NCBI RefSeq assembly: GCF_022808935.1
Contig: NZ_JAKZFR010000001.1
Span: 868,001-932,000 of the forward strand
Source of the DNA: Geothrix sp. SG200
GTDB lineage: Bacteria; Acidobacteriota; Holophagae; Holophagales; Holophagaceae
DNA length: 64,000 nt
Direction of reading: 5' to 3'
Every line of letters starts with the position of its first letter. Within the stretch, counting starts at the first letter, position 1. The position numbers were made by a program, and so were the translations under genes. Shown piece after piece: positions 1 through 64,000 of this stretch. The notes under the pieces were generated by a model that was given only the letters and a program-made list of their open reading frames with translations, did not search any database and was not told the DNA's origin.

Positions 1-69
1 CTTCTGGTGGTCCCCGTCATCTACGTGCTCGTGTTCCGGTCCAAAGAGAGCTCATCCACTGGAAGCCGG
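1..69 (+). CDS. C-terminal tail of RND-type efflux permease (partial)
   Basis: The first codons of the window read as LLVVPVIYVLVFR, which resembles the last transmembrane helix and tail of RND inner-membrane efflux pumps. The frame stays open with no stop and runs into the TolC-family gene that follows. Either the pump gene is fused in frame to the outer-membrane factor, or its true end lies in sequence that cannot be judged here. The call rests on a few residues plus the fact that RND pumps are usually encoded just before their TolC partner. Confidence 0.4.
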
Positions 70-1413
70 GTGGTTTCGGTCATCCCGATGTTCATCCTGG
101 CCTTGGTCCTGGCGTCCCCGCTCAGTGCGGGGGTGTCGGAACCGAAGCACCTGACGCTCGAGCAGGCTGTGGCCAGCGCCCTCGACCACAGTGCGGCCAT
201 CCGCATCGCACGGGCCAAGGTCGATGAGGCAGCGGGGAAGAAACGCACGGCGCGAGCCGACTACTTCCCGCAACTCGCAATGGATGCCACCTGGTTGAAG
301 CGCAACGATCAGCCCTTCATGACCATTCCTGCGGGCTCTCTTGGCAACGTTCCTGGCCTAGGTCCCTTCCCGACCCAGGACGCCAACCTGGGCCAGGGTA
401 AGACGCATCTTTTCTATCAGAACATCACCTTGAGCCAGCCCCTCACCCAGCTTTTCAAGATCCACCATGGGAACGAGGTCGCCTCTGCCGAGGAGCGGGG
501 GGCAAAGGCCGAGCTGCGAAAGATGGAGACCGAGATCGCCTATCAGACACGCCAGGCTTACTACGGCCTTCTGATCGCTCAGGCCCAAATCACGGCTGCT
601 CAGGCAGGCGTGGCTGCGGCCGAATCCCAGGATCTGGATGCCCAAGATGCCGTCAAAGCGGGGAATGCCCTGAAGGTGCAGCAAATCGGGAGTCGGGCCA
701 AGCTCCTCCAGAACCGCTACAAGCTGAGTACCGCTCAGGCCACAGCCTCTGATCTCGCGTCGGAACTCAACGACTTGATGGGTGAACCCCTTCAGACACC
801 TCTGGACCTTGCCCCTGTCTCCACTGAAGCACGGCCGCTTCCAGCGCGTGAAGCGATGCTGGATCAGATCCGGAAGTCCAATCCCGATCTGGCAGTAGCC
901 CAGGCGTCGCTCGAGAAGAGCCGCAGCGCCCTCAAGGCAGGCAAATCCGAATACATTCCTGAACTGGGTGCCTTCATCCGTCAGACCCACCAGGATGGAC
1001 TTCCTTTCGTCCAGGCCAACTCCACCTCCTACGGGCTCTCCCTGAGTTGGACCATTTTTGACTGGGGCAAGCGATCCGGTGTGGTCCACCAGCGGGCTGC
1101 CCTGGCGAGCCAAGCCTCGAGCAACTACGACCGGGTGCGCAACCGTACTGAGATCGATCTCGATCGGCTGCTCCGTAAGCTGGAAACGGCGCGAATCCTG
1201 TCAGAGGCCGCTGAAGATGCGAATGCCATGAACGTTGAAAAGGCCCGTCTGGCCGGGAATCAGCACAAGTCCGGACTGATTCCAGTCTCAAAAAAGTTGG
1301 AAGCGGATGCCGAGGCCACTGCTTCCGAGGCCGAACTTCTCGCCGCTCGCCTGGGACTTGATCTCACGCGCGCCGAGCTGGATCGACTGCTCGGAGGAGG
1401 TTTAAATCAATGA
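70..1413 (+). CDS. TolC-family outer-membrane efflux protein
   Basis: Outer-membrane channel of a tripartite efflux system, expected to export substrates passed on by an RND pump and a periplasmic adaptor. The start is taken at GTG 70 (ATG 88 is an alternative) because a signal-peptide-like hydrophobic stretch ending SPLSAG follows directly. The mature part opens with LTLEQAVASAL, the usual OEP repeat start, and shows two helical repeats, with NPDLAVAQA opening the second half. Length of about 447 residues is normal. The gene overlaps the following regulator by 4 nt (ATGA), so the two are probably translated together. The same frame is open upstream to position 1, so a fusion with the pump is possible. 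Confidence 0.85.
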   Translation: MVSVIPMFILALVLASPLSAGVSEPKHLTLEQAVASALDHSAAIRIARAKVDEAAGKKRTARADYFPQLAMDATWLKRNDQPFMTIPAGSLGNVPGLGPFPTQDANLGQGKTHLFYQNITLSQPLTQLFKIHHGNEVASAEERGAKAELRKMETEIAYQTRQAYYGLLIAQAQITAAQAGVAAAESQDLDAQDAVKAGNALKVQQIGSRAKLLQNRYKLSTAQATASDLASELNDLMGEPLQTPLDLAPVSTEARPLPAREAMLDQIRKSNPDLAVAQASLEKSRSALKAGKSEYIPELGAFIRQTHQDGLPFVQANSTSYGLSLSWTIFDWGKRSGVVHQRAALASQASSNYDRVRNRTEIDLDRLLRKLETARILSEAAEDANAMNVEKARLAGNQHKSGLIPVSKKLEADAEATASEAELLAARLGLDLTRAELDRLLGGGLNQ

Positions 1414-2144
1414 CTGACTCCAGAGACAACCTGAAAACGCCTGCGCCGATCACGAACTCGCGACTGATGCTACTGAAGGCCGCCATCCGCATTTTTGCCG
1501 AGAAGGGGTTCGAAGGCGCCTCCATCCGAGAGATCGCCGATGCGGCAGGAGTCAACAGCAGCCTCATCTCCTTCCACTTCGGGGGAAAGGCCGGTCTGCA
1601 TGCCGCCTCCCTCCACCTCGCCTCCCGGATGGCAATACACACCGCCAAGACATTGCCAATGCCGCCATTGCCAGTTGGCCCATTTGCGGGCAAGTCTGCG
1701 GTGCTTCGACAAGCGGTCACCGCACTTCGAGCCTACATTCGCGAATTCATCCGGATGAGCCTCCGCCAGAAGTCCAACCTTCCCCCCGACAAAGAACCTG
1801 AACTTGAACGAGCTGTCCTGGTTCTCATCGCGAAATCCATGATCTACCCACCTGAGGAATCCATGGGTAGTTTGATGGAAGCGATTCAGCCACACATTGA
1901 GTATTTGAACCGCTGCCTTCGCGTTCTCAGATCCGACCTGGATCACGATGGGCTAGTGCGGATGGGAATGAGTATTCATGCACAGCTGGTCTTCTTCCTC
2001 TGCCACCAGGACATCCTTGCCCGACTTCTGAATGAGCCGCCCTCTGACGAGGACGACGTGCCGCGCCTGGTGACCCACTTCCTCAGGTTCAACCTGAATG
2101 GATTGGGAATCCCGGACTATTACCTCGAGCCTGAATCCCAATGA
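1410..2144 (+). CDS. TetR/AcrR family repressor, CecR-like C-terminal domain
   Basis: A 244-residue DNA-binding regulator. Residues about 15-65 form a TetR helix-turn-helix, with AIRIFAEKGFEGASIREIADAAGV followed by NSSLISFHFGGKAGL. The C-terminal part, with ELERAVLVLIAKS and a HAQLVFFLCHQDIL helix, looks like the DUF1956 ligand domain of CecR (YbiH)-type regulators, which control efflux genes. Because it overlaps the TolC gene by ATGA, it most likely represses its own efflux operon in response to an exported compound. The DUF1956 assignment is by eye. Confidence 0.85.
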   Translation: MTDSRDNLKTPAPITNSRLMLLKAAIRIFAEKGFEGASIREIADAAGVNSSLISFHFGGKAGLHAASLHLASRMAIHTAKTLPMPPLPVGPFAGKSAVLRQAVTALRAYIREFIRMSLRQKSNLPPDKEPELERAVLVLIAKSMIYPPEESMGSLMEAIQPHIEYLNRCLRVLRSDLDHDGLVRMGMSIHAQLVFFLCHQDILARLLNEPPSDEDDVPRLVTHFLRFNLNGLGIPDYYLEPESQ

Positions 2145-2426
2145 AAGGAAGATATCGGGACCCAGATCGAGCACGGTCTAAGGGCGACTGGTTCAGTTGG
2201 TGATCCCTAGTTAAGGCTTGGCTGGAATTACACGCCTCGGCGCACTTCGACATCCGCCTTCGGCCCGTCGGTCCAAACCCTACCTGCAAGCCGCCTGAAG
2301 GCCAGAGCCTTTCATCCAGTAGCAAAGCGTATTTGTCTTGGTCCACGGCACCTGATCACGAGACCCGGAGCACCGTTCTTGCACCATGCCGGCCCGAAAG
2401 GTTAGGCGGGAATTGGAGCATGCCAC

Positions 2427-3545
2427 ATGAGATCACACCAGGCATCTTCATCCACTTGGGTGAGAGCACTCGGCTTCCATTGGGCACTCCTGTTGACGGG
2501 TCACATCCCTCTCCATGCCCAGGAGCCAATGGAAATGGGGCCCTCCCCGACGAGAGAGATGTTCCCCCTCTTCTCGCTCCCAATGGCCTACCAGCCGGTG
2601 GACCCCACCCCCGTAGGGCGGGGACACTGGCGGGTATCCATGGATCACATGCAAGCGAACACGTTTGAGTTCTCGGACATTCTGAAAGACCAAGCGCCGC
2701 GTGATGCTCAGGGACGGCTTGCGATCACCCGGGAGTTTGTGCTCGCCCATGCCGCGGAGTACGCTTCGATCCCCCTTGTCTTCTTCTTCGACGAGGAGAC
2801 CGCCCGGACTTCCCTTCGAGTTCGTTACGGCCTTACGGATCAGACCGACGTCTGGGCGGAGCTTCCATTCCAGAGCCAAGGGGGTGGGGTCCTGGATGGT
2901 GTCATCGAGGATTTTCATAAGGTTGGATTTGAGCAGTTCGGGCGAGACCTGGTGAAGCAAAACCAAGTGACGCTCATGGTGATGACCCATGGCCAACTGG
3001 TTTTCTATAGCGATCAACACATCCGGGGGAAGACGGAGGACCCTACGGTCGGGCTGGTTCATCGAGTTTCAGGAGGGACAACCTGGACCTTGTCTATGTT
3101 TCTGTCCGTCAAGCCACCTTTGACTACGACCTATGATGTCTTCCGCTCCGGCTGGGATCAGTCCCTTGGGCTTACGGGGAGGTGGCAGCCCAGTCCGCGA
3201 CATGTCTTCTATGGCGGGTTCGGGTTCATTCATCGGCCCGGTGGATCTGCCACCTACAACACCATGGCCTTCGGCAGCTTCCGTGATGCCTGGGGAGTTC
3301 ACGGCACGTGGGAATGTCGACGATGGCAGAAGATCCGGCCCTTCCTACAGCTCTATCTTCAGAGCGGCTTCCTTCCGAAACAGCCCTATCAGAAGTTGGA
3401 CCGACCCAGCCTTCAGCACGACCTGGGTTTCCATTGGCAGATGAAAAAGAATTTGATTTTCACCTTTCGGTATCTCAACAACATCACCCACAACGAGAAC
3501 ACGGCTGACATGGGGTTTGGGGTAAGCCTCACAGCCTCCTTCTGA
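2427..3545 (+). CDS. DUF3187-like outer-membrane protein
   Basis: A 372-residue exported protein with a hydrophobic N-terminal segment ending near LLTGHIPLHAQ. After it come many short amphipathic strands rich in aromatic residues and ending in a final VSLTASF, typical of an outer-membrane beta-barrel terminus. The pattern of Arg/Trp-rich strands fits the uncharacterised DUF3187 family, known mostly from Gram-negative bacteria. The start is supported by GGAG eight bases upstream of ATG 2427. It sits 282 nt after the TetR gene, so it probably has its own promoter. No enzymatic motif is visible. Confidence 0.6.
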   Translation: MRSHQASSSTWVRALGFHWALLLTGHIPLHAQEPMEMGPSPTREMFPLFSLPMAYQPVDPTPVGRGHWRVSMDHMQANTFEFSDILKDQAPRDAQGRLAITREFVLAHAAEYASIPLVFFFDEETARTSLRVRYGLTDQTDVWAELPFQSQGGGVLDGVIEDFHKVGFEQFGRDLVKQNQVTLMVMTHGQLVFYSDQHIRGKTEDPTVGLVHRVSGGTTWTLSMFLSVKPPLTTTYDVFRSGWDQSLGLTGRWQPSPRHVFYGGFGFIHRPGGSATYNTMAFGSFRDAWGVHGTWECRRWQKIRPFLQLYLQSGFLPKQPYQKLDRPSLQHDLGFHWQMKKNLIFTFRYLNNITHNENTADMGFGVSLTASF

Positions 3546-3637
3546 GAGGGGGGTCACCGGTACTGAAGGGTCTTGTCATTCGGACGGAGCTCAATGACAA
3601 GGCGCGCCACCTGATCGACGCCGGGCTCATCGCTCCG

Positions 3638-3988
3638 CTATAGCGAGGCCTGGGTGGGTGTGGGCATACCAAGGAGGATCCGTAGAACCCTGGGGCGACG
3701 CCTGCCATCGAAATTGAAAAGCACATCGATTGGGCTTCGGCTAGCCTTCGAAAGCAGCTCATTCGGGGTCTGGAACCACGTTGCAACAAGGTCCTCATCT
3801 GGGATTTTTTTTGTGGCCAATTCCAACCATTTCCAGACTAGCCAAAGCTTGAAATCGAGGTGGTATTGATCGCTAATGGGCCTTCCGTTCTTCACTTTGC
3901 TTGCCCAATAGAAGTATGTCCGGCGGGACAGGCCAAGGCTTCTGAATTGGCGTGAGGTACCGACTCCTAGGAAGTTGGCCGCCTCCAA
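3638..3988 (-). CDS. MbcA/ParS-like (DUF2384) antitoxin homologue, 5' end decayed
   Basis: The C-terminal half contains ATWFQTPNELLSKASRSPID followed by a VLFNFDG segment and a VLRILLGM end. This matches the toxin-binding domain of Xre/MbcA/ParS antitoxins, which usually neutralise RES-domain toxins. Only a TTG start is available at 3988. Upstream the same frame is open without ATG or GTG until a TAG at 4097-4099, and the codons there still look protein-like (ERLDGEWTRKELRKAKAG). No RES toxin lies next to it. It is probably a degraded or orphan antitoxin; the domain call is by eye. Confidence 0.5.
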   Translation of the reverse strand: MEAANFLGVGTSRQFRSLGLSRRTYFYWASKVKNGRPISDQYHLDFKLWLVWKWLELATKKIPDEDLVATWFQTPNELLSKASRSPIDVLFNFDGRRRPRVLRILLGMPTPTQASL

Positions 3989-4096
3989 GAACGCCTTAAA
4001 GCTGGCCGTGAATATTCCTGCCTTGGCTTTCCGCAGTTCCTTCCTCGTCCACTCGCCGTCCAGTCTTTCGATCGTTAGGCGGTACGAGGACCAAAG

Positions 4097-4321
4097 CTAT
4101 TCGGCCGTAGATTCACTTGTCTCCCTTGAGGCCAAGCCTGGAGGAACGGACCACTCCCTGTGATGTGCGATCACGGAGGGAAGGGGACCGATGGTTTCCC
4201 CCTTGTCCTCCAGGTGGTCCACAAAGAACGTGTCCCCAAGTATCAGCCTGGCCACTTCCTCGCTGGTCGCGGGGCCAGTCCGCTGAATGTCGTCGAGTGT
4301 CCGGAAAGCAGGGGCGGCCAT
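4097..4321 (-). pseudogene. Possible upstream fragment of the decayed antitoxin gene
   Basis: A 74-codon frame starting at ATG 4321 ends at the TAG 4097-4099, in the same frame as the antitoxin-like gene just downstream. It reads like protein (ARLILGDTFFVDHLEDKGET), but I recognise no domain and see no good ribosome binding site. A single in-frame stop separates it from the downstream piece, so the two could be parts of one inactivated gene. It could also be a chance open frame. Confidence 0.25.
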
Positions 4322-4526
4322 GGGCTGTGGTCCATGTCGGAGGAGCTGGGGTCAATGCAGATCGAAGTGAATGTAACTCCTGCTATTAGAAAAAAAACGA
4401 AAATAGACCAAAACGCTGTTGTGAGAACCCTCGCCATGGGGATGAGAGCTTGGCCACGAGGCTGAGAATCCCGCCATTCCCAGTGAGAAAGGGCAGTTTG
4501 CGTGTCTTTTTCGCTTTTATTTCCGC
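4322..4526. other. Intergenic stretch without a recognisable gene
   Basis: Lower-GC sequence between the decayed antitoxin patch and the mraZ promoter, with A/T runs near 4385-4410 and 4505-4520. I see no RNA gene, no convincing ORF and no strong hairpin here. Confidence 0.5.
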
Positions 4527-4554
4527 TTGTGACATCCCGCCGCCTTTCTAGACT
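4527..4554 (+). promoter_or_regulatory. Candidate sigma-70-type promoter of mraZ
   Basis: TTGTGA at 4527-4532 and TAGACT at 4549-4554 are separated by 16 bp. Transcription would start near 4561, at the edge of the AGTGG operator boxes, so a protein bound there would block the promoter. The hexamers match the consensus only partly. Confidence 0.4.
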
Positions 4555-4558
4555 TTGA

Positions 4559-4605
4559 AGTGGTTCTCAGTGGAGAAAAGTGGTCTGAAGTGGATCAAAG
4601 TGGTC
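4559..4605 (+). promoter_or_regulatory. MraZ operator: five AGTGG boxes at 10-bp intervals
   Basis: AGTGG occurs at 4559, 4569, 4579, 4589 and 4599, an exact 10-bp (one helical turn) period, just upstream of mraZ. MraZ is known to bind short direct repeats of this kind (GTGGG-type boxes about 10 bp apart in E. coli, AAAGTG-type in mollicutes) and to repress its own dcw operon. Here two boxes read AAAGTGG. The array is therefore very probably the autoregulatory site. Confidence 0.85.
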
Positions 4606-4649
4606 TCTTCCTTCCCCCTGGTATCTCCTGAGGCCGCAGTTGAAAGGCG

Positions 4650-5141
4650 ATGCCGGTGCTGCGACTCCGCGGTAATTCACCGGCCACGGTGGACGAGAAG
4701 GGACGACTGAAGCTCCCCTCCTCCTTCAAGGCCGAGCTCGAATCCTTCGCCCAGGGCGAGGGGGCCGAAGCTCTGCGTGAAGGTCCCGGCGCCCTGCGGC
4801 ACTACCTGACCTCCCTGGACGGTCGCTCCGCCCGCCTCTACCCCCTGCCGGTCTGGGAAGCCATCGAGGCCCGGCTGGCAGCCCTGCCGTCCACCAGTCC
4901 CGCCAAGCGCAAGTTCCTGGAGACCACGGCGTACTTCGGCAGCGAGGTGGAGCCGGACGCCCAGGGCCGCTTCGTCATTCCGCCCATCCTGCGGGAGGCC
5001 GCCCAGCTCACCGGCGAGGTGGCCGTGCTGGGACAGATGGACCACCTGGCCCTGTGGAACAAGGCCGGCTTCGAGCGCCGCCTGGCGGCCGAACCCCTGG
5101 GTGCCGAGGACCTGGCCCAGCTCGCGGACCTGGGGATCTGA
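4650..5141 (+). CDS. mraZ: Transcriptional regulator MraZ
   Basis: First gene of the division and cell-wall cluster; a DNA-binding regulator that acts on its own promoter. Two SpoVT-AbrB-type swapped-hairpin repeats are visible: residues about 8-30 (ATVDEKGRLKLPSSFKAEL) and about 98-125 (EPDAQGRFVIPPILREAA). At 163 residues it is slightly longer than the usual 150. A GAAAGG Shine-Dalgarno lies upstream of the ATG. The stop overlaps the rsmH start (TGATG), which indicates coupled translation. The five-box operator upstream supports autoregulation. Confidence 0.96.
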   Translation: MPVLRLRGNSPATVDEKGRLKLPSSFKAELESFAQGEGAEALREGPGALRHYLTSLDGRSARLYPLPVWEAIEARLAALPSTSPAKRKFLETTAYFGSEVEPDAQGRFVIPPILREAAQLTGEVAVLGQMDHLALWNKAGFERRLAAEPLGAEDLAQLADLGI

Positions 5142-6100
5142 TGATGACGATCCCCGTTCATGTCCCCGTGCTGCTCCAGGAGGTGCTGGACAACCTGGTG
5201 CTGCCGCCGGCCGCCCGGATCCTGGACCTCACCCTGGGCCTGGGCGGTCACGCGGAAGCCCTGCTGGCCCGCTGCGACAAGGAAGCCCGCTACCTGGGCG
5301 TGGACCGCGACCCCGAGGCCCGCTACCAGGCTCGGCGCCGCCTGGGCGACGATGCCCGCCTCGAGATCCTGGCCTGCGCCTACGAGGACCTCTGGGACGA
5401 TGCCCGTTTCCTGGCCTGGAAGGCGGAATCCGCCCCCGGCGGCTTCGACGCCATCCTCGCGGACCTGGGCGTCTCCACCCTGCAGCTCCGGAGCCCGGAG
5501 CGCGGCTTCAGCTTCCGGGACGAAGGCCCCCTCGACATGCGCATGGACACCACCTCCGGTCCCACTGCCGTGGAGTGGATCGCGGAACAGACCGACGAAA
5601 GCCTGGCCGACGCGATCTACCAGTACGGCGAAGAGCGTGCCAGCCGGCCCATCGCCCGCGCCATCCTCCGGGCGCACCGCGAAGGCCGGCTGGCCACCAC
5701 CAAGGACCTGGCCGAAGCCGTCTACACGGTCATTCCCCGCGAGCCAGCCAAGCGCAAAGGCCATAGCGACCCCGCCACCCGCACCTTCCAGGCCATCCGC
5801 ATCGCCGTGAACGGGGAGCTGGACCGGCTGGCCGCCGCCCTGGAAGCCGCCGCCGGACACCTGCGCCCCGGTGGGCGCCTGGCCGTCATCAGCTTCCACA
5901 GCCTGGAGGACCGCATCGTCAAGCAGACGCTGCGACGCCTCGCGGGCATCTACGACGGCCCCGGCCGCACGGCCCCGGCCGTCCTCCCCAAGACACTCAA
6001 GCTCATCCATCCCGGTGGTCTCGCGCCCAGCGAGGCCGAGGCCGCCGCGAATCCCCCCTCCCGCTCCGCCCGCCTCCGCGTGGCCGAGCGCCTCCCCTGA
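5141..6100 (+). CDS. rsmH: 16S rRNA (cytosine1402-N4)-methyltransferase RsmH
   Basis: Methylates N4 of C1402 in 16S rRNA with S-adenosylmethionine. The N-terminus reads HVPVLLQEVLDNL, as in the family, followed by the SAM motif LDLTLGLGGHAEALL. Then come FDAILADLGVSTLQL and RGFSFRDEGPLDMRMD, all hallmark blocks, and near the end GGRLAVISFHSLEDRIVK. The start is placed at ATG 5141, overlapping the mraZ stop, which gives 319 residues, the normal length. A longer frame reaching into mraZ would add a non-conserved leader. Confidence 0.96.
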   Translation: MMTIPVHVPVLLQEVLDNLVLPPAARILDLTLGLGGHAEALLARCDKEARYLGVDRDPEARYQARRRLGDDARLEILACAYEDLWDDARFLAWKAESAPGGFDAILADLGVSTLQLRSPERGFSFRDEGPLDMRMDTTSGPTAVEWIAEQTDESLADAIYQYGEERASRPIARAILRAHREGRLATTKDLAEAVYTVIPREPAKRKGHSDPATRTFQAIRIAVNGELDRLAAALEAAAGHLRPGGRLAVISFHSLEDRIVKQTLRRLAGIYDGPGRTAPAVLPKTLKLIHPGGLAPSEAEAAANPPSRSARLRVAERLP

Positions 6101-6112
6101 TCGAGGTCAACC

Positions 6113-6481
6113 ATGGCTGCCGGAATCCTGCCCAGCCCCACCGCTCCCGTCCGGACGGTCGAGAGCGAAGGCATCCTGCGCATGCTGCTCCTGGTGCTGG
6201 CGCTGGCCATGCCCCTGGGCGTCCTGGCGTACCTGAAGATCCAGAGCACCCGACTGGGCTACGCCATGGGCGACCTGAAGGAGCGGATCCGCAAGGAGGA
6301 GGAGCTCCAGCGCAAGCTCCTGCTGGAGCGCAGCCGCTACCAGCGGGATGAGGCAGTCCAGAGCTATGCCGAGAAGGCCGGGCTCCAGCCCCGCAAGCAG
6401 AGCCACCTGGTCCGCCGCGGCTTCACCCCGGAAGATCAGCGCCTGGCCAAGCTCCGCCCGGTGTCGTCCGATGGATTGTAG
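6113..6481 (+). CDS. ftsL: Cell division protein FtsL-like
   Basis: A 122-residue bitopic membrane protein. One transmembrane segment (about residues 22-42, GILRMLLLVLALAMPLGVLAYL) is followed by a charged coiled coil (MGDLKERIRKEEELQRKLLLE). This layout and its place between rsmH and ftsI are those of FtsL, a divisome scaffold partner of FtsB/FtsQ that recruits FtsWI. Sequence conservation in this family is low, so the call rests mainly on topology and synteny. It begins 12 nt after rsmH. Confidence 0.85.
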   Translation: MAAGILPSPTAPVRTVESEGILRMLLLVLALAMPLGVLAYLKIQSTRLGYAMGDLKERIRKEEELQRKLLLERSRYQRDEAVQSYAEKAGLQPRKQSHLVRRGFTPEDQRLAKLRPVSSDGL

Positions 6482-6537
6482 TCTGTAGGCAGGGGGCCGC
6501 CGCCCTCGCCACCGTTCCATCCCGCCCCGGCCTTCCC

Positions 6538-8679
6538 GTGTCCATCCGCTTCGCCACCGAGCCCCGCGTGTCCCGCCGCCTCCTGGGCCGGCAGGATCCC
6601 CAGGATCTGCTGAACCAGCGCCTGCCCTGGATCATGGGCGGCATGGCCCTGTGGGCCCTGCTCATCCTGTTGCGCCTGCTCTGGCTGCAGGGCATTGAGC
6701 ACCGGAAATACCAGGCCAGGGCCGATCAGCAGCACACCACCATCGTGCCGATCCCCCCCATCCGGGGCGAGCTGCGGGACCGGCGAGGGGAGCCGCTCGC
6801 CATTTCCATCAAGGTGGAGAGCCTTTTCGTCGATCCCCGCGTGTTCTACCCGGACTACAAGCCGGGAAGGGGGGAGGAGCGGCAGTGGGGCGATCCTGAC
6901 CGCAAAGCGGCCGCCACTGTGGCGGCGAAGCTGGCTCCCATTCTGGAGCAGACGCGGGCCCAGGTTCTGGAGAAGCTCCTGCGGAAGAAGACCTTCGTCT
7001 ACCTGGAGCGGCACCTGCCTCCGGTCAAGACGGCCGCCGTGCGGGCCCTGAACCTGGATGGCATCGAGTTCCAGCCCGAGAGCCAGCGCTTCTACCCGCG
7101 GGGCAGCCTGGCGGCGCAGATCATCGGCTTCACCAACATCGACGGCCTGGGCCAGCTGGGCATCGAACAGACCTACGACAAGCAGCTGGCGGGCGTGAAG
7201 GGCGAGCTCATCGCCCCCAAGGACGCCCACGGCAAGCTGCTCATCCTCCAGGAGAACTACAGCAGGATCCCCGTGAACGGGGCCTCGCTCCAGCTCAGCC
7301 TGGACGCCTCCATCCAGCACATCGTGGAAGACACGCTCGAAGAGGGGGTGCGCCTCTCGCGACCGCGCACGGCCTACGCGGTGGTGGTGGACCCCCGCAC
7401 CGGGGAGATTCTCGCCATGGCCGGCACGCCCACCTTCGACCCGAACCACATCCTGCCCAAGAAGTTCCGCAATCGCGCCGAGTCCGAGCTTTCCTCCGCG
7501 GAGCGTGAAGAGCTCAATCGTGAGTTGGAGCGCCAGAAGGCAGCCCGCAAGGTGCACCCGGTGGAGGATGTGTACGAGCCCGGCTCCACCATGAAGATCT
7601 TCACAGCCGCCATGGCCCTGGAGGAGCGCAAGATCCACCTGGGCGAGCGCATCGACTGCATGTCGGGCCGCTGGCAGTACAGCGCGAAGGTCCCGCCGAT
7701 CACGGACACCCACCGCCACGGCCTCCTCACCTTCGAGGAAGTGCTCTGGCAGAGCTCCAACATCGGCGCCGCGAAGATCGGCATCCGCCTCGACCCGGCG
7801 GTGCACTACCAGTACCTGCGGAAGTTCGGCTTCGGCGACGCGACGGGGCTCAACTTCCCCGGCGAGAGCTCCGGCCGCCTCATCGCGCCGGACCGCTGGA
7901 GCGTGCCCACCCAGTACACCATGTCGTACGGCTACGGCCTCAGCACCACGCCCCTGCAGATCCTCATGGCCGGCTGCGCCCTGGCCAACGGCGGCAAGCT
8001 CATGCAGCCGATCCTCGTGCAGCGCATCTACAACGACAAGGGCCTGCTGCTGAAGGAGTTCAAGCCCACCGTGCGCGGGCAGGTCATCAGCGAGGAGACC
8101 GCGAACCTCATGAAGGAGACCCTGAAGGGCGTCATCACCCAGGGGACCGGAAAGAAGGCCAAGCTCGACAACGGCGTCGAGGCCTTCGGCAAGACGGGCA
8201 CGAGCCGCAAGCTCATCGACGGGCAGTACGACCCCAAGCGCCACTTCGCGTCCTTCATGGGGTTCTTCCCGGCCGACAAGCCCCAGTTCGGGGTTCTGGT
8301 GATGCTGGACGACCCCGCCGGGGATACCACCGGCGGCGACGTGGCGGCGCCCCTCTTCAAGCGCATCGGCGACGGCATCCTGCGGTTCCGGCAGACCTCT
8401 CCGGATCCCGACCGGGAGGCGGACTTGAAGCTGTCCCTGCGTGACTGGCCGGTAAGTGAAACAGATGAGGCCGCCCTGCACGTGGAACGGGGCCGGGTCC
8501 CCGATCTCCAGGGCCTTAGCCTCAAGGCCGCCATCCATCGTGTCGTGCTGGTAGGCGGGAATCCGAAGGTGGACGCGGCGCCCGGCACCACCGCCACGCA
8601 CGTGGTGGGGCAGAGCCCTGCGCCGGGAACCCCGCTGGAGCCGGGCACGGCGGTGAAGATCAAGGCGGGGATGCCATGA
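6538..8679 (+). CDS. ftsI: Peptidoglycan transpeptidase FtsI (PBP2/PBP3) with PASTA domain
   Basis: Class B penicillin-binding protein that cross-links septal peptidoglycan in the periplasm. An N-terminal membrane anchor (about residues 30-50) leads to the dimerisation domain with RGELRDRRGEPLA. The transpeptidase motifs are complete: S350-T-M-K353, S406-S-N408 and K552-T-G554. A single C-terminal PASTA-like domain covers about 650-712 (VPDLQGLSLKAA), as in SpoVD-type proteins. At 713 residues it is longer than E. coli FtsI because of this domain. The start is GTG 6538; no strong Shine-Dalgarno is visible. It overlaps murE by ATGA. Confidence 0.93.
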   Translation: MSIRFATEPRVSRRLLGRQDPQDLLNQRLPWIMGGMALWALLILLRLLWLQGIEHRKYQARADQQHTTIVPIPPIRGELRDRRGEPLAISIKVESLFVDPRVFYPDYKPGRGEERQWGDPDRKAAATVAAKLAPILEQTRAQVLEKLLRKKTFVYLERHLPPVKTAAVRALNLDGIEFQPESQRFYPRGSLAAQIIGFTNIDGLGQLGIEQTYDKQLAGVKGELIAPKDAHGKLLILQENYSRIPVNGASLQLSLDASIQHIVEDTLEEGVRLSRPRTAYAVVVDPRTGEILAMAGTPTFDPNHILPKKFRNRAESELSSAEREELNRELERQKAARKVHPVEDVYEPGSTMKIFTAAMALEERKIHLGERIDCMSGRWQYSAKVPPITDTHRHGLLTFEEVLWQSSNIGAAKIGIRLDPAVHYQYLRKFGFGDATGLNFPGESSGRLIAPDRWSVPTQYTMSYGYGLSTTPLQILMAGCALANGGKLMQPILVQRIYNDKGLLLKEFKPTVRGQVISEETANLMKETLKGVITQGTGKKAKLDNGVEAFGKTGTSRKLIDGQYDPKRHFASFMGFFPADKPQFGVLVMLDDPAGDTTGGDVAAPLFKRIGDGILRFRQTSPDPDREADLKLSLRDWPVSETDEAALHVERGRVPDLQGLSLKAAIHRVVLVGGNPKVDAAPGTTATHVVGQSPAPGTPLEPGTAVKIKAGMP

Positions 8680-10133
8680 AGCTGGACGTGCTCATCGATG
8701 GCCTGGCCGTGCGCCGCTCCGGGCCGGAAGTCGAGGTGGCGGATCTCACCAGCGACAGCCGCGAAGTCCGCCCTGGCTGGGGCTTCCTGGCCCTCAAGGG
8801 CGAGAAGGCCGATGGCGCCGCCTTCGTGCCGCAGGCCCTGGCGCAGGGCGCGAGCGCGATCTTTTCTGCTTCCGGCGTGCCTACGCCGGAAGGCGTCGCT
8901 GACTGCACCTTCACCGGCGCTCCCCGCCTCCAGATGGCCGACCTGGCCCGCCGTCTCCACTGCGCGCCGGATGAGTGCCTGGCGCTGATCGGCGTCACGG
9001 GCACCAACGGCAAGACGACCACCACCACGCTCATCCGGCAGCTTCTGCGGGGAGCCGGCCTCGGTTGCGGCCTGGTGGGCACGGTGCTGAACGCGGCCGG
9101 GGATGTGGAGGAGGAGGCGGTCCGCACCACGCCGGAAAGCCCAGCCTTCTACCGCTGGCTGCGCCGAAGCGTGGAGGCCGGCGATGCGGCTTCCGCGGTG
9201 GAGGTGAGCAGCCATGCCCTCTGTCTTGGACGCGTCCACGGCGCGCGGTTCAAGGTCGGCGTCTTCACGAACCTTACCCAGGACCACCTGGACTACCACG
9301 GCACCATGGAGGCCTACTTCGAGGCCAAGCGCCGACTGGTGGCTCAGTGCGACCGCTTTCTCGTGAATGCCGACGACCCTTGGGGCCGAACCCTGGTGGA
9401 ACGCGAAGGCCACGCCAGCTACGCGGTGGATCGCGCCGCCCGCTACCAGGCCCGGGATCTGGACCTGGGACCCATGGGAACCCGGTTCACCCTGGCCACC
9501 GAGCATCGGAGCTGGGAGGTCAGGAGCCCGCTCCTGGGCCGGTTCAACGTGTACAACCTGCTGGCGGCCCTGGCGGCCTGCGCCGAGGCGGGCTTCGACC
9601 TGGACCGGTTGGTGCCCGCCGTCCCCATGGTCCAGGGCGCGCCCGGACGACTGGAGCGCGTGGACTGCGGCCAGCCCTTCGGCGTGATGGTGGACTACGC
9701 CCACACGCCGGATGCCCTGGAGAAGCTGCTGGCGGAGGGTCGCCGCCTGCTGCCGCCGGGCGGCCGCCTGCACGTGCTCTTCGGCTGCGGGGGCGATCGC
9801 GACCGCGCCAAGCGGCCGCTCATGGCCGCGGCCGTGGCCGCCGGGGCGGACGTGCTCTGGCACACCAGCGACAACCCGCGGAGCGAGGATCCCGAGCGCA
9901 TCCTGGATGACGCAGCTCCGGGCATCCCGGAGGCCCTGCGCACCGATGGCGCCCGCTACCACCGCAACGCGGACCGGCAGGAATCCGTGCGGCAGGCCCT
10001 GGCCGACTGCCGCCCCGGCGACCTGCTGCTGCTGGCGGGAAAGGGCCACGAGCCCTACCAGGAGATCCATGGCGTGAAGCACCCCTACAGCGACCGCGTG
10101 GCCGTCGAAGCCGCGTTGCGGGGCAGCCGATGA
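8676..10133 (+). CDS. murE: UDP-N-acetylmuramoyl-tripeptide synthetase MurE (meso-DAP type)
   Basis: Cytoplasmic ATP-dependent ligase adding the third residue of the peptidoglycan stem peptide. The ATP loop GVTGTNGKTTTT starts at residue 106. The DNPR motif at residues 399-402 is the signature for meso-diaminopimelate rather than lysine, so the wall is of the usual Gram-negative type. Length of 485 residues is normal. It overlaps ftsI upstream and tsaC downstream by 4 nt each, forming a tightly coupled operon. Confidence 0.95.
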   Translation: MKLDVLIDGLAVRRSGPEVEVADLTSDSREVRPGWGFLALKGEKADGAAFVPQALAQGASAIFSASGVPTPEGVADCTFTGAPRLQMADLARRLHCAPDECLALIGVTGTNGKTTTTTLIRQLLRGAGLGCGLVGTVLNAAGDVEEEAVRTTPESPAFYRWLRRSVEAGDAASAVEVSSHALCLGRVHGARFKVGVFTNLTQDHLDYHGTMEAYFEAKRRLVAQCDRFLVNADDPWGRTLVEREGHASYAVDRAARYQARDLDLGPMGTRFTLATEHRSWEVRSPLLGRFNVYNLLAALAACAEAGFDLDRLVPAVPMVQGAPGRLERVDCGQPFGVMVDYAHTPDALEKLLAEGRRLLPPGGRLHVLFGCGGDRDRAKRPLMAAAVAAGADVLWHTSDNPRSEDPERILDDAAPGIPEALRTDGARYHRNADRQESVRQALADCRPGDLLLLAGKGHEPYQEIHGVKHPYSDRVAVEAALRGSR

Positions 10134-11128
10134 CGCGGATCCTTCCTGTCGCGGGCCCGTCGGATCCGGCCATTGCGGAAGCCGCGGCTCTGCTGCGTGC
10201 GGGGGGCCTGGTGGCCTTCCCTACGGAGACCGTGTACGGCCTGGGGGCCGACGGCCTGAATCCGGCGGCGGTGGCCCGGATCTATGCCGCCAAGGGGCGC
10301 CCGGCCACGAATCCCGTGATCCTCCACGTGGCGGACGCGGCCTCCGCCCAGGCGCTTGTCTCCCGCTGGTCCCCCGCGGCACAGGAGCTGGCGGAGCGGT
10401 TCTGGCCCGGACCGCTGACCCTCGTCCTGCCCGCCTCAGGCACCGTGCCTTCCATCGTCCGTGCCGGCGGCCCTTCGGTGGCCCTGCGCTGCCCGGCCCA
10501 TCCGGTGGCTCTGGCCTTGATCCGCGCCACCGGGCGCCCCCTGGCTGCGCCCAGCGCGAACCGAAGCCAGCACCTGTCCCCCACGCTGGCCCAGCACGTG
10601 GCCTCCAGCCTGGGCGAGGCGGTGGACCTCATCCTTGATGGGGGGCCGACGGAGGCGGGCCTGGAATCGACGATCCTGGACCTGTCCAGCGACCGGCCCT
10701 GCGTGCTCCGCCCCGGGCCCATCCCACCGGCCGACCTCGAGGTCCTGGTCGGCCCCGTGGACCTCTGGGCAGGGGCGGTCCGGGCGGGCGACCGCCAGGC
10801 GGCTCCCGGCATGGCCGAGCGCCACTACGCCCCCCGGGCCCGGCTGCAGCTGGTGGCGCCAGGGTCAGGCTTGCGGGAAACCTTGCGCGAGACACCGGGT
10901 TCCGTGGCGTACGTGGCCCTCGGAACCCTCCCCCCGCTTCCCCCGGGGGTCCGGGGCATCCTCCTGCCCCTGGATGCGGATATGGTCGGGGCGAGGCTCT
11001 ACGCCCTCCTCCACGAACTGGACGACGCAGGCTGCGAGCGTATCTTCATGGAGCGCCCGCCAGAAGATGAGGCCTGGCTGGCGGTTCGCGACCGTCTGCG
11101 GCGGGCCTCGGCGAAGGAGCAGCCATGA
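10130..11128 (+). CDS. tsaC: L-threonylcarbamoyladenylate synthase (Sua5/YwlC type)
   Basis: Makes threonylcarbamoyl-AMP from threonine, bicarbonate and ATP for the t6A37 modification of ANN-decoding tRNAs. The YrdC/Sua5 core is clear: GGLVAFPTETVYGLGADG, then a KGRPATNPVILHV block and APSANRSQHLSPT. A C-terminal extension of about 120 residues makes it the long two-domain Sua5 form (332 residues) rather than short TsaC. It sits inside the mur operon between murE and murF with 4-nt overlaps on both sides, so its expression is tied to cell-wall synthesis. Confidence 0.93.
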   Translation: MTRILPVAGPSDPAIAEAAALLRAGGLVAFPTETVYGLGADGLNPAAVARIYAAKGRPATNPVILHVADAASAQALVSRWSPAAQELAERFWPGPLTLVLPASGTVPSIVRAGGPSVALRCPAHPVALALIRATGRPLAAPSANRSQHLSPTLAQHVASSLGEAVDLILDGGPTEAGLESTILDLSSDRPCVLRPGPIPPADLEVLVGPVDLWAGAVRAGDRQAAPGMAERHYAPRARLQLVAPGSGLRETLRETPGSVAYVALGTLPPLPPGVRGILLPLDADMVGARLYALLHELDDAGCERIFMERPPEDEAWLAVRDRLRRASAKEQP

Positions 11129-12486
11129 GCCCATCTACGAGCCTCTGGTCGCTGTTCCAGGCCGCCTCCCAGGTGGGCGGCGAGATCCTGGGCGACGGCG
11201 CCGTGGTGCCGTCCTCGCTTTCCTTGGATACCCGGACTCTCGAGCCTGGCGCCTGTTTCGTGGCCCTGCGGGCCGAGCGGGATGGGCACGAGTTCGTCCC
11301 CCAGGCGGTGGAGAAGGGAGCCGCCTGCTTGCTGGTGGACCATCCGGTGGACAGCGGGTGTCCACAGCTCGTGGTGCCGGATACCCTGGCCGCGCTCCAG
11401 CGCTGGGGCCAGGCCCGACTGGCCGCGGTGCGCCCCAAGGCGGTGTTCGGCGTCACCGGAAGCGTCGGCAAGACCAGCACCAAAGAACTGCTGGCGGCGG
11501 CCGTGGGCGGGTGGAGGACCCCTGGGAACCGCAACAACACCCTGGGCATGCCCGAGGCCCTGGCCACCCTGCCTGAAGGGCTCGGTGCGGCGGTGCTGGA
11601 AATGGGCATGAGCACGCCCGGGGAAATCCGGCGCCTCACCGAGATCGCCCCCCTGGATTTCGGTCTCATCACCCTGGTGGGCACCGCCCACGCCGAGAAT
11701 TTCGCCCAGGGACAGCAAGGCATCGCCGAGGCCAAGGGTGAGCTGGTGGCTGGCCTGGCGCGAGGTGGAGTATGGGCTCACCTCGCTTCGGACCCCTGGT
11801 GCCGCTGGATCGCGGAGCAGCCCTGGGCCCGTCATGCCGAGGCCCTGGCGGTGGGCGAGGGGCATCCCTTCGGCTGGGAGGGCGTCGAGTCCCTGGGGGC
11901 GGCAGGAGAGGCGTTCCACCTGCGCACACCCAAGGGCACGTTCCCGGTTCGAATCCAGCTCCCCGGAGAACACCAGGTGCGCAACGCCGCCCTGGCCGCG
12001 TCCCTGGCTGTCCATGCGGGCCACGATCCAGAGCGCGTGGCGGCCGGCCTGGGATCGGTCGTGCCGGAACCGGGCCGGGGCAGGCTCCACGGGATGCCCG
12101 GTGGCGGGTGTGTGCTGGACGAGAGCTACAACGCCAGCTCCGACTCCATCCTGGCCTGCGCCCACGCTCTGCTGGACCTGCCAGGCGGAGAGGCGGTGGC
12201 GGTCCTCGGTTCCATGAGGGAACTGGGGGCGCATTCGGCGCGGATCCACCGCGAGACCGGTGCCGCCCTCAAGGCCCTGGGGCTGTCCCGACTCTGGGCC
12301 TACGGGGACTTCGCGGAGGACTACGCGGAGGGCTTCGGCCTCCGCGCCGTGTCGTTCCCTGATTTCGACTCGTTGCGCGACGCCGCCGCAGGTCTATCCG
12401 CCATCCCGCCGGGAGCCCGTATCCTGGTGAAAGGCAGCCGGTTCTGGCGCACGGAACGCGCTGTCGAGTGGCTCCTCGCCCACTGA
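11125..12486 (+). CDS. murF: UDP-N-acetylmuramoyl-tripeptide--D-alanyl-D-alanine ligase MurF
   Basis: Adds D-Ala-D-Ala to complete the cytoplasmic UDP-MurNAc-pentapeptide. The P-loop GVTGSVGKTSTKE starts at residue 109, followed by the NRNNTLGMPEAL block typical of MurF and by LDESYNASSDS in the C-terminal half, where MurF has its DAYNANP-like motif. At 453 residues it has normal length. The ATG overlaps the tsaC stop. An 84-nt spacer with a heptamer repeat separates it from mraY. Confidence 0.95.
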   Translation: MSPSTSLWSLFQAASQVGGEILGDGAVVPSSLSLDTRTLEPGACFVALRAERDGHEFVPQAVEKGAACLLVDHPVDSGCPQLVVPDTLAALQRWGQARLAAVRPKAVFGVTGSVGKTSTKELLAAAVGGWRTPGNRNNTLGMPEALATLPEGLGAAVLEMGMSTPGEIRRLTEIAPLDFGLITLVGTAHAENFAQGQQGIAEAKGELVAGLARGGVWAHLASDPWCRWIAEQPWARHAEALAVGEGHPFGWEGVESLGAAGEAFHLRTPKGTFPVRIQLPGEHQVRNAALAASLAVHAGHDPERVAAGLGSVVPEPGRGRLHGMPGGGCVLDESYNASSDSILACAHALLDLPGGEAVAVLGSMRELGAHSARIHRETGAALKALGLSRLWAYGDFAEDYAEGFGLRAVSFPDFDSLRDAAAGLSAIPPGARILVKGSRFWRTERAVEWLLAH

Positions 12487-12487
12487 T

Positions 12488-12543
12488 CCAGTCCCCAGTC
12501 CCCAGGCCTCAGTCCTCAGTCCTCAGTCCTCAGTCCTCGGCCC
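12488..12543. repeat. Tandem heptamer array (YCAGTCC x8) between murF and mraY
   Basis: Eight contiguous 7-bp units run through the spacer: two CCAGTCC, one CCAGGCC, four TCAGTCC and one TCGGCCC. Heptanucleotide tandem arrays of this style, including CCCCAGT-type units, are known as STRR elements in cyanobacteria and occur sporadically elsewhere; that comparison is from memory. No function is evident. Confidence 0.85.
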
Positions 12544-12570
12544 TCAAGTCTTCAGAATTCCGGACCCCCC

Positions 12571-13659
12571 ATGCTTCCTTGGCTCCTCTACCCCTTCCGT
12601 GACGTGATTCCCGGGTTTTCCGTCTTCCGGTACGTGACCTTCCGGACGGCCATGGCGGCGGCCACGGCGATGATCCTCAGCCTGGTGCTGGGGCCCTGGG
12701 TGATCCGGACGTTGACGGCCCTCAAGATGGGCCAGCACATCCGCGGCGAGGGTCCCGAGCACCACCAGAAGAAGGCGGGAACCCCCACCATGGGCGGCAT
12801 CCTCATCCTGCTGGTGATCACCGTGTCCACGCTGCTCTGGTGCGACCTCAAGAGCGGCGCCATCTGGGTGGCGCTCATGGCGCTGCTGGGCTTCGGCACC
12901 GTGGGGGCCTTCGACGATGCCCAGAAGCTGCTCAAGAAGCAGAACCTCGGCCTCACCAGCTGGCAGAAGATGCTCCTCCTCACGGGGATCTCGCTGCTGG
13001 TGGCCTGGCTGATCCTGCACTTCGGGCTGCGCGGCGCCGCCACCAGCCAGCTTTCCATGCCGTTCTTCAAGAATTTCCGGCCCAACGTGGGCGTGTTCCT
13101 CATCCCATGGATCTGGCTGGTGATGGTGGGCACGAGCAACGCCGTGAACCTCACGGACGGCCTCGATGGCCTGGCCATCGGCGGCACGCTCATCGTGTCG
13201 CTCACCTACGCGATCCTGGCCTATGTGGTGGGCCACGCGAAGATCGCGGCCTACCTGGTGGTGCCCCACGTCCCCGGCGGCGCCGAGCTGTCGGTCTTCA
13301 TGGGCGCCATGGCCGGGGCCTGCCTGGGCTTCCTGTGGTTCAACGCCCACCCGGCCGAGGTCTTCATGGGCGACACAGGATCCCTTGGCCTGGGCGGGGC
13401 GCTGGGCACCGTGGCTGTGGTCATCAAGCAAGAAGTGCTGCTGGTCATCGCCGGCGGCCTCTTCGTGCTGGAAGCCGTGAGCGTCATCCTTCAGGTGGGC
13501 AGCTTCAAGCTGCGCGGCGGCAAGCGCATCTTCCGCATGGCGCCCTTCCACCACCACCTCGAGCTGGGCGGACTCCAGGAGACGAAAGTGGTGATCCGCC
13601 TCTGGATCACCGCCATCGTGTGCTCGATCCTGGCCCTCAGCTCTCTGAAGCTGCGATAG
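12571..13659 (+). CDS. mraY: Phospho-N-acetylmuramoyl-pentapeptide-transferase MraY
   Basis: Integral membrane enzyme that transfers phospho-MurNAc-pentapeptide from UDP to undecaprenyl phosphate, forming lipid I. About ten hydrophobic segments are visible. Conserved polar loops include KKAGTPTMGGILIL near residue 68, the aspartates in GAFDDAQK, NLTDGLDGLA, the MGDTGSLGLGG loop, and the HHHLELGG segment near the end. Length of 362 residues is normal. Its 3' end overlaps the convergent EAL gene by 23 nt. Confidence 0.97.
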   Translation: MLPWLLYPFRDVIPGFSVFRYVTFRTAMAAATAMILSLVLGPWVIRTLTALKMGQHIRGEGPEHHQKKAGTPTMGGILILLVITVSTLLWCDLKSGAIWVALMALLGFGTVGAFDDAQKLLKKQNLGLTSWQKMLLLTGISLLVAWLILHFGLRGAATSQLSMPFFKNFRPNVGVFLIPWIWLVMVGTSNAVNLTDGLDGLAIGGTLIVSLTYAILAYVVGHAKIAAYLVVPHVPGGAELSVFMGAMAGACLGFLWFNAHPAEVFMGDTGSLGLGGALGTVAVVIKQEVLLVIAGGLFVLEAVSVILQVGSFKLRGGKRIFRMAPFHHHLELGGLQETKVVIRLWITAIVCSILALSSLKLR

Positions 13660-14392
13660 GCTTCGGCCGCGTGGGCCACGGCTGGCCCAGGATGAAGCCC
13701 TGGCCCCACGGCACGTCCGCGTCCATGACGGCCTCGAGCTCCTCCATCGTTTCGATGCCTTCGGCGATGAAGCCGATGCACATGTGCCGGGCGAAGTGGG
13801 AGAGGGCGTTGAGGAGGGCGGCCTGGTAGGGCCTGCGGTGGACCTGCTCCACGAGGCTCCGGTCGGCCTTGATGTAGTCCGGCGCCAGTCGCGCCATCTG
13901 CGTGAGGCTCGCCACGCCCGCGCCGAGATCATCCACGGCCACGCGCAGTCCGACGTCGCGCAGCCGCTTGGCGTAGGTCTGGAGCGCCTCGAGGTCGTGC
14001 ATGCCCTGGGATTCGGTGAACTCCATCACCACGCATTCCACGGGAAAGGACAGGGCTTCCAGCCAGCGCGGCAGGCGCGCCCAGAATCCCGGGGCTTCCA
14101 GGCTCACGGGCTCGAGGTTCACGAAGTGGAGGTGGCTGCCGGTTCCGCGCTGGGCCAGGGCTGCGAAGGTGGCGTCGAGAAAGCGCAGGTCCAGCGTCAG
14201 CCGGTCTTCCGGTGGGAGGGTGGGGTTCTGCAGGATCGGCCCGACGGGATGGGCGATGCCTGCCTTGTCCAGGTGACGGGCCAGATACTCCTGGGCCACC
14301 ATGCGATTGTCCTGCAGCCGGTACATGGGCTGGACGTGAGGCACGATCGTGCCCTCTCCGCTCAACAGACTTTCCAGGATGCCCTTGGGCAT
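13637..14392 (-). CDS. EAL-domain protein (c-di-GMP phosphodiesterase-like)
   Basis: A stand-alone EAL domain of about 251 residues with no sensor or membrane part. Most metal and substrate positions look present: FVNLEP, the Glu of EFTES, the paired aspartates of VDDLGAG, Lys and Asp in YIKADRSLV, EGIET, and GQGFILGQP. The name motif itself reads QEYLAR instead of EAL, keeping the Glu. It may therefore hydrolyse c-di-GMP or only bind it. ATG 14392 is chosen because GGAG lies eight bases upstream; a GTG at 14449 would add 19 residues. It lies antisense between mraY and murD. Confidence 0.82.
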   Translation of the reverse strand: MPKGILESLLSGEGTIVPHVQPMYRLQDNRMVAQEYLARHLDKAGIAHPVGPILQNPTLPPEDRLTLDLRFLDATFAALAQRGTGSHLHFVNLEPVSLEAPGFWARLPRWLEALSFPVECVVMEFTESQGMHDLEALQTYAKRLRDVGLRVAVDDLGAGVASLTQMARLAPDYIKADRSLVEQVHRRPYQAALLNALSHFARHMCIGFIAEGIETMEELEAVMDADVPWGQGFILGQPWPTRPKPIAASES

Positions 14393-14503
14393 GGCCACTC
14401 CGCACTCGTGCAAGGGTCCTGCGTCCAGTGTAGCGCTGTCGCGCGCCACGTGCTCACATGCAGGAAGGTCCGTCGCGGGTTACGCTGGAATCGGGGGGGC
14501 GAC

Positions 14504-15829
14504 ATGCGCACCGTGGTCATGGGAGCGGGACGTTCGGGCTTGGCGGCGGTCCGTTTCCTCGCATCGCAAGGGCGGGCCGTGGTGCTGACGGACAGCCGGC
14601 CCGGGCCCGATCCCGCCTTGGAGCTTGAGTTGGCCCGAGCGGGCATTCCCGGTGTGTGGGGCAGCCATCCTGAATCGCTCCTGGATCATTGCGGCGAACT
14701 TGTCATCAGCCCCGGGATTCCTCCCAGCACGGCCTTTGTCGCAGCTGCCATTTCTCGAGGAATCCCTGTCATCGGCGAAGTGGAGCTGGCCCACCGCGCG
14801 CTCCGGGACCGGCGCGACGGGAGCCGTGTGCTGGCCGTGACGGGCACCAATGGCAAGAGCACCACCACGGATCTGGTGGCCCACCTGCTCAAGGCGGCAG
14901 GCCTGCCTGCGGTGGCCTGCGGCAACCTGGGCACTCCCGTCATGGAGGCCGTGACCGCGGGCACCCAAGGAGCGGTCTATGTGGTGGAGCTGAGCAGTTA
15001 CCAGCTCGAGACCGTGGCGGCCTTCCATGCCGAGGGCGCGGCATTCCTGAATCTGACGCCGGACCATCTCGCTCGCCACGGCACGCTGGAGGCCTACCGC
15101 CGAGCCAAGTTGCGGATCTTCGAACGGCAGACCGCCGACGATCTCCGGGTTGTTCCCGTGGCTCATCCCGAGTGGTGGCAGGATGCGCCGGGTGATGGGC
15201 GGACTGCCTGCTTCGGCTGGACCGAGTGCGAGGCCTGGTGCGATGCCGGGGGCCACCTGCGCCTGCATGGCGAGGTGCTCCTCCACCGCGATGATCTGCG
15301 CATTCCCGGCGACCACAACGTGGAGAACGCCCTGGCGGCCGCCCTCCTGGCCCGCCACGGAGGCGCGGATGTCGAGGCCATCCGCCAAGGGCTGCGGACC
15401 TATCCGGGACTGGCCCATCGCATCGCCTTCTGCGGAGAAAAGGCCGGCGTGCGCGCCTACAACGATTCCAAGGGCACGAATGTGGATGCCACGGTTACGG
15501 CCATCCGGGCCCTGCCGGGCCCGCTGGTGCTGCTGCTGGGAGGCACGGACAAGGGCGCCAGCTACGGGCCTCTGCGCGAGGTTCTGGATGGCAAGCTGCG
15601 GCGCCTGGTGTTCCTGGGTGAGGCGATTCCACAGCTCACCCGCGACCTGGGCGACCTGCCCCATGAGGTTGTGCCGGTCTTTGACGAGGCCGTGCGGACA
15701 GCCCTCACCCTCGCGCATCCCGGCGACCAGGTGCTCCTCAGCCCAGCCTGCGCCAGCTTCGACCAGTTCGACAACTTCGAGCAGCGCGGGGAGCGCTTCG
15801 AGAGCCTGGTGAAGGCCTGGCTCCAGTAG
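14504..15829 (+). CDS. murD: UDP-N-acetylmuramoylalanine--D-glutamate ligase MurD
   Basis: Adds D-glutamate to UDP-MurNAc-L-Ala in the cytoplasm. The N-terminus VVMGAGRSGLAAVRFLASQG is the UDP-binding Rossmann domain of MurD, followed by SPGIPPS, the ATP loop VTGTNGKSTTT, NLTPDHLARHG, and the late NDSKGTNVDAT and LLGGTDKGA blocks. These mark it as MurD rather than another Mur ligase. ATG 14504 gives 441 residues with a G-rich ribosome site just upstream. It is separated from mraY by the antisense EAL gene. No ftsW, murG or murC follows, so the cluster is incomplete. Confidence 0.95.
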   Translation: MRTVVMGAGRSGLAAVRFLASQGRAVVLTDSRPGPDPALELELARAGIPGVWGSHPESLLDHCGELVISPGIPPSTAFVAAAISRGIPVIGEVELAHRALRDRRDGSRVLAVTGTNGKSTTTDLVAHLLKAAGLPAVACGNLGTPVMEAVTAGTQGAVYVVELSSYQLETVAAFHAEGAAFLNLTPDHLARHGTLEAYRRAKLRIFERQTADDLRVVPVAHPEWWQDAPGDGRTACFGWTECEAWCDAGGHLRLHGEVLLHRDDLRIPGDHNVENALAAALLARHGGADVEAIRQGLRTYPGLAHRIAFCGEKAGVRAYNDSKGTNVDATVTAIRALPGPLVLLLGGTDKGASYGPLREVLDGKLRRLVFLGEAIPQLTRDLGDLPHEVVPVFDEAVRTALTLAHPGDQVLLSPACASFDQFDNFEQRGERFESLVKAWLQ

Positions 15830-15837
15830 AATCGGTT

Positions 15838-17256
15838 ATGCACGATGCCGCCCGAGCCGCCGCCGATCTCCGCGCCATGCTGGGCGCCGATGCCGTCCTG
15901 ACGGAGGCCAGCGATCTGGCCCGCTATGAGGACGGCTGGCGCTACGGGAAGGGCAGGGCCCTGCTGGCGGTGCGACCCGGGACCACGGAGCAGGTGTCCG
16001 AAGTCATGGCCTACTGCCACGAGCGGGGCATCCGGGTGATGCCCCAGGGCGCCAACACGGGCCTGGTGGGCGCCTCCAACCCGGATGCCAGCGGCGAGAT
16101 GCTCGTGCTCAGCCTGGAGCGCCTGAACAAGCGCCTGGAGATCGACCCCATCAACCGCACCGCGGTGGTGGACGGTGGGGTGCTGCTCAGCGCGCTGAAC
16201 GCGGCGCTGGCGGAGCACGGCCTCATGTTCCCCATCGACCTGGGGGCGGATCCCAGCATCGGCGGCATGATCGCCACCAACACTGGCGGGACCCGGCTCC
16301 TGAAGTACGGCGATGTGCGCCACAACCTCCAGGGCCTGGAGGCGGTGCTGGCGGACGGAACGGTGGTGGAGGTCATGAACCACCTCCGGAAGAACAACAC
16401 GGGCCTGGACTTCAAGCAGCTCTTCGTGGGCACCAGCGGCGTGTACGGCGTGATCACCGGGGCGGTGCTCCAGGTGGTGCCTGTGCCCCGGCAGCACGCC
16501 ACGGCCCTGGTGGGCTGCGCCTCCGGCCAGGCCGTGCTATCCCTCCTGCAGGCGCTGGAGGGGGATATGGCCGACGTGTTCACGGCCTACGAGGTCGTCA
16601 GCGCCAACGCCCTGGGCCCCGTGTTCAAGCACCACGAGGACATCCGCAACCCCTACGGCGCCGCCAGGCCCCCTGCGTACACCGCCCTGGTGGAACTGTC
16701 CTCCACGCTTCCGGAAGCGGCGCTGAACCTGGCCGGGGTGCTGGAGGAACGCCTGGGCGCCTTCCTGGAAGACGAGCGCGGCGAGGGCATCACGGATGTC
16801 TTCATGGGCAAGCCCGAGGACTTCTGGGCCATCCGCCACCACATCAGCGAGAGCCTGCGGAACGAGGGCAAGGTGCTGGCCTTCGACATCAGCGTTCCCC
16901 GCAGCCGGATGGCGGCCTTCACGGATGCCGCGGCGGCCCTGCTGGCCCAGGATTTCCCCTTCGTCCGCTGCTGCGACTTCGGCCATTGGGGCGACGGCGG
17001 GACCCACCTCAACCTCGTGTGGAACGAGGCCGAGTCACCCAGGCCGACGCCGATGATCGTCGAGGAACTGCAGTCTCGGATCTACGAACTGGCGGTTCGC
17101 GGCTTCGATGGTTCCTACAGCGCCGAGCACGGGGTCGGCCCCCACAACCAGCGCTTCTACGACGCCTACACCCCGGAACCCGTGAAGGCCGCGAACCAGG
17201 CCCTCAAGCGGCACCTGGACCCCAAGGGCCTCCTGGGCACCACCAGGCTGGGCTGA
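15838..17256 (+). CDS. FAD-linked 2-hydroxyacid oxidoreductase (GlcD/D2HGDH-like)
   Basis: A 472-residue flavoprotein of the vanillyl-alcohol-oxidase type that likely oxidises a D-2-hydroxyacid such as D-lactate, glycolate or D-2-hydroxyglutarate. The FAD domain shows MPQGANTGLVGA and DLGADPSIGGMIATNTGGTR. The C-terminal cap carries GHWGDGGTHLNL, where metal-binding histidines sit in this family, and YSAEHGVGPHNQ. The substrate cannot be read from sequence. It starts 8 nt after murD, so it may be cotranscribed with it although unrelated in function. Confidence 0.85.
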   Translation: MHDAARAAADLRAMLGADAVLTEASDLARYEDGWRYGKGRALLAVRPGTTEQVSEVMAYCHERGIRVMPQGANTGLVGASNPDASGEMLVLSLERLNKRLEIDPINRTAVVDGGVLLSALNAALAEHGLMFPIDLGADPSIGGMIATNTGGTRLLKYGDVRHNLQGLEAVLADGTVVEVMNHLRKNNTGLDFKQLFVGTSGVYGVITGAVLQVVPVPRQHATALVGCASGQAVLSLLQALEGDMADVFTAYEVVSANALGPVFKHHEDIRNPYGAARPPAYTALVELSSTLPEAALNLAGVLEERLGAFLEDERGEGITDVFMGKPEDFWAIRHHISESLRNEGKVLAFDISVPRSRMAAFTDAAAALLAQDFPFVRCCDFGHWGDGGTHLNLVWNEAESPRPTPMIVEELQSRIYELAVRGFDGSYSAEHGVGPHNQRFYDAYTPEPVKAANQALKRHLDPKGLLGTTRLG

Positions 17257-17324
17257 ACCGGGTCTGTCCTGCGATGGCCGCCGGCCGCGTCCGAGGGTAG
17301 ATTCGAAGGATTCCCGGAGGCTCC

Positions 17325-17831
17325 ATGCGCTCATCCATTCTCGCCCTGTCCCTGGCGGCGCCCCTGCTGGCGCAGGCGCCCGCGCCCAAGGCGGACCTCT
17401 TCGAGCCCGTGCGGTTCCTTGTCGGGGATTGGGTGGGGGAATCGGACGGGAAGCCCGGCTCCCCCAGCGGGGCGGCCTCCTTCCGGTTCGAGCTGGAGGG
17501 GAGGGCCCTGGTGCGGCGCAGCCACGCCGACTACCCCGCGGCCAATGGCCGCCCGGCCGCTCATCACGAGGACCAGATGACGGTCTTCGTGGAGGGTGGC
17601 CAGCTCAAGGCCTTCTACGTCGACAACGAGGGCCACGTCATCCGTTACGTGGCCGCCGCCATACCCCAGGGCGCGGCCTTCACCAGCGAACCGGCCCCGG
17701 GCCCGCGCTTCCGCCTGACCTACCTCCGCGGGGCCGCCGACGCCGTCACCGTCCGCTTCGAGATCGCCCCACCCAACGCTCCCGATGCCTTCAAGACCTA
17801 CGTGGAAGGCGTCACCCGCAGGGTGAAGTGA
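17325..17831 (+). CDS. Exported protein of unknown function
   Basis: A 168-residue protein with a signal peptide (SILALSLAAPLLAQA). The mature part begins FEPVRFLVGDWVGES and continues in short beta strands, which recalls small lipocalin-like DUF1579/THAP4-type proteins where a VGxW segment follows the start. That resemblance is weak and no ligand can be named. GGAGG lies 5-6 bases before ATG 17325. It ends just before a strong hairpin shared with the convergent ccsA operon. Confidence 0.6.
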   Translation: MRSSILALSLAAPLLAQAPAPKADLFEPVRFLVGDWVGESDGKPGSPSGAASFRFELEGRALVRRSHADYPAANGRPAAHHEDQMTVFVEGGQLKAFYVDNEGHVIRYVAAAIPQGAAFTSEPAPGPRFRLTYLRGAADAVTVRFEIAPPNAPDAFKTYVEGVTRRVK

Positions 17832-17851
17832 CCTTCAGGCGCTTTTCCAAC

Positions 17852-17889
17852 CTGCAAAACGGGCTCCCGATCGGGAGCCCGCTATGCAG
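17852..17889. terminator. Bidirectional hairpin between convergent genes
   Basis: CGGGCTCCC and GGGAGCCCG pair around a GATC loop (17860-17881), extended by CTGCA/TGCAG outer arms after small internal bulges. It lies between the stops of the exported-protein gene and ccsA. There is no long T run, so it is a hairpin barrier or a weak intrinsic terminator for both strands. Confidence 0.6.
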
Positions 17890-17903
17890 GGATGAAAATG
17901 ACA

Positions 17904-19676
17904 TCAAGCCTTGTGGTGGGGCTTCTGCTCCCAGAAACGCGGCGGCGCGTAGCAGATGGCCATGAAGATCAGCTGGCTCAGGCCGAAGCCCATGAGGGCG
18001 TAGAAGGCCTGGTCCATGAAGCCGTAGGAGTGCAGACCGACGCCGAGCATGTTCACGCCGAACCAGGAGCAGGCGGTGATGACGTTGCCGAAGATGGCCA
18101 TCACCATGGTGCCGCGCTCGCGGACATAGCCGGCCCAGCGGGCGTGGAGGATGATGGCGTTCCAGAGCACGATCAGCAGGGCGCCGTTCTCCTTGGGATC
18201 CCAGCCCCAGAACCGGCCCCAGGACTGGTCGGCCCAGATGCCGCCCAGCACGGTACCGACGAAGCTGAAGAAGAGGGCGAAGCAGATGATGCCGTAGGCC
18301 ATGTCCACCAGGGCCTTGTCCGTCTCCACGTCCACCTTGCGGACGATGTGCTTCCGGATGGCGTAGGCGATGGCGATGGCACCGGCCAGGAAGGTGCCGG
18401 AGTAGCCGATGGTGATGGTCACCACGTGGGTGGCCAGCCAGAAGTTGGAGTCCAGCACGGCCCGCATCATCTCCATGGTGTCGCCCTCGGTGCCCAGGTT
18501 CTGGGCGACGATCAGAGAGGCGAACCCGGCCACGGCGGCCACGGCGGTGCCGAAGCCCTTGCGGTACATCCGCTCCACGATGAGGCCCAGGATCACGGCG
18601 CCCCAGCCCACGAAGATGGCCGAGGAGTAGAGGTTCGTCACCGGCGGGCGGCCCTGGAGGATGATGCGTGCGGCCAGGCCCAGGGTGTGGACGATGGCGC
18701 CCGCGAAGAGCAGCGAGTAGGCGGTGGGGCGCAGCAGCTCCGGCTTCCAGATCCAGGAGATGCACAGGACGATGAATGCCACGAAGTAGATCGACAGGCC
18801 CACAAAGAAGGGCTGGGCGCGGTTGAAGACGACCTCGTTGCTCGCGTGGCTGAGGGCCCCGGGCTTGAGGGTGGAGACCACCCCGTCCATGTCGGCCAGG
18901 GCCTGGTTGAAGCTGGCGGCATCGTTGGCGACATAGGCCGCGTTGAGCCGCGCGAGGGGGGCCAGGGCAGGGTGGACCCCTTGGCCAGCGGCCATGGCGC
19001 GGAGGCCCTCGCCCACATTCTTCCAGGCATCGGGATTGCCACCGGGGAGGGGCGGCAGGATGCGGAACTGGGACAGCTGCATCAGGTCCTGGTGGCGGGC
19101 GGAAGCCTCGGCATCGCTGATGGACTGCAGTTCCCAGCCTAGGCCCGGCGAGCCGGCCAGCTGGAGGGTGTTCCGCAGCTTGTAGTAGAGGTAGACGCGA
19201 TCGAACAGGTTGACGATGGCGCTCTGGAAGCGGGTCCGCTTCTGGGGCGCGATGGGCTGCGCCGTCTGGGCCTGCCTCTGGATCTCCTCTAGATGGGAGG
19301 ACAGGTCGACGAAGCTGAAGTAGTTCCGATTCTTTGTCTGCTTGGCGCCGATGAGGCCGATGACGTCGGGATCATCGATGACGAAGATGGGCTGCTGGTC
19401 CGCCACCTGGGGGCGGAACAGCACGTCGAGGATCCACTCGTCGGGCCCGATCGTGCGGCCGTCGTAGCGGAAGCCCTGGCGGCTGTGGATGACCAGCAGG
19501 GAATTGCGGGCCACGGAATCCAGCGGCTTGACGCGCCCGCCTTCGAGGATGGGGATGTTGCCGAAGCCGGCGACGTCGAAGCCGCGGACCTTCCCGCCGG
19601 GGAGGGCGAAGATCAGGGCGACCAGGAGGGCGAGGGCCCCGGCGGCCCAGGCGAGGTATTTCTGCACGAAGGTCAT
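17904..19676 (-). CDS. ccsA: System II cytochrome c biogenesis protein CcsA (haem handling)
   Basis: Membrane protein that, with ResB/CcsB, carries haem to the periplasm and attaches it to apocytochromes c. A long N-terminal periplasmic part of about 290 residues precedes a run of transmembrane helices. The tryptophan-rich haem-binding WWD-type segment is present as WADQSWGRFWGWDPKE near residue 485, with flanking histidines in LATHVVTITIG and IILHARW. At 590 residues it is longer than the minimal CcsA because of the N-terminal part. It follows resB with a 1-nt gap. Its role fits the multihaem cytochromes at 61844 and 62314. Confidence 0.9.
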   Translation of the reverse strand: MTFVQKYLAWAAGALALLVALIFALPGGKVRGFDVAGFGNIPILEGGRVKPLDSVARNSLLVIHSRQGFRYDGRTIGPDEWILDVLFRPQVADQQPIFVIDDPDVIGLIGAKQTKNRNYFSFVDLSSHLEEIQRQAQTAQPIAPQKRTRFQSAIVNLFDRVYLYYKLRNTLQLAGSPGLGWELQSISDAEASARHQDLMQLSQFRILPPLPGGNPDAWKNVGEGLRAMAAGQGVHPALAPLARLNAAYVANDAASFNQALADMDGVVSTLKPGALSHASNEVVFNRAQPFFVGLSIYFVAFIVLCISWIWKPELLRPTAYSLLFAGAIVHTLGLAARIILQGRPPVTNLYSSAIFVGWGAVILGLIVERMYRKGFGTAVAAVAGFASLIVAQNLGTEGDTMEMMRAVLDSNFWLATHVVTITIGYSGTFLAGAIAIAYAIRKHIVRKVDVETDKALVDMAYGIICFALFFSFVGTVLGGIWADQSWGRFWGWDPKENGALLIVLWNAIILHARWAGYVRERGTMVMAIFGNVITACSWFGVNMLGVGLHSYGFMDQAFYALMGFGLSQLIFMAICYAPPRFWEQKPHHKA

Positions 19677-19677
19677 G

Positions 19678-20838
19678 TCAGCCCTCCTTCTTGTCCTGGC
19701 GCCGCTTCAGCGAGCGCCGCAGGACGATGGCGAAGTGCACGAGCAGGCCCAGGGAGACCAGCACGCAGGACACATAGGGGAGAAGCCAGCCGGGATTTTC
19801 GACCACGGAAAGGACGGACAGGGTGTCGTTCTTGCCAAAGCTCGCCTGGTAGAAGGTCTTGCCCTCGTACCGCAGCGGCTGGTTCATGTAGATCAGCACC
19901 TCGCGGGATTCGTTCCGGGAGGGGTTCACCACCTGGACCAGGCTCGAGAAGTTCTTGGGGATGTCGGTGCCCGGATAGACGTCGTGCCGGAATTGCTTCA
20001 GCGTGAAGGCATAAGGCAGGTACTGGCGGCGGAGGCGCATGGTGAGCAGGTAGGTGTGCCCCTCGTGGGTGAAGGACTGGGGCGCGCCGAGGGCCATGGA
20101 AGCCAGCCAGACGCCGTAGCTGCGGCCGCCGGCCACGGGCTCCACGAACACGGACCCCGTGTTGAGTTCGTTGTCGTTGGTGACCGTGGGTCGCTCCACG
20201 ACGGAGACGCCGGGGCCGATGCCCGCGGTCGCCAGGGATGGCGGCGCGCCCGGAGGCAGGTTGGACAGCTCCGAATTGGGGTAGTAGCGCTTCACGTTCA
20301 GGGTGAGGGGCGTATCGGGGATGGCGATGGACCCGCCCTTGGCCAGCAGGGTGTCGGGCACCGAGTAGACCTCGTCCCAGGTGGGATCGGTGATGTCGAT
20401 GACGGCCAGCTCCATGTTCTTGTAGCTCTGGACGTAGTTGACGGTCTGGCCCACCTCGATGGACATGTTGGTGTCCACCTGCATCATGCCGGCCACGAAC
20501 TCGCCCGCGAACAGGATCACCAGGCCAGCGTGGACCAGCCACATGCCGGCCTTGGTCCAGCTGCGCTGGATGTCGAGCGTCTTGGCGATGAGGTTGAGGG
20601 TGAGAAGGAGGCCCACCAGGCCGCCCCCCGGGAACACAGGCAGGGGGAAGGGCAGGAAGCTGACCTGCCGCTTCACGAAGAAACTGCGCATGTAGGCGTT
20701 CACGGCGCCCTGGGTGCCCATCTCCACCTGGGCGAGGGTGCAGAGCACCACGAGCGCCATCAGGCAGGCGAGCAGGACGATGGTGAGTTGGAAGGACTTG
20801 AAGAACTTCCAGATGCGGGAGGCGAGTGTCTTAATCAA
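19678..20838 (-). CDS. resB: System II cytochrome c biogenesis protein ResB (CcsB)
   Basis: Partner of CcsA in cytochrome c haem ligation. Transmembrane segments lie near residues 15-35 (LTIVLLACLMALVVLCTLAQ), 75-90 and 110-125 (GMWLVHAGLVILFAGEFVAG), with a large periplasmic domain and a final helix near 345-365. The motif LLTLNLIAKTLDIQRSW matches ResB. The start is TTG 20838, overlapping the upstream lipoprotein stop. At 386 residues it is a short ResB. The order lipoprotein-resB-ccsA forms one operon. Confidence 0.9.
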   Translation of the reverse strand: MIKTLASRIWKFFKSFQLTIVLLACLMALVVLCTLAQVEMGTQGAVNAYMRSFFVKRQVSFLPFPLPVFPGGGLVGLLLTLNLIAKTLDIQRSWTKAGMWLVHAGLVILFAGEFVAGMMQVDTNMSIEVGQTVNYVQSYKNMELAVIDITDPTWDEVYSVPDTLLAKGGSIAIPDTPLTLNVKRYYPNSELSNLPPGAPPSLATAGIGPGVSVVERPTVTNDNELNTGSVFVEPVAGGRSYGVWLASMALGAPQSFTHEGHTYLLTMRLRRQYLPYAFTLKQFRHDVYPGTDIPKNFSSLVQVVNPSRNESREVLIYMNQPLRYEGKTFYQASFGKNDTLSVLSVVENPGWLLPYVSCVLVSLGLLVHFAIVLRRSLKRRQDKKEG

Positions 20839-21511
20839 GGCGGAGGCTCTCCAGGATGCGCATGAAATCAGGCTTGGCCTTGGCCACGGGACCGGCGTCC
20901 CCCGTCAGCTTCAGGAACCAGGTGTTGCCGTCGGGGGTGGAGATCAGGCCCGCCACCATGCGGCTCTTCGTCTGTCCTTCACTGGTGAAGTCGTAGACGT
21001 TGAGCGCGCCAGCCTTGGTATTCACCACCTTCCGGGCGGCAGCCAGGGCCGCCTCGTCGATGGGTCCCAGGCCGATCTGCCCGCGCCAGCGGTTCACGTT
21101 GGCCAGCTCGCCGCCGGCGGCCCCAGGCAGCACCACCACCGTGGCTTCGTTCTTGCCCGCCACCGGTGACTTGAAGGTGGCAAAGCGCATTCCCTCGCCG
21201 GGAACCTCGCTCCAGCCCTGGGGGAGGGACCACTTGAGGGAACCCTGGCCCGACGGCCTTGGAGGCGCGGGCATTCCCCCATCGGCGGGCGGCATTCCCA
21301 TGGGCCCGGAAGGGGCTTCCTGGCCCGTGCCGTCCAGCCGCGCGGCGGCGGACTCCTTGGGCACCCGGTAGTGACTCACCTGGTCGCGGTTGCACCCGAG
21401 GGCGGCCAGGGTCAGGAGCCCGGCGCCGGCCAGCAGAGAAGCCTTCGAGATGAAGGACGAGGGTCGGTGGGGAGGCGTCAATGTTTTCAACAAAGGGTTC
21501 CTCTGGGACAT
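20831..21511 (-). CDS. Predicted lipoprotein, first gene of the resB-ccsA operon
   Basis: A 226-residue protein with a long N-terminal leader and lipobox LAALGC, so probably a membrane-anchored periplasmic lipoprotein. After a Pro/Gly-rich linker, the domain (LKWSLPQGWSEVPGEGMRFATF to FMRILESL) resembles small PsbP-like or uncharacterised domains. No active site is seen. It overlaps resB by 8 nt, which suggests a role beside cytochrome c maturation, but that is only context. Confidence 0.65.
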   Translation of the reverse strand: MSQRNPLLKTLTPPHRPSSFISKASLLAGAGLLTLAALGCNRDQVSHYRVPKESAAARLDGTGQEAPSGPMGMPPADGGMPAPPRPSGQGSLKWSLPQGWSEVPGEGMRFATFKSPVAGKNEATVVVLPGAAGGELANVNRWRGQIGLGPIDEAALAAARKVVNTKAGALNVYDFTSEGQTKSRMVAGLISTPDGNTWFLKLTGDAGPVAKAKPDFMRILESLRLD

Positions 21512-21561
21512 TTCAGAATACCGGACCTTCCAGTGTGAAGACAGGCAAGGATGGGGCGGGC

Positions 21562-21807
21562 TTACAGGTCGAGCCGCAGGACGGCTTCATCGATGAGTCG
21601 GGCCAATTGGTGGTCCTTTTCCGTGATGCCTCCTGCGTCATGGGTGGTCAGGGTGATCCGCACGCGGCCCCAACCAAAGAGGATATCTGGGTGATGATTC
21701 ATTGCCTCGGCAGGTTCCACGACGCTGGTCACAATCCGGAAAGCGGTCATGAAATCCGGCGTCCGGAATTCCCTCACCAGGCATCCGTCCCGTTCGATCC
21801 AACTCAC
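21562..21807 (-). CDS. phhB: 4a-hydroxytetrahydrobiopterin dehydratase (PCD/DCoH)
   Basis: Dehydrates the 4a-hydroxypterin formed by phenylalanine hydroxylase so that the cofactor can be recycled. The family signature is present as EAMNHHPDILFGWG, followed by LTTHDAGGITEKD and LARLIDEAV. The start is GTG 21807: it overlaps the hydroxylase stop and has a perfect AGGAGG seven bases upstream, giving 81 residues, a normal size. An in-frame start further upstream (21867) would lie inside the hydroxylase gene. The coupling to phhA confirms the function. Confidence 0.93.
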   Translation of the reverse strand: MSWIERDGCLVREFRTPDFMTAFRIVTSVVEPAEAMNHHPDILFGWGRVRITLTTHDAGGITEKDHQLARLIDEAVLRLDL

Positions 21808-23408
21808 GACCGCGCCTCCTGGGCCAGGGTGGCCTCCAGTTCCGTCAATTCCGCCTGCAGAAGCCACTCATCCGGGTAGGCCCGAGCCCGGTCCGACAGG
21901 GCCTGGAATCGCCGCCCGTCTCCGGCTTCGCGCAGGGCCCGGGTCTCCCGATAGAGGTCGGCCAGGCCAGGGGGAAGAGAGGACGCCTTGCGGGCCCGGG
22001 CCTGGGCTTCGGCCTCGCCCTCCGCGAAGGTCCCCTGGGCGCCGTACCAGCGGTCCCAGGCACCTGGATCCGCGGGGCCCCCGGCGACGGAGGGCAGGCT
22101 GGAACTGAGGAAGAGCAGGGCCCAGCTGGGCAGATCCAGGGGTCGGCCGTCCTGGTGGCCCCGCAGGTTGATGACCTCGTGCTCGCCCACACGGAAGCCT
22201 GTGAGGAAGAGACCCGAGGGCAGGTCCAGGCTGAAGGGGCCGCGGGGGGGCAGGGTGCCCTTCCCGAAGGCCACCAGGGCCGTGCCCGGCCAGGGCGAGC
22301 CTTCCGCCACGCCGCCCCGGGACAGCATCACGGGGCCCTCCACCCGGGCCAGGGCCGTGGCCAGGCCCGGCGCCAGCTCGCCCCGGGCGGGGATCCGCGC
22401 CACCACTTTGCCCGTGAGCTCCAGGCCACCCTCCAGCCCTAGGTGGTTCACCGTGCGCGCCCGCAGGGCCTCCTCGAGGCCATGGTCGCCGCCCCGCCGC
22501 CAGCCGAGCGTGGCCTCGAAGGCCTCCAGCACCTCGAAGAGGTGGTCGAAGTCCCGGGCCACGAAGAGCTGGGGCTGCATGCGGGTGATGTCGTACTCGG
22601 TGTCCGCGCAGGCGAGGCTGAGGGGCACCTTCGCCACTGCGGACGTGAGGCAGTGGGCCGCCTCCCCCAGGCTGCTGAGGAGTCCCGCCCCGTAGAGCTT
22701 GGGATCCGCCAGGTCGCCCACCAGGCCGTACTCGGCGGTCCACCAGTAGAGGCGGCTGGCCTTGGTGCTCTCGCTCACGTAGCGGCGGCTGGCGGAGGCG
22801 GCCCGCAGGCGCTCCTCGGCCAGGTGGACCTCAGATTCCGTGGCGTCGGGATCCTCCTTGACCACGCTGAGGTTGCGGATGGCCTCGTAGACAGCCTGGT
22901 CCTCCACAGAGGCGATGGCCCGGAAGCCCGCCTCGCCGCAGCGCTTCAGATAGTCCGCGTAGCGGCGGTCCGCCAGGATGGGCGCGTGGCCCGCGCTCTC
23001 GTGCACGATGTCCGGGGCGGGTGTGTACTCGATGTGCTCGTGGCTGCGGATGTCCGCGGCGATGGCCAGCACGCCCAGGGACTGCAGCTCCGTGAACACC
23101 GCCGGCGGGATGAAGCCCCGCACGCCCACGGCGGACCAGCCCAGGCCCTCGAGCTTGAGGTTCATCTCGTCCAGGCTGGGGATGCGCTCCAGCCCGATGC
23201 CCGTGGCCGCCAGGCCCGACAGGTAGCTGGCGTGGGCCGTGTCCTTCAGGCGCCCCGCCAGCCGGTGCAGGATATGGCGCCAGACCGCATGGTCCCGGGG
23301 TGTGTAGGCGTCATAGTCCTGGGCCGCCACGTAGCGCCGTAGGTGGGCCGGGAGCCGGTCGATGGCGCGCTGGGTGGGGCTGGGAGGCATGGAGGTGGAG
23401 GCCATCAT
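21804..23408 (-). CDS. phhA: Aromatic amino acid hydroxylase (phenylalanine 4-monooxygenase)
   Basis: Non-haem iron, pterin-dependent hydroxylase converting phenylalanine to tyrosine. The iron ligands are visible in PDIVHESAGHAPIL (the two His) and WWTAEYGLVG (the Glu). The catalytic domain covers about residues 20-300. A C-terminal part of roughly 230 residues with no recognised domain makes it much longer (534 residues) than proteobacterial PhhA, as in some other long bacterial forms. It forms a coupled pair with the pterin dehydratase. A perfect inverted repeat overlaps the start codon region and may be an operator. Confidence 0.92.
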   Translation of the reverse strand: MMASTSMPPSPTQRAIDRLPAHLRRYVAAQDYDAYTPRDHAVWRHILHRLAGRLKDTAHASYLSGLAATGIGLERIPSLDEMNLKLEGLGWSAVGVRGFIPPAVFTELQSLGVLAIAADIRSHEHIEYTPAPDIVHESAGHAPILADRRYADYLKRCGEAGFRAIASVEDQAVYEAIRNLSVVKEDPDATESEVHLAEERLRAASASRRYVSESTKASRLYWWTAEYGLVGDLADPKLYGAGLLSSLGEAAHCLTSAVAKVPLSLACADTEYDITRMQPQLFVARDFDHLFEVLEAFEATLGWRRGGDHGLEEALRARTVNHLGLEGGLELTGKVVARIPARGELAPGLATALARVEGPVMLSRGGVAEGSPWPGTALVAFGKGTLPPRGPFSLDLPSGLFLTGFRVGEHEVINLRGHQDGRPLDLPSWALLFLSSSLPSVAGGPADPGAWDRWYGAQGTFAEGEAEAQARARKASSLPPGLADLYRETRALREAGDGRRFQALSDRARAYPDEWLLQAELTELEATLAQEARS

Positions 23409-23430
23409 TGAATTCTAATCCGAATTCAAT
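23407..23430. promoter_or_regulatory. Perfect 9-bp inverted repeat at the phhA start
   Basis: ATTGAATTC (23407-23415) and GAATTCAAT (23422-23430) are perfect inverted repeats around a 6-bp centre, overlapping the phhA start codon and its 5' leader. The geometry is that of a dimeric repressor site (MarR- or Lrp-sized), or an mRNA hairpin masking the start. Which regulator binds cannot be told. Confidence 0.55.
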
Positions 23431-23537
23431 GGTCGGGGGTCCGGCCATCCCTGAATGTGGGCCCTGAAGGCGGGCTTTGAATGTGGGCACCTACAAAGGT
23501 CCAGAGGATCCGGAGGACGGCGGGCTACCCTGATCTC

Positions 23538-24320
23538 ATGCCCTTCGACCCCTGGGAACCCTATCGCGACCTGCGCTTTGCCAGCACCCGTGAGCACCCG
23601 GTGCATGGCTCCTGCTTCATTGCGGAGGGCCGGATCCTCGTGGAGGATCTGCTGTCGGCGGGCCGGGCGGGACGCCTGCAGGTCGTGTCGGTGGCCGCGA
23701 CCACCACCGCCGCCGAAGCGGCGCGGGCCCTGCTTCCGGAAGGGACGGAACTGCTGGTGGCTGAGCCGGAGGCCTTGTCGGAGCTGGCGGGTTTCTCCTT
23801 CCACCGCGGCCTCATGGCCTTGGCGAAGGTGCCGCCGCCTCCCCCCATCTCGATGCTGCTCTCGGCCCGGCGCCTGCTGGTGCTCCCGAGGCTCTACGAC
23901 GGCGAGAACCTGGGCCTGCTGTTGCGCAGCGCGGCCGCCTTGGGACTGGACGGCGTGCTGGCGGGTCCGGGGCCCGGCCTCTGGAGCCGCCGCACGGTGC
24001 GGGTTTCCATGGGCGCCGTGTGGCGCATTCCGGTTTGGCGGGTGGAGGATCCCTGGAGCCTTCTGGCGGACTGGAGGCTCGCGGAAGGGGGCTCGGAGGT
24101 CGTCGCGGCAGCGCTTACGCCCACGGCAGAAGACGCTCGCCGCTGGCAGCCCGGCAGGCGTTGTGCCCTGGTGATGGGTCCCGAGGACACGGGCCTGGAC
24201 CCGGACCAGCTGGCCCGCTGCGACCGCGCCGTGGTCATCCGCATGGCCTCGGGCATGGACAGTCTCAACGTGGCCGCGGCCGGAGCCATCCTGATGTTCC
24301 GGATGGTGAAGGGAAGCTAG
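23538..24320 (+). CDS. SpoU/TrmH-family RNA 2'-O-methyltransferase
   Basis: A 260-residue SPOUT enzyme methylating ribose 2'-OH in tRNA or rRNA with S-adenosylmethionine. The N-terminal substrate-binding part has GSCFIAEGRILVEDLL. The knot domain carries the three motifs: YDGENLGLLLRSAAALG, then MGPEDTGLDP, and finally VIRMASGMDSLNVAAAGAI. ATG 23538 is preferred over an earlier start at 23481 because homology-like sequence begins there. The exact nucleotide target is not clear. It converges on the next gene with a 4-nt overlap. Confidence 0.87.
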   Translation: MPFDPWEPYRDLRFASTREHPVHGSCFIAEGRILVEDLLSAGRAGRLQVVSVAATTTAAEAARALLPEGTELLVAEPEALSELAGFSFHRGLMALAKVPPPPPISMLLSARRLLVLPRLYDGENLGLLLRSAAALGLDGVLAGPGPGLWSRRTVRVSMGAVWRIPVWRVEDPWSLLADWRLAEGGSEVVAAALTPTAEDARRWQPGRRCALVMGPEDTGLDPDQLARCDRAVVIRMASGMDSLNVAAAGAILMFRMVKGS

Positions 24321-24886
24321 GGCTCACGGCTGTTGACGATGTCCACCAGACGCATGAGCTCAGCAATGACCTCCCGGCAGGCCGTGTCCTGGTCATAGAG
24401 AGCTGACACCTTCTTCCTCGCGGCGGCCACGTCGCCGCAGGCCTTGCCCCTGGCGATGAGGTCCTTGCAGCGCTCGGGCATGGGGCCCCAGTTCCCGCAC
24501 TCCACGAAGCGGTCGCTTAGGAAGATGAACTTGGGGATGGCCTCCCCCCCGTTGGTGAGGAAGCGGGAAAACACCTCCGGGTGCTGCATTCGGCTGATAT
24601 ATCGAACCTCCAGCTTGGGACCCGCCTCGGCCAGGCGCTGTAGCACGGGCACGTGGCGCACCACGTCGCCGCACCAGTCCTCGGCGATGGCTATCACATG
24701 CACAGGCCGGGGCAGGGCGGCAAGGACGCTCACCGTCGGTGGGTCCAGGGTCAGGGCACGATGTTGGGTCTCGATCTTGCCCCGCTGCTCCGGGGATTCC
24801 GCTGCGGCCAGCCACGCGAGGTAGGAGAGCCCGGAATCGAACACCGCCTGCCAGTTCACGGTCGGCAGGGTGGCGGGACGGGGCAT
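24317..24886 (-). CDS. Thioredoxin-like protein (Thioredoxin_9 type)
   Basis: A 189-residue cytoplasmic protein with a thioredoxin fold. The redox position reads EDWCGDVVRHVPVL, so only the first cysteine of the usual CxxC is kept. Then come YISRMQHPEVFSRFL and AIPKFIFLSD, where the cis-proline Ile-Pro is present. This WCGD form is common in the Thioredoxin_9 family, whose members are mostly uncharacterised. The start ATG 24886 has GGAGG four bases upstream. It is probably monocistronic. Confidence 0.8.
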   Translation of the reverse strand: MPRPATLPTVNWQAVFDSGLSYLAWLAAAESPEQRGKIETQHRALTLDPPTVSVLAALPRPVHVIAIAEDWCGDVVRHVPVLQRLAEAGPKLEVRYISRMQHPEVFSRFLTNGGEAIPKFIFLSDRFVECGNWGPMPERCKDLIARGKACGDVAAARKKVSALYDQDTACREVIAELMRLVDIVNSREP

Positions 24887-24985
24887 GAAACCTCCAGTGA
24901 ACCTCTGATGCTGCCATGCCCGGGCCCGTGACCGGACGTACCTTTGGAGTGGCGCGGACCGCGGCCCGCGGGAAAGGGGGGCGCC

Positions 24986-25498
24986 ATGAGAGCCATGTGG
25001 AATGCCAGCAAGCCACCTCTCGAATGGATGGATCCCATGGTGAGGGTGCCGAAGTACGAGCTCCATGCCGGCGACGAGGTGCTGGCGCGCCTGTCCCTGG
25101 AGCCGCTCTGCCGGACCTTCGCCACGGTGGAGACGGCGGAGGGCCGCTGGACCTTCAAGCAGACCGGCATCCTGGCCACGCTCGTCCACATCCGGGAGGC
25201 CGGTGTCGATCAGGATCTGGCTGTATTCCATCCCGGGTTCCTGGGACGGGGGCTGCTCCGGTTCACGGACGGGGAAACCTTCCTGTGGCGGAGGGCCCAC
25301 CACGACGGGGGCTGGTCGTTCCAGTACCGGGACGGAAGCGTGCTGCTCACGCTCCGCCTGGAGACTCCGGATCCGAATGAGCCCTGGCCCCGGCGGACTC
25401 GGGTCGAAGTGGACATCGCTCCGGAAGGCCGCGGCCATCCGCGCCTGTCCCTCCTGACCGCCGTCGGGTGGTTCCTGATGCTGCTCCATCCGCTGTAG
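24986..25498 (+). CDS. Protein of unknown function (possible LURP-one/tubby-like fold)
   Basis: A 170-residue protein without signal peptide or membrane segment until a hydrophobic C-terminus (LLTAVGWFLMLLHPL). It is built of alternating beta strands: DEVLARLSLEPLCRTFATVE, GRWTFKQTGILATLVHIRE, LLRFTDGETFLWRR, WSFQYRDGSVLLTLRLE. This resembles the strand pattern of tubby/LURP-one-related proteins, but I cannot confirm it. ATG 24986 follows GGAAAGGGGG. It reads away from the thioredoxin-like gene, leaving a 99-nt divergent spacer. Confidence 0.5.
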   Translation: MRAMWNASKPPLEWMDPMVRVPKYELHAGDEVLARLSLEPLCRTFATVETAEGRWTFKQTGILATLVHIREAGVDQDLAVFHPGFLGRGLLRFTDGETFLWRRAHHDGGWSFQYRDGSVLLTLRLETPDPNEPWPRRTRVEVDIAPEGRGHPRLSLLTAVGWFLMLLHPL

Positions 25499-25620
25499 CG
25501 GGCCGCAGGCGAGGGGTATCGCGGACCTCCAGGTCCGGAGGCCACGCACCGGGAAGTGCCTTCTTCACCTCGAGGCCCCGTGGTCTAGAGTGGAGTTCCG
25601 GTCTTTTCCAGGAGCTCCCC

Positions 25621-26664
25621 ATGGCCACCGCCAAAGCCTACGCCGCCGCCTCTCCCACCTCCCCGCTGGCCCCCCACCAGATCGAGCGCCGGGCGGTGGG
25701 ACCGCACGATGTCCAGATCGAGATCGCCTACTGCGGCATCTGCCACTCGGACCTGCATCAGGTGCGCGACGAGTGGGGCGGATCCAAGTATCCGATGGTT
25801 CCCGGCCACGAGATCGTCGGGAAGATCACCGCCGTGGGCGCCCACGTGAAGGGCTTCAAGGTGGGCGACCTGGCCGGCGTGGGCTGCATGGTGGACAGCT
25901 GCCGCACCTGCCCCAGCTGCCAGCGGAAGCTCGAGCAGTTCTGCGAGAGGGGCTGCGCCTGGAGCTACAACAGCACCGAGATGGATCGCGTGACGCCCAC
26001 CTACGGCGGCTACTCGTCCAGCATCGTCGTGGACGAGGCCTTTACGCTGAAGGTCTCCCCGAAGCTGGCCCTTGCCGCCGCCGCGCCCCTGCTCTGCGCG
26101 GGCATCACCACCTACTCCCCCCTGCGCCACTGGAACACCAAGAAGGGTGACAAGGTGGGCGTGGTGGGTCTGGGCGGCCTGGGCCACATGGCTGTGAAGA
26201 TCGCCGCTGCCATGGGCGCCGAGGTGACCATGCTCAGCACCTCCAAGTCGAAGGAGGCCGACGCCCGCAAGCTCGGCGCCCACCACTTCGGCCTCACCTC
26301 GGACGACACCACCTTCAAGCGGCTGGCGGGCCAGTTCGATCTCATCATCGACACCATCTCCGCGCCCCACGACTACAACAAGTACCTGGGCCTGCTCCGG
26401 GTCGAAGGCGCCATGGTGCTGCTGGGCGTTCCGCCGGAACCCACGCCTGTGGCCGCCCACGCCCTCATCGGCGGCCGGAAGATCCTCACCGGGTCGCTCA
26501 TCGGGGGCATCCAGGAGACCCAGGAGATGCTCGACTTCTGTGCCGAGCACGGCATCGTCTCCGACATCGAGCTCATCCCGGTGCAACAGGTCAACGAGGC
26601 CTACGAGCGGATGCTGAAGAACGACGTTCGCTACCGGTTCGTGCTGGACATGAAGACATTGTGA
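25621..26664 (+). CDS. NADP-dependent zinc alcohol dehydrogenase (YahK/CAD type)
   Basis: A 347-residue medium-chain dehydrogenase reducing aldehydes to alcohols. The catalytic zinc ligands are in CGICHSDLH and GHEIVGK; the structural zinc cysteines are in VDSCRTCPSCQRKLEQFC. The cofactor loop is GLGGLGHMAVK, and the following STSKSKEAD fits NADP(H) preference, as in the YahK and cinnamyl-alcohol groups. ATG 25621 is chosen because the conserved N-terminus begins there. It is flanked by spacers of over 100 nt on both sides and looks monocistronic. Confidence 0.9.
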   Translation: MATAKAYAAASPTSPLAPHQIERRAVGPHDVQIEIAYCGICHSDLHQVRDEWGGSKYPMVPGHEIVGKITAVGAHVKGFKVGDLAGVGCMVDSCRTCPSCQRKLEQFCERGCAWSYNSTEMDRVTPTYGGYSSSIVVDEAFTLKVSPKLALAAAAPLLCAGITTYSPLRHWNTKKGDKVGVVGLGGLGHMAVKIAAAMGAEVTMLSTSKSKEADARKLGAHHFGLTSDDTTFKRLAGQFDLIIDTISAPHDYNKYLGLLRVEGAMVLLGVPPEPTPVAAHALIGGRKILTGSLIGGIQETQEMLDFCAEHGIVSDIELIPVQQVNEAYERMLKNDVRYRFVLDMKTL

Positions 26665-26773
26665 TTGAATCCGCGTAAACACAGCATGAAACAAGGAAAA
26701 AAGCGGTTGGCAGCCTGAATCTGAAGAGGTAACCTTCCCGGGCTCCCCTTCTCCTCCAGCAGGCGGAGGTCCC

Positions 26774-29332
26774 ATGCCAACCCTTGCCCCCGGCTCGTCG
26801 CTCGGTGCCTACGAGATCGTGGGCACCCTCGGCGCCGGCGGCATGGGAGAAGTCTTCCGGGCCCGGGACAGGAAGCTCGGCCGGGACGTGGCGATCAAAG
26901 TCCTGGCCGAATCCTTTGCCTCGGATCCGGCGAGGTTGCGGCGGTTCCAACAGGAAACGCGGGCGATGGCTGTCCTGTCGCATCCGAACGTCGTGCAGGT
27001 CTTCGACGCAGGGGAGCACCGCGGGCTCCCCTACCTCGTGATGGAGCTGGTGGAGGGCGAGACCCTCCGGAAGCGGATGGCCACCGGGCCCATGCCCTGG
27101 CGCCAGGCGGCGGAGCTTGCGGCGGCCGTGGCGGATGGTCTTGCCGCAGCCCACGCCAAGGGCATCATCCATCGGGACCTCAAGCCCGAGAACCTGATGC
27201 TGACCGTGGATGGTCATGTGAAGATCCTCGATTTCGGCCTGGCCAAGCTGCGAAAGGAACAGTCCGACCCGCATACGCCACGGTTGAGGCCGGGGACGCC
27301 CCAGCTGGCCGGGAGGCTCACCGAGGCGGGCCTGGTCATGGGAACCGCCGACTACATGAGTCCCGAACAGGTCCGCGGCCATGCCCTGGAAGCCCCAAGC
27401 GACCTGTTCAGCCTGGGGGTGATTCTGTGGGAGCTGGTGACGGGCGGCCACCCCTTCCGGCGGAGCACGCCTGGCGAGACCATGCGGGCCATCCTGATGA
27501 ACCGGCCGGAGCTCCCGGGTGGGAAGGAGAGGCTGCCTTCGCCCCTGGGGGGCATCCTGCGGGTCTGCCTGGCGAAGGACCCCGCCGAGCGGTTCAGGAC
27601 CGCCCGGGCCATGGCGGAGGCCCTGCGTTTCGCGGCCCGTTCGGACTTGGGGCCGCGTCCGATCCTGGGGCGCTCAGGCTATCCCTCGCAGGCACGTGGG
27701 CTCCAGTTCCTGGGCGCCGGGCTGGCCCTGGCCCTCCTGGGCACCGCAGCGGGCATCTACGCCTGGCTGCGGAGCCAGCAACCCGTCCCTGAGCTGGCGA
27801 CCAAGGCGAGAAACCTGCCCAGCGTCCTGGCCCTGCCCGCGCGGGTGTACGGCGCCGAGGAGTCGGCCTTCCTCACGGACGCGGTGCCCAACACCCTGTC
27901 CACCCTCCTCTCGAAGGTGGAAGGCCTGGACACGAAGGCACCGCCGTCCAGCTTCCAGATGGAGAAGTGGAAGGGAGACTTGGCCCGGGTCACGGAGGCC
28001 TACCATGCGGACCACCTGGTGGTCACGACCATCACGAAGAACGCCAAGCACCTGATCCTCAACGTGCAGCTGGTCGATACACGGACCTGGAAAGTGCGGT
28101 GGGGGCATCAGTACGAAGGAACTCAGGCGGACTACAACACCCTGGTACGCGACGCGGCGGAGGCCGTGGCCCGGACCCTGACCCGGGAGGAAGGGCTTGG
28201 CCCGGTCATCGTCCGGCCGACCACTGGCTCCGAGGGTGAGCTCGCCTTCGGCGAAGGGCGGCACTTCCAGTATCGGTACCGGGCGCTGGGACGGAGCCAG
28301 GACTTCGATCAGGCTGTGGCCGCCTTCGAGAAGGCCTTCCGCCTGGATCCGCGCAACAGCGAAGCCGCCGTGCAACTGGCCTGCCTGCATGGATGGCGCG
28401 CCCACGAGGCGAGCACAGTCCCGGCGGGCGAAGCCGAGCGTCAACTCGAGGCCAGGTGGGCGCGGCGGGCCCTGGAGATTGATTCTCGTAGCGGGCTGGC
28501 CTGGAGCCTCCTGGGGGCCGTGGAGGTGCAGGGGCGGCGGGAGAATCCGGATCTGGCCGTGGAATACGCGGTGAAGGGCGTGTGCCTGGCCCCGAACCAG
28601 GCCCAGGTCCACATCACCATGGCCACCATCCTGTCCGGGCCAGGGTCGGTGGAGCTCTTCATCGCCGGCGGCCGGCGATCCATGGAACTGGATCCCATGG
28701 ACCTCACCGGGCCCGCCTTCGTGGCGCTCGGTCTGGCCTGGATGGGGCGGGCCGAGGAGGCCCTGGCCATCGCGGACCGGGCCCTCCTGCGGGAACCTGA
28801 GCACGTGCTGCTCAACCACACGGTCCGGCCCTACGCCCTGGCACGACTGGGCCGGCCGGACGAGGTGGAGGCGCACATCACGCGCCTCGGCAAGCCCGTT
28901 GGCACGACGGTCCGGTTCTGGTGCGCGGTGGATCGCGGGCAGGAGGTGGAGGCCCGGGCTCTCGCGAAGGGCCTGCTGGTGCACTGGCTGGGCCCGAAGG
29001 TGCGGGCCATCGACATCGGGAACGCGGTGCTGTTCAACGCACCCTACTTGGTGAAGCTGGGGCTGACCGACGATGCCTTCCGACTCCTCCTGCGGAGCGT
29101 GGAGCTGGGTAATCCTCCTTGTCTGGATTGGCTGATGACCAACCCGGAGATGCAGCGGCTGCGCCCCGACCCTCGGTTCGCGAGGATTCTCCAGGCATCC
29201 CGGAACGGTGCGGCCATGGTGGCGGGGCAGCTCGGTCGGGCCCAGATCCGGGGGGACCTCCCGGAGTACCTGTATGGCCCCTTGGAGGACCTGCACCGTC
29301 ACATCGCGGCGGCTTCACCGCCAGGACCATGA
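26774..29332 (+). CDS. Membrane Ser/Thr protein kinase with TolB/FlgO-like sensor and TPRs
   Basis: An 852-residue eukaryote-like kinase. The kinase domain spans about 11-275: glycine loop GTLGAGGMGEVF, VAIK lysine near 42, catalytic HRDLKPEN near 132-139, DFG near 152, and GTADYMSPEQ. It appears catalytically complete. One transmembrane helix follows at about 311-333. The outside part begins with a domain that estimates components of the type seen in TolB/FlgO and CadC-like proteins (AYHADHLVVTTITKNA, LILNVQLVDTRTWKVRWGHQYEG). Several tetratricopeptide-like helices then run to the C-terminus. GGAGG precedes the ATG. It ends at a hairpin shared with the next gene. Confidence 0.9.
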   Translation: MPTLAPGSSLGAYEIVGTLGAGGMGEVFRARDRKLGRDVAIKVLAESFASDPARLRRFQQETRAMAVLSHPNVVQVFDAGEHRGLPYLVMELVEGETLRKRMATGPMPWRQAAELAAAVADGLAAAHAKGIIHRDLKPENLMLTVDGHVKILDFGLAKLRKEQSDPHTPRLRPGTPQLAGRLTEAGLVMGTADYMSPEQVRGHALEAPSDLFSLGVILWELVTGGHPFRRSTPGETMRAILMNRPELPGGKERLPSPLGGILRVCLAKDPAERFRTARAMAEALRFAARSDLGPRPILGRSGYPSQARGLQFLGAGLALALLGTAAGIYAWLRSQQPVPELATKARNLPSVLALPARVYGAEESAFLTDAVPNTLSTLLSKVEGLDTKAPPSSFQMEKWKGDLARVTEAYHADHLVVTTITKNAKHLILNVQLVDTRTWKVRWGHQYEGTQADYNTLVRDAAEAVARTLTREEGLGPVIVRPTTGSEGELAFGEGRHFQYRYRALGRSQDFDQAVAAFEKAFRLDPRNSEAAVQLACLHGWRAHEASTVPAGEAERQLEARWARRALEIDSRSGLAWSLLGAVEVQGRRENPDLAVEYAVKGVCLAPNQAQVHITMATILSGPGSVELFIAGGRRSMELDPMDLTGPAFVALGLAWMGRAEEALAIADRALLREPEHVLLNHTVRPYALARLGRPDEVEAHITRLGKPVGTTVRFWCAVDRGQEVEARALAKGLLVHWLGPKVRAIDIGNAVLFNAPYLVKLGLTDDAFRLLLRSVELGNPPCLDWLMTNPEMQRLRPDPRFARILQASRNGAAMVAGQLGRAQIRGDLPEYLYGPLEDLHRHIAAASPPGP

Positions 29333-29359
29333 GAAGCGCCCCGCGGGGCGGGGCGCTTC
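29333..29359. terminator. 12-bp perfect hairpin between convergent genes
   Basis: GAAGCGCCCCGC (29333-29344) pairs fully with GCGGGGCGCTTC (29348-29359) around a GGG loop. It begins directly after the kinase stop codon and lies just past the stop of the convergent gene. No T run follows on either strand. Confidence 0.6.
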
Positions 29360-29375
29360 GGGGCGGAACCAGCGG

Positions 29376-29936
29376 CTACCGGTACTGGAACACCAGGTCC
29401 AGGGTGGCGGGTCCACCCTTGGTGCCGTTCTGCCAGGGGGTGATCGTGATGTCCTCGATGACGCCCTTCTGCAGGTCGAGGTTCAGCAGCTTGGGATTGA
29501 ACAGCAGCTCCCAGTTGGTGGCCTGGCCCATGGCCATCACGCACCCATTCTTCAAGGCCTCGGGACGGGTGCCAAAAGCGGGGATGGTGCCGTTGACCTG
29601 GTGCACCAGCGCCGTGGCCCAGGGCGAACCATCGCGGATCAGCGGATCGTTGGGCAGGAGCGCCAGCAGCTGGACGCCGCGATGGATGATCGTCGACCCG
29701 GCGGGTCCCACCTGCATGGGATGCCGCGCGTCGACCACCGTGAGGGTGGTTCCCTCAGGCAGGGCCCTCTGGAGGTCGGCCAGCTGGTCCTGGCTGCGGC
29801 CATAGTCGCAGACGACGCCGAAATGGGTTTTCCCCTGGTAGATGAGGCCCGCTGCCTTCACCACAGGGCCGAAGTCCTCGGCGGCGAGCGTGGCAGTGAG
29901 GGCAGCCAGGGCGAGCAAAGTGGTGGGTCGGAACAT
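29376..29936 (-). CDS. Small exported protein of unknown function
   Basis: A 186-residue protein with a signal peptide (TTLLALAALTATLAA). ATG 29936 is chosen because GGAGG lies six bases upstream and the signal peptide starts there. The mature part is beta-rich (HFGVVCDYGRSQDQLADLQRAL; TLTVVDARHPMQVGP; CVMAMGQATNWELLFNP) and ends LDLVFQYR. I do not recognise the family. It lies between a membrane kinase and a membrane transcription factor, so it could be part of the same signalling locus, but nothing in the sequence proves this. Confidence 0.6.
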   Translation of the reverse strand: MFRPTTLLALAALTATLAAEDFGPVVKAAGLIYQGKTHFGVVCDYGRSQDQLADLQRALPEGTTLTVVDARHPMQVGPAGSTIIHRGVQLLALLPNDPLIRDGSPWATALVHQVNGTIPAFGTRPEALKNGCVMAMGQATNWELLFNPKLLNLDLQKGVIEDITITPWQNGTKGGPATLDLVFQYR

Positions 29937-30203
29937 GGACCACCTCCATGAATGGGACCCGGACCGATCCGGGTGGCGCCGAGCCGGTGCTGCGGCGAAA
30001 AAAAATCTCGGAAAGACCACCTCTCCCCGCCATAACCGATGGCTTACGATGTAATTGCATAAAAATATCGAGTTGTTACGACCGATTCAATGCGGGACAG
30101 ACTTGATCTCTTCTGGAGAAGAGGCCGGTTAGATCCGGGTGAGATCGGATGTTGATGAACGGCTGACCGGTCCCATACTTGCCACGCCTCCCAGGAGCGT
30201 CGG

Positions 30204-31163
30204 ATGACCCGGCTGGCCTTTGGCGGATTCGAGCTGGACCCCCACACTGGCGAACTCTGGAAGGGCGAGGATTGCGTCCGGATCCAGGACCAGCCCCTCA
30301 AGCTGCTGCTCTGCCTGCTCGAGAGGCCGGGCCAGATTGTGGGGCGCGAGGAACTCCAGAAGCGGGTCTGGTCCGGAGACATCCACGTGGGCTTCGAGGA
30401 TGGTCTCAATGCGGCCGCCTGGCGCCTCCGCCAGGTGCTTGGGGACTCCGCGGACGCCCCCGCCTTCATCGAGACAATCCCCCGCAAGGGCTACCGCTTC
30501 GTGGGGAAGGTGGTCCCCCTCCCAGGCAAGCCCCCTCCGCCCTCCGGATCCTTCCCAATGCCGGTGTTCAGGCCTCCTTCGAACTCCGGGATGGACGCAT
30601 TCACTCCCACTCGAGGCCGTCGACCGTGGCGTCCCTGGACCTTGTGGTTGGGGGCCGTCCTCGGGCTGGTTTTTTTGGGCGCCGGTGTGATGCTCTGGGG
30701 GGTCATGAGGACGCACATGGTGACCCTGGTCGTCACTCCGCTGTCCAACGCCACCGGCGACCCTGCCGTGGACTACTTCGCCTTCGCCCTGTCCCGACAG
30801 CTCGCGCAGGACCTTGCGAACGCCCCGAACCTCGACGTCCAGTCCGCCGAAACGCCCGACTCGGAGAGGTCTTTGCCAAAGGCGGCGCTGATCCTCACCT
30901 GGACCTTGGAACGGGAAGACCGGGGGTACCGCATCCACCTGAACCTGAGGGATGCCCAGGGGCGCAACCGGGGCGACCGCACCTTCTCCGTCCCGCCGGA
31001 GGAACTGCACCAGGTCCACAAGACCATCGCCGACTACCTGGCCCAGCAGGTGACAGGGCAGGTAACAGGGCAGACCGCGCGGGCGAGGGTGGCGCCGCAC
31101 ATGGGCGCGGAGGCCGAGGTCAGGCCGGCGGGATGGGCAGGCCGTGCTGGCGGAGGAAGCTGA
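30204..31163 (+). CDS. CadC/ToxR-like membrane winged-helix regulator
   Basis: A 319-residue one-component regulator. Residues about 1-100 are an OmpR/PhoB winged helix (LKLLLCLLERPGQIVGREEL, then NAAAWRLRQVLGD and IETIPRKGYRFVG). A proline-rich linker leads to one transmembrane helix at about 147-172. The outside domain begins VTLVVTPLSNATGDPAVDYFA and is of the TolB/FlgO-like type also found in the kinase at 26774. The TPRs that usually follow in this family are missing. GGAG precedes ATG 30204. The 3' end overlaps the next gene convergently by 44 nt. Confidence 0.85.
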   Translation: MTRLAFGGFELDPHTGELWKGEDCVRIQDQPLKLLLCLLERPGQIVGREELQKRVWSGDIHVGFEDGLNAAAWRLRQVLGDSADAPAFIETIPRKGYRFVGKVVPLPGKPPPPSGSFPMPVFRPPSNSGMDAFTPTRGRRPWRPWTLWLGAVLGLVFLGAGVMLWGVMRTHMVTLVVTPLSNATGDPAVDYFAFALSRQLAQDLANAPNLDVQSAETPDSERSLPKAALILTWTLEREDRGYRIHLNLRDAQGRNRGDRTFSVPPEELHQVHKTIADYLAQQVTGQVTGQTARARVAPHMGAEAEVRPAGWAGRAGGGS

Positions 31164-31485
31164 GCTTGTCCCAGTAGCCGCGCTGGAAGGCGATCCTCCC
31201 CTCCACCACGCGGAAGAAGCCGCAGCCACGCAGGCCCAGGGGATCGCGCCACTCGAGGATCGCCCACTCGCCGTCCTCGAAGAGGTTCTCCACCAGGCAC
31301 ACCATCTCCGCCGCCGCGAACTCCCGCGCGAACATGGCCCGAATCGCCTCCCGGCCCGCTACCGGAGCTTCGGCCACCTGGTGGTTCACCGCGTCCTCGT
31401 GGTACATGGCGGCCAAGGCCTCGGCATCGCCGCGGTTGAAGGCCTCGACCCAGGTGGAGACCAGGCTTTTCGGGGTGAGTGGCAC
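31120..31485 (-). CDS. SnoaL-like (NTF2 fold) protein
   Basis: A 121-residue protein of the SnoaL/ketosteroid-isomerase-like fold: VSTWVEAFNRGDAEALAAMY, DAVNHQVAEAPVAGREAIRA, and a closing aromatic strand GFFRVVEGRIAFQRGYWD. These proteins bind or isomerise small molecules; the substrate here is unknown. GTG 31485 is the start, with GGAG five bases upstream. It is the last of three genes on the minus strand and is 21 nt from the DUF1572 gene. Confidence 0.82.
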   Translation of the reverse strand: MPLTPKSLVSTWVEAFNRGDAEALAAMYHEDAVNHQVAEAPVAGREAIRAMFAREFAAAEMVCLVENLFEDGEWAILEWRDPLGLRGCGFFRVVEGRIAFQRGYWDKLSFLRQHGLPIPPA

Positions 31486-31506
31486 GGGGACTCCGGGGCG
31501 TAGGCG

Positions 31507-32046
31507 TCAGGCCTGGGACTGGTCCTTCATCTTGGCCGCGTTAAAGGCCGCGCTACCACCCCTGGCGACGCTGAGCGACTGCCATGGGCCGGGGGCCATG
31601 TGCTTCGCGAGGAAGACCATCTGGCCCGCGTGGTAGGGGTAGTGGGCGAGCTGGCGGTTGATGGCCTCGAGCACGGTATGAGGCTCGTGCCGGATGGTCA
31701 CCACGCGGTCGAGGTCGGCGGCGGTGAGGTTTTCCAGGGCATCAAAGAGGCAAGCCCAGCCCCGTTCCCAGCGGTCGCGCAGGGCCCGCGGGTCGAAAGT
31801 CCCGGGATCCTCGAACTCGGTGTCGCGGTGGCGGTCAGGCTTCTCGCCATCGGTGGTCAGGAAGTCGGTCCAGCGGGAGAGCATGTTGCCCGAGAGGTGC
31901 AGCATCAGCGTGGCCAGGCTGTTGGATTCCGGGTCCAGCCGGTGGGTCCAGCGTTCCACGGGCACCTGCGCGAGGGCGCGGTCGCACTGGATGCGCGCTT
32001 CGCGGAAGCGCTTGAGGACATCGGCCAGGTAGAGGTCGCCGTTCAA
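31507..32046 (-). CDS. DUF1572 / DinB-superfamily protein
   Basis: A 179-residue four-helix-bundle protein. LATLMLHLSGNMLSRW, then EAINRQLAHYPYHAGQMVFL, place histidines at the DinB metal-binding positions. Members of this group are thought to bind a divalent metal and some act as thiol-dependent transferases; the function here is unknown. The start is TTG 32046, supported by AGGAG six bases upstream, and it overlaps the acetyltransferase stop by 4 nt, so the pair is cotranslated. Confidence 0.8.
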   Translation of the reverse strand: MNGDLYLADVLKRFREARIQCDRALAQVPVERWTHRLDPESNSLATLMLHLSGNMLSRWTDFLTTDGEKPDRHRDTEFEDPGTFDPRALRDRWERGWACLFDALENLTAADLDRVVTIRHEPHTVLEAINRQLAHYPYHAGQMVFLAKHMAPGPWQSLSVARGGSAAFNAAKMKDQSQA

Positions 32047-32612
32047 GGGAAGCTCCTGAGAGGGGTGTCGGGCTGGGTTGAGTCTGGATCCGCGTCAGGA
32101 AAGGGGCCGGTGGGAGGGACGAGGGGCTTCGACATCCGCCGGAACTCGATCCGGATGTCCTCGAAGTCATGGGATTCCACGCCCGTTTCGGTGTAACCCA
32201 GGCCTCGGTAGAAGCGGATGGCGCGGGCATTGCCCGTGTAGACCACCAGCCAGGCGGACGGAGCGTTTCCGGTCTTCATCGCCGCTTCGCCCGCTTGCAT
32301 GAGCCGCTGCCCGATCCCGCTCTGGATCAGGTCTGGATCCACGTAGAGCTTCTGGACCTGCCAGGCCTCCGTGCCTCCTGCCTTCAGCTTCAGGAAGCCC
32401 TGGAGACAGCCCTCCGCTTCGGCCACGAAGTAGAGGTTGGCCGCCTTGGCCAGGCTTCCGGCGATCTTCCCGGCGGAGTACGTCCCGTCCAGATACCGGG
32501 CCAGCACGTCATCCCTGAACAGCGCCCCGAAGGCCCAGGAGAAGCTCTTCCGGCCCAGGGAGTCGATGGCTTCGGCATCTCCCGCGACCCCGCCTCGTAC
32601 CGTCGTGTTCAT
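32043..32612 (-). CDS. GNAT-family N-acetyltransferase
   Basis: A 189-residue acetyl-CoA-dependent acetyltransferase. The central part reads QKLYVDPDLIQSGIGQRLMQAG, the acetyl-CoA pyrophosphate loop (Q/RxxGxG/A), followed by NARAIRFYRGLGYTETG, the usual C-terminal motif. The acceptor is unknown. ATG 32612 has GAGG upstream. A Fur-box-like palindrome lies about 32-46 bp before the start. It is the first gene of the small minus-strand operon. Confidence 0.85.
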   Translation of the reverse strand: MNTTVRGGVAGDAEAIDSLGRKSFSWAFGALFRDDVLARYLDGTYSAGKIAGSLAKAANLYFVAEAEGCLQGFLKLKAGGTEAWQVQKLYVDPDLIQSGIGQRLMQAGEAAMKTGNAPSAWLVVYTGNARAIRFYRGLGYTETGVESHDFEDIRIEFRRMSKPLVPPTGPFPDADPDSTQPDTPLRSFP

Positions 32613-32643
32613 CAAAGACACCTCGATAAGGAAACGGCGAGGT

Positions 32644-32658
32644 TGAGAACGATTCTCG
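32644..32658 (-). promoter_or_regulatory. Fur-box-like palindrome upstream of the acetyltransferase gene
   Basis: TGAGAACGATTCTCG is a 7-1-7 imperfect inverted repeat with a perfect GAGAA/TTCTC core, similar to Fur-family operators of the TGAGAATGATTCTCA kind. It stands in the promoter region of the GNAT gene. The match is suggestive only; no iron gene lies next to it. Confidence 0.35.
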
Positions 32659-32731
32659 ATCACCTCAGCCTGGATTCGAGGATGCCGCTCTGTCTGGAGT
32701 CGAGCCACCCGACTCTTGCGGTGTTTGACGA

Positions 32732-33280
32732 TCAGACAACTTTCGCACCGACCGGCCGGGCGAATCCCGATCGGACCCGCCGAACCAGCACCGGCACGAC
32801 GAGCATGGCGCCGAGGACAATCCACATGGTGGTGTTCGGGTTCCTGATCCACGTGTTCAGGCGCAGGGTCGTGAGGGCGATGACCGCGTAATAGAGCATG
32901 TCGCCCGCGATGGCGAAGGCCCAGCCCGCCAGGAAGCCGTGACCCGCGGCCAGGGCCGCGCTCCGGCCGGTCATGGGATCCACGCCGAAGGCGATCATCA
33001 CGAGGGAGATTGGCCCTGCGCCGGGGCCGCCGACATGCGCGGCGCTACGGGCCATGGCCTCCCGCATGGCCGCGCCGAACCGGGCCAGGAACGTCACCCG
33101 CCGCCCCAGCGCCACGAACAGCCGCAGCACGGGCTCGAAAGCGAGGGCCAGCAGCACGTCCGACACGAAGTACAGCCCTGCCGTCAGGGGCCAGGCCAGC
33201 CCCTTGGACTGCGCCAGCAGCACCCCCGCCGGAATCCCGCCCCCAACGGGGAGCAGGAAGAGGAGGAGGACGGAAAGCAT
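32732..33280 (-). CDS. Small integral membrane protein, unknown function
   Basis: A 182-residue protein with about four to five hydrophobic segments: N-terminal VLLLFLLPVGGGIPAGVLLA, LYFVSDVLLALAFEPVLRLF, a GPISLVMIAFGV segment, FAIAGDMLYYAVIALTTLRL, and MWIVLGAMLVVPVLV. The pattern suggests a small membrane protein. I do not recognise the family and see no catalytic motif. It lies upstream of the acetyltransferase operon on the same strand with a 119-nt gap. Confidence 0.6.
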   Translation of the reverse strand: MLSVLLLFLLPVGGGIPAGVLLAQSKGLAWPLTAGLYFVSDVLLALAFEPVLRLFVALGRRVTFLARFGAAMREAMARSAAHVGGPGAGPISLVMIAFGVDPMTGRSAALAAGHGFLAGWAFAIAGDMLYYAVIALTTLRLNTWIRNPNTTMWIVLGAMLVVPVLVRRVRSGFARPVGAKVV

Positions 33281-33340
33281 GAACCCATGCTACCCCGCCC
33301 GACAGCCAGGGCCTGGTGCCAATGGAAGGGTGGCAGGCTC

Positions 33341-33565
33341 TCAGCCCCGAGTGCCCCTCGGATCGAGAGACCTCGGATAGGTTCGCTCCTCCTGGATCTG
33401 GCCATCCTCCTTGTGGATCTTCACGGAACCCGGGTGGTCGTGCATGTAGGCACGCATCTGCCCGATCGCGTCCGCCTTGGTCATCGCATGGACGACTGGC
33501 CGGCTGCTTCCTTCAGGCTTGAGGTTCCAGGCGTTACCTTCCTTGGCGAGGTGATAGTTTTTCAT
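33341..33565 (-). CDS. DUF2188 domain protein
   Basis: A 74-residue protein with the DUF2188 pattern: NYHLAKEGNAWNLKPEGSS, a middle TKADAIGQMRAYMHDHPG helix and a final VKIHKEDGQIQEERTYP strand pair. Such proteins are small, common and uncharacterised. The gene stands alone, with an AGGAGGA sequence a few bases upstream of ATG 33565. Confidence 0.75.
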   Translation of the reverse strand: MKNYHLAKEGNAWNLKPEGSSRPVVHAMTKADAIGQMRAYMHDHPGSVKIHKEDGQIQEERTYPRSLDPRGTRG

Positions 33566-33689
33566 ATCGTCCTCCTCATGTGGCTATCGCCGGTGCTGAA
33601 GATAGGCCTTTCCTGCAGCATGGCCAATGAAGCTTCCACACCCCTTCCGCGGTGATCCTCGAACTGGGTCTCCGTGCTGCCCGAGGTCT

Positions 33690-34328
33690 TCAATGCCTGG
33701 AAACAACGGGTGGCGTCACCTTGAAGACGCAGGCAGGAACCAGATCCATGCCCAGGTACTTGGCGCAGATCGCCCGATGATGGCCATCGAATCGGAACAT
33801 CCTGTAGGGGAGATCGAACTCGGCCACATCCGCCAGGAAGACCGGTCGACGGATCCCATCCCTTTCGACGCTCCGGGCGAGCAGCCGGAACGCCTCTGCC
33901 TTCGCCAAAGCGGAAGCCAGGGTCCGTCCGTGGTTCCCGATCTGGATGTCCTGGATATAGCGGGTCTGTTCCAGGTGAGCCCCGTTTGCACGCAGCACTT
34001 CCAGGTAGACCTCATTCTCCTCGCGGTTCTTTTCCAATACCGAATCGACCGGTATCCATAGGGCGTCGACACGGGTGAGGCTCGGAGTTTCATAGTGCTT
34101 GGCGACCACGGAGGAGGCCTTGCGCCAGTCTCTTTCGAATTTCACGTGGGTTCTTGGCCATGCAAGCGCAAGTAATGCCTTGGCTTGCATGGTGAGGGAA
34201 GGCGGTTGTTGGCCGGGGTCGATTTCGCATGGTTTTCTGGAAATCATCTGGAGCACAGACCTCCCTTTCGAGTTCTTCCCGGTGGAGTCATCAAGCCTGA
34301 GTTGCTTGACTATGACTTGCAACACCAT
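33690..34328 (-). CDS. ParB/sulfiredoxin-fold (DGHHR) protein
   Basis: A 212-residue protein whose C-terminal part reads RPVFLADVAEFDLPYRMFRF, then DGHHRAICAKYLGMDLVPACV. The GHHR box followed by an A..LG..xVPA helix is the signature of the ParB-N/sulfiredoxin fold, which binds nucleotides. The N-terminal half (about 100 residues) is not recognised. No ParA, partition site or DndB gene is nearby. The DNA here has lower GC than the surroundings, which suggests acquisition. ATG 34328 is used; ATG 34247 is an alternative. Confidence 0.6.
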   Translation of the reverse strand: MVLQVIVKQLRLDDSTGKNSKGRSVLQMISRKPCEIDPGQQPPSLTMQAKALLALAWPRTHVKFERDWRKASSVVAKHYETPSLTRVDALWIPVDSVLEKNREENEVYLEVLRANGAHLEQTRYIQDIQIGNHGRTLASALAKAEAFRLLARSVERDGIRRPVFLADVAEFDLPYRMFRFDGHHRAICAKYLGMDLVPACVFKVTPPVVSRH

Positions 34329-34583
34329 AAGTCTAATAGGAAATAATCTGCATTAAGTAGAAATCTGGCCGGTTTTCCGGTTACACCTGGATCGGGTCTG
34401 TCGGATCCGTTGGCGCCGGACGTGAGAACCCACCCGACCTTGGGGGATTCCATCACCCTTTCGGGCGCATGGATTCAGTCGGCAGGCTGAGTCCGGCCCA
34501 CAGGCGACCGCCGGCAGGCTGGCCCGTCTATGAAGCGTCGCGGAGTTTTGTTGCGACCTCTCAGAGGCTCTTAGGCGGGAGGC

Positions 34584-35876
34584 TCAGCCCCACACCCGCT
34601 TCCCGCCCACCCAGGTGCCGACGACCTTCCCTGGCAGGTTCCAGCCCTTGAAGGGCGTGTTGTAGGACTTGGACTGGATGAAGGCGCGGTCCACTTGGAC
34701 CTGGGCGCTGGGATCGAAGAGGACGAAGTCGGCGGGGGCGCCGGGCTGGAGGCTGCCGAGGCCGCGGCGGTCCAGATGGAAGGCCTGGGCGGGCTTCCAG
34801 GAGAGCAGGGCGATGGCCTTCGCCAGGCTGAGGACCTTGCGGTTCACCAGCAGCTCCAGCGTGAGGGGCAGGGCGGTCTCCAGGCCGATGACGCCGAAGG
34901 CGGCGATGGGCAGCTCCACTTCCTTGTCGTCCCAGCCGTGGGGCGCGTGATCCGTGGCGATGGCGTCCACCGTGCCGTCCGCGAGAGCCTCCAGCACCGC
35001 CTGGATGTCGGCCTCGGTGCGGAGGGGCGGGTTCATCTTGTAGTCGCTGTCGAACTTCATCAGTTCCTTGTCCGACAGCGCGAAGTGGTGGGGCGTCACC
35101 TCGCAGGTGACATTCAGCCCCCGGGCCTTGGCCTCGCGCACCATGCGCAGGGAGCCCTTCGTGCTGAGGTGGGCCAGGTGCAGGTGGCCGCCGGTGTGCT
35201 CGGCCAGGACGATGTCCCGGGCCACCATGGCCTCCTCCGCCGCCGCAGGGATGCCGAGACAGCCGAGCGACGCGCTCACGGCACCCTCATGCATGTAGCC
35301 CTTGCCGGCCAGGTCGCGATCCTCCTCGTGGGCCACCACGGGGACCTCCAGCCAGCGCGTGTACTCCAGCGCACGGCGCATCAGGGCCGAGTTGCCGATG
35401 GGCAGGCCGTCATCGGAGAAGGCCACGCAGCCCGCGGCCTTCAAGGTGCCCATGTCCGCCAGCTCCTCGCCCTTCATCTCGCGGCTGACGGTCCCGATGG
35501 GGAAGTAGCGGCACAAGTCGGCCTTCGCGGCGCGGGTCAGCATCATTTCTGTGATGGCCACGCTGTCGTTCACGGGCTTGGTGTTGGCCATGGCGCAGAC
35601 GGAGGTGAATCCGCCCGCCACCGCCGCCCGGCTGCCCGTCTCGATGCTCTCCTTGCGGGTCTGCCCCGGCTCGCGGAAATGAACGTGCAGGTCCACGAAG
35701 CCCGGGGCCAGCACCAGGCCCCCGCCGTCCAGCACCTCGGCCCCGGCCGCGAGGAGGTCGTGCTCGGCCTCCGCCCCGATGGCCGCCACCGCGCCCTCCA
35801 CCACCAGCAGCGATCCCGGCCCGTCCAGGTTCTGCGCAGGATCCACAAGGCGGACGTTCTTCACGAGGAGGGACAT
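34584..35876 (-). CDS. pyrC: Dihydroorotase PyrC
   Basis: Closes N-carbamoyl-aspartate to dihydroorotate in pyrimidine synthesis. The metal-binding start of the barrel is DLHVHFREPGQTRKE, characteristic of class I dihydroorotases, followed by GGFTSVCAMANTKPVND. Later come DHAPHGWDDKE and VLFDP near the end. Length of 430 residues is typical. GGAG lies before ATG 35876. No other pyr gene is adjacent; guaB lies upstream on the same strand, across a spacer with an inverted heptamer array. Confidence 0.95.
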   Translation of the reverse strand: MSLLVKNVRLVDPAQNLDGPGSLLVVEGAVAAIGAEAEHDLLAAGAEVLDGGGLVLAPGFVDLHVHFREPGQTRKESIETGSRAAVAGGFTSVCAMANTKPVNDSVAITEMMLTRAAKADLCRYFPIGTVSREMKGEELADMGTLKAAGCVAFSDDGLPIGNSALMRRALEYTRWLEVPVVAHEEDRDLAGKGYMHEGAVSASLGCLGIPAAAEEAMVARDIVLAEHTGGHLHLAHLSTKGSLRMVREAKARGLNVTCEVTPHHFALSDKELMKFDSDYKMNPPLRTEADIQAVLEALADGTVDAIATDHAPHGWDDKEVELPIAAFGVIGLETALPLTLELLVNRKVLSLAKAIALLSWKPAQAFHLDRRGLGSLQPGAPADFVLFDPSAQVQVDRAFIQSKSYNTPFKGWNLPGKVVGTWVGGKRVWG

Positions 35877-35910
35877 GGGGGCTCCGAGGCTGGCTTCCGG
35901 TCTAGTTTGG

Positions 35911-35971
35911 GCTGTCAGCTGTCGGCTGTCAGCTATCAGTGGCCGACAGCTGATAGCCGGCAGCTGATGGC
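35911..35971. repeat. Inverted pair of heptamer arrays between guaB and pyrC
   Basis: Four 7-bp units (GCTGTCA, GCTGTCG, GCTGTCA, GCTATCA; 35911-35938) are followed after a short gap by four units in the opposite orientation (35944-35971). The perfect GCTATCAG/CTGATAGC pair at the centre allows a long imperfect hairpin. The same TCAGCTGTCAGCTATCAG style is found dispersed in spacers of many unrelated bacteria (from memory). Confidence 0.85.
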
Positions 35972-35975
35972 GTCC

Positions 35976-37436
<1,461 letters not shown>

Positions 37437-37487
37437 GGGGAGCCTTTTTCCGGACCCGCAGCCTGCGGGACCTTGCATCCCATGGTC

Positions 37488-38426
37488 TCACGGGAGACGC
37501 GCGGCTTCCAGCGGACGCTCGCAACGCAGGCCGTCCCGTGAACTTCCGCGCCAGGGACCCCAGGTGCCGCAAGTCCTGGCAGGGTCGGGGCATCGGGGCT
37601 GGAAGGGGCAACCCGGCGGGCGGTCCTGGGGCGCGGGGAGGAAGCCGGCATCCCGGGAAGGCTGCCTCCGGGCGCCCGCCAGAAGGCGCGCGGTGTAGGG
37701 GTGCCGCGGGGTTTCAAGGAGGCGGTCGGCGGGTCCGGTCTCGACAGGCTCGCCGCCATAGAGCACCAGCAGGCGGTCGCAGGCCCGCGCCGCCAAGCCC
37801 AGGTCATGGGTGATCCACAGAAAACCCAGGTTCCGCTCCCGCTGGAGACCGAGCGCAACCTCCAGGAAGGCCAGCTGTGCCGCTGGATCCAGGGCCGTGG
37901 TGGGCTCGTCGAGCACCAGCAGCTCCGGATCGCAGGAAAGGGCGATGGCCAGCGCCAGCCGCTGCCTCTGGCCGCCGCTGACCTGGTGGGGGAAGCGGTC
38001 CAGGAAGGTCGGCGTGGTGGGCAGGCGCAGCCGCTCGAGCAGCGGGGTGAGGCGGGCCAGGGCCGCCCCAGGTGATTCTCTCCGATGGACGCCCGGCAGC
38101 AGGGTCAGGTGCTGGGTCAGGGTCAGCAGGGGGTTCATGATTTGCCGGGGGTCCTGGGGCACCCAGGCCATCCGGGCGCCCCGGAGGCGGTCCCGTTCCC
38201 GACCTGGGCGGTGCATGGGCATGCCGAAAGCCGTGAACCTTCCCCCCGCCACCCGCACTCCAGGAGGCAGGACACCGAACAGGGCCTGCGCCAGCAGGCT
38301 CTTGCCCGACCCGCTCTCTCCCACCAGACCCAGGCGGTCCCCGGGGGCCAGGCGGAGGTCCAGCGGCCCGAGCAGGCGGACCCCGTCCACCCGTTCCAGG
38401 AGCAGCGCGTCGATGGCCAGGGACAT
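37488..38426 (-). CDS. Dipeptide/oligopeptide ABC transporter ATP-binding protein
   Basis: ATPase of the OppD/DppD type. Walker A GESGSGKS near residue 37, Q-loop WVPQDPRQIMNP, signature VSGGQRQR, Walker B LLVLDEPT and switch ITHDLG are all intact. The C-terminal oligopeptide-transporter domain ends in CPFQPRCPDPARTC, whose cysteines bind an iron-sulfur cluster in some members. Length of 312 residues is normal. No permease or binding protein is adjacent, so partners must be encoded elsewhere. It starts divergently from the DUF465 gene. Confidence 0.9.
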   Translation of the reverse strand: MSLAIDALLLERVDGVRLLGPLDLRLAPGDRLGLVGESGSGKSLLAQALFGVLPPGVRVAGGRFTAFGMPMHRPGRERDRLRGARMAWVPQDPRQIMNPLLTLTQHLTLLPGVHRRESPGAALARLTPLLERLRLPTTPTFLDRFPHQVSGGQRQRLALAIALSCDPELLVLDEPTTALDPAAQLAFLEVALGLQRERNLGFLWITHDLGLAARACDRLLVLYGGEPVETGPADRLLETPRHPYTARLLAGARRQPSRDAGFLPAPQDRPPGCPFQPRCPDPARTCGTWGPWRGSSRDGLRCERPLEAARLP

Positions 38427-38488
38427 GGCCCGAGAATGGCATGGAAGTGATGGAAGTCAACGGGTTCCATAGAGCCCCTGATTGCCCC

Positions 38489-38516
38489 TTGACGCCTCCC
38501 GGGGGGGTCCTACCCT
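38489..38516 (+). promoter_or_regulatory. Candidate promoter of the DUF465 gene
   Basis: TTGACG (38489-38494) and TACCCT (38511-38516) with a 16-bp spacer, about 58 bp upstream of ATG 38574. The -35 element is close to consensus; the -10 is GC-shifted. Confidence 0.4.
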
Positions 38517-38573
38517 TGGGCCACCTGATCACCCTGCGGGCCCGGTAGAGGCCCGCCCAGGCAAGGAGGATTC

Positions 38574-38807
38574 ATGGATTTCCTGCGCCCAGATCTCCAG
38601 GAGCGCCTAATGAAGGAGCACTTCGAATTCCGAAAGCTCATGGAAGAGCACAGGGCCGCGGACACGCGCCTGTGCGACCTCCAGAGGAAACCCACCCTCT
38701 CCGCCAAGGAGTCCCTCGAAGAGGTGGAGCTCAAGAAGACCAAACTCCGCGCCAAGGAACGCATCTACTCCATCGTGCAGGAGGCCTCAAGGCACGCCGA
38801 ACAGTAG
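38574..38807 (+). CDS. DUF465 (YdcH-like) small coiled-coil protein
   Basis: A 77-residue, highly charged helical protein: LMKEHFEFRKLMEEHRAADT, then CDLQRKPTLSAKESLEEVEL and KKTKLRAKERIYSIVQEA. The H-x-F/L-x-x-L-x-x-E-H pattern and the K-x-x-L-x-x-KD/E-like second helix are those of DUF465, abundant small proteins of unknown role. AAGGAGG precedes the ATG and a strong intrinsic terminator follows, so this is a well-expressed single-gene unit. Confidence 0.85.
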   Translation: MDFLRPDLQERLMKEHFEFRKLMEEHRAADTRLCDLQRKPTLSAKESLEEVELKKTKLRAKERIYSIVQEASRHAEQ

Positions 38808-38826
38808 GCCTTCCTCACTCGCAGGA

Positions 38827-38860
38827 GAAGCCCCGGGAATCGGCCCGGGGCTTCGTTTTT
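38827..38860 (+). terminator. Rho-independent terminator of the DUF465 gene
   Basis: GAAGCCCCGGG (38827-38837) pairs with CCCGGGGCTTC (38844-38854) around a 6-nt loop, followed by GTTTTT. This is a textbook intrinsic terminator 20 nt after the stop codon. Confidence 0.92.
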
Positions 38861-38914
38861 CAGTCTCTGGGTATGGCCGGATTTAATGGAAGGCAGAATC
38901 CTCATGTCCAGGGT

Positions 38915-40315
38915 TCAATCCAGCACATTTCGCCATCGATGGGGCATGGTGGCATAGACCCAGGTGCTTTGGGTGGGCTCTTCGCGTGAGGTGCCACCAC
39001 CGAACACGACCGCCCGGCCCGAGTCACTGGAAAACTCCATGGTGTGCCAGCCTCTGGGACCAGGCGCATTCCCCGCATCCAGCTGGCGCCATGTCCCAGT
39101 CCGAGTGTGGAAGGCCCAGATATCGTTCTGGGGGATCAGAGGATCATCCGGAAGGTCAATGCCCGTGCATCCGCCGAACATCAACATCTCCCCGCGCCAC
39201 GAATCGTAGACCATGCGGTGATAGGTCCGGGGAGGCGGTGCAAACGTCGTCGAGACGCGCTTCCATGTGGCTTGGGGCACGTCCAGGGTCCAGGTTTCAT
39301 CGATATTCCATCCTTCGAAGGAGTAGTCGTACCAATGGTTGCCGCTGAACAGAACGATAAGTCGGGCACTTCGGTCATACGCCATCGCACCGAAGTTGAT
39401 GCGCGGCGGTGAGTCGGCCGTCTGCAACTGCGTCCAGGTGTTGCTGGCGAAGTCGTACGTCCATGTGTCGTTGAGGGGAAGCCAGGTGCTGAAATCTCCA
39501 CCAGCGAATAGAACGGTCTTCCGGGCGCGCCCGTCATAGGCCATCATGGCCCCAAACCGTGCAGAGGGCGGATTCAAGGCGTGGCGGTTCTCCCATTCGA
39601 GGGTTACCGGGTCGAAGGACCAGGTTTCCGGCGTTTCTAGGATGTTGCCGTCTCCATCCATGGTCACGTAGACCACGATGCGGTCCGCCGATCGGTCATA
39701 GACGAGGTTGTAGGAATTGGCGACAGCGGCCGGCTGTTCGCCCAGGTAGCGCCAGTGGTCGGTGCCCACGTGATAGGACCACATGTCCTTGACCTCATTG
39801 GTCCAACTCGGCCCCGACTGGCCTGCGAAGACGAACATTTCATCCGAGCGGTCGCGGTAGGCGGACTGGTGATAGATTCGGGCTACAGGCTCGTCCACTC
39901 CGGATGTTTTCAAGGGGCTGGTCGATCCGGAGAAGGCGAGACAGACGACTTGGCGGGCGATAAAGGTTCCGTCGCCTCCTGGAACCGCGGACACTCGAAC
40001 CCGCTGGCCGACCTCGAGGCCCATCAGGGTGTTTGTGCCCCACCTGGCAAAGCCCTGGACATGGGTGGCCGCATCCACCTGGAAAACCAAGGTCTGTTTC
40101 GCACTCGTGCGGAGGGTCAAGGACTCCCCTGAAACGGCGGTGATGATCCCAGTCTGAGGTACCACCGAGGTCGCCTTGGCCTGAGACAGGGTCTGTGCCT
40201 CTGTGCTGGGGGAACTACTGGCACTGAAGGCGGCAGTGGTACGTCCACCGCAGGAGATCAAGGACCCGAGAAGAACCGTACAGGTTAGGAGTGGACTAAG
40301 GGTGCGTAGGCTCAT
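38915..40315 (-). CDS. Kelch-repeat lipoprotein with DUF5666-like N-terminal domain
   Basis: A 466-residue predicted lipoprotein (lipobox LGSLISC). Residues about 55-125 look like a DUF5666 beta-barrel (GIITAVSGESLTLRT, VGQRVRVSAV). From about 140 there are repeated Kelch blades: DEMFVFAGQSGPSWTNEVKD, ARKTVLFAGGDFSTWLPLND, GEMLMFGGCTGIDLPDDPLI, GRAVVFGGGTS, each with a D-x-W-xY/F strand. A beta-propeller outside the cytoplasm is expected; its partner is unknown. ATG 40315 has CAGGAG upstream and begins the signal peptide. It is slightly less GC-rich than its neighbours. Confidence 0.85.
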   Translation of the reverse strand: MSLRTLSPLLTCTVLLGSLISCGGRTTAAFSASSSPSTEAQTLSQAKATSVVPQTGIITAVSGESLTLRTSAKQTLVFQVDAATHVQGFARWGTNTLMGLEVGQRVRVSAVPGGDGTFIARQVVCLAFSGSTSPLKTSGVDEPVARIYHQSAYRDRSDEMFVFAGQSGPSWTNEVKDMWSYHVGTDHWRYLGEQPAAVANSYNLVYDRSADRIVVYVTMDGDGNILETPETWSFDPVTLEWENRHALNPPSARFGAMMAYDGRARKTVLFAGGDFSTWLPLNDTWTYDFASNTWTQLQTADSPPRINFGAMAYDRSARLIVLFSGNHWYDYSFEGWNIDETWTLDVPQATWKRVSTTFAPPPRTYHRMVYDSWRGEMLMFGGCTGIDLPDDPLIPQNDIWAFHTRTGTWRQLDAGNAPGPRGWHTMEFSSDSGRAVVFGGGTSREEPTQSTWVYATMPHRWRNVLD

Positions 40316-40668
40316 ATCAGACTCCTGAAAGGCGCCAATCTTGGCGCACTGGCGTTGGGTTTGCGTGTCACCCATGAACCTGAGCCGCGCACCCTCGAAG
40401 GTGTCGTCCAGCATGGTCAGGGTGATCAGGACCATCTGAGACACACGATCCCCGTGCCTCTACAGGTTCCTTTCACAGAACCCGCCAACATCTGCGAATC
40501 AGATGATCAGGCACGGCTTTCGACGGGCTGGAACTTCAGCCCGCCTGCCACCAAATGGGTGACGAAAAATCCCGGCCGAAATTTAGGCGACCAGAGAACG
40601 CAGGCAAGACATATCGTCAGATTTTTTTAAAACAATATTGGGACTCAGGTATGTGCAATCCGGTGGAA
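40316..40668. other. Intergenic stretch without a gene
   Basis: Between the Kelch lipoprotein and hutI stop. It should contain the Kelch gene's promoter on the minus strand. A small hairpin (CGGGCTG/CAGCCCG with 6-nt loop, 40524-40543) and an AT-rich run (about 40618-40640) are the only structures I see. Confidence 0.5.
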
Positions 40669-41877
40669 TCAGGAGTGAATGAATTTGGGCCGGTAAGGCT
40701 CGCCGACCCAGTAGATCAGCTCCAGCATGTCATCCACGTCCCAGAGCAGCACCTCGGCGCGGGCGCCCGGGTGGAGGTGGCCCAGGTCGTCGTGGCGGAG
40801 GCTGCGGGCGGGGTGCAGCGTCATGGCCGTGAAGGCCTCCTCGAAGGTCATGCGGAGCTGGAGGCAGCCCAGGCGCAGGATGGTGAGGGGGTCCAGGCAG
40901 GGGCAGGAGCCGGGGTTGAAGTCCGTGGCCAGGGCCACGCGGCAGCCGGCCTCGATCATCTTCCGGGCCGGGGCCCAGTCCCGCATGCCGAGGAACAGCG
41001 TGGTGCCTGGCAGCAGGACGGGCGTGACGTCTGCGGCGGCCATGGCCTTCATGCCCGCCTCGCTGCAGAACATGAGGTGGTCGGCGCTGGCTGCCCCCAA
41101 CTCGGCCGCCAGCTCGGCGCCGCCGGTCCAGGAGAGCTCGTCCGCATGGACACGGGGGATCAGGCCCAGGCGTTTGCCGGCCTCGAGGATGCGGCGGCCC
41201 TGATCGGCGGTGTAGACGCCCGTCTCCACGAACACGTCGCAGAAGCGCGCCACGCTGGGGTGGCGGCGCACCAGCTCCGGCAGCCATTCCTCGGCCACGG
41301 CGCGGGCGTTGGCCTCGGCATCGCCGGCGAATTCGGGCGCCAGATCATGGGCGGGCAGCAGGGTGACGTCGAAGCTCCAGCCCCGGCGCCGCAGCTCCTC
41401 GTAGGCCGCGGTGAGACGCGACTCTGCCTCCAGTTCCAGGCCGTAGCCGGTCTTGCACTCGAGGTGGACGACACCGCGCTCGCGGAAGGCCTTCAGCCGC
41501 TCCTCGCCGGAGACCACCAGCTCATCGATCGTGGCGCCCCGCGTGGCGCGGACGGTCTCCCGGATGCCGCCGCCCTCCGCCGCGATCTGCTGGTAGCTGA
41601 CGCCGTGGAGGCGCCGGTTGAACTCGCCCGAGCGGTTTCCGCCGAAGAGAAGATGGGTGTGCGGATCCGCGAAGCCCGGCGTGGCCCAGGCCCCGCCGCC
41701 ATCCACCTTGGGCGCGCCCTGCCATTCCGCCGGGAGATCCGCCGCCCGGCCGAGCCAGGCCACCCGGCCGCCGTCCAGGGCCAGGGCCGCGTCGGGGATG
41801 CGATCCACCACCCAGGCCCGAGCGGGATCGGGGGTCAGCAGGCCCTGGAGGTTGACGAGCACGCGGCGGTCCGACAT
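40669..41877 (-). CDS. hutI: Imidazolonepropionase HutI
   Basis: Hydrolyses 4-imidazolone-5-propionate to N-formimino-glutamate in histidine breakdown. Metal-binding FADPHTHLLFGGNRS is present, then LECKTGYGLELEAE, RVHADELSW, and the late ATDFNPGSCPCLDPLTI block, all characteristic of HutI. ATG 41877 gives 402 residues, the normal length. No hutU, hutH or hutG gene is next to it, so the rest of the pathway is encoded elsewhere. It is divergent from the macroglobulin operon. Confidence 0.95.
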   Translation of the reverse strand: MSDRRVLVNLQGLLTPDPARAWVVDRIPDAALALDGGRVAWLGRAADLPAEWQGAPKVDGGGAWATPGFADPHTHLLFGGNRSGEFNRRLHGVSYQQIAAEGGGIRETVRATRGATIDELVVSGEERLKAFRERGVVHLECKTGYGLELEAESRLTAAYEELRRRGWSFDVTLLPAHDLAPEFAGDAEANARAVAEEWLPELVRRHPSVARFCDVFVETGVYTADQGRRILEAGKRLGLIPRVHADELSWTGGAELAAELGAASADHLMFCSEAGMKAMAAADVTPVLLPGTTLFLGMRDWAPARKMIEAGCRVALATDFNPGSCPCLDPLTILRLGCLQLRMTFEEAFTAMTLHPARSLRHDDLGHLHPGARAEVLLWDVDDMLELIYWVGEPYRPKFIHS

Positions 41878-41915
41878 GGGTCCAGTCTGCCAGCAAAAAA
41901 TTCCCAAGAGGTCCC

Positions 41916-41943
41916 TTGCGCCAGGTCGCCAGCTTGATAGCAT
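41916..41943 (+). promoter_or_regulatory. Candidate promoter of the macroglobulin operon
   Basis: TTGCGC (41916-41921) and TAGCAT (41938-41943) with a 16-bp spacer, about 20 bp before the first gene. The match is moderate. Confidence 0.35.
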
Positions 41944-41964
41944 CGCTCGACATCGGAGGTTCCA

Positions 41965-44142
41965 GTGCGGGGCAAGGGGCGTGGCATGAGGCGACTCGCG
42001 CAGAGTCTGTGTGTGCTTGGAACGATCCTGGCTCCCGCGATGGCCCAGGAAGCCGTGCCAGCCTGGGCCAGAGAGTACGCCGCGCACTGGTCCACCTACC
42101 GTACGGATGCCCGGGGGCAGCGGAACTGGCAGGCCGTTCCCTTCACCCAGATGACCCAGGGCGAGCAGTGGGAGCAGTTCATGGAGCATCTCAAGCAGGG
42201 CGGGAAGGCCCGGCGCGCGGCGCTGGCCTTCCTCGGCCAGCGGACGCCCTCGGTCTGGGCTGCGGAGGGGCTGAAAACCGGCGATCCGGAAGTCGCTCTC
42301 GCCCTGCACCGCCTCGGCTTCCGCCAATCCGGAGCGGATCCGTTCGCCTACCTCGGGCCTCCGGACCGCGTGGATCGCCCTTGGACCCATGGGCTGGGCC
42401 TGCACCTGGACAAGGCCGGCTGGCGGTTCCAGTGGATCCCCAGCCCGGCGCTCTTCACCCAGGGCGGGAACGCGGTGTTGCCGAATGGGCTGGGGCGGGC
42501 CGCCCAGCCTGGTGTGCTCATCCACCTGAAGCAGCTGCGCCCCGGCCTCGAGAAGCTGGTGGCTCTCGGCGGCGGAACAGGCCCCGACGGGCAGGGCATT
42601 TTGCCGGCGCTGGCCCAGGGCAGCCGCCTGGGCTTTACGGCACGCCACCTGGAGCCCTGGCTGAAGAAGGCCTCGCCTGTCCTGGAACCTCTGGCGAACC
42701 GGGAGGCCTGGGTGCTGCACTACGGCGCCGCGCGCCCCGACGCGGATGAGATCCAGGGAACGCTGGTCTTCATCCCCGGGGACCTGCCGGCGCGCACCCA
42801 GCTGACAATGGCCCTGCTGCGCCTGAACCCATCCAGCTCCGGTGCGCGGTCCCGCGTCGTGACATGGACAGGCCCTGGCGCATCGACGGAAGTCCAGCAA
42901 CTGCGCGGATCAGGCGGCGTCTTTCACCTGATCCAGATGGCCGAGGGCACCTGGATCAGCGACCGTGAGGCCCCCCTTCGCGCTCTGCTGTTCCCCGGCC
43001 CCGTGGCCACCCTGGGGGAACGCCCGGAATGGGCCCGCGTGGCCCTGTCGGCCATGGCGCCGGACACGGAGCTCTCCTTCTGGCTGGCGCCGCGCGTCGG
43101 CGCGGATGCGGCCTTCGAGGTCCAGGCCCTCCGCCGTCGGCAGGTGAACGCGCAGCAGGGCACCTGGCCCAACCCCTTCGTGGCCAAGGCTGCGCCACGC
43201 ACCGGCGCTCTGGCGGTTGCCCTGGGGGCCGGGCCCACCGAAAAGCTGGTGGAGGCGATCCTCCGCGTGGACGATGCCGCGGAACTCCGGATGCCGCAGA
43301 TGCCCGCGTTCGCGGACGGCGGCAGGGCCCTGAGCCCGGATCAGATGAAGGCCTATCAGGCGGCGCTCACGGCCGCCCAGGAGCGCCAGCGCCAGCGGAC
43401 GGCCCTGCGCCAGGACGCCCAGGTCCTCCAGGCCTGCCTCGACCTCCGGGGGGCGGCGTTCTTCTGGAACGGCTGGGTGACGGCGCCGCCGCTGACGGGG
43501 GCCGAAAAAGCGGCCCTGACCGAGCTGGCCAAGCTGCGGCGCGAGGACCCCTGGCGGGCCATGCGGCTCCAGCAGGATGGGAAGGTGACCGCCTTCGGGG
43601 GCTTCGGCGAGCCCGGCATGGCCCCGAGCCTGGCTCTGGCCCTACCGGTGCATCCCGCCCGGCGGACGCAGGCCGAGAACCTCCTGAAGAAGGTGCTGCC
43701 GCGGCTCTTCAAGGGCCAGAACCAGAAGCAGGCGCTCGGTTCGGCGGAGCTGCACCGCATCCTCACGGCCCAGGCCTTCCGGCCCGCCTGGACCCTGGTG
43801 GCCGACACGCTGGTGCTGGGCACGGACGAGGGCGCTGTGAAGGCCGTGGCCGCAGGGCTCCAGGGCCAGGCGCCGACGCTGGCCGACAGCGATTTCCGGG
43901 CCTGGGCCCGCATGGAAGTGGATGGCGCCCGGGCCTCCTCAGAGCTGGAGAACCTGCTGCTGGCCTTCCTCCGCAGCCGCAGCGGCGGAGGATGGTGGAT
44001 CGGCGAGGCTTCGAGCCAGGATGATGCGGCCGCGGAGCTGGCGGCCAGCCTCGGGCCCTTCCTGGGCGCCCTGAAGGCCCTGGGGCCCGTGCGCATCGAG
44101 TGGAACTGGACCGCGGCGGGCCTGGAGGGGCGCCCGCGATGA
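41965..44142 (+). CDS. DUF2138/YfaA-like exported protein, first gene of macroglobulin operon
   Basis: A 725-residue exported protein with a signal peptide ([18 protein letters not shown]). GTG 41965 has GGAGGT four bases upstream; ATG 41986 is an alternative in the same signal peptide. The protein lacks recognised catalytic motifs. Segments such as [20 protein letters not shown] and [20 protein letters not shown], and its place directly before a DUF1175 gene and a macroglobulin gene, fit the DUF2138 family (YfaA in E. coli, a Mag-complex component in Pseudomonas). The family call depends mainly on gene order. It overlaps the next gene by ATGA. Confidence 0.6.
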
Positions 44143-45089
44143 CGCCAGTCCGGTATCTGTCCGCGGTCCTGGCCGCGGGGGCCGTGGCCTTTTTGGCCCT
44201 GGCTCCGGTGCGCCACCAGGCGTTCCTGGAAGCAGATCCGTCCAACCCCATCGCAAGGATCCGCCTGGACAGTCGGTCCCTGCTGGGCCTGCGCCGGCCG
44301 GCCTGGGGGGCCGGGGTGGACGGGGCGGCGGCCTGGGGCGACAGCCGGGACGGCTTCTTCCTCCGCGCGACGGCTCCTGCCCAGGCCGTCATCCACGCCT
44401 GGCCTGGATTCCGACAGTCTCTGTCCATTCCAAGGGCCGCTGGCGGATCCGCTGCTCTCCTGGATGAAGGTGATCGTGAAGCCTTCCGGGATTGGTTCGT
44501 GGCGCTCCTGGAGCAGCAGGTGGAGGCGCCCAGCCCCGCCTGGGAGCCCGCCCAGCGGGACTGCGCCGGCCTGCTGCGCTTCGCCTTCCGGGAGGCCCTG
44601 GCGGCCCACACCGCGGGCTGGCGGGCCCGGGTGGCCTTCACGGACGGCGCTCCCGGACAGGATCCCTCGCCGGCCTTCGCGGCTGCGTGGCGTCAGGGAT
44701 TCCCCACACCGGAAGGGCCCCGTCCCTTCGCCAAGGGCGCCTTCCTCCGGCAACTGTCCTGCGTGCCGCTGGGGCGCGATCTGGCCCAGGCGAAGCCGGG
44801 AGACCTGCTCTTTTTCGCCCGGGGCGGGGCCCACGCCCAGCCCGACCACGCCATGGCCTTCGTACGGCCTGATGTGGATGGCGCGCCCATGCTGCTCTAC
44901 CACACGGGTCCCGAAGGCAGCGGCGCCTCCCGGCAGCCCGGCGAGGTCCGCCGGGCTCGCCTCGACGACCTGATGCACCATCCCGATCCCGACTTCCGTC
45001 CCCTGCCCGAGAACCCCGCGTTCCTGGGCCTCTTCCGCTGGCGGGTGCTGGCGGACGCGGCCTCCGAACCTCTCCCTCCCAGGTCCTGA
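44139..45089 (+). CDS. DUF1175 (YfaT-like) protein with papain-like C/H pair
   Basis: A 316-residue exported protein with an N-terminal signal or anchor segment ([18 protein letters not shown]). It matches DUF1175 in several blocks: [20 protein letters not shown], then [23 protein letters not shown], and the ending [20 protein letters not shown]. Cys142 (in DCAG) and His237 (in DHAM) are placed as in NlpC/P60-like cysteine peptidases or amidases. An enzymatic role in the cell envelope is thus likely but unproven. The ATG overlaps the previous stop and the next gene begins 1 nt after its own stop. Confidence 0.8.
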
Positions 45090-45090
45090 C

Positions 45091-48000
45091 ATGCGCTGGT
45101 TCCGTCCGCTCATCACCCTGCTGCTGCCCGCGATCCTGCTGGTGCCCACCATGGGCACGGCCCAGAAGCGCGGCGCCGAGGCCCCCTGGCGGGAGGGCGG
45201 ATGGACCGGCGCCTTCGCCAACCTGAGGCCCACCCTGCCCGGGAAACCTGGCCAGCTGGAGGCGGCCGGGCCCATCCCGGCCGAGGCGCGCATCCGCATC
45301 TACCGCGTGGAGGATCCCGAATCCCTTTTGAAGAAGGTGCTGGCGGATCGGGGCCGGGCCGCGGCCGAAGGCGGCCGGGGCGTCCAGGATCCCCTCGACC
45401 TGCTGCGAGAGGCGGTCCTGTGGGGCGGCCGGCGCGCCTTCGTCACGGTCCACCGCACGGCCACCCAGGCCCTGCGGGACGCCGCCAAGCAGGCCGACCG
45501 CCTGCGCTCGGCCCGCACCTCGCCGGACCGGATCCGCGAAGGTGTTGCCCTGCCCATCGAAGGCCAACCCGGGATCACCTTCGTCACCGAACTCGTGCCC
45601 CGCATCAGCGAGGAACTCGCCGGGAAGAAGGGAAATCCGGACGACGAGTCCGGAGACGATGGCTTCCTCAGCCGGGTGGACTTGCCAGCCCAGGCTGCCG
45701 GCCTGTACCTGGTGGAAGTGCTGCGCGGCAGCGACGCGGCCTATGTGCCGTGGCTCGTCACGGACCTGGCCCTGCTGTCGGAACAGGATGGCTCGCGGAT
45801 TCGCGTGCGGGCGGTCGATGCGCGGGACGGCTCTGCCAAGGCCGGCGTCGCCGGCCAAATCCTCGAGGGTCCGAAGGCCCAGCCCCTGGCCTTCGACGGT
45901 TCGGGAACGGCCGAGGCCGCGGCCACGCCCGGCGTGCGGCGGGTGGTGGTGGCCCGCAGCGGGGCGAGCTTCGCCCTGCTGGCCAGCGAGGGGCAGGGCT
46001 CCGCGGCCGTGCGCCAGCGCCTCTACGCCTTCACCGAGCGGCCCCTCTACCGGCCGGGCCAGGAGGTCTTCGCCAAGGCCATCCTCCGCCGGGTGGAGGA
46101 AGGCGAGAACCGCGTGGCGGGCGGCGCCGCGGACCTCCCCTTCACGGTGCTCGATCCTGAGGACACGAAGGTGACCGAGGGCCATGCCAAGCTGCTGAAC
46201 GCGGAGACGGGCACCTACGCCGCCCAGTTCACCCTCCCTGGCGCGGGCCGCCTGGGTCTCTACCGCCTCGTCTTCCAGGGGCCGCAGGGGCCGGGCCAGG
46301 CGGAGTTCAAGGTTGAGCAGTTCGTGAAGCCCGCCTTCGAGGTCAAGGTCACGGCGGCGAAGGCCAAGGTGGGCCTGGGCGACACGCTGGCGTTCCACGC
46401 CAACGCCAGGTATTTCTACGGCGCCGCCGTGCGCGGCGCCAAGGCGGACTGGTTCCTCTACAAGGTGGTGCCGCCGAAGTCCCGCTGGATCTGGGACGAC
46501 GAGGACGCCGGCCCAGCACCCGAGCTCATGGAGAGCGGCCAGCTGGAGCTGGACGAGGAGGGCCAGGCGGATCTGCCCACGTTCAAGGCCGAGAGCGACG
46601 GCCTCTGGCGGATGGTGGTGAAGGTGGCCGACGCATCGGGTCAGCGGAACAGCGGGCAGGCCCAGGTGCGGGCCGCCGCCGGCGATCTGGTACTGATGAT
46701 CGCCTCGGACCGCCAGGTGGCCCTGCCCGGGAAGCCCTTCCAGGTCACCGCCAGGGCCCTGGATCTGGACGGCAAGGAGGTGCCGGGCGTGGCCATCTCC
46801 CTTCGCGCCGCCCGCATCGTGGCGCAGAAGGACACCGCGTACTGGTGGTCCAGGCCCAACGCCCTGAAGCCCGGCGAGACCGTGGCTTCCGCCCCGGGCC
46901 CCCAGGCCATGCTGAGCATCCCGGAAGGCGGCGCCTTCCTGCTGGTGGCCGAGGCCCGCGATTCGAAGGGCCGCCCCGTGACCGCCCAGCGCCAGATCAC
47001 CGTGGCGGCCGAGGGCACGCCGCTGCCCGCGGTGCCGGATCTCCGCGCGGCGGCGGACAAGCCCGAGTACCAGCCGGGCGACACGGCCCGGATCCTCGTG
47101 CAGCTGCCCCGTCCCAAGCTGACGCTGCACTGGGCCCTGGAGCATGAGGACCTTGGCCGGCACCAGAGCCGGATCGTCCAGGGCACCACCGCCCTGGTCG
47201 AGATCCCCGTCACGGCCGCCATGCAGCCCAACGCCTGGGCCGTCTTCGAGATCGTGAGCGAAGGCCGTCGCCAGATGGTCGAGGTGCCCCTTCGTGTGCC
47301 GAAGCGGGACCGCCGCCTCTCGGTGGCCGTTACCACGGACAAGGAGCGCTACCAGCCCGGCCAGCCCATGAAGGTGTCCGTGGAAGTGAAGGACGCGGCC
47401 GGGAAGCCCGCCGCCGCGGACCTCAGCGTGGGGGTGGTGGACGAGGCCATCTACGCCTTGAGCCAGGAGCTGAACCCCGATCCCGTGCGCTTCTTCCATC
47501 CCACGCGGCGTCACGGCGTGCTGCGGTCGGGCTCCACGGACTGGAGCTTCCACGACCTGCTGCGCCGCCAGCGCCCCGTGTGGAGCCTCAAGCAGACGAA
47601 GCGGGGCGACTTCAAGGCCGATGACGACGAGAAGGTGCGTCAGAACTTCAAGGACACGGCCCACTGGGCGCCATTCGTGGCTGCGGGGCGGGACGGGAAG
47701 GCGAGCGTGGACCTCGTGCTGCCGGACAACCTCACGGCCTGGCGGGCCACGGCCACGGCGATCACCGCCGACACCAAGGTGGGCGTGGGACGGGCCTCGA
47801 AGCCCGCCTCCAAGCCCCTGCAGGTGGCCCTCACGCTGCCGCGGACGCTGAGCGTGGGCGAGGAGGCCCGGGCCATCGCCCTGGTGCGGAACCTCTCGGG
47901 CCAGCCCATCCAGGGCCGGGTCCGCCTGGAGGTGCAGAACGGCCGCTTCTCCGGAACGCCCGAAGGCACCTTCACCCTCCAGGACCAGGGCGAGTACCGC

Positions 48001-49848
48001 TTCGCCCTGCCGCTGTTCTCGGACAAGACCGGCCCGCTGACGGTCACGGCCCGGGTGGAGGGCGGCGGCCTGAAGGACGCCGAGCGGCAGAAGGTCGCGG
48101 TGCTGGACCAGCTGGTGCCGGCCTCCCTCTCAGGCTCCATCCTGCTGGACGGCGGCAGCCAGACGGTCACGATCCCGGCGCCTCCCTCGGCGAAGGGCGA
48201 GGCGGCCCTGGTGCTCACGCCCGTGGGCAACCTGGAGCACCTGGCCGCGCCCTCGCTGCCCTACCTCATCGGCTATCCCTACGGCTGCGTGGAGCAGACC
48301 CTGTCCAGCTTCGTGCCCAACCTGCTGGTGGCCGACCTGGTGAAACAGGGCGCCATGCCGGACCTGGACTGGAAGCAGCTCACGAACCTGGACCGCAACA
48401 TCCGGGACGGCGTGTTCAAGGTCTACGGCTACCAGCAGCCCAACGGCGGCTGGGGCTGGTACGCGCCCAAGGACTTCGGCCTGGATGCCAACCCCCACAC
48501 CACCGGCTATGCCATCCAGAGCTTCGCCACCATGAAGCGTCTGGGCTATGCCGTGGATGAGGGCGTCTACCGCCGGGGCCGCCTCGCCGCCATGAACCTC
48601 TTCCAGCAGGTGGCGCGGCAGGCGGATCAGGCCACGGCTACCCAGCGCCAGCGGAACAGCCACGGGCAGACCGCCGATCCCCAGGCGGATGCGGCCTTCC
48701 TGCTGGCCTCCCTGGCCCAAACCGGCGAGCCCATCGCGGGGCTGGTGGACAGCGCGGCCGACAAGGTGCTCCAAGGCCGGTGGTCCGGCGACCATGTGCT
48801 GGCCCTGGTGGCCCTGGCCGCCGCCCAGGCGAAGCATCCCAAGGCGGCGGCCCTGGCCGAGCGCCTGGAACATCGCGCCGTGGTGAAGGGCGGCCTGGCC
48901 CGGTGGGAGGGCCGGCGCGACGTCTGGTGGGGCTATGCCTCCGGCGACGTGGTGCCCACGGTGATGGCGCTGAAGGCCCTCTGCCTGGTGCGTCCGCAGT
49001 CGCCGCTGATCCGCCAGGGCGAGACGTTCCTGGCCTCGGAATACCGCGGCTATGGCTGGTATTCCACCTGGAGCACGGGCCAGATCGTGGACCTGCTGCC
49101 CTACCTGCTGAAGACCCGCAAGCTGGACTGGGGAGCGCTCGCGATCCAGGCCTCGGTGCAGGGGGGCCCCACCTGGGACTTCAAGGAGCGGCCGCAGGCC
49201 CGTCGCTGGAATGCCCGGGAAGCCCGGGTTGGCACCTTCGCCATGGCCGAGCCGAAGCCCGTCACGGTCACGGCCAGCGGCAGGGGACTGCTCGTGTGGA
49301 CCTACGCCTACCAGGTGCCCGGCAGCGCCGCGGGCGTGCCCAAGGGCGACGCGTCCACGGCGCTGCGCATGTCCGTGACCCGGGACCTCTGGCGCCTGAG
49401 GACGCCCCAGGAGACCGGCAATGCCAGTCAGGGCTGGATCCGCCAGCCCTGGACCGGGACGATGAAGGCCGGCGAGGAGGCATGGATGCAGGTGTCCTTC
49501 CGCACGGACCGCGACGCGGACTACGTGATGCTGGAGGTGCCCATCCCCGGCGGCCTCAACCCCACCGTGAAGCTCGAGGGCTTCGTGCTCGAAGGGAAGT
49601 CCTTCACCGAGGAAGGAGCCTCGGACCGCTGGGTGAAGCCGCGGATCGAGGTGCATTCCGACAAGGTGACGTTCCTGTTCCCCCACACCTGGAGCTGGGA
49701 TACGCAGACCGTCCGGATCCTCCTGCGGGCGGGCATGGCGGGCCACTACCGGCTCAGGCCCGCCAAGCTGAGCCTCATGTCGAACGAGGGGCAGTGGGTC
49801 ACCAGCGACGGGCTGGACCTGAAGGTGGTGGATGGAGGTGCGCGATGA
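45091..49848 (+). CDS. Bacterial alpha-2-macroglobulin (YfaS/MagD type) with CxEQ thioester motif
   Basis: A 1585-residue exported protein with an N-terminal signal peptide (LITLLLPAILLVPTMGTA). It is a multi-domain macroglobulin. MG-type strands carry RPLYRPGQEVFAKAILR, PEYQPGDTARILVQL and RYQPGQPMKVSVEVKD. An A2M core block is DNLTAWRATATAITADTKVG, and an alpha-toroid thioester domain follows. The thioester motif YPYGCVEQT has C1066-V-E-Q1069, able to form the reactive internal bond that traps proteases. It ends with a receptor-binding-like beta domain. Such proteins sit in the periplasm and protect the envelope. Gene order matches yfaS/magD operons. The stop overlaps the next start. Confidence 0.95.
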   Translation: MRWFRPLITLLLPAILLVPTMGTAQKRGAEAPWREGGWTGAFANLRPTLPGKPGQLEAAGPIPAEARIRIYRVEDPESLLKKVLADRGRAAAEGGRGVQDPLDLLREAVLWGGRRAFVTVHRTATQALRDAAKQADRLRSARTSPDRIREGVALPIEGQPGITFVTELVPRISEELAGKKGNPDDESGDDGFLSRVDLPAQAAGLYLVEVLRGSDAAYVPWLVTDLALLSEQDGSRIRVRAVDARDGSAKAGVAGQILEGPKAQPLAFDGSGTAEAAATPGVRRVVVARSGASFALLASEGQGSAAVRQRLYAFTERPLYRPGQEVFAKAILRRVEEGENRVAGGAADLPFTVLDPEDTKVTEGHAKLLNAETGTYAAQFTLPGAGRLGLYRLVFQGPQGPGQAEFKVEQFVKPAFEVKVTAAKAKVGLGDTLAFHANARYFYGAAVRGAKADWFLYKVVPPKSRWIWDDEDAGPAPELMESGQLELDEEGQADLPTFKAESDGLWRMVVKVADASGQRNSGQAQVRAAAGDLVLMIASDRQVALPGKPFQVTARALDLDGKEVPGVAISLRAARIVAQKDTAYWWSRPNALKPGETVASAPGPQAMLSIPEGGAFLLVAEARDSKGRPVTAQRQITVAAEGTPLPAVPDLRAAADKPEYQPGDTARILVQLPRPKLTLHWALEHEDLGRHQSRIVQGTTALVEIPVTAAMQPNAWAVFEIVSEGRRQMVEVPLRVPKRDRRLSVAVTTDKERYQPGQPMKVSVEVKDAAGKPAAADLSVGVVDEAIYALSQELNPDPVRFFHPTRRHGVLRSGSTDWSFHDLLRRQRPVWSLKQTKRGDFKADDDEKVRQNFKDTAHWAPFVAAGRDGKASVDLVLPDNLTAWRATATAITADTKVGVGRASKPASKPLQVALTLPRTLSVGEEARAIALVRNLSGQPIQGRVRLEVQNGRFSGTPEGTFTLQDQGEYRFALPLFSDKTGPLTVTARVEGGGLKDAERQKVAVLDQLVPASLSGSILLDGGSQTVTIPAPPSAKGEAALVLTPVGNLEHLAAPSLPYLIGYPYGCVEQTLSSFVPNLLVADLVKQGAMPDLDWKQLTNLDRNIRDGVFKVYGYQQPNGGWGWYAPKDFGLDANPHTTGYAIQSFATMKRLGYAVDEGVYRRGRLAAMNLFQQVARQADQATATQRQRNSHGQTADPQADAAFLLASLAQTGEPIAGLVDSAADKVLQGRWSGDHVLALVALAAAQAKHPKAAALAERLEHRAVVKGGLARWEGRRDVWWGYASGDVVPTVMALKALCLVRPQSPLIRQGETFLASEYRGYGWYSTWSTGQIVDLLPYLLKTRKLDWGALAIQASVQGGPTWDFKERPQARRWNAREARVGTFAMAEPKPVTVTASGRGLLVWTYAYQVPGSAAGVPKGDASTALRMSVTRDLWRLRTPQETGNASQGWIRQPWTGTMKAGEEAWMQVSFRTDRDADYVMLEVPIPGGLNPTVKLEGFVLEGKSFTEEGASDRWVKPRIEVHSDKVTFLFPHTWSWDTQTVRILLRAGMAGHYRLRPAKLSLMSNEGQWVTSDGLDLKVVDGGAR

Positions 49849-50702
49849 AGGCCGGGCTGGTTCTCTCCCTGCTGCTGTCGGCCACCTTCCTCGGGGCGCA
49901 GAAACCGCCCCCGGCCAAAGCGCCCGCCGCGGCCTACGTGCCGGACCTGAAGCTCTGGCGCATGGACGTGTCGCCGGCTCTGGGCGGCTGGTCCGGCGAC
50001 CGCGCCGTGGCGCTGAAGGTGAAGCTGGTGGATCCCAAGGATCCGAACCCGCCCAAGGATGAACCCCAGCCGCGGTACTTCGACTACGAGGAGGATGGTG
50101 GCTATGAGCCGCCGGCCGAGGACACGCGCACCGCCGATCAGCTGCGCAAAGAGCGGCTGGCGCGGGAGGCGGAGGCCGCCCGCAACGCCTGGCGGTCGCG
50201 CACCCTGCTGGTGTGGCTCAATGGCGCCTCGATGCGGTGGCAGGCCAGCGTAGGCACCTCCTTGAACATGGAACTCACAGCCCAGAATGGCGAGAACCGG
50301 CTGGAGATCCTGGAGCCGGATTCGGGCCTGAAAGTGGTCCGGAGCTGGTGGGTGTCCACCACCCGCACACGGCTTCGGGTGGTAAGCCTCCAGGTCAACG
50401 ATGAGTACGCCAGCGGCAGCCTCCAGGTGCAGGAGCCGGACGGGGCCCTGGCGCAGGGTGGGCGCCGCACGCCTTCGGGCGGCATGCTGCGCTGGTCCGG
50501 CGAGTACACCCATGACACGCCGCCACCGGGCACCTACGCGCTGAAGTGGACCGGGGGCTGGCGGGGAGGCAAGCCTGCCCGCATCCACGTGGAGGCCGTG
50601 CTCGACGGCGGCACGGACCAGGAGCGCCGCTGGACCTGGGAACGCCTGATCCTGCCGGGTTCCGGCCCGGTCATGCTGGGGACCTTCGATGTGGAACCCT
50701 AG
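49845..50702 (+). CDS. DUF2135 (YfaP-like) exported protein
   Basis: A 285-residue exported protein with a clear signal peptide (AGLVLSLLLSATFLGA). A charged middle helix (TADQLRKERLAREAEAARNA) is followed by a beta domain (TLLVWLNGASMRWQA; LNMELTAQNGENRLEILEPD; GTYALKWTGGW). This and its place after the macroglobulin gene fit DUF2135 of YfaP. The function is unknown; a partner of the macroglobulin is likely. GGAGGT lies before ATG 49845, which overlaps the macroglobulin stop. It overlaps the next gene by 14 nt. Confidence 0.7.
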   Translation: MKAGLVLSLLLSATFLGAQKPPPAKAPAAAYVPDLKLWRMDVSPALGGWSGDRAVALKVKLVDPKDPNPPKDEPQPRYFDYEEDGGYEPPAEDTRTADQLRKERLAREAEAARNAWRSRTLLVWLNGASMRWQASVGTSLNMELTAQNGENRLEILEPDSGLKVVRSWWVSTTRTRLRVVSLQVNDEYASGSLQVQEPDGALAQGGRRTPSGGMLRWSGEYTHDTPPPGTYALKWTGGWRGGKPARIHVEAVLDGGTDQERRWTWERLILPGSGPVMLGTFDVEP

Positions 50703-51519
50703 GTTGATCGGCCTCCTGCTCGCATCCTGCCTGCTGGCTGCCCAGCCGGCGCCTGAGGCCGGGCCCACGCCCTCGGTGGTGGCCGCGGCCCGGGCACCCA
50801 TCCTCCGACCCGGCGAAGGCTTCGCCATCACCCTGGGGGATGGCGAGGTGCATGCCTATGGCGAGGCGCGCAAGGAAGCTCCCATGGGCAGCCTCGCCAA
50901 GCTGGTCTGGATGAAGCTGGAAGGGAGCGAGTGGTCCGCCTCCGGCGTCCAGTACCGGTGCAAGGGCGCCGATGGGCCCTTCGTGTGCTGGAATCGCGAA
51001 GGTCATGGCCGCGTGGATCTGGCACTCGCCCTCCAGGAGAGCTGCAACCTCGCCTTCCTGGCCTGGATCGCGGGTTCCCGTGAACGCTGGGTGCAGGACT
51101 ACGGCCCGGATGCGGCCAGGGCCCGGCTCGAGGAGGCCTTCGAGCCCTTCCTCGGGCGCCGGATGCCCACGGGCGAGGGGCTGCCGCCGCTGACTGCAGC
51201 CTGGGTGGGCGACGGCGACCTGCTGCGCACCAGCCCCGAAGCCTTCCTGCGCTGGCTCATGGATCCGAGCCAGGCGGAGGTCGTCACCTTCGGCAAGCGC
51301 TTCCTGGCGGGCTTCTGGGTGGAGGTGAAGGACCTGTTCGGCAAAGAGGACTGGTGGTTCAAGACCGGCACGGGCCCGGTGCCCGGCGATCCGTCCGCCA
51401 CCAGCGCCTGGGTAGCGGGCGGCCGTCGATCGGTCCTTGTGGTGCTCCACCTGCCGCGGGGGCGGGGCAAGCAGGAGGGCATGACGCGCATCCGGGAGAT
51501 CCTGGGGCTGAAGCCTTGA
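50689..51519 (+). CDS. DUF2300-like exported protein with penicillin-binding-type motifs
   Basis: A 276-residue exported protein with a hydrophobic leader (LIGLLLASCLLAAQ). It carries a full serine penicillin-recognising triad in correct order and spacing: S68-L-A-K71 (MGSLAKLVW), S118-C-N120 (ESCNLAFL), and K225-T-G227 (FKTGTG). The fold is therefore probably that of class D beta-lactamases and transpeptidases. It corresponds in position to the first part of YfaQ. Activity on peptidoglycan or beta-lactams is inference. It begins inside the end of the DUF2135 gene and ends over the next start. Confidence 0.7.
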   Translation: MWNPRLIGLLLASCLLAAQPAPEAGPTPSVVAAARAPILRPGEGFAITLGDGEVHAYGEARKEAPMGSLAKLVWMKLEGSEWSASGVQYRCKGADGPFVCWNREGHGRVDLALALQESCNLAFLAWIAGSRERWVQDYGPDAARARLEEAFEPFLGRRMPTGEGLPPLTAAWVGDGDLLRTSPEAFLRWLMDPSQAEVVTFGKRFLAGFWVEVKDLFGKEDWWFKTGTGPVPGDPSATSAWVAGGRRSVLVVLHLPRGRGKQEGMTRIREILGLKP

Positions 51520-52994
51520 TCCTGCTGGTTGCCCCGGCACCCGCTCCGCCGTTCACGCCACCGGTGATCGAAGGAGACGGCGCCAATCAGAGCGCGCTGG
51601 AGGACTCGCTGCGGATGGCCTTCGCATCCACGGCGGGGTTCGGGCCCTGGCCACCTGGGCCCTGGCGGGTCCGACTCCACCCGGATTCGATCGCCTTCGA
51701 GAAGGCCACGGGCGCGCCCCCGGGGCGCAGTGGCCAGTGGCTGGGAGACACCCTTCATCTTCGCCCCTGGGAGCAGCTGCGGCGGCGGGACCTCGGCGCC
51801 ATCCTGCGCCACGAACTGGCCCACCGGCGCCTTCGGGACGCGCACCTCCGGCGCTGGGTGGAGGAAGCGCGGTGCTTGTGGGCGGAAGGTCATGCCAAAC
51901 CGCCCAAGACCTGGCCCACCGCCCCGCCGACAGGTGTCCAGGCGCGCCTGGACCGGGCCCTGGCGGCCGGCGCCACCCGCGAGCAGGCCTGGGCCTATCG
52001 CTGGCTGCGGGCCTGGCTGAACGGCGGTCCCCTGCCGCCCACGCCAGGCCAGACCAGTGCCACTGTGGAACGCTGGGTCAAGGAAGCTCCCGTCCTGGCC
52101 GAGACCACCGTCACGGTGGTCTGGCCCGCGGAGCGCCTGCGGGGCCCCATGGTCGTGAATGGACATCGCCTGTCGCATCGCCTCGGGAGGGTCTGGCGCT
52201 TCCAGGGGACCATCCGGTTCCAGGCTGGCTTTCCGATCGCGACGCTTCGGGGCACGGTGCAGGTCCGGGCCCAGCGCCACGGCTGGCGCCTGGCCTGGAC
52301 GACCTCCAGGACGGCCTGGATCGCCGCGGCCACCGAGGGGGAGCTCGGCGCCGATTCGCCCTTCGAGGCCCGGCGCGCCCTGGCCGCGGTGCTGGATCGG
52401 TGGTTGGAGGGCCATCCCCGGCAGCACCCGGAGGGCACCCTCTGTCCACTGACCCATTGCGCGGTGGTGCGAGGCGGGGCCATGCCGGGTACGACCCGGG
52501 CCGTAGAGGCGGCTCCGGTCCTGAACCTGGATTCCCGCTGGGCCTTCTTCACGGGCTCCGCCGGCGGGCATCCGCTGAGCCCCCGGGCGGTGTGGGGCGA
52601 CGGGCCCGCCGAGGCCGGCGCCGCTCCGGAGGTGCCGGGAGATCGCTGGGTGGCCTGGGAACGCAGGCTGGATGCCGCTCAGGTCGCGGTCCTGAAGCGG
52701 GATGTGGCCGTCGGCCTGAGGCCGGGGCAGCTCGGGATGATGCTCGGGGCCTCCGGGCCCTACGCGGTGGAGGCGCTGCGCCTCGCCGCAGGACGGCGGT
52801 ACGGCTGGACCACGTGGCCCAGCAATGTCTGCGAGGCCGAGATGCTACCGGACGGTTCCCTCCGGCTGAAGGGGCGTGGCTGGGGCCACAACGTGGGCCT
52901 CTGCCTCAGCACCGCGCGGTTCCGCGCGACTCAGGGCGCCACGGCGGAACAGATCCTGGCGGAGGCCTTTCCGCCTTCGTGGCGGACGCCATGA
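51516..52994 (+). CDS. Zincin-like plus SpoIID-like exported protein (YfaQ C-terminal counterpart)
   Basis: A 492-residue protein starting at TTG 51516, overlapping the previous stop (TTGA). The short N-terminus LILLVAPAPAPPF may be a weak signal. Residues 99-103 read HELAH with a later RRWVEEARCLWAEG. This is the HExxH plus W-x-x-E arrangement of peptidase-MA-like zinc metallopeptidases (H99, H103, E117 as candidate ligands). The C-terminal third is SpoIID/LytB-like, ending in GRGWGHNVGLCLSTARFRAT. SpoIID domains are peptidoglycan lytic transglycosylases. The combination suggests an envelope protease or wall hydrolase. The next gene starts in its stop codon. Confidence 0.6.
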   Translation: MILLVAPAPAPPFTPPVIEGDGANQSALEDSLRMAFASTAGFGPWPPGPWRVRLHPDSIAFEKATGAPPGRSGQWLGDTLHLRPWEQLRRRDLGAILRHELAHRRLRDAHLRRWVEEARCLWAEGHAKPPKTWPTAPPTGVQARLDRALAAGATREQAWAYRWLRAWLNGGPLPPTPGQTSATVERWVKEAPVLAETTVTVVWPAERLRGPMVVNGHRLSHRLGRVWRFQGTIRFQAGFPIATLRGTVQVRAQRHGWRLAWTTSRTAWIAAATEGELGADSPFEARRALAAVLDRWLEGHPRQHPEGTLCPLTHCAVVRGGAMPGTTRAVEAAPVLNLDSRWAFFTGSAGGHPLSPRAVWGDGPAEAGAAPEVPGDRWVAWERRLDAAQVAVLKRDVAVGLRPGQLGMMLGASGPYAVEALRLAAGRRYGWTTWPSNVCEAEMLPDGSLRLKGRGWGHNVGLCLSTARFRATQGATAEQILAEAFPPSWRTP

Positions 52995-53242
52995 CCTGGT
53001 GGGTGTACCTGCTCCGATGTGGCGACGGCACCCTCTACTGCGGCATCGCGCTCGATGTGGCGGCGAGGTTGAAGCAGCACCAGGAGGGCCGCGGTGCAAA
53101 GTACACCCGCGGCCGGGGTCCCCTGGAGCTGGCCTACTGCGAGGCCTGCGCCTCGAAGGCCGAGGCGCTGCGACGGGAGCGGGAAGTCAAGCGCCTGAGG
53201 CGCGGCGCCAAGGAGGCGCTGATCGCTACAGGAAGACCGTGA
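52991..53242 (+). CDS. GIY-YIG nuclease-superfamily protein (UPF0213 type)
   Basis: An 83-residue stand-alone GIY-YIG domain: WVYLLRCGDGTLYCGIALDV, then ARLKQHQEGRGAKYTRGRGP and the ending EREVKRLRRGAKEALI. The two aromatic/glycine strands and the H..G.G.KYT block match the UPF0213 group of small proteins. Their nuclease activity is mostly unproven. ATG 52991 overlaps the stop of the SpoIID-like gene. Its position at the end of the envelope operon is probably not functional. Confidence 0.88.
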   Translation: MTWWVYLLRCGDGTLYCGIALDVAARLKQHQEGRGAKYTRGRGPLELAYCEACASKAEALRREREVKRLRRGAKEALIATGRP

Positions 53243-54068
53243 TCGCGATGCGAATGCCCGGGTAGCGGGGATTGACCAGGTAGTAGCCGTCGCCGTAGTA
53301 GTCGATGTACACGCGATCGGCCAGGTACCAGTCATCCACCCAGAACTCCGGCCAGGGATCCACGATGAGGAACCAGTAGCCCCCGCAGCGGAACCGGGGG
53401 TAGCCCTGGTAGATCACCGGGCGGCTGCCGATGAGGAAGGGATGGCTGACTCCGAATCGGGAGACGAACTGCGGCTCGGGAATGCGGTAACCGCCATATC
53501 CTCCGCGCTGGGCCCAGGTCCGGTGGTCACGCTCCCAGTGCTGGGCGCGATGCTCACGCCAGCTGGACCGGGCCGGCCAGGCGTCGCGGCGCCAGGTGTC
53601 CCGGGACTGCCAGGCGCGGGCGGTTTCGGCGGCGCGCGGAGAGGGGCGGACCTCCCGACCCTGCGGGCGGGAGGCTTCGCGGCGATCGGAGGGGGACCTC
53701 ATGGCGCCATGAGCCTCGCGCCGGTCCAAGCGTCCTTCAGGGCGTCCTTCAGAGCGCCCTTCGGGTCGGGCGAAGCGCTCCGGCCGCTCCTGCCGCTCGG
53801 GCCGGGCCTGGCGTTCGGGTCCGGGCATGGGGCGGGCCCGCTCCATATCCCTCGAGGGGCGGGGTGCCTGGGGCGCGGCCCGCATGGGCGAGGGCTGCTC
53901 CCGGCCGCGCTCGGGGCTCCGCTCAGGGCCTCGTTCGGGGGCGCGGCCCTCGCGCGGGCGATCAGGCCGGGAGCCTTCCTCCCGGCGGTCGTGCTGGGCC
54001 GAGGCCGGCATGGCCAGGACTGCCAGAAGCGATAGAACCAAAGTGCTGGACGTTCGATGGCGCGTCAT
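53226..54068 (-). CDS. Exported Arg/Pro/Glu-rich protein with aromatic C-terminal domain
   Basis: A 280-residue protein with a signal peptide (LVLSLLAVLAMPASAQ). Residues about 25-175 are low-complexity, dominated by RP, ER and PE repeats (RPERQERPERFARPEGR). The last 90 residues are a Trp/Tyr/Gly-rich beta domain ending RYPGIRIAITVFL, with YYGDGYYLVNPRYPG, resembling small exported domains widespread in Acidobacteria and others. Function is unknown. ATG 54068 has GGAGG upstream. The 3' end overlaps the GIY-YIG gene convergently by 17 nt. Confidence 0.7.
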   Translation of the reverse strand: MTRHRTSSTLVLSLLAVLAMPASAQHDRREEGSRPDRPREGRAPERGPERSPERGREQPSPMRAAPQAPRPSRDMERARPMPGPERQARPERQERPERFARPEGRSEGRPEGRLDRREAHGAMRSPSDRREASRPQGREVRPSPRAAETARAWQSRDTWRRDAWPARSSWREHRAQHWERDHRTWAQRGGYGGYRIPEPQFVSRFGVSHPFLIGSRPVIYQGYPRFRCGGYWFLIVDPWPEFWVDDWYLADRVYIDYYGDGYYLVNPRYPGIRIAITVFL

Positions 54069-54206
54069 GGGCTCCTCCTTTCCACGTCCTCGATGGAGGC
54101 ACTGGATAAGATGCTGGAAAAGCAGGATCAGTGCCAGGCCATGCTGGTCCAATCTCCGAGTCGGAGCGCCCAGGCCTGTTGGGAAACGGTTTCCGCGTGG
54201 CCGGAA

Positions 54207-54962
54207 TCAGTGCTGCAGCAGGTTCCGCAGCTCGTCCATCTGCGCCTTCGACGCAAGCGGGCGGCTTGGCTGGGTGCCATCGATGGGCACCGCGAGCACC
54301 TCCGCCGATTCGGCCTTCCGAGCATCACTCCGGGTTTCCACGACCAGGTAGACCGTTCGGCGGAGGCTGTCGTAGTGCCAATTCCCGCATGTGGTTCCGG
54401 CGGCCGTTACCGCGCGAAGATTGCGGCCCGACGCGTCGCAGAGCCAGATCCGGGCCTCGTCGCCTTCGTCGAGTCGGCCATTCCCGTTCGTGTCCGTATC
54501 GACGATGCTCACCACCAGGCCGTCGACCCGGGCGCTTCTGGTCTCTTCCCCATCCTCAAGGGTGTCGTAGCGGAGGATGAGGCTTTTCCGGGAGAGCAGG
54601 GGCCGGGAGGCCAGCGTCTTCGCGTCCACGAAGAGGAGGTTGAAGAGCGGGACGCTCGGGGCGCCCTTGCTGTAGCTCCCGATGCCTCGGGGCTCCTCGG
54701 ATTCCTGCGGGAGTCCCTCCACGGGAACGAGCAGGGTGTCCGTGCCCTTCAGGGACTTCGGGAGGCCCAGGCGCAGGATGGCGGGCTGGGAGGGAGCATC
54801 CGCGGCGGTCGCCGGGATGCCGGCCGGAAGGCTCTGCCCCCGGGCGCGGGAGGGCCAGAGCGCAGTGAGGCCCGTGATCAGCAGAACGATCAGGCCCGCC
54901 AGCAGGAGTGTTCCGTTCACGGCCCAGAGCAGGCGGTTGTAGCGCTCGAGGTCGAACCTCAT
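54207..54962 (-). CDS. Membrane-anchored protein with EF-hand-like loop
   Basis: A 251-residue protein with one N-terminal transmembrane helix (about 11-35, LLWAVNGTLLLAGLIVLLITG). The outside part contains DTDTNGNGRLDEGDEARIW near residue 155, a D-x-D-x-N-G-x-x-D-E calcium-binding loop as in EF-hand or dockerin-like sites. Function is unknown. Its start overlaps the rpe stop by 4 nt, so it is cotranslated with a sugar-phosphate enzyme, a link with no obvious meaning. Confidence 0.65.
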   Translation of the reverse strand: MRFDLERYNRLLWAVNGTLLLAGLIVLLITGLTALWPSRARGQSLPAGIPATAADAPSQPAILRLGLPKSLKGTDTLLVPVEGLPQESEEPRGIGSYSKGAPSVPLFNLLFVDAKTLASRPLLSRKSLILRYDTLEDGEETRSARVDGLVVSIVDTDTNGNGRLDEGDEARIWLCDASGRNLRAVTAAGTTCGNWHYDSLRRTVYLVVETRSDARKAESAEVLAVPIDGTQPSRPLASKAQMDELRNLLQH

Positions 54963-55645
54963 GCCTGCCGCCCGGTGGCCATTTCGCGCAGCAGACTAGC
55001 CACGGCGGCCTTGGGATCCTCGGCCTTGAACACGGCGTTGCCGGCCACCAGGCAATCGGCTCCGGCGCGGATGAGGTCCGCGGCGTTCTTCAGACTCACG
55101 CCCCCGTCCACCTGGATGAAGAAGGGCACGCCGCGCTGGGCCCGGAGGGCATCCAGGCGCTTCACCTTGTCGAGCACCCGGGGAATGAAGCTCTGGCCGC
55201 CGAAGCCGGGGTTCACGCTCATGAGCAGCACGAAGTCGAAGTCGCCGACGAGATCCACCAGAGTCTCGACGGGCGTGCCCGGATTCAGCACCACGCCCGC
55301 CTTGCCGCCGGCCTGACGGATGGCGGCCAGGGTGCGGTGCAGGTGGGGATCGGCCTCCTGGTGGATGCTCACCCAGTCGGCGCCCGCCTTCACGAAGTCA
55401 GCGGCATAGCGCAGGGGCTCCACGATCATCAGGTGACAGTCCAGGGGCAGGGAGGTGGCCTTGCGCAGGCTCTCCACCACAGGCAGGCCGATGGTGATGT
55501 TGGGCACGAAGCGGCCGTCCATGACGTCCACGTGCACCACCTGGGCGCCCGCAGCGGCGATCGTCCGAAGTTCCTCGCCCAGCCGCGTGAAGTCCGCGGA
55601 GAGCAGGGACGGGGCCAGCAGGGGGGAAGCGGGGCGGAGGCTCAT
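54959..55645 (-). CDS. rpe: Ribulose-phosphate 3-epimerase
   Basis: Interconverts ribulose 5-phosphate and xylulose 5-phosphate in the pentose phosphate pathway. The blocks LLAPSLLSADFTRLGEEL, VHVDVMDGRFVPNITIG, HLMIVEP, LMSVNPGFGGQSFIP and QVDGGVSLKNA are all present, including the metal-binding His and the two catalytic Asp. ATG 55645 gives 228 residues, the usual length; an in-frame start further upstream would read through a repeat element. The gene downstream overlaps by 4 nt. Confidence 0.96.
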   Translation of the reverse strand: MSLRPASPLLAPSLLSADFTRLGEELRTIAAAGAQVVHVDVMDGRFVPNITIGLPVVESLRKATSLPLDCHLMIVEPLRYAADFVKAGADWVSIHQEADPHLHRTLAAIRQAGGKAGVVLNPGTPVETLVDLVGDFDFVLLMSVNPGFGGQSFIPRVLDKVKRLDALRAQRGVPFFIQVDGGVSLKNAADLIRAGADCLVAGNAVFKAEDPKAAVASLLREMATGRQA

Positions 55646-55684
55646 GGTTCCAGTATTCCAGAGGCAGTCTTCATCGAGGTTAAA

Positions 55685-55777
55685 GACCTCCACGAAGGAC
55701 ACAAAGGGAAATACAAAAGCACGAAGGGCCATCCATCCGTGTCCTTCGTGCCTTGCTTCGTATCCTTCGTGGAGGTC
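55685..55777. repeat. Inverted repeat element upstream of rpe
   Basis: GACCTCCACGAAGGAC (55685-55700) and ATCCTTCGTGGAGGTC (55762-55777) form 15/16-bp inverted arms. Inside are a second pair, AAGCACGAAGG and CCTTCGTGCCTT, and several CACGAAGG/CCTTCGTG units. The motif TCCTTCGTGGAG is a recurrent intergenic repeat in various bacterial genomes (from memory). It sits between the amidohydrolase stop and rpe start. Confidence 0.8.
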
Positions 55778-55783
55778 CTTGTT

Positions 55784-57397
55784 TCAGTGCCCGAGGGGCA
55801 CCTCCACCCCGTTCACCCACAGCCGCCCGGGCTTCACCTTCCGCAGTGCCTCAGGGGAGAGGGAACCCAGCGGGGCCTGGACCCACAACAGGTCGGCCAC
55901 AGCGCCCTTCTGGAGCGTGCCCAGCTCCTTGGCATGGCCCAGGGCGGCGGCGTTGCCGGCGGTGTAGGCGCGGATCGCCTCGGCGCGGGTGAGGCGCTGC
56001 GCGGGCAGGAAGCCACCGGGCGGATCGCCCGCCGGGTCCTGGCGCGTCTCCGCGGCCGCGAGGCTCACGAAGGGATTGGGGTCCTCCACTGGGGCATCGC
56101 TCCCGAAGGCCAGCAGGGCCCCGCCGTTCGCAAGGGTCCGCCAGGGGAAGGCCTCGTCCACGCGATCGGGGCCCAGACGGGCGGGAGTCCAGCTGTGGTC
56201 CAAGGTGCAGTGGACGGGCTGGATGCTGGCCACGACGCCGAGCTTGCCGAAGCGGGCCGCATCCTCGGCGGTGACGATCTGGGCGTGTTCGATGCGCGGA
56301 GGCAGGTTGCTCGAGCGGCCGGCCTTGCGCTCGGCGGCGGCGATCAGGTCCAGGGCAGCCCGGTTCGCGGCATCGCCGATGGCGTGGATGGCCGGCTGGA
56401 ACCCGGCACGCATGGTGATGGAGACGTCCAGTGCGACCTTGGCGGGATCCGTGACCCAGAGGCCCTGGGTGGAGGGCTCATCGGCGTACGGGGCGAGCAG
56501 ACGTGCCCCGCGGCTGCCCAGGGCGCCGTCCAGGTAGAACTTGACGCCCTGAACCTGGAAGAAGGACAGGCTCTTGGCCCGGCCCTGCCGAAGTTCCCGC
56601 AGCATCAGCGCGTGATCGTGGTTCATGTACGCGAACACGCGGATGGGCAGGGCCCCCGCGGCGGCCAGGCGCCGGTAGGCGGCCAACTCGCGCGCGCCCG
56701 CGCCCATGTCGGCCACGGCCGTGAATCCGTTGGCGCGCAGGGTGGCAAGGCCTGCTTTGAGCCTTGCTTCCAGCTCGGTGGCACTGGGCTCGGGGATGAG
56801 CTTCTCCACCAGCTGCACGGCCGCATCCAGGAGGATGCCCGTGGGCTTTCCGCTGGCATCCTTGAGGATGCGTCCGCCCTCGGGATCCGGCGTCTTGGGG
56901 CCGATGCCCGCCAGGGCCAGCGCGGCGGTGTTCACCCAGGCCGCGTGGCCGTCCACCCGCTGGAGGAAGGCGGGCCGGGACCCCGTGATGGCGTCCAGGT
57001 CCGCCGCCCTGGGGAAGGCCTTGCCCGGCCACCGGTTCTGGTCCCAGCCCCGTCCCAGCAGCCAGCCCTTGGGATGGGCCGCAGTCCAGGCCCGGAGGCG
57101 CTCCAGCGTGCCTGAAAGATCCGCCGGCCCCGTGAGGTTGGCCTTCCGGCTGAGGGCGCCCAGTCCACCCACATGGGAATGGCCTTCGATGAGCCCGGGC
57201 AGGAGGGTGCCACCCGGGAGCTCGACCTGCTGCGCTTTCGGATGGGCCTTGGCGAGCGCCTCCACAGGGCCAACCGCGAGGATCCTCCCCTTCCGCACGA
57301 CCACGGCCTGGCCGTGCTGCTGGCCTTGGTCGGTCCACAGATCGGCGCCCTTGATCAGGCGGTAGGAAACGGGGGGGGTGGCGGGCGGCATCGGCAT
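55784..57397 (-). CDS. YtcJ-like amidohydrolase
   Basis: A 537-residue metal-dependent hydrolase of the amidohydrolase-3 group (N-substituted formamide deformylase/YtcJ type). The metal-binding start is LLPGLIEGHSHVGGLG, followed by RGWDQNRWPGKAFPRAADLD, a hallmark of this subfamily, then VQGVKFYLDGALGSRGARLL with the bridging Lys region, IHAIGDAANRAALD, and FGSDAPVEDPNPF. The substrate is unknown. ATG 57397 is used (AGGA eight bases upstream); ATG 57427 is an alternative. No signal peptide is evident. Confidence 0.88.
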   Translation of the reverse strand: MPMPPATPPVSYRLIKGADLWTDQGQQHGQAVVVRKGRILAVGPVEALAKAHPKAQQVELPGGTLLPGLIEGHSHVGGLGALSRKANLTGPADLSGTLERLRAWTAAHPKGWLLGRGWDQNRWPGKAFPRAADLDAITGSRPAFLQRVDGHAAWVNTAALALAGIGPKTPDPEGGRILKDASGKPTGILLDAAVQLVEKLIPEPSATELEARLKAGLATLRANGFTAVADMGAGARELAAYRRLAAAGALPIRVFAYMNHDHALMLRELRQGRAKSLSFFQVQGVKFYLDGALGSRGARLLAPYADEPSTQGLWVTDPAKVALDVSITMRAGFQPAIHAIGDAANRAALDLIAAAERKAGRSSNLPPRIEHAQIVTAEDAARFGKLGVVASIQPVHCTLDHSWTPARLGPDRVDEAFPWRTLANGGALLAFGSDAPVEDPNPFVSLAAAETRQDPAGDPPGGFLPAQRLTRAEAIRAYTAGNAAALGHAKELGTLQKGAVADLLWVQAPLGSLSPEALRKVKPGRLWVNGVEVPLGH

Positions 57398-57499
57398 GGG
57401 CGGGTTCCTCGGGGTTTCTGGAAGCATAGCTTCGCGAGGATTCAGCCCGGAAGGGTGCGGAGGATGGCAGGCAGGAAGGAGGGCTGGATGGGCGGGTGA

Positions 57500-57570
57500 T
57501 CCGAGCTTGAATTGGTATAAAAATGTGATAATTGATGTATAAAAATTTATATTACATCTATTTAGGCCTT
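57500..57570. promoter_or_regulatory. AT-rich promoter-like region upstream of the GGDEF-EAL gene
   Basis: An unusually AT-rich stretch in the 251-nt divergent spacer, with several TATAAA/TAATT-like hexamers and TTGAAT near 57508. It probably holds promoters for the divergent amidohydrolase and GGDEF-EAL genes. I cannot fix exact elements, and no c-di-GMP riboswitch motif is seen. Confidence 0.35.
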
Positions 57571-57648
57571 CGGTCGGGTGACGGCCATCACTGACGATTC
57601 TCTCGGGATCGCAGACAGTTGACCATTGGGTAATGAATAAGGAGGCCC

Positions 57649-60027
57649 GTGCCACCCTGGACCGAAACCGCAGATTGGCTGAAGACCGACTCAGGCGCCT
57701 TCCTGGCGGCCGGGCGGATGCCCCTCGGGACCACTCCTTGGACCGACCAGGAAACCCGCGCGAGGCTGGTGGCCATGGCCCGCTGGATCCTGCTGGCGAT
57801 CATCGGCGCCTATGGGCTTTTCGCCGGCGGCATCCTTTCTGTCAGCGCCTACAGGGTCTTCCTCACCCAAGCCCAGCTGGCCTTTCTTGCAGGCGCCGTG
57901 GCTTCCGTGGCTGCCTACAGCCTGGTCCTCCAGCAGGGCTGGTTCGGTGTGAGAGGGTTCCGGTACTCGGATCACGCCCAGATCCTGCTGGACCTCTTCT
58001 TCATCACGGTCCTGATCCACTTCAGCGGAGGGCCGTCCAGCTGGTTCTGGCCGGCCTACCTGATCGCCACCATGGAGGCGGCCTTCCTGCTGCCCCGCCC
58101 GCGAGAGGTCTGGGCCGTCGGCGCCATCGGCGGGGCCATGCACGGCCTCATGCTGGCGGGGCACTATCTCCGCCTTCTGCCCCCGGTGGCCATGCCTTTC
58201 ACCTCGGCAGACCTCGGCGCCAATCCGCTCTACCTGTGCTTGATCTGGTCCTGGGCCGCGATCCTGAATGCGGCGGTGGCCTTCATCACGGCCCGCCTCA
58301 TGGGAGTCATCCGGTGGGAGCACCGGGCCCTGAAGGCCCGCGAGGCCCAGCTGCAGCAGTTCGTGGACACGGCGAACGACCTGATCGTCTGCCTCACGCC
58401 TGAAGGCCGATTCCTGTACGCCAACCCCCTCTGGGTGAGGACCCTCGGGTACGGCCTCGAGGACCTGGAGACCACCACCTTCTTCGATCTCATCGACCTG
58501 GACCACCGGGCCCGCCTGCTGAAGGAGTTCGGGCGGGCCATGAAGGAGGCGCGGGGAACCACCATAGAGGCCGACGTCCTGGCCAGGAGCGGGACCCGCA
58601 TCTCCGTCGAGGGGAACCTCGCCCCGACCCTCAAGGACGGGCGTCCGGGAATGGTCTGGTGCATCTGCCGCGACGTGACTGCGCGGCGGCAGGCCGAGGA
58701 GCAGCTCTTTCGGATGGCCCACTTCGACGGCCTGACGGGCCTGCCCAACCGGGCCTCCCTGCTGGAGAAACTGAACGGGGCCCAGGAGGCGGCCCGGAGG
58801 TCCGGCCGGAGCCTCGCGGTGCTGTTCGTGGACCTGGACCGCTTCAAGCTGATCAATGACACCCTGGGCCACGCGGTGGGCGACGAGCTCCTGCGCCAGG
58901 CCGCGCAACGGATGAAGACCGCGATCCGCGAAAGCGACACGGTCAGCCGCATCGGGGGCGACGAGTTCATCGTGACCCTGAACGATGTGCAGGATCCCAA
59001 GGAGGCTTCGGCTCTGGCGGGAAGGCTTCTCAGACCGCTGGCGCGGCCTTTCCACATCGGCGGCCAGGAGATCTTCGTGACGGCCAGCGTCGGCATCAGC
59101 CTCTTCCCGGAGGATGGCGAGGGTGGCGAAGCCCTGGTGAAGAAGGCCGACAGCGCGATGTACCACGCCAAGAGCCGGGGCAGGAACAACTACCAGTTCT
59201 ATCATCCGGGGATGGACCAGGACGCCGAGCGGAGGCTCGTGCTGTCCACCGGGCTTCGCCACGCCCTGGAGGCCGGCGAGTTCCGCGTGCTCTACCAGCC
59301 GAAAGTGGAGGTGGACACGGGCCGGATGACCGCCATTGAGGCCCTGGTCCGCTGGGAGCATCCCGATCTGGGCCTTCTCCCACCCTCCGAGTTCATTCCG
59401 CTGGCTGAGGAGACCGGTCTCATCCTCCCTATCGGTGAGTGGGTGCTGCGCGAGGCGTGCAGCCAGGGCGCCCGGTGGCAGGCCCAGGGCCTTCGTCCCA
59501 TGCGCATCGGCGTGAACCTCTCCGGCTACCAGCTCCAGCAGGCCGGCATGGCGGCCACAGTGCGGCGGATCCTGGAGGAGACGGAGCTGGATCCGCAGTG
59601 GCTGGAGCTGGAGATCACGGAGACGGTGGTCATGCAGAATCCGGCGCTGGCCGTGGCCGTGCTGGACGAGGTGAAGGCCCTAGGCATCCACGTCTCCATC
59701 GACGATTTCGGGACAGGCTACTCTTCCCTCGCGCAGCTCAAGCGTTTCTCCGTCAGCACCCTCAAGATCGACAAGTCCTTCATCCGCGATCTGGAGCACA
59801 ACCCCACCGACGCCGCCATCGCCACGGCCATCATCGCCATGGGCGCGTGCCTCAACCTGCAGGTGGTCGCCGAGGGCGTGGAGACCGAGGGACAGCTTGC
59901 CTTCCTCCGGGAGCGTCAGTGCCACGGCGCCCAGGGGTTCCTGTTCGGCCATGCGGTGCCGGCGGAGGCGATTGCCAGTGTCCTGGAACAGGAGGACCGG
60001 GAATCCCAGATCGTGATGGTGACCTAG
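57649..60027 (+). CDS. Membrane PAS-GGDEF-EAL c-di-GMP enzyme
   Basis: A 792-residue protein with five to six N-terminal transmembrane helices (about 42-210), a PAS domain (about 240-350, [20 protein letters not shown]), a GGDEF domain and an EAL domain. GGDEF is intact at 436-440, and RESD lies five residues before it, an RxxD inhibitory site for product feedback. EAL is intact at E564-A-L-V-R-W, with [18 protein letters not shown] and AEGVET. It may both make and degrade c-di-GMP. The start is GTG 57649 with GGAGG upstream. Confidence 0.93.
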
Positions 60028-60079
60028 GACCCGCCAGGGGCCGGAGTCCCGATGCTATCGTGGATTCCACGGAGGCCCC

Positions 60080-61735
<1,656 letters not shown>

Positions 61736-61843
61736 GTCACATCAGTTGGCCGAAATGTCGGTTGAAGGAGTGGTCCAGGCATCCGAATTGCATTACCGTG
61801 ACCAACCCGTCCCGCTCCTGCGGGACCCCATCCCGGAGGCATC

Positions 61844-62095
61844 ATGCGTATCGCCATCCTCACCGCCGCAGCGGCGCTGCTCCTCGCTCTTCCCGCCCAG
61901 GCCAAGATGCCCTTCGTCAAGAAGGCCCAGGAGCTGGGCTTCACCGACGTCAAGGACTGCAAGGCCTGCCACGTGGGCGCCGCCAAGAAGGGTGGCGAGA
62001 TGACCGCGCGCGGCAAGTTCCTCGAAGAGACCAAGGCCAAGAAGAAGGCCGCCGAGGTCGACCTGAACTGGCTGAAGGACTACAAGGGCAAGTGA
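61844..62095 (+). CDS. Small monohaem c-type cytochrome
   Basis: An 83-residue periplasmic protein: signal peptide IAILTAAAALLLALPAQA, then one CKACH haem-binding motif near residue 45 and a Lys-rich tail. The small size and single CxxCH suggest an electron carrier, perhaps for the multihaem cytochrome encoded 218 nt downstream. GGAGG lies before ATG 61844 and a strong terminator follows, so it is a separate transcript. Haem would be attached by the ResB/CcsA system found at 17904-20838. Confidence 0.85.
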   Translation: MRIAILTAAAALLLALPAQAKMPFVKKAQELGFTDVKDCKACHVGAAKKGGEMTARGKFLEETKAKKKAAEVDLNWLKDYKGK

Positions 62096-62120
62096 GCCGC
62101 TGACGCGGGCTCCCGATCTC

Positions 62121-62148
62121 GCCGGGCGGGTCTCCCGCCCGGTTTTTT
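62121..62148 (+). terminator. Rho-independent terminator after the monohaem cytochrome
   Basis: CCGGGCGGG (62122-62130) pairs with CCCGCCCGG (62134-62142) around a TCT loop, followed by TTTTTT. A strong intrinsic terminator 25 nt after the stop. Confidence 0.93.
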
Positions 62149-62239
62149 CTGTACTCGTGGGGTGTCCTGTCAATGAATTCCGACATCTGTAGCGACATGT
62201 AACTAAGAACATACAAGGATTTCGGGTCTGGATCGGTCC

Positions 62240-62253
62240 GTGATCTAAATCAC
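62240..62253 (+). promoter_or_regulatory. Palindromic CRP/FNR-type site upstream of the multihaem cytochrome
   Basis: GTGATCTAAATCAC is a palindrome of the GTGAT-N4-ATCAC form, close to FNR (TTGAT-N4-ATCAA) and CRP (GTGA-N6-TCAC) operators. Its centre is 67 bp before ATG 62314. A regulator of the CRP/FNR family responding to oxygen or redox state would fit the gene it precedes. Confidence 0.5.
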
Positions 62254-62313
62254 CATCAGGTATCTTATTGGGAGGTAACCGCGCTAGGGTGATAGCTGAC
62301 ATGTGAGGTAGCT

Positions 62314-64000
62314 ATGCGTCTGCTGCTCGCTGGATTGCTCTCCGCCTTCCTCGCCGCCGCTCCCCCTTCAGCCAACGACTGTGTCGCCTGCCATGACATC
62401 GATCTGGCGAAATTCGCGACCACCAAGCATGGAAGCATGGGTTGCACGGACTGCCACAGCAGCATCACCAGGCTGCCCCATGCCGACAAGCCCGCGCCGG
62501 TGAACTGCGCGGACTGCCACGCGGACCAGGTCAAGGCCTACAAGAAGAGTGTCCACGGCGTCGCCAAGCAGAACGGGATGACCGACGCGGCTACGTGCGC
62601 TTCCTGCCACGGCCCAGCCCACGCCATCCTCGGCGCGAGCGATCCCGCCTCGAAGGTGGCCAAGAAGAACCTCGCCGACACCTGCGGCACCTGCCACTCC
62701 AACCCGGATTTCCTCTCCAAGCACCAGATCCCCTTCGTCAAGCCGGTGGAGGCCTACCGTCTGAGCGTCCATGGGCGCGAAGTGGCCAAGGGGAACGCCG
62801 CTGCGGCCTCCTGCTCCGATTGCCATGGCAGCCACGACATCCTCGCCTCGCGGGATCCCCAGGCAAAGGTGAACCGGGCCAACGTCGCGGACACCTGCGG
62901 CGTCTGCCACCCGGACATCCAGGCCGCCTACGCGGACAGCATCCACGGCCTCGCCCTGAAGCGCGGCTCCAAGGATTCCCCCACCTGCACGACCTGCCAC
63001 GGCGAGCACGACATCCTGGCGCCCTCGGAGGCCGGTTCCCTGGTGAACGCGGCCCGGGTGTCCGCCACGACCTGCGGCCGTTGCCATGGGGACGAGCGCC
63101 TGAACACCCGCTACGGGTTCGGCGACAAGGTCCCCGCCTACCAGGACAGCTTCCACGGGCTCGCGGTCCGCGGTGGCGGGAAGTCCGCCGCCAACTGTGC
63201 ATCCTGCCATGGGGTGCACAACATCCTGCCCTCGGCGGATTCCAGGTCCACGGTGAACCCGGCCAACCTGGCCCAGACCTGCGGGAAGTGTCATCCGGGC
63301 GCCGGGGCTAAGCTGGCGGCAGCCCCCATCCACGTGCGCACGGCCACCATGACGGAGCATGTCTCCGTGCGCTGGATCCGGTTGGCCTACCTGGCCCTCA
63401 TCCCCCTGACCATCGGATTCATGCTGCTGCACAACTTCCTCGACTGGCTGGCCAAGCTGCGGCGCGGACCTCACCACGGCGCCACCCACGAGGGCTTCCC
63501 GCGCATGAACCTGACGTTCCGGATCACCCACGGCATGGTGATCGTGAGCTTCATCTCCCTCGTCATCACGGGCTTCGCCCTGAAGTTCCCGGAATCCGCC
63601 TGGGTGAAGCTCTTCCAGTCCTTCGACCCTGATTCCAGCCTCCGCGGTGTGGTCCATCGCATCGCGGCCGTGGTGATGATGGCGGGCACGGTGTTCCACT
63701 TCGTCCACCTCGCCCTGTCGAAGCGGGACCGCATCATCCTCGTGGAGCTGCTCCCCTCCTGGCAGGACGCCAAGGACATCTTCAACATGTTCCGGTTCAA
63801 CCTGGGCCTGATCAAGGAACGTCCCACCTTCGGCATGTTCGGCTACCCCGAGAAGATGGAGTACTGGGCCTTCATGTGGGGCACCGTGGTGATGGCCGTG
63901 ACGGGCGTCCTGTTGTGGGCCGAGAACTGGAGCCTGCGCCACTTCCCGAAGTGGGTCCTGGACGCGGCCACGGCGGCCCATTGGTACGAAGCCATCCTGG
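62314..64000 (+). CDS. CbcL-like multihaem cytochrome c / cytochrome b fusion (3' end cut)
   Basis: The frame is open from ATG 62314 (GAGGT upstream) to the window end, about 562 residues. A signal peptide (LLLAGLLSAFLAAAPPSA) is followed by 11 CxxCH motifs at residues 23, 44, 65, 95, 124, 167, 195, 225, 254, 295 and 323, in repeats containing CHG-x-HDIL and TCG-x-CH. A first membrane helix lies at about 350-370, then a b-type part with FRITHGMVIVSFISLVITGF and VVHRIAAVVMMAGTVFHFVH. This is the layout of CbcL, an inner-membrane quinol oxidase of Geobacter used in extracellular electron transfer, which has nine c-haems. The C-terminus is missing. Confidence 0.88.
   Translation, partial: MRLLLAGLLSAFLAAAPPSANDCVACHDIDLAKFATTKHGSMGCTDCHSSITRLPHADKPAPVNCADCHADQVKAYKKSVHGVAKQNGMTDAATCASCHGPAHAILGASDPASKVAKKNLADTCGTCHSNPDFLSKHQIPFVKPVEAYRLSVHGREVAKGNAAAASCSDCHGSHDILASRDPQAKVNRANVADTCGVCHPDIQAAYADSIHGLALKRGSKDSPTCTTCHGEHDILAPSEAGSLVNAARVSATTCGRCHGDERLNTRYGFGDKVPAYQDSFHGLAVRGGGKSAANCASCHGVHNILPSADSRSTVNPANLAQTCGKCHPGAGAKLAAAPIHVRTATMTEHVSVRWIRLAYLALIPLTIGFMLLHNFLDWLAKLRRGPHHGATHEGFPRMNLTFRITHGMVIVSFISLVITGFALKFPESAWVKLFQSFDPDSSLRGVVHRIAAVVMMAGTVFHFVHLALSKRDRIILVELLPSWQDAKDIFNMFRFNLGLIKERPTFGMFGYPEKMEYWAFMWGTVVMAVTGVLLWAENWSLRHFPKWVLDAATAAHWYEAIL

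Follow-up and report, generated by a model that had tools for sequence, protein, structure and literature searches.

Bacterial macroglobulins were sorted into two types, Type I with a thioester and Type II without one, and the question of the Type II mechanism was raised (PMC5764988, PMC12663445). In Pseudomonas aeruginosa, the operon magABCDEF encodes the macroglobulin MagD, which traps protease within a multi-protein Mag complex, and deletion of magE changes the amount and processing of MagD (PMC5764988). MagD was further found to protect the cells against peptidoglycan-targeting T6SS effectors (PMC12663445). A first-pass annotation of the locus described here held the role of this gene set to be essentially unknown, a view that these two reports have overtaken. 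A related operon of E. coli has the order yfaA-yfaT-yfaS-yfaQ-yfaP. The same annotation equated the present gene order with that of E. coli, which is incorrect, as YfaQ is split and rearranged here.

The locus was analyzed within a window of 64,000 nucleotides from Geothrix sp. SG200, a bacterium of soil and sediment. Six ORFs on the + strand were called from 41965 to 52994 (Table 1), joined by overlaps of 4, 4, 14 and 4 nt and by one 1-nt gap between genes 2 and 3, with the DUF1175 gene directly before the alpha-2-macroglobulin (A2M) gene. A seventh coupled ORF overlaps gene 6 by 4 nt and is a resident of the flank, present with or without the operon. Conservation of the six-gene order in relatives, which the first-pass annotation had suggested checking, was observed in each of the 18 Geothrix contigs spanning the operon, far beyond chance, and the order is partly kept across phyla. 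The YfaATSQP/Mag operons, or class II macroglobulin operons, are marked by DUF1175 preceding A2M, a DUF2135 protein, a YfaQ/DUF2300 protein, a YfaA/DUF2138 (MagB) protein and an A2M that falls with YfaS/MagD rather than YfhM. All of these were found except the YfaA/DUF2138 protein, for which gene 1 gave at most a marginal match. Judged by sequence, the Geothrix operon is a variant of this class with its active-site motifs intact.

Table 1. Features of the Geothrix macroglobulin operon and its flanks (positions in the window).
Feature	Description	Position	Strand	Basis
Left flank	Amidohydrolase (HutI-like)	40672..41877	-	Marks operon site
Gene 1	725 aa, predicted exported protein, no assigned family, yfaA/magB position	41965..44142	+	ORF; N-terminal hydrophobic segment
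Gene 2	316 aa, DUF1175 (YfaT/MagC), N-terminal membrane anchor, NlpC/P60-like	44139..45089	+	PF06672 5.1e-44
Gene 3	1585 aa, alpha-2-macroglobulin (YfaS/MagD position), bait region and TED	45091..49848	+	Pfam domains
Thioester motif	C1066-V-E-Q1069 in GYPYGCVEQT, shielding tyrosines YPY	48286..48297	+	Sequence comparison
Gene 4	285 aa, divergent DUF2135 (YfaP; MagA and MagF by position)	49845..50702	+	hhalign to YfaP
Gene 5	276 aa, predicted exported penicillin-binding-type protein, S68LAK, S118CN, K225TGT	50689..51519	+	PBP2 NCBIfam match 4e-5; motifs
Gene 6	492 aa, gluzincin (H99ELAH, E116/E117) then SpoIID (GWGHNVGLC)	51516..52994	+	TIGR02669; motifs; model
Gene 7	83 aa, GIY-YIG protein	52991..53242	+	PF01541 1.5e-17

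The identity of gene 3 as an alpha-2-macroglobulin, as first proposed, was confirmed by the Pfam domains MG2, A2M_BRD, A2M, TED and bMG10, all above their cut-offs; its PDB matches are A2M, CD109 and YfhM. With CVEQ at 1066-1069, gene 3 lies outside the definition of Type II A2Ms (no CxEQ), and it shares CxEQ and the shielding tyrosines, the pocket residues being defined after PMC4498604, with Type I (YfhM type). The intact motif had escaped the first-pass annotation. An adjacent pbpC, which also characterizes Type I, was not found; gene 3 adjoins genes 2 and 4, and gene 5 is not PbpC.

The thioester motif, present as in Type I, would fit an ordinary Type I A2M standing beside unrelated genes that form no single system, but gene 3 groups with DUF1175-linked A2Ms and not with YfhM. 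In an A2M tree built by a quick method, with long-branch warnings noted, it was placed within the DUF1175-linked group with support of 99, while YfhM and most A2Ms without a DUF1175 link fell outside that group. Against such an assortment also stand the gene order, shared throughout the genus and in part by other phyla, the all-or-none occurrence of DUF1175 and A2M, which are found together in 23 of the 47 Geothrix genomes and never one without the other, and the joint absence of genes 1-4 at emptied sites. Chance neighbours were rejected on the tree and the co-occurrence, and this reading is very improbable.

CxEQ was present in 77 of 77 distinct DUF1175-linked A2Ms examined from Acidobacteriota, in all those examined from Deinococcota, Spirochaetota and Myxococcota, and in half of those from Pseudomonadota; nearly all of the proteins from the first four phyla have the YPY shield. 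The predicted thioester is the rule in this operon class outside Pseudomonadota and was apparently lost within that phylum. Since the DUF1175-linked A2Ms group apart from YfhM in the tree, the lack of a thioester by which Type II has been defined appears to have arisen secondarily, by loss. Many Pseudomonadota operons persist without it, so the thioester is dispensable for some functions. A paper from 2012, with reference to a survey of 2004, more cautiously describes the operon class as without CxEQ "in many species", by which wording thioester-bearing members may have been noticed earlier.

The families proposed for genes 2 and 4 both held. Gene 2 matches the Pfam DUF1175 family and, at 0.02, NLPC_P60; its putative catalytic-type residues C142, H237 and H255 form a Cys-His-His set that is invariant in an alignment spanning three phyla, with Asp replacing the second His in one Geothrix copy. 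Direct Pfam search gave no DUF2135 match for gene 4, and the assignment comes from profile-profile comparison, in which hhalign aligned it to YfaP with a probability of 96.7 and E of 3.7e-10 while other families gave no signal. A spirochaete ORF bridges the two: YfaP matches it at 1e-26 and gene 4 at 7e-7. By contrast, the YfaA-like label proposed for gene 1 was not confirmed by sequence. No Pfam family was matched, DUF2138/YfaA included, and hhalign against YfaA gave a probability of about 1. The YfaA HMM ranked the best gene 1 copies, with E of 0.17 and 0.62, just above all of some 1,800 decoys, a marginal result, and the reverse search was negative. The AlphaFold model (pLDDT 54) was too poor for structure search. 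Gene 1 is conserved in the genus and family, and has so far been seen only in the family of the window itself.

Gene 5 carries SxxK, SxN and KTG in order and aligns to YfaQ residues 38-114 (hhalign, E 1e-6). In a sister genus, genes 5 and 6 are one ORF. A fused homologue matches PF00905 at 4e-42. Gene 6 matches TIGR02669 (SpoIID) at 2.9e-4, under the curated cut-off, and its H99, E100, H103, E116 and E117 are invariant. Foldseek alone gave no significant match for the gene 6 model. By VIA-align, M1/M61 zincins match residues 13-172 moderately (Z up to 7.8) and SpoIID (5i1t) matches residues 194-492 weakly (Z 5.3). Direct hhalign of gene 6 to the SpoIID part of YfaQ was weak, the link being bridged by an L091 ORF and the SpoIID domain in YfaQ. 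The SxxK identity of gene 5 and the zincin/SpoIID identity of gene 6 in the first-pass annotation were thus upheld by NCBIfam, motifs, profiles and the fold match. Gene 5 is the counterpart of the N-terminal part of YfaQ/MagE and gene 6 that of the remainder, with the order swapped; this splitting had been overlooked earlier. DUF2135-DUF1175 fusions were also found and, together with the gene 5-gene 6 fusion, link the parts of the operon. Genes 5 and 6 might instead be A2M processing factors, for example with the gluzincin cutting the A2M, as suggested by the altered MagD amount and processing upon deletion of magE (PMC5764988), a gene of YfaQ type by position and by Pseudomonas loci, the Mag letters being mapped through P. 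citronellolis, P. alcaligenes and P. ullengensis rather than P. aeruginosa itself. That effect may be indirect, however, and SxxK/SxN/KTG and SpoIID are wall-enzyme signatures conserved with the operon, so a processing role is unlikely.

Genes 1-4 are missing from 24 of the 47 Geothrix genomes. Gene 5 persists at the site in 22 of these 24, and gene 6 in three of those 22. SxxK, SxN or KTG is broken in every orphan gene 5 (0/22 fully intact), whereas all three are intact in 25 of 25 operon-borne copies. The orphans show dN/dS of about 0.11-0.24, i.e. purifying selection, and therefore some role of gene 5 outside the complex as well. Half of the Geothrix species live without the operon, which is thus not essential. 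The motif decay after loss of genes 1-4, and the four wall-enzyme-type domains carried by three of the six genes, favour a machine primarily for peptidoglycan repair or remodelling, in which the A2M would be a damage sensor or scaffold and its thioester would capture wall hydrolases or wall amines instead of proteases. Gene 3 retains a bait region recognised by Pfam as well as the thioester pocket, though, which fits protease capture, and MagD was reported to trap protease (PMC5764988); a primary repair role is conceivable but doubtful.

Among 396 Acidobacteriota genomes searched, 55 carry DUF1175, which is also present in Deinococcota, Spirochaetota, Myxococcota and others, so the operon does lie outside Proteobacteria as first annotated, but as a member of a widespread system. 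The parallel drawn to mag stood, with Pseudomonas relatives in the set showing yfaP-yfaA-yfaT-A2M-yfaQ-yfaP. The P. aeruginosa operon (PMC5764988, PMC12663445) shares the bait-region A2M preceded by DUF1175, the DUF2135-type and YfaQ-type neighbours, and the compact, co-directional layout. It differs in that the thioester motif of the Geothrix A2M is reported absent in MagD, the YfaQ/MagE equivalent in Geothrix is two genes with SxxK/SxN/KTG intact, one DUF2135 gene stands against two, and gene 1 cannot be recognised as a MagB. No T6SS sheath gene (VipB family) was found in this genome, and a self-retaliation link as in Pseudomonas was dropped on this ground. E. coli yfaA-T-S-Q-P shares the DUF1175, A2M, YfaQ-type and DUF2135 proteins, but YfaS is without the thioester motif and a pseudogene in K-12, and YfaQ is a single protein that keeps SLWK while SCG and KTW replace SxN and KTG. 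The Type I pair YfhM-PbpC (PMC4498604) shares CxEQ, the YPY shield and the pairing of A2M with a penicillin-binding-type enzyme; it differs in its separate A2M branch, its different and larger PbpC and its lack of DUF1175. Fused YfaQ-type proteins of Blastocatellia (e.g. L128) share the SxxK-SCN-KTGT, SpoIID and HExxH modules, with DUF1175 and a thioester A2M nearby. They are one protein in the order SxxK-SpoIID-zincin, whereas Geothrix has two proteins with the zincin before SpoIID.

The operon is probably best explained as encoding a covalent trap that acts in the periplasm together with wall enzymes, Mag-like and with intact chemistry. Gene 3 would serve in the periplasm as the covalent trap; an invading protease would cut its bait region, exposing the thioester, which would then form a bond with that protease. 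Genes 1, 2 and 4 would anchor and stabilise gene 3, as MagA/B/F do for MagD, while genes 2, 5 and 6 (NlpC/P60-like, transpeptidase/carboxypeptidase-like, SpoIID and gluzincin) would trim or mend peptidoglycan at the envelope breach. We infer that the proteins are exported and form a complex, that proteases are captured and that the wall is repaired; the protein activities are predictions from sequence. The domain tests match the envelope machine first proposed, consisting of a trap, a Cys/His amidase-like protein, an SxxK enzyme and a metallo/SpoIID protein. Its claim of a signal or anchor in all six proteins is plausible for genes 1-5, but the N-terminal segment of gene 6 is weak in Geothrix. 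This poor signal peptide weighs against the trap model, as do the lack of a detected relation between gene 1 and MagB/YfaA, the key stabiliser in Pseudomonas, the non-essentiality of the operon, the role of gene 5 outside the complex and the many Pseudomonadota operons that persist after loss of the thioester.

These comparisons give YfaQ/MagE module assignments, namely transpeptidase-like, SpoIID and gluzincin, and the loss pattern in Geothrix is a natural experiment tying the catalytic motifs of gene 5 to the rest of the operon. They suggest that the E. coli and Pseudomonas versions are worn-down descendants of an operon of intact chemistry. More tentatively, the ancestral Mag-type system may have been a response to wall damage that is armed with a thioester. 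The A2M would bond covalently to wall hydrolases that invade, or mark wall that is damaged, and would license a dedicated transpeptidase-SpoIID-metalloprotease enzyme; the versions studied so far in E. coli and P. aeruginosa would be descendants that are partly disarmed. Cultured environmental Geothrix would be one place in which the intact system could be tested.

The first-pass annotation had described six same-strand genes joined by overlaps of 4 to 14 nt or a gap of 1 nt, and ORF calls recovered exactly this run. Its assignments of gene 2 to DUF1175 and of gene 3 to the alpha-2-macroglobulins (A2M) agree with the Pfam search, in which gene 2 matched DUF1175 at 5e-44 and gene 3 showed MG2, bait, A2M, TED and bMG10 domains, while no family passed the cut-off for genes 1, 4, 5 and 6. 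In the Geothrix comparison, the seventh gene, encoding a GIY-YIG protein, stays in place at sites where the operon is absent. Coordinates are collected in the table.

Location of the operon, its neighbours and related loci from other genomes
Feature	Sequence	Coordinates	Strand	Remark
Six-gene operon	window	41965-52994	+	
GIY-YIG gene (seventh)	window	52991-53242		overlaps operon end by 4 nt
ORF downstream of operon	window	53229-54152	-	without Pfam family
DUF2135-DUF1175 fusion protein	L191, uncultured Pseudomonadota	9038-10597		
YfaQ-type zincin module	L145, Acidobacteriota	17196-19963		on own ORF
YfaQ-type zincin module	L150, Acidobacteriota	16377-19433		on own ORF

Gene 3 carries the motif GYPYGCVEQT, the YPY of which is equivalent by alignment to the tyrosines that shield the thioester of E. 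coli YfhM (PMC4498604). Among distinct A2Ms encoded beside a DUF1175 gene (linked A2Ms) and with a readable TED, CxEQ was found in 93 of 99: 77/77 in Acidobacteriota, 5/5 in Deinococcota, 4/4 in Spirochaetota, 1/1 in Myxococcota and 6/12 in Pseudomonadota, the share of the last being limited by sampling through similarity to a Meiothermus DUF1175. The six linked A2Ms devoid of CxEQ belong to Enterobacteriaceae and P. alcaligenes; the P. alcaligenes protein reads PYGGVEQT, a Cys-to-Gly change, whereas its tree neighbour P. ullengensis retains CVEQ. A tree of 63 A2Ms, built by a quick method, placed the 49 linked proteins on one side with a support of 99, and YfhM with others on the opposite side; two unlinked long-branch A2Ms were placed among the 49. 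Based on the spread of CxEQ, the contrast between the two Pseudomonas species and the A2M tree, loss of the thioester in linked A2Ms is most simply explained as secondary and repeated. L214 and L216, two compared loci with unlinked, CxEQ-bearing A2Ms inside the DUF1175-linked group, may represent operon remnants or long-branch misplacement.

DUF1175 was found in 55 of 396 Acidobacteriota genomes. The gene order had been claimed to equal that of E. coli, which did not hold, since E. coli has yfaA-T-S-Q-P; it is the Spirochaetota loci, arranged T-S-P-Q1-Q2, that share the order of the Geothrix operon. Pseudomonas loci are arranged P-A-T-A2M-Q-P, and Deinococcota loci consist of DUF1175, A2M and one small gene, DUF1570-like in one case.

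Genes 4 and 5 were placed by profile comparison, in which wrong pairings of gene and family gave no signal. Gene 1, which the first-pass annotation called YfaA-like, was not assigned to any family. Gene 4 is YfaP (probability 96.7, 3.7e-10), in line with the earlier DUF2135 call, and gene 5 aligns with YfaQ residues 38-114 at 1e-6. The alignment of gene 6 with the SpoIID part of YfaQ was collinear but weak (0.0036); a bridge protein from locus L091 is matched by gene 6 at 2e-23 and also by YfaQ at 1e-4, and SpoIID is present in E. coli-type YfaQ (1e-5). In Blastocatellia, a PF00905 transpeptidase (4e-42), SpoIID (2e-21) and an HExxH module reside in one protein, and in a sister genus a single ORF covers genes 5 and 6. 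Because of these profile matches, the bridge, the SpoIID of YfaQ, the fusion and the single ORF, the counterpart of YfaQ/MagE is genes 5 and 6 jointly, with the order of zincin and SpoIID swapped. AlphaFold modelled gene 6 at pLDDT 62; residues 13-172 of the predicted structure match M1/M61 zincins and residues 194-492 match SpoIID, with moderate to low Z. The fusion of DUF2135 and DUF1175 tabulated for L191 also occurs in L195, L198 and L199, likewise from uncultured Pseudomonadota, and L191 encodes a zincin-SxxK-SpoIID protein, yet another module order.

DUF1175 and A2M coincide fully in Geothrix: both are present in 23 of 47 genomes and neither in the other 24. In operon-less genomes the left-flank amidohydrolase and GIY-YIG genes still lie close together, separated by about 950 bp and a lone gene 5; this orphan gene 5 occurs in 22 of 24 such genomes, being a broken fragment in one and missing in one, and gene 6 is also kept in three. 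SLAK, SCN and K[T/S]GT are intact in all 25 operon-linked copies of gene 5, which include the window copy and two from sister genera; at least one motif is altered in 22/22 orphans, the serine being lost in 16 and the lysine in 4. Orphan dN/dS of 0.11-0.24 versus 0.07-0.16 indicates purifying selection, somewhat relaxed. Loci L227-L231 and L262-L278 are such operon-less sites, where the gene between the flanks has a dead SxxK centre in most and is under purifying selection; its role there would be non-catalytic. On the flank-gene tree the operon state must change about 8 times, and well-supported branches force at least 3 of these changes; on the gene 5 tree it must change 4 times. There were therefore fewer events than genomes. 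The operon adjoins the same flank in another genus, which favours its loss over its gain.

PMC3328433 cites the operon class as known since 2004 and describes it without CxEQ "in many species"; the Geothrix operon is thus a variant rather than a new kind. Three elements are new as far as the literature searched shows: the thioester motif as a phylum-wide feature, the assignment of modules within YfaQ/MagE, and the tie between gene 5 motifs and the operon. MagD traps a protease and binds MagA, MagB and MagF (PMC5764988), and gives protection from VgrG3 and Tae1 (PMC12663445). In conclusion, the Geothrix operon is best read as a putative periplasmic guard of the Mag type whose thioester and wall enzymes are both live, and its proteins would capture proteases and repair the wall.
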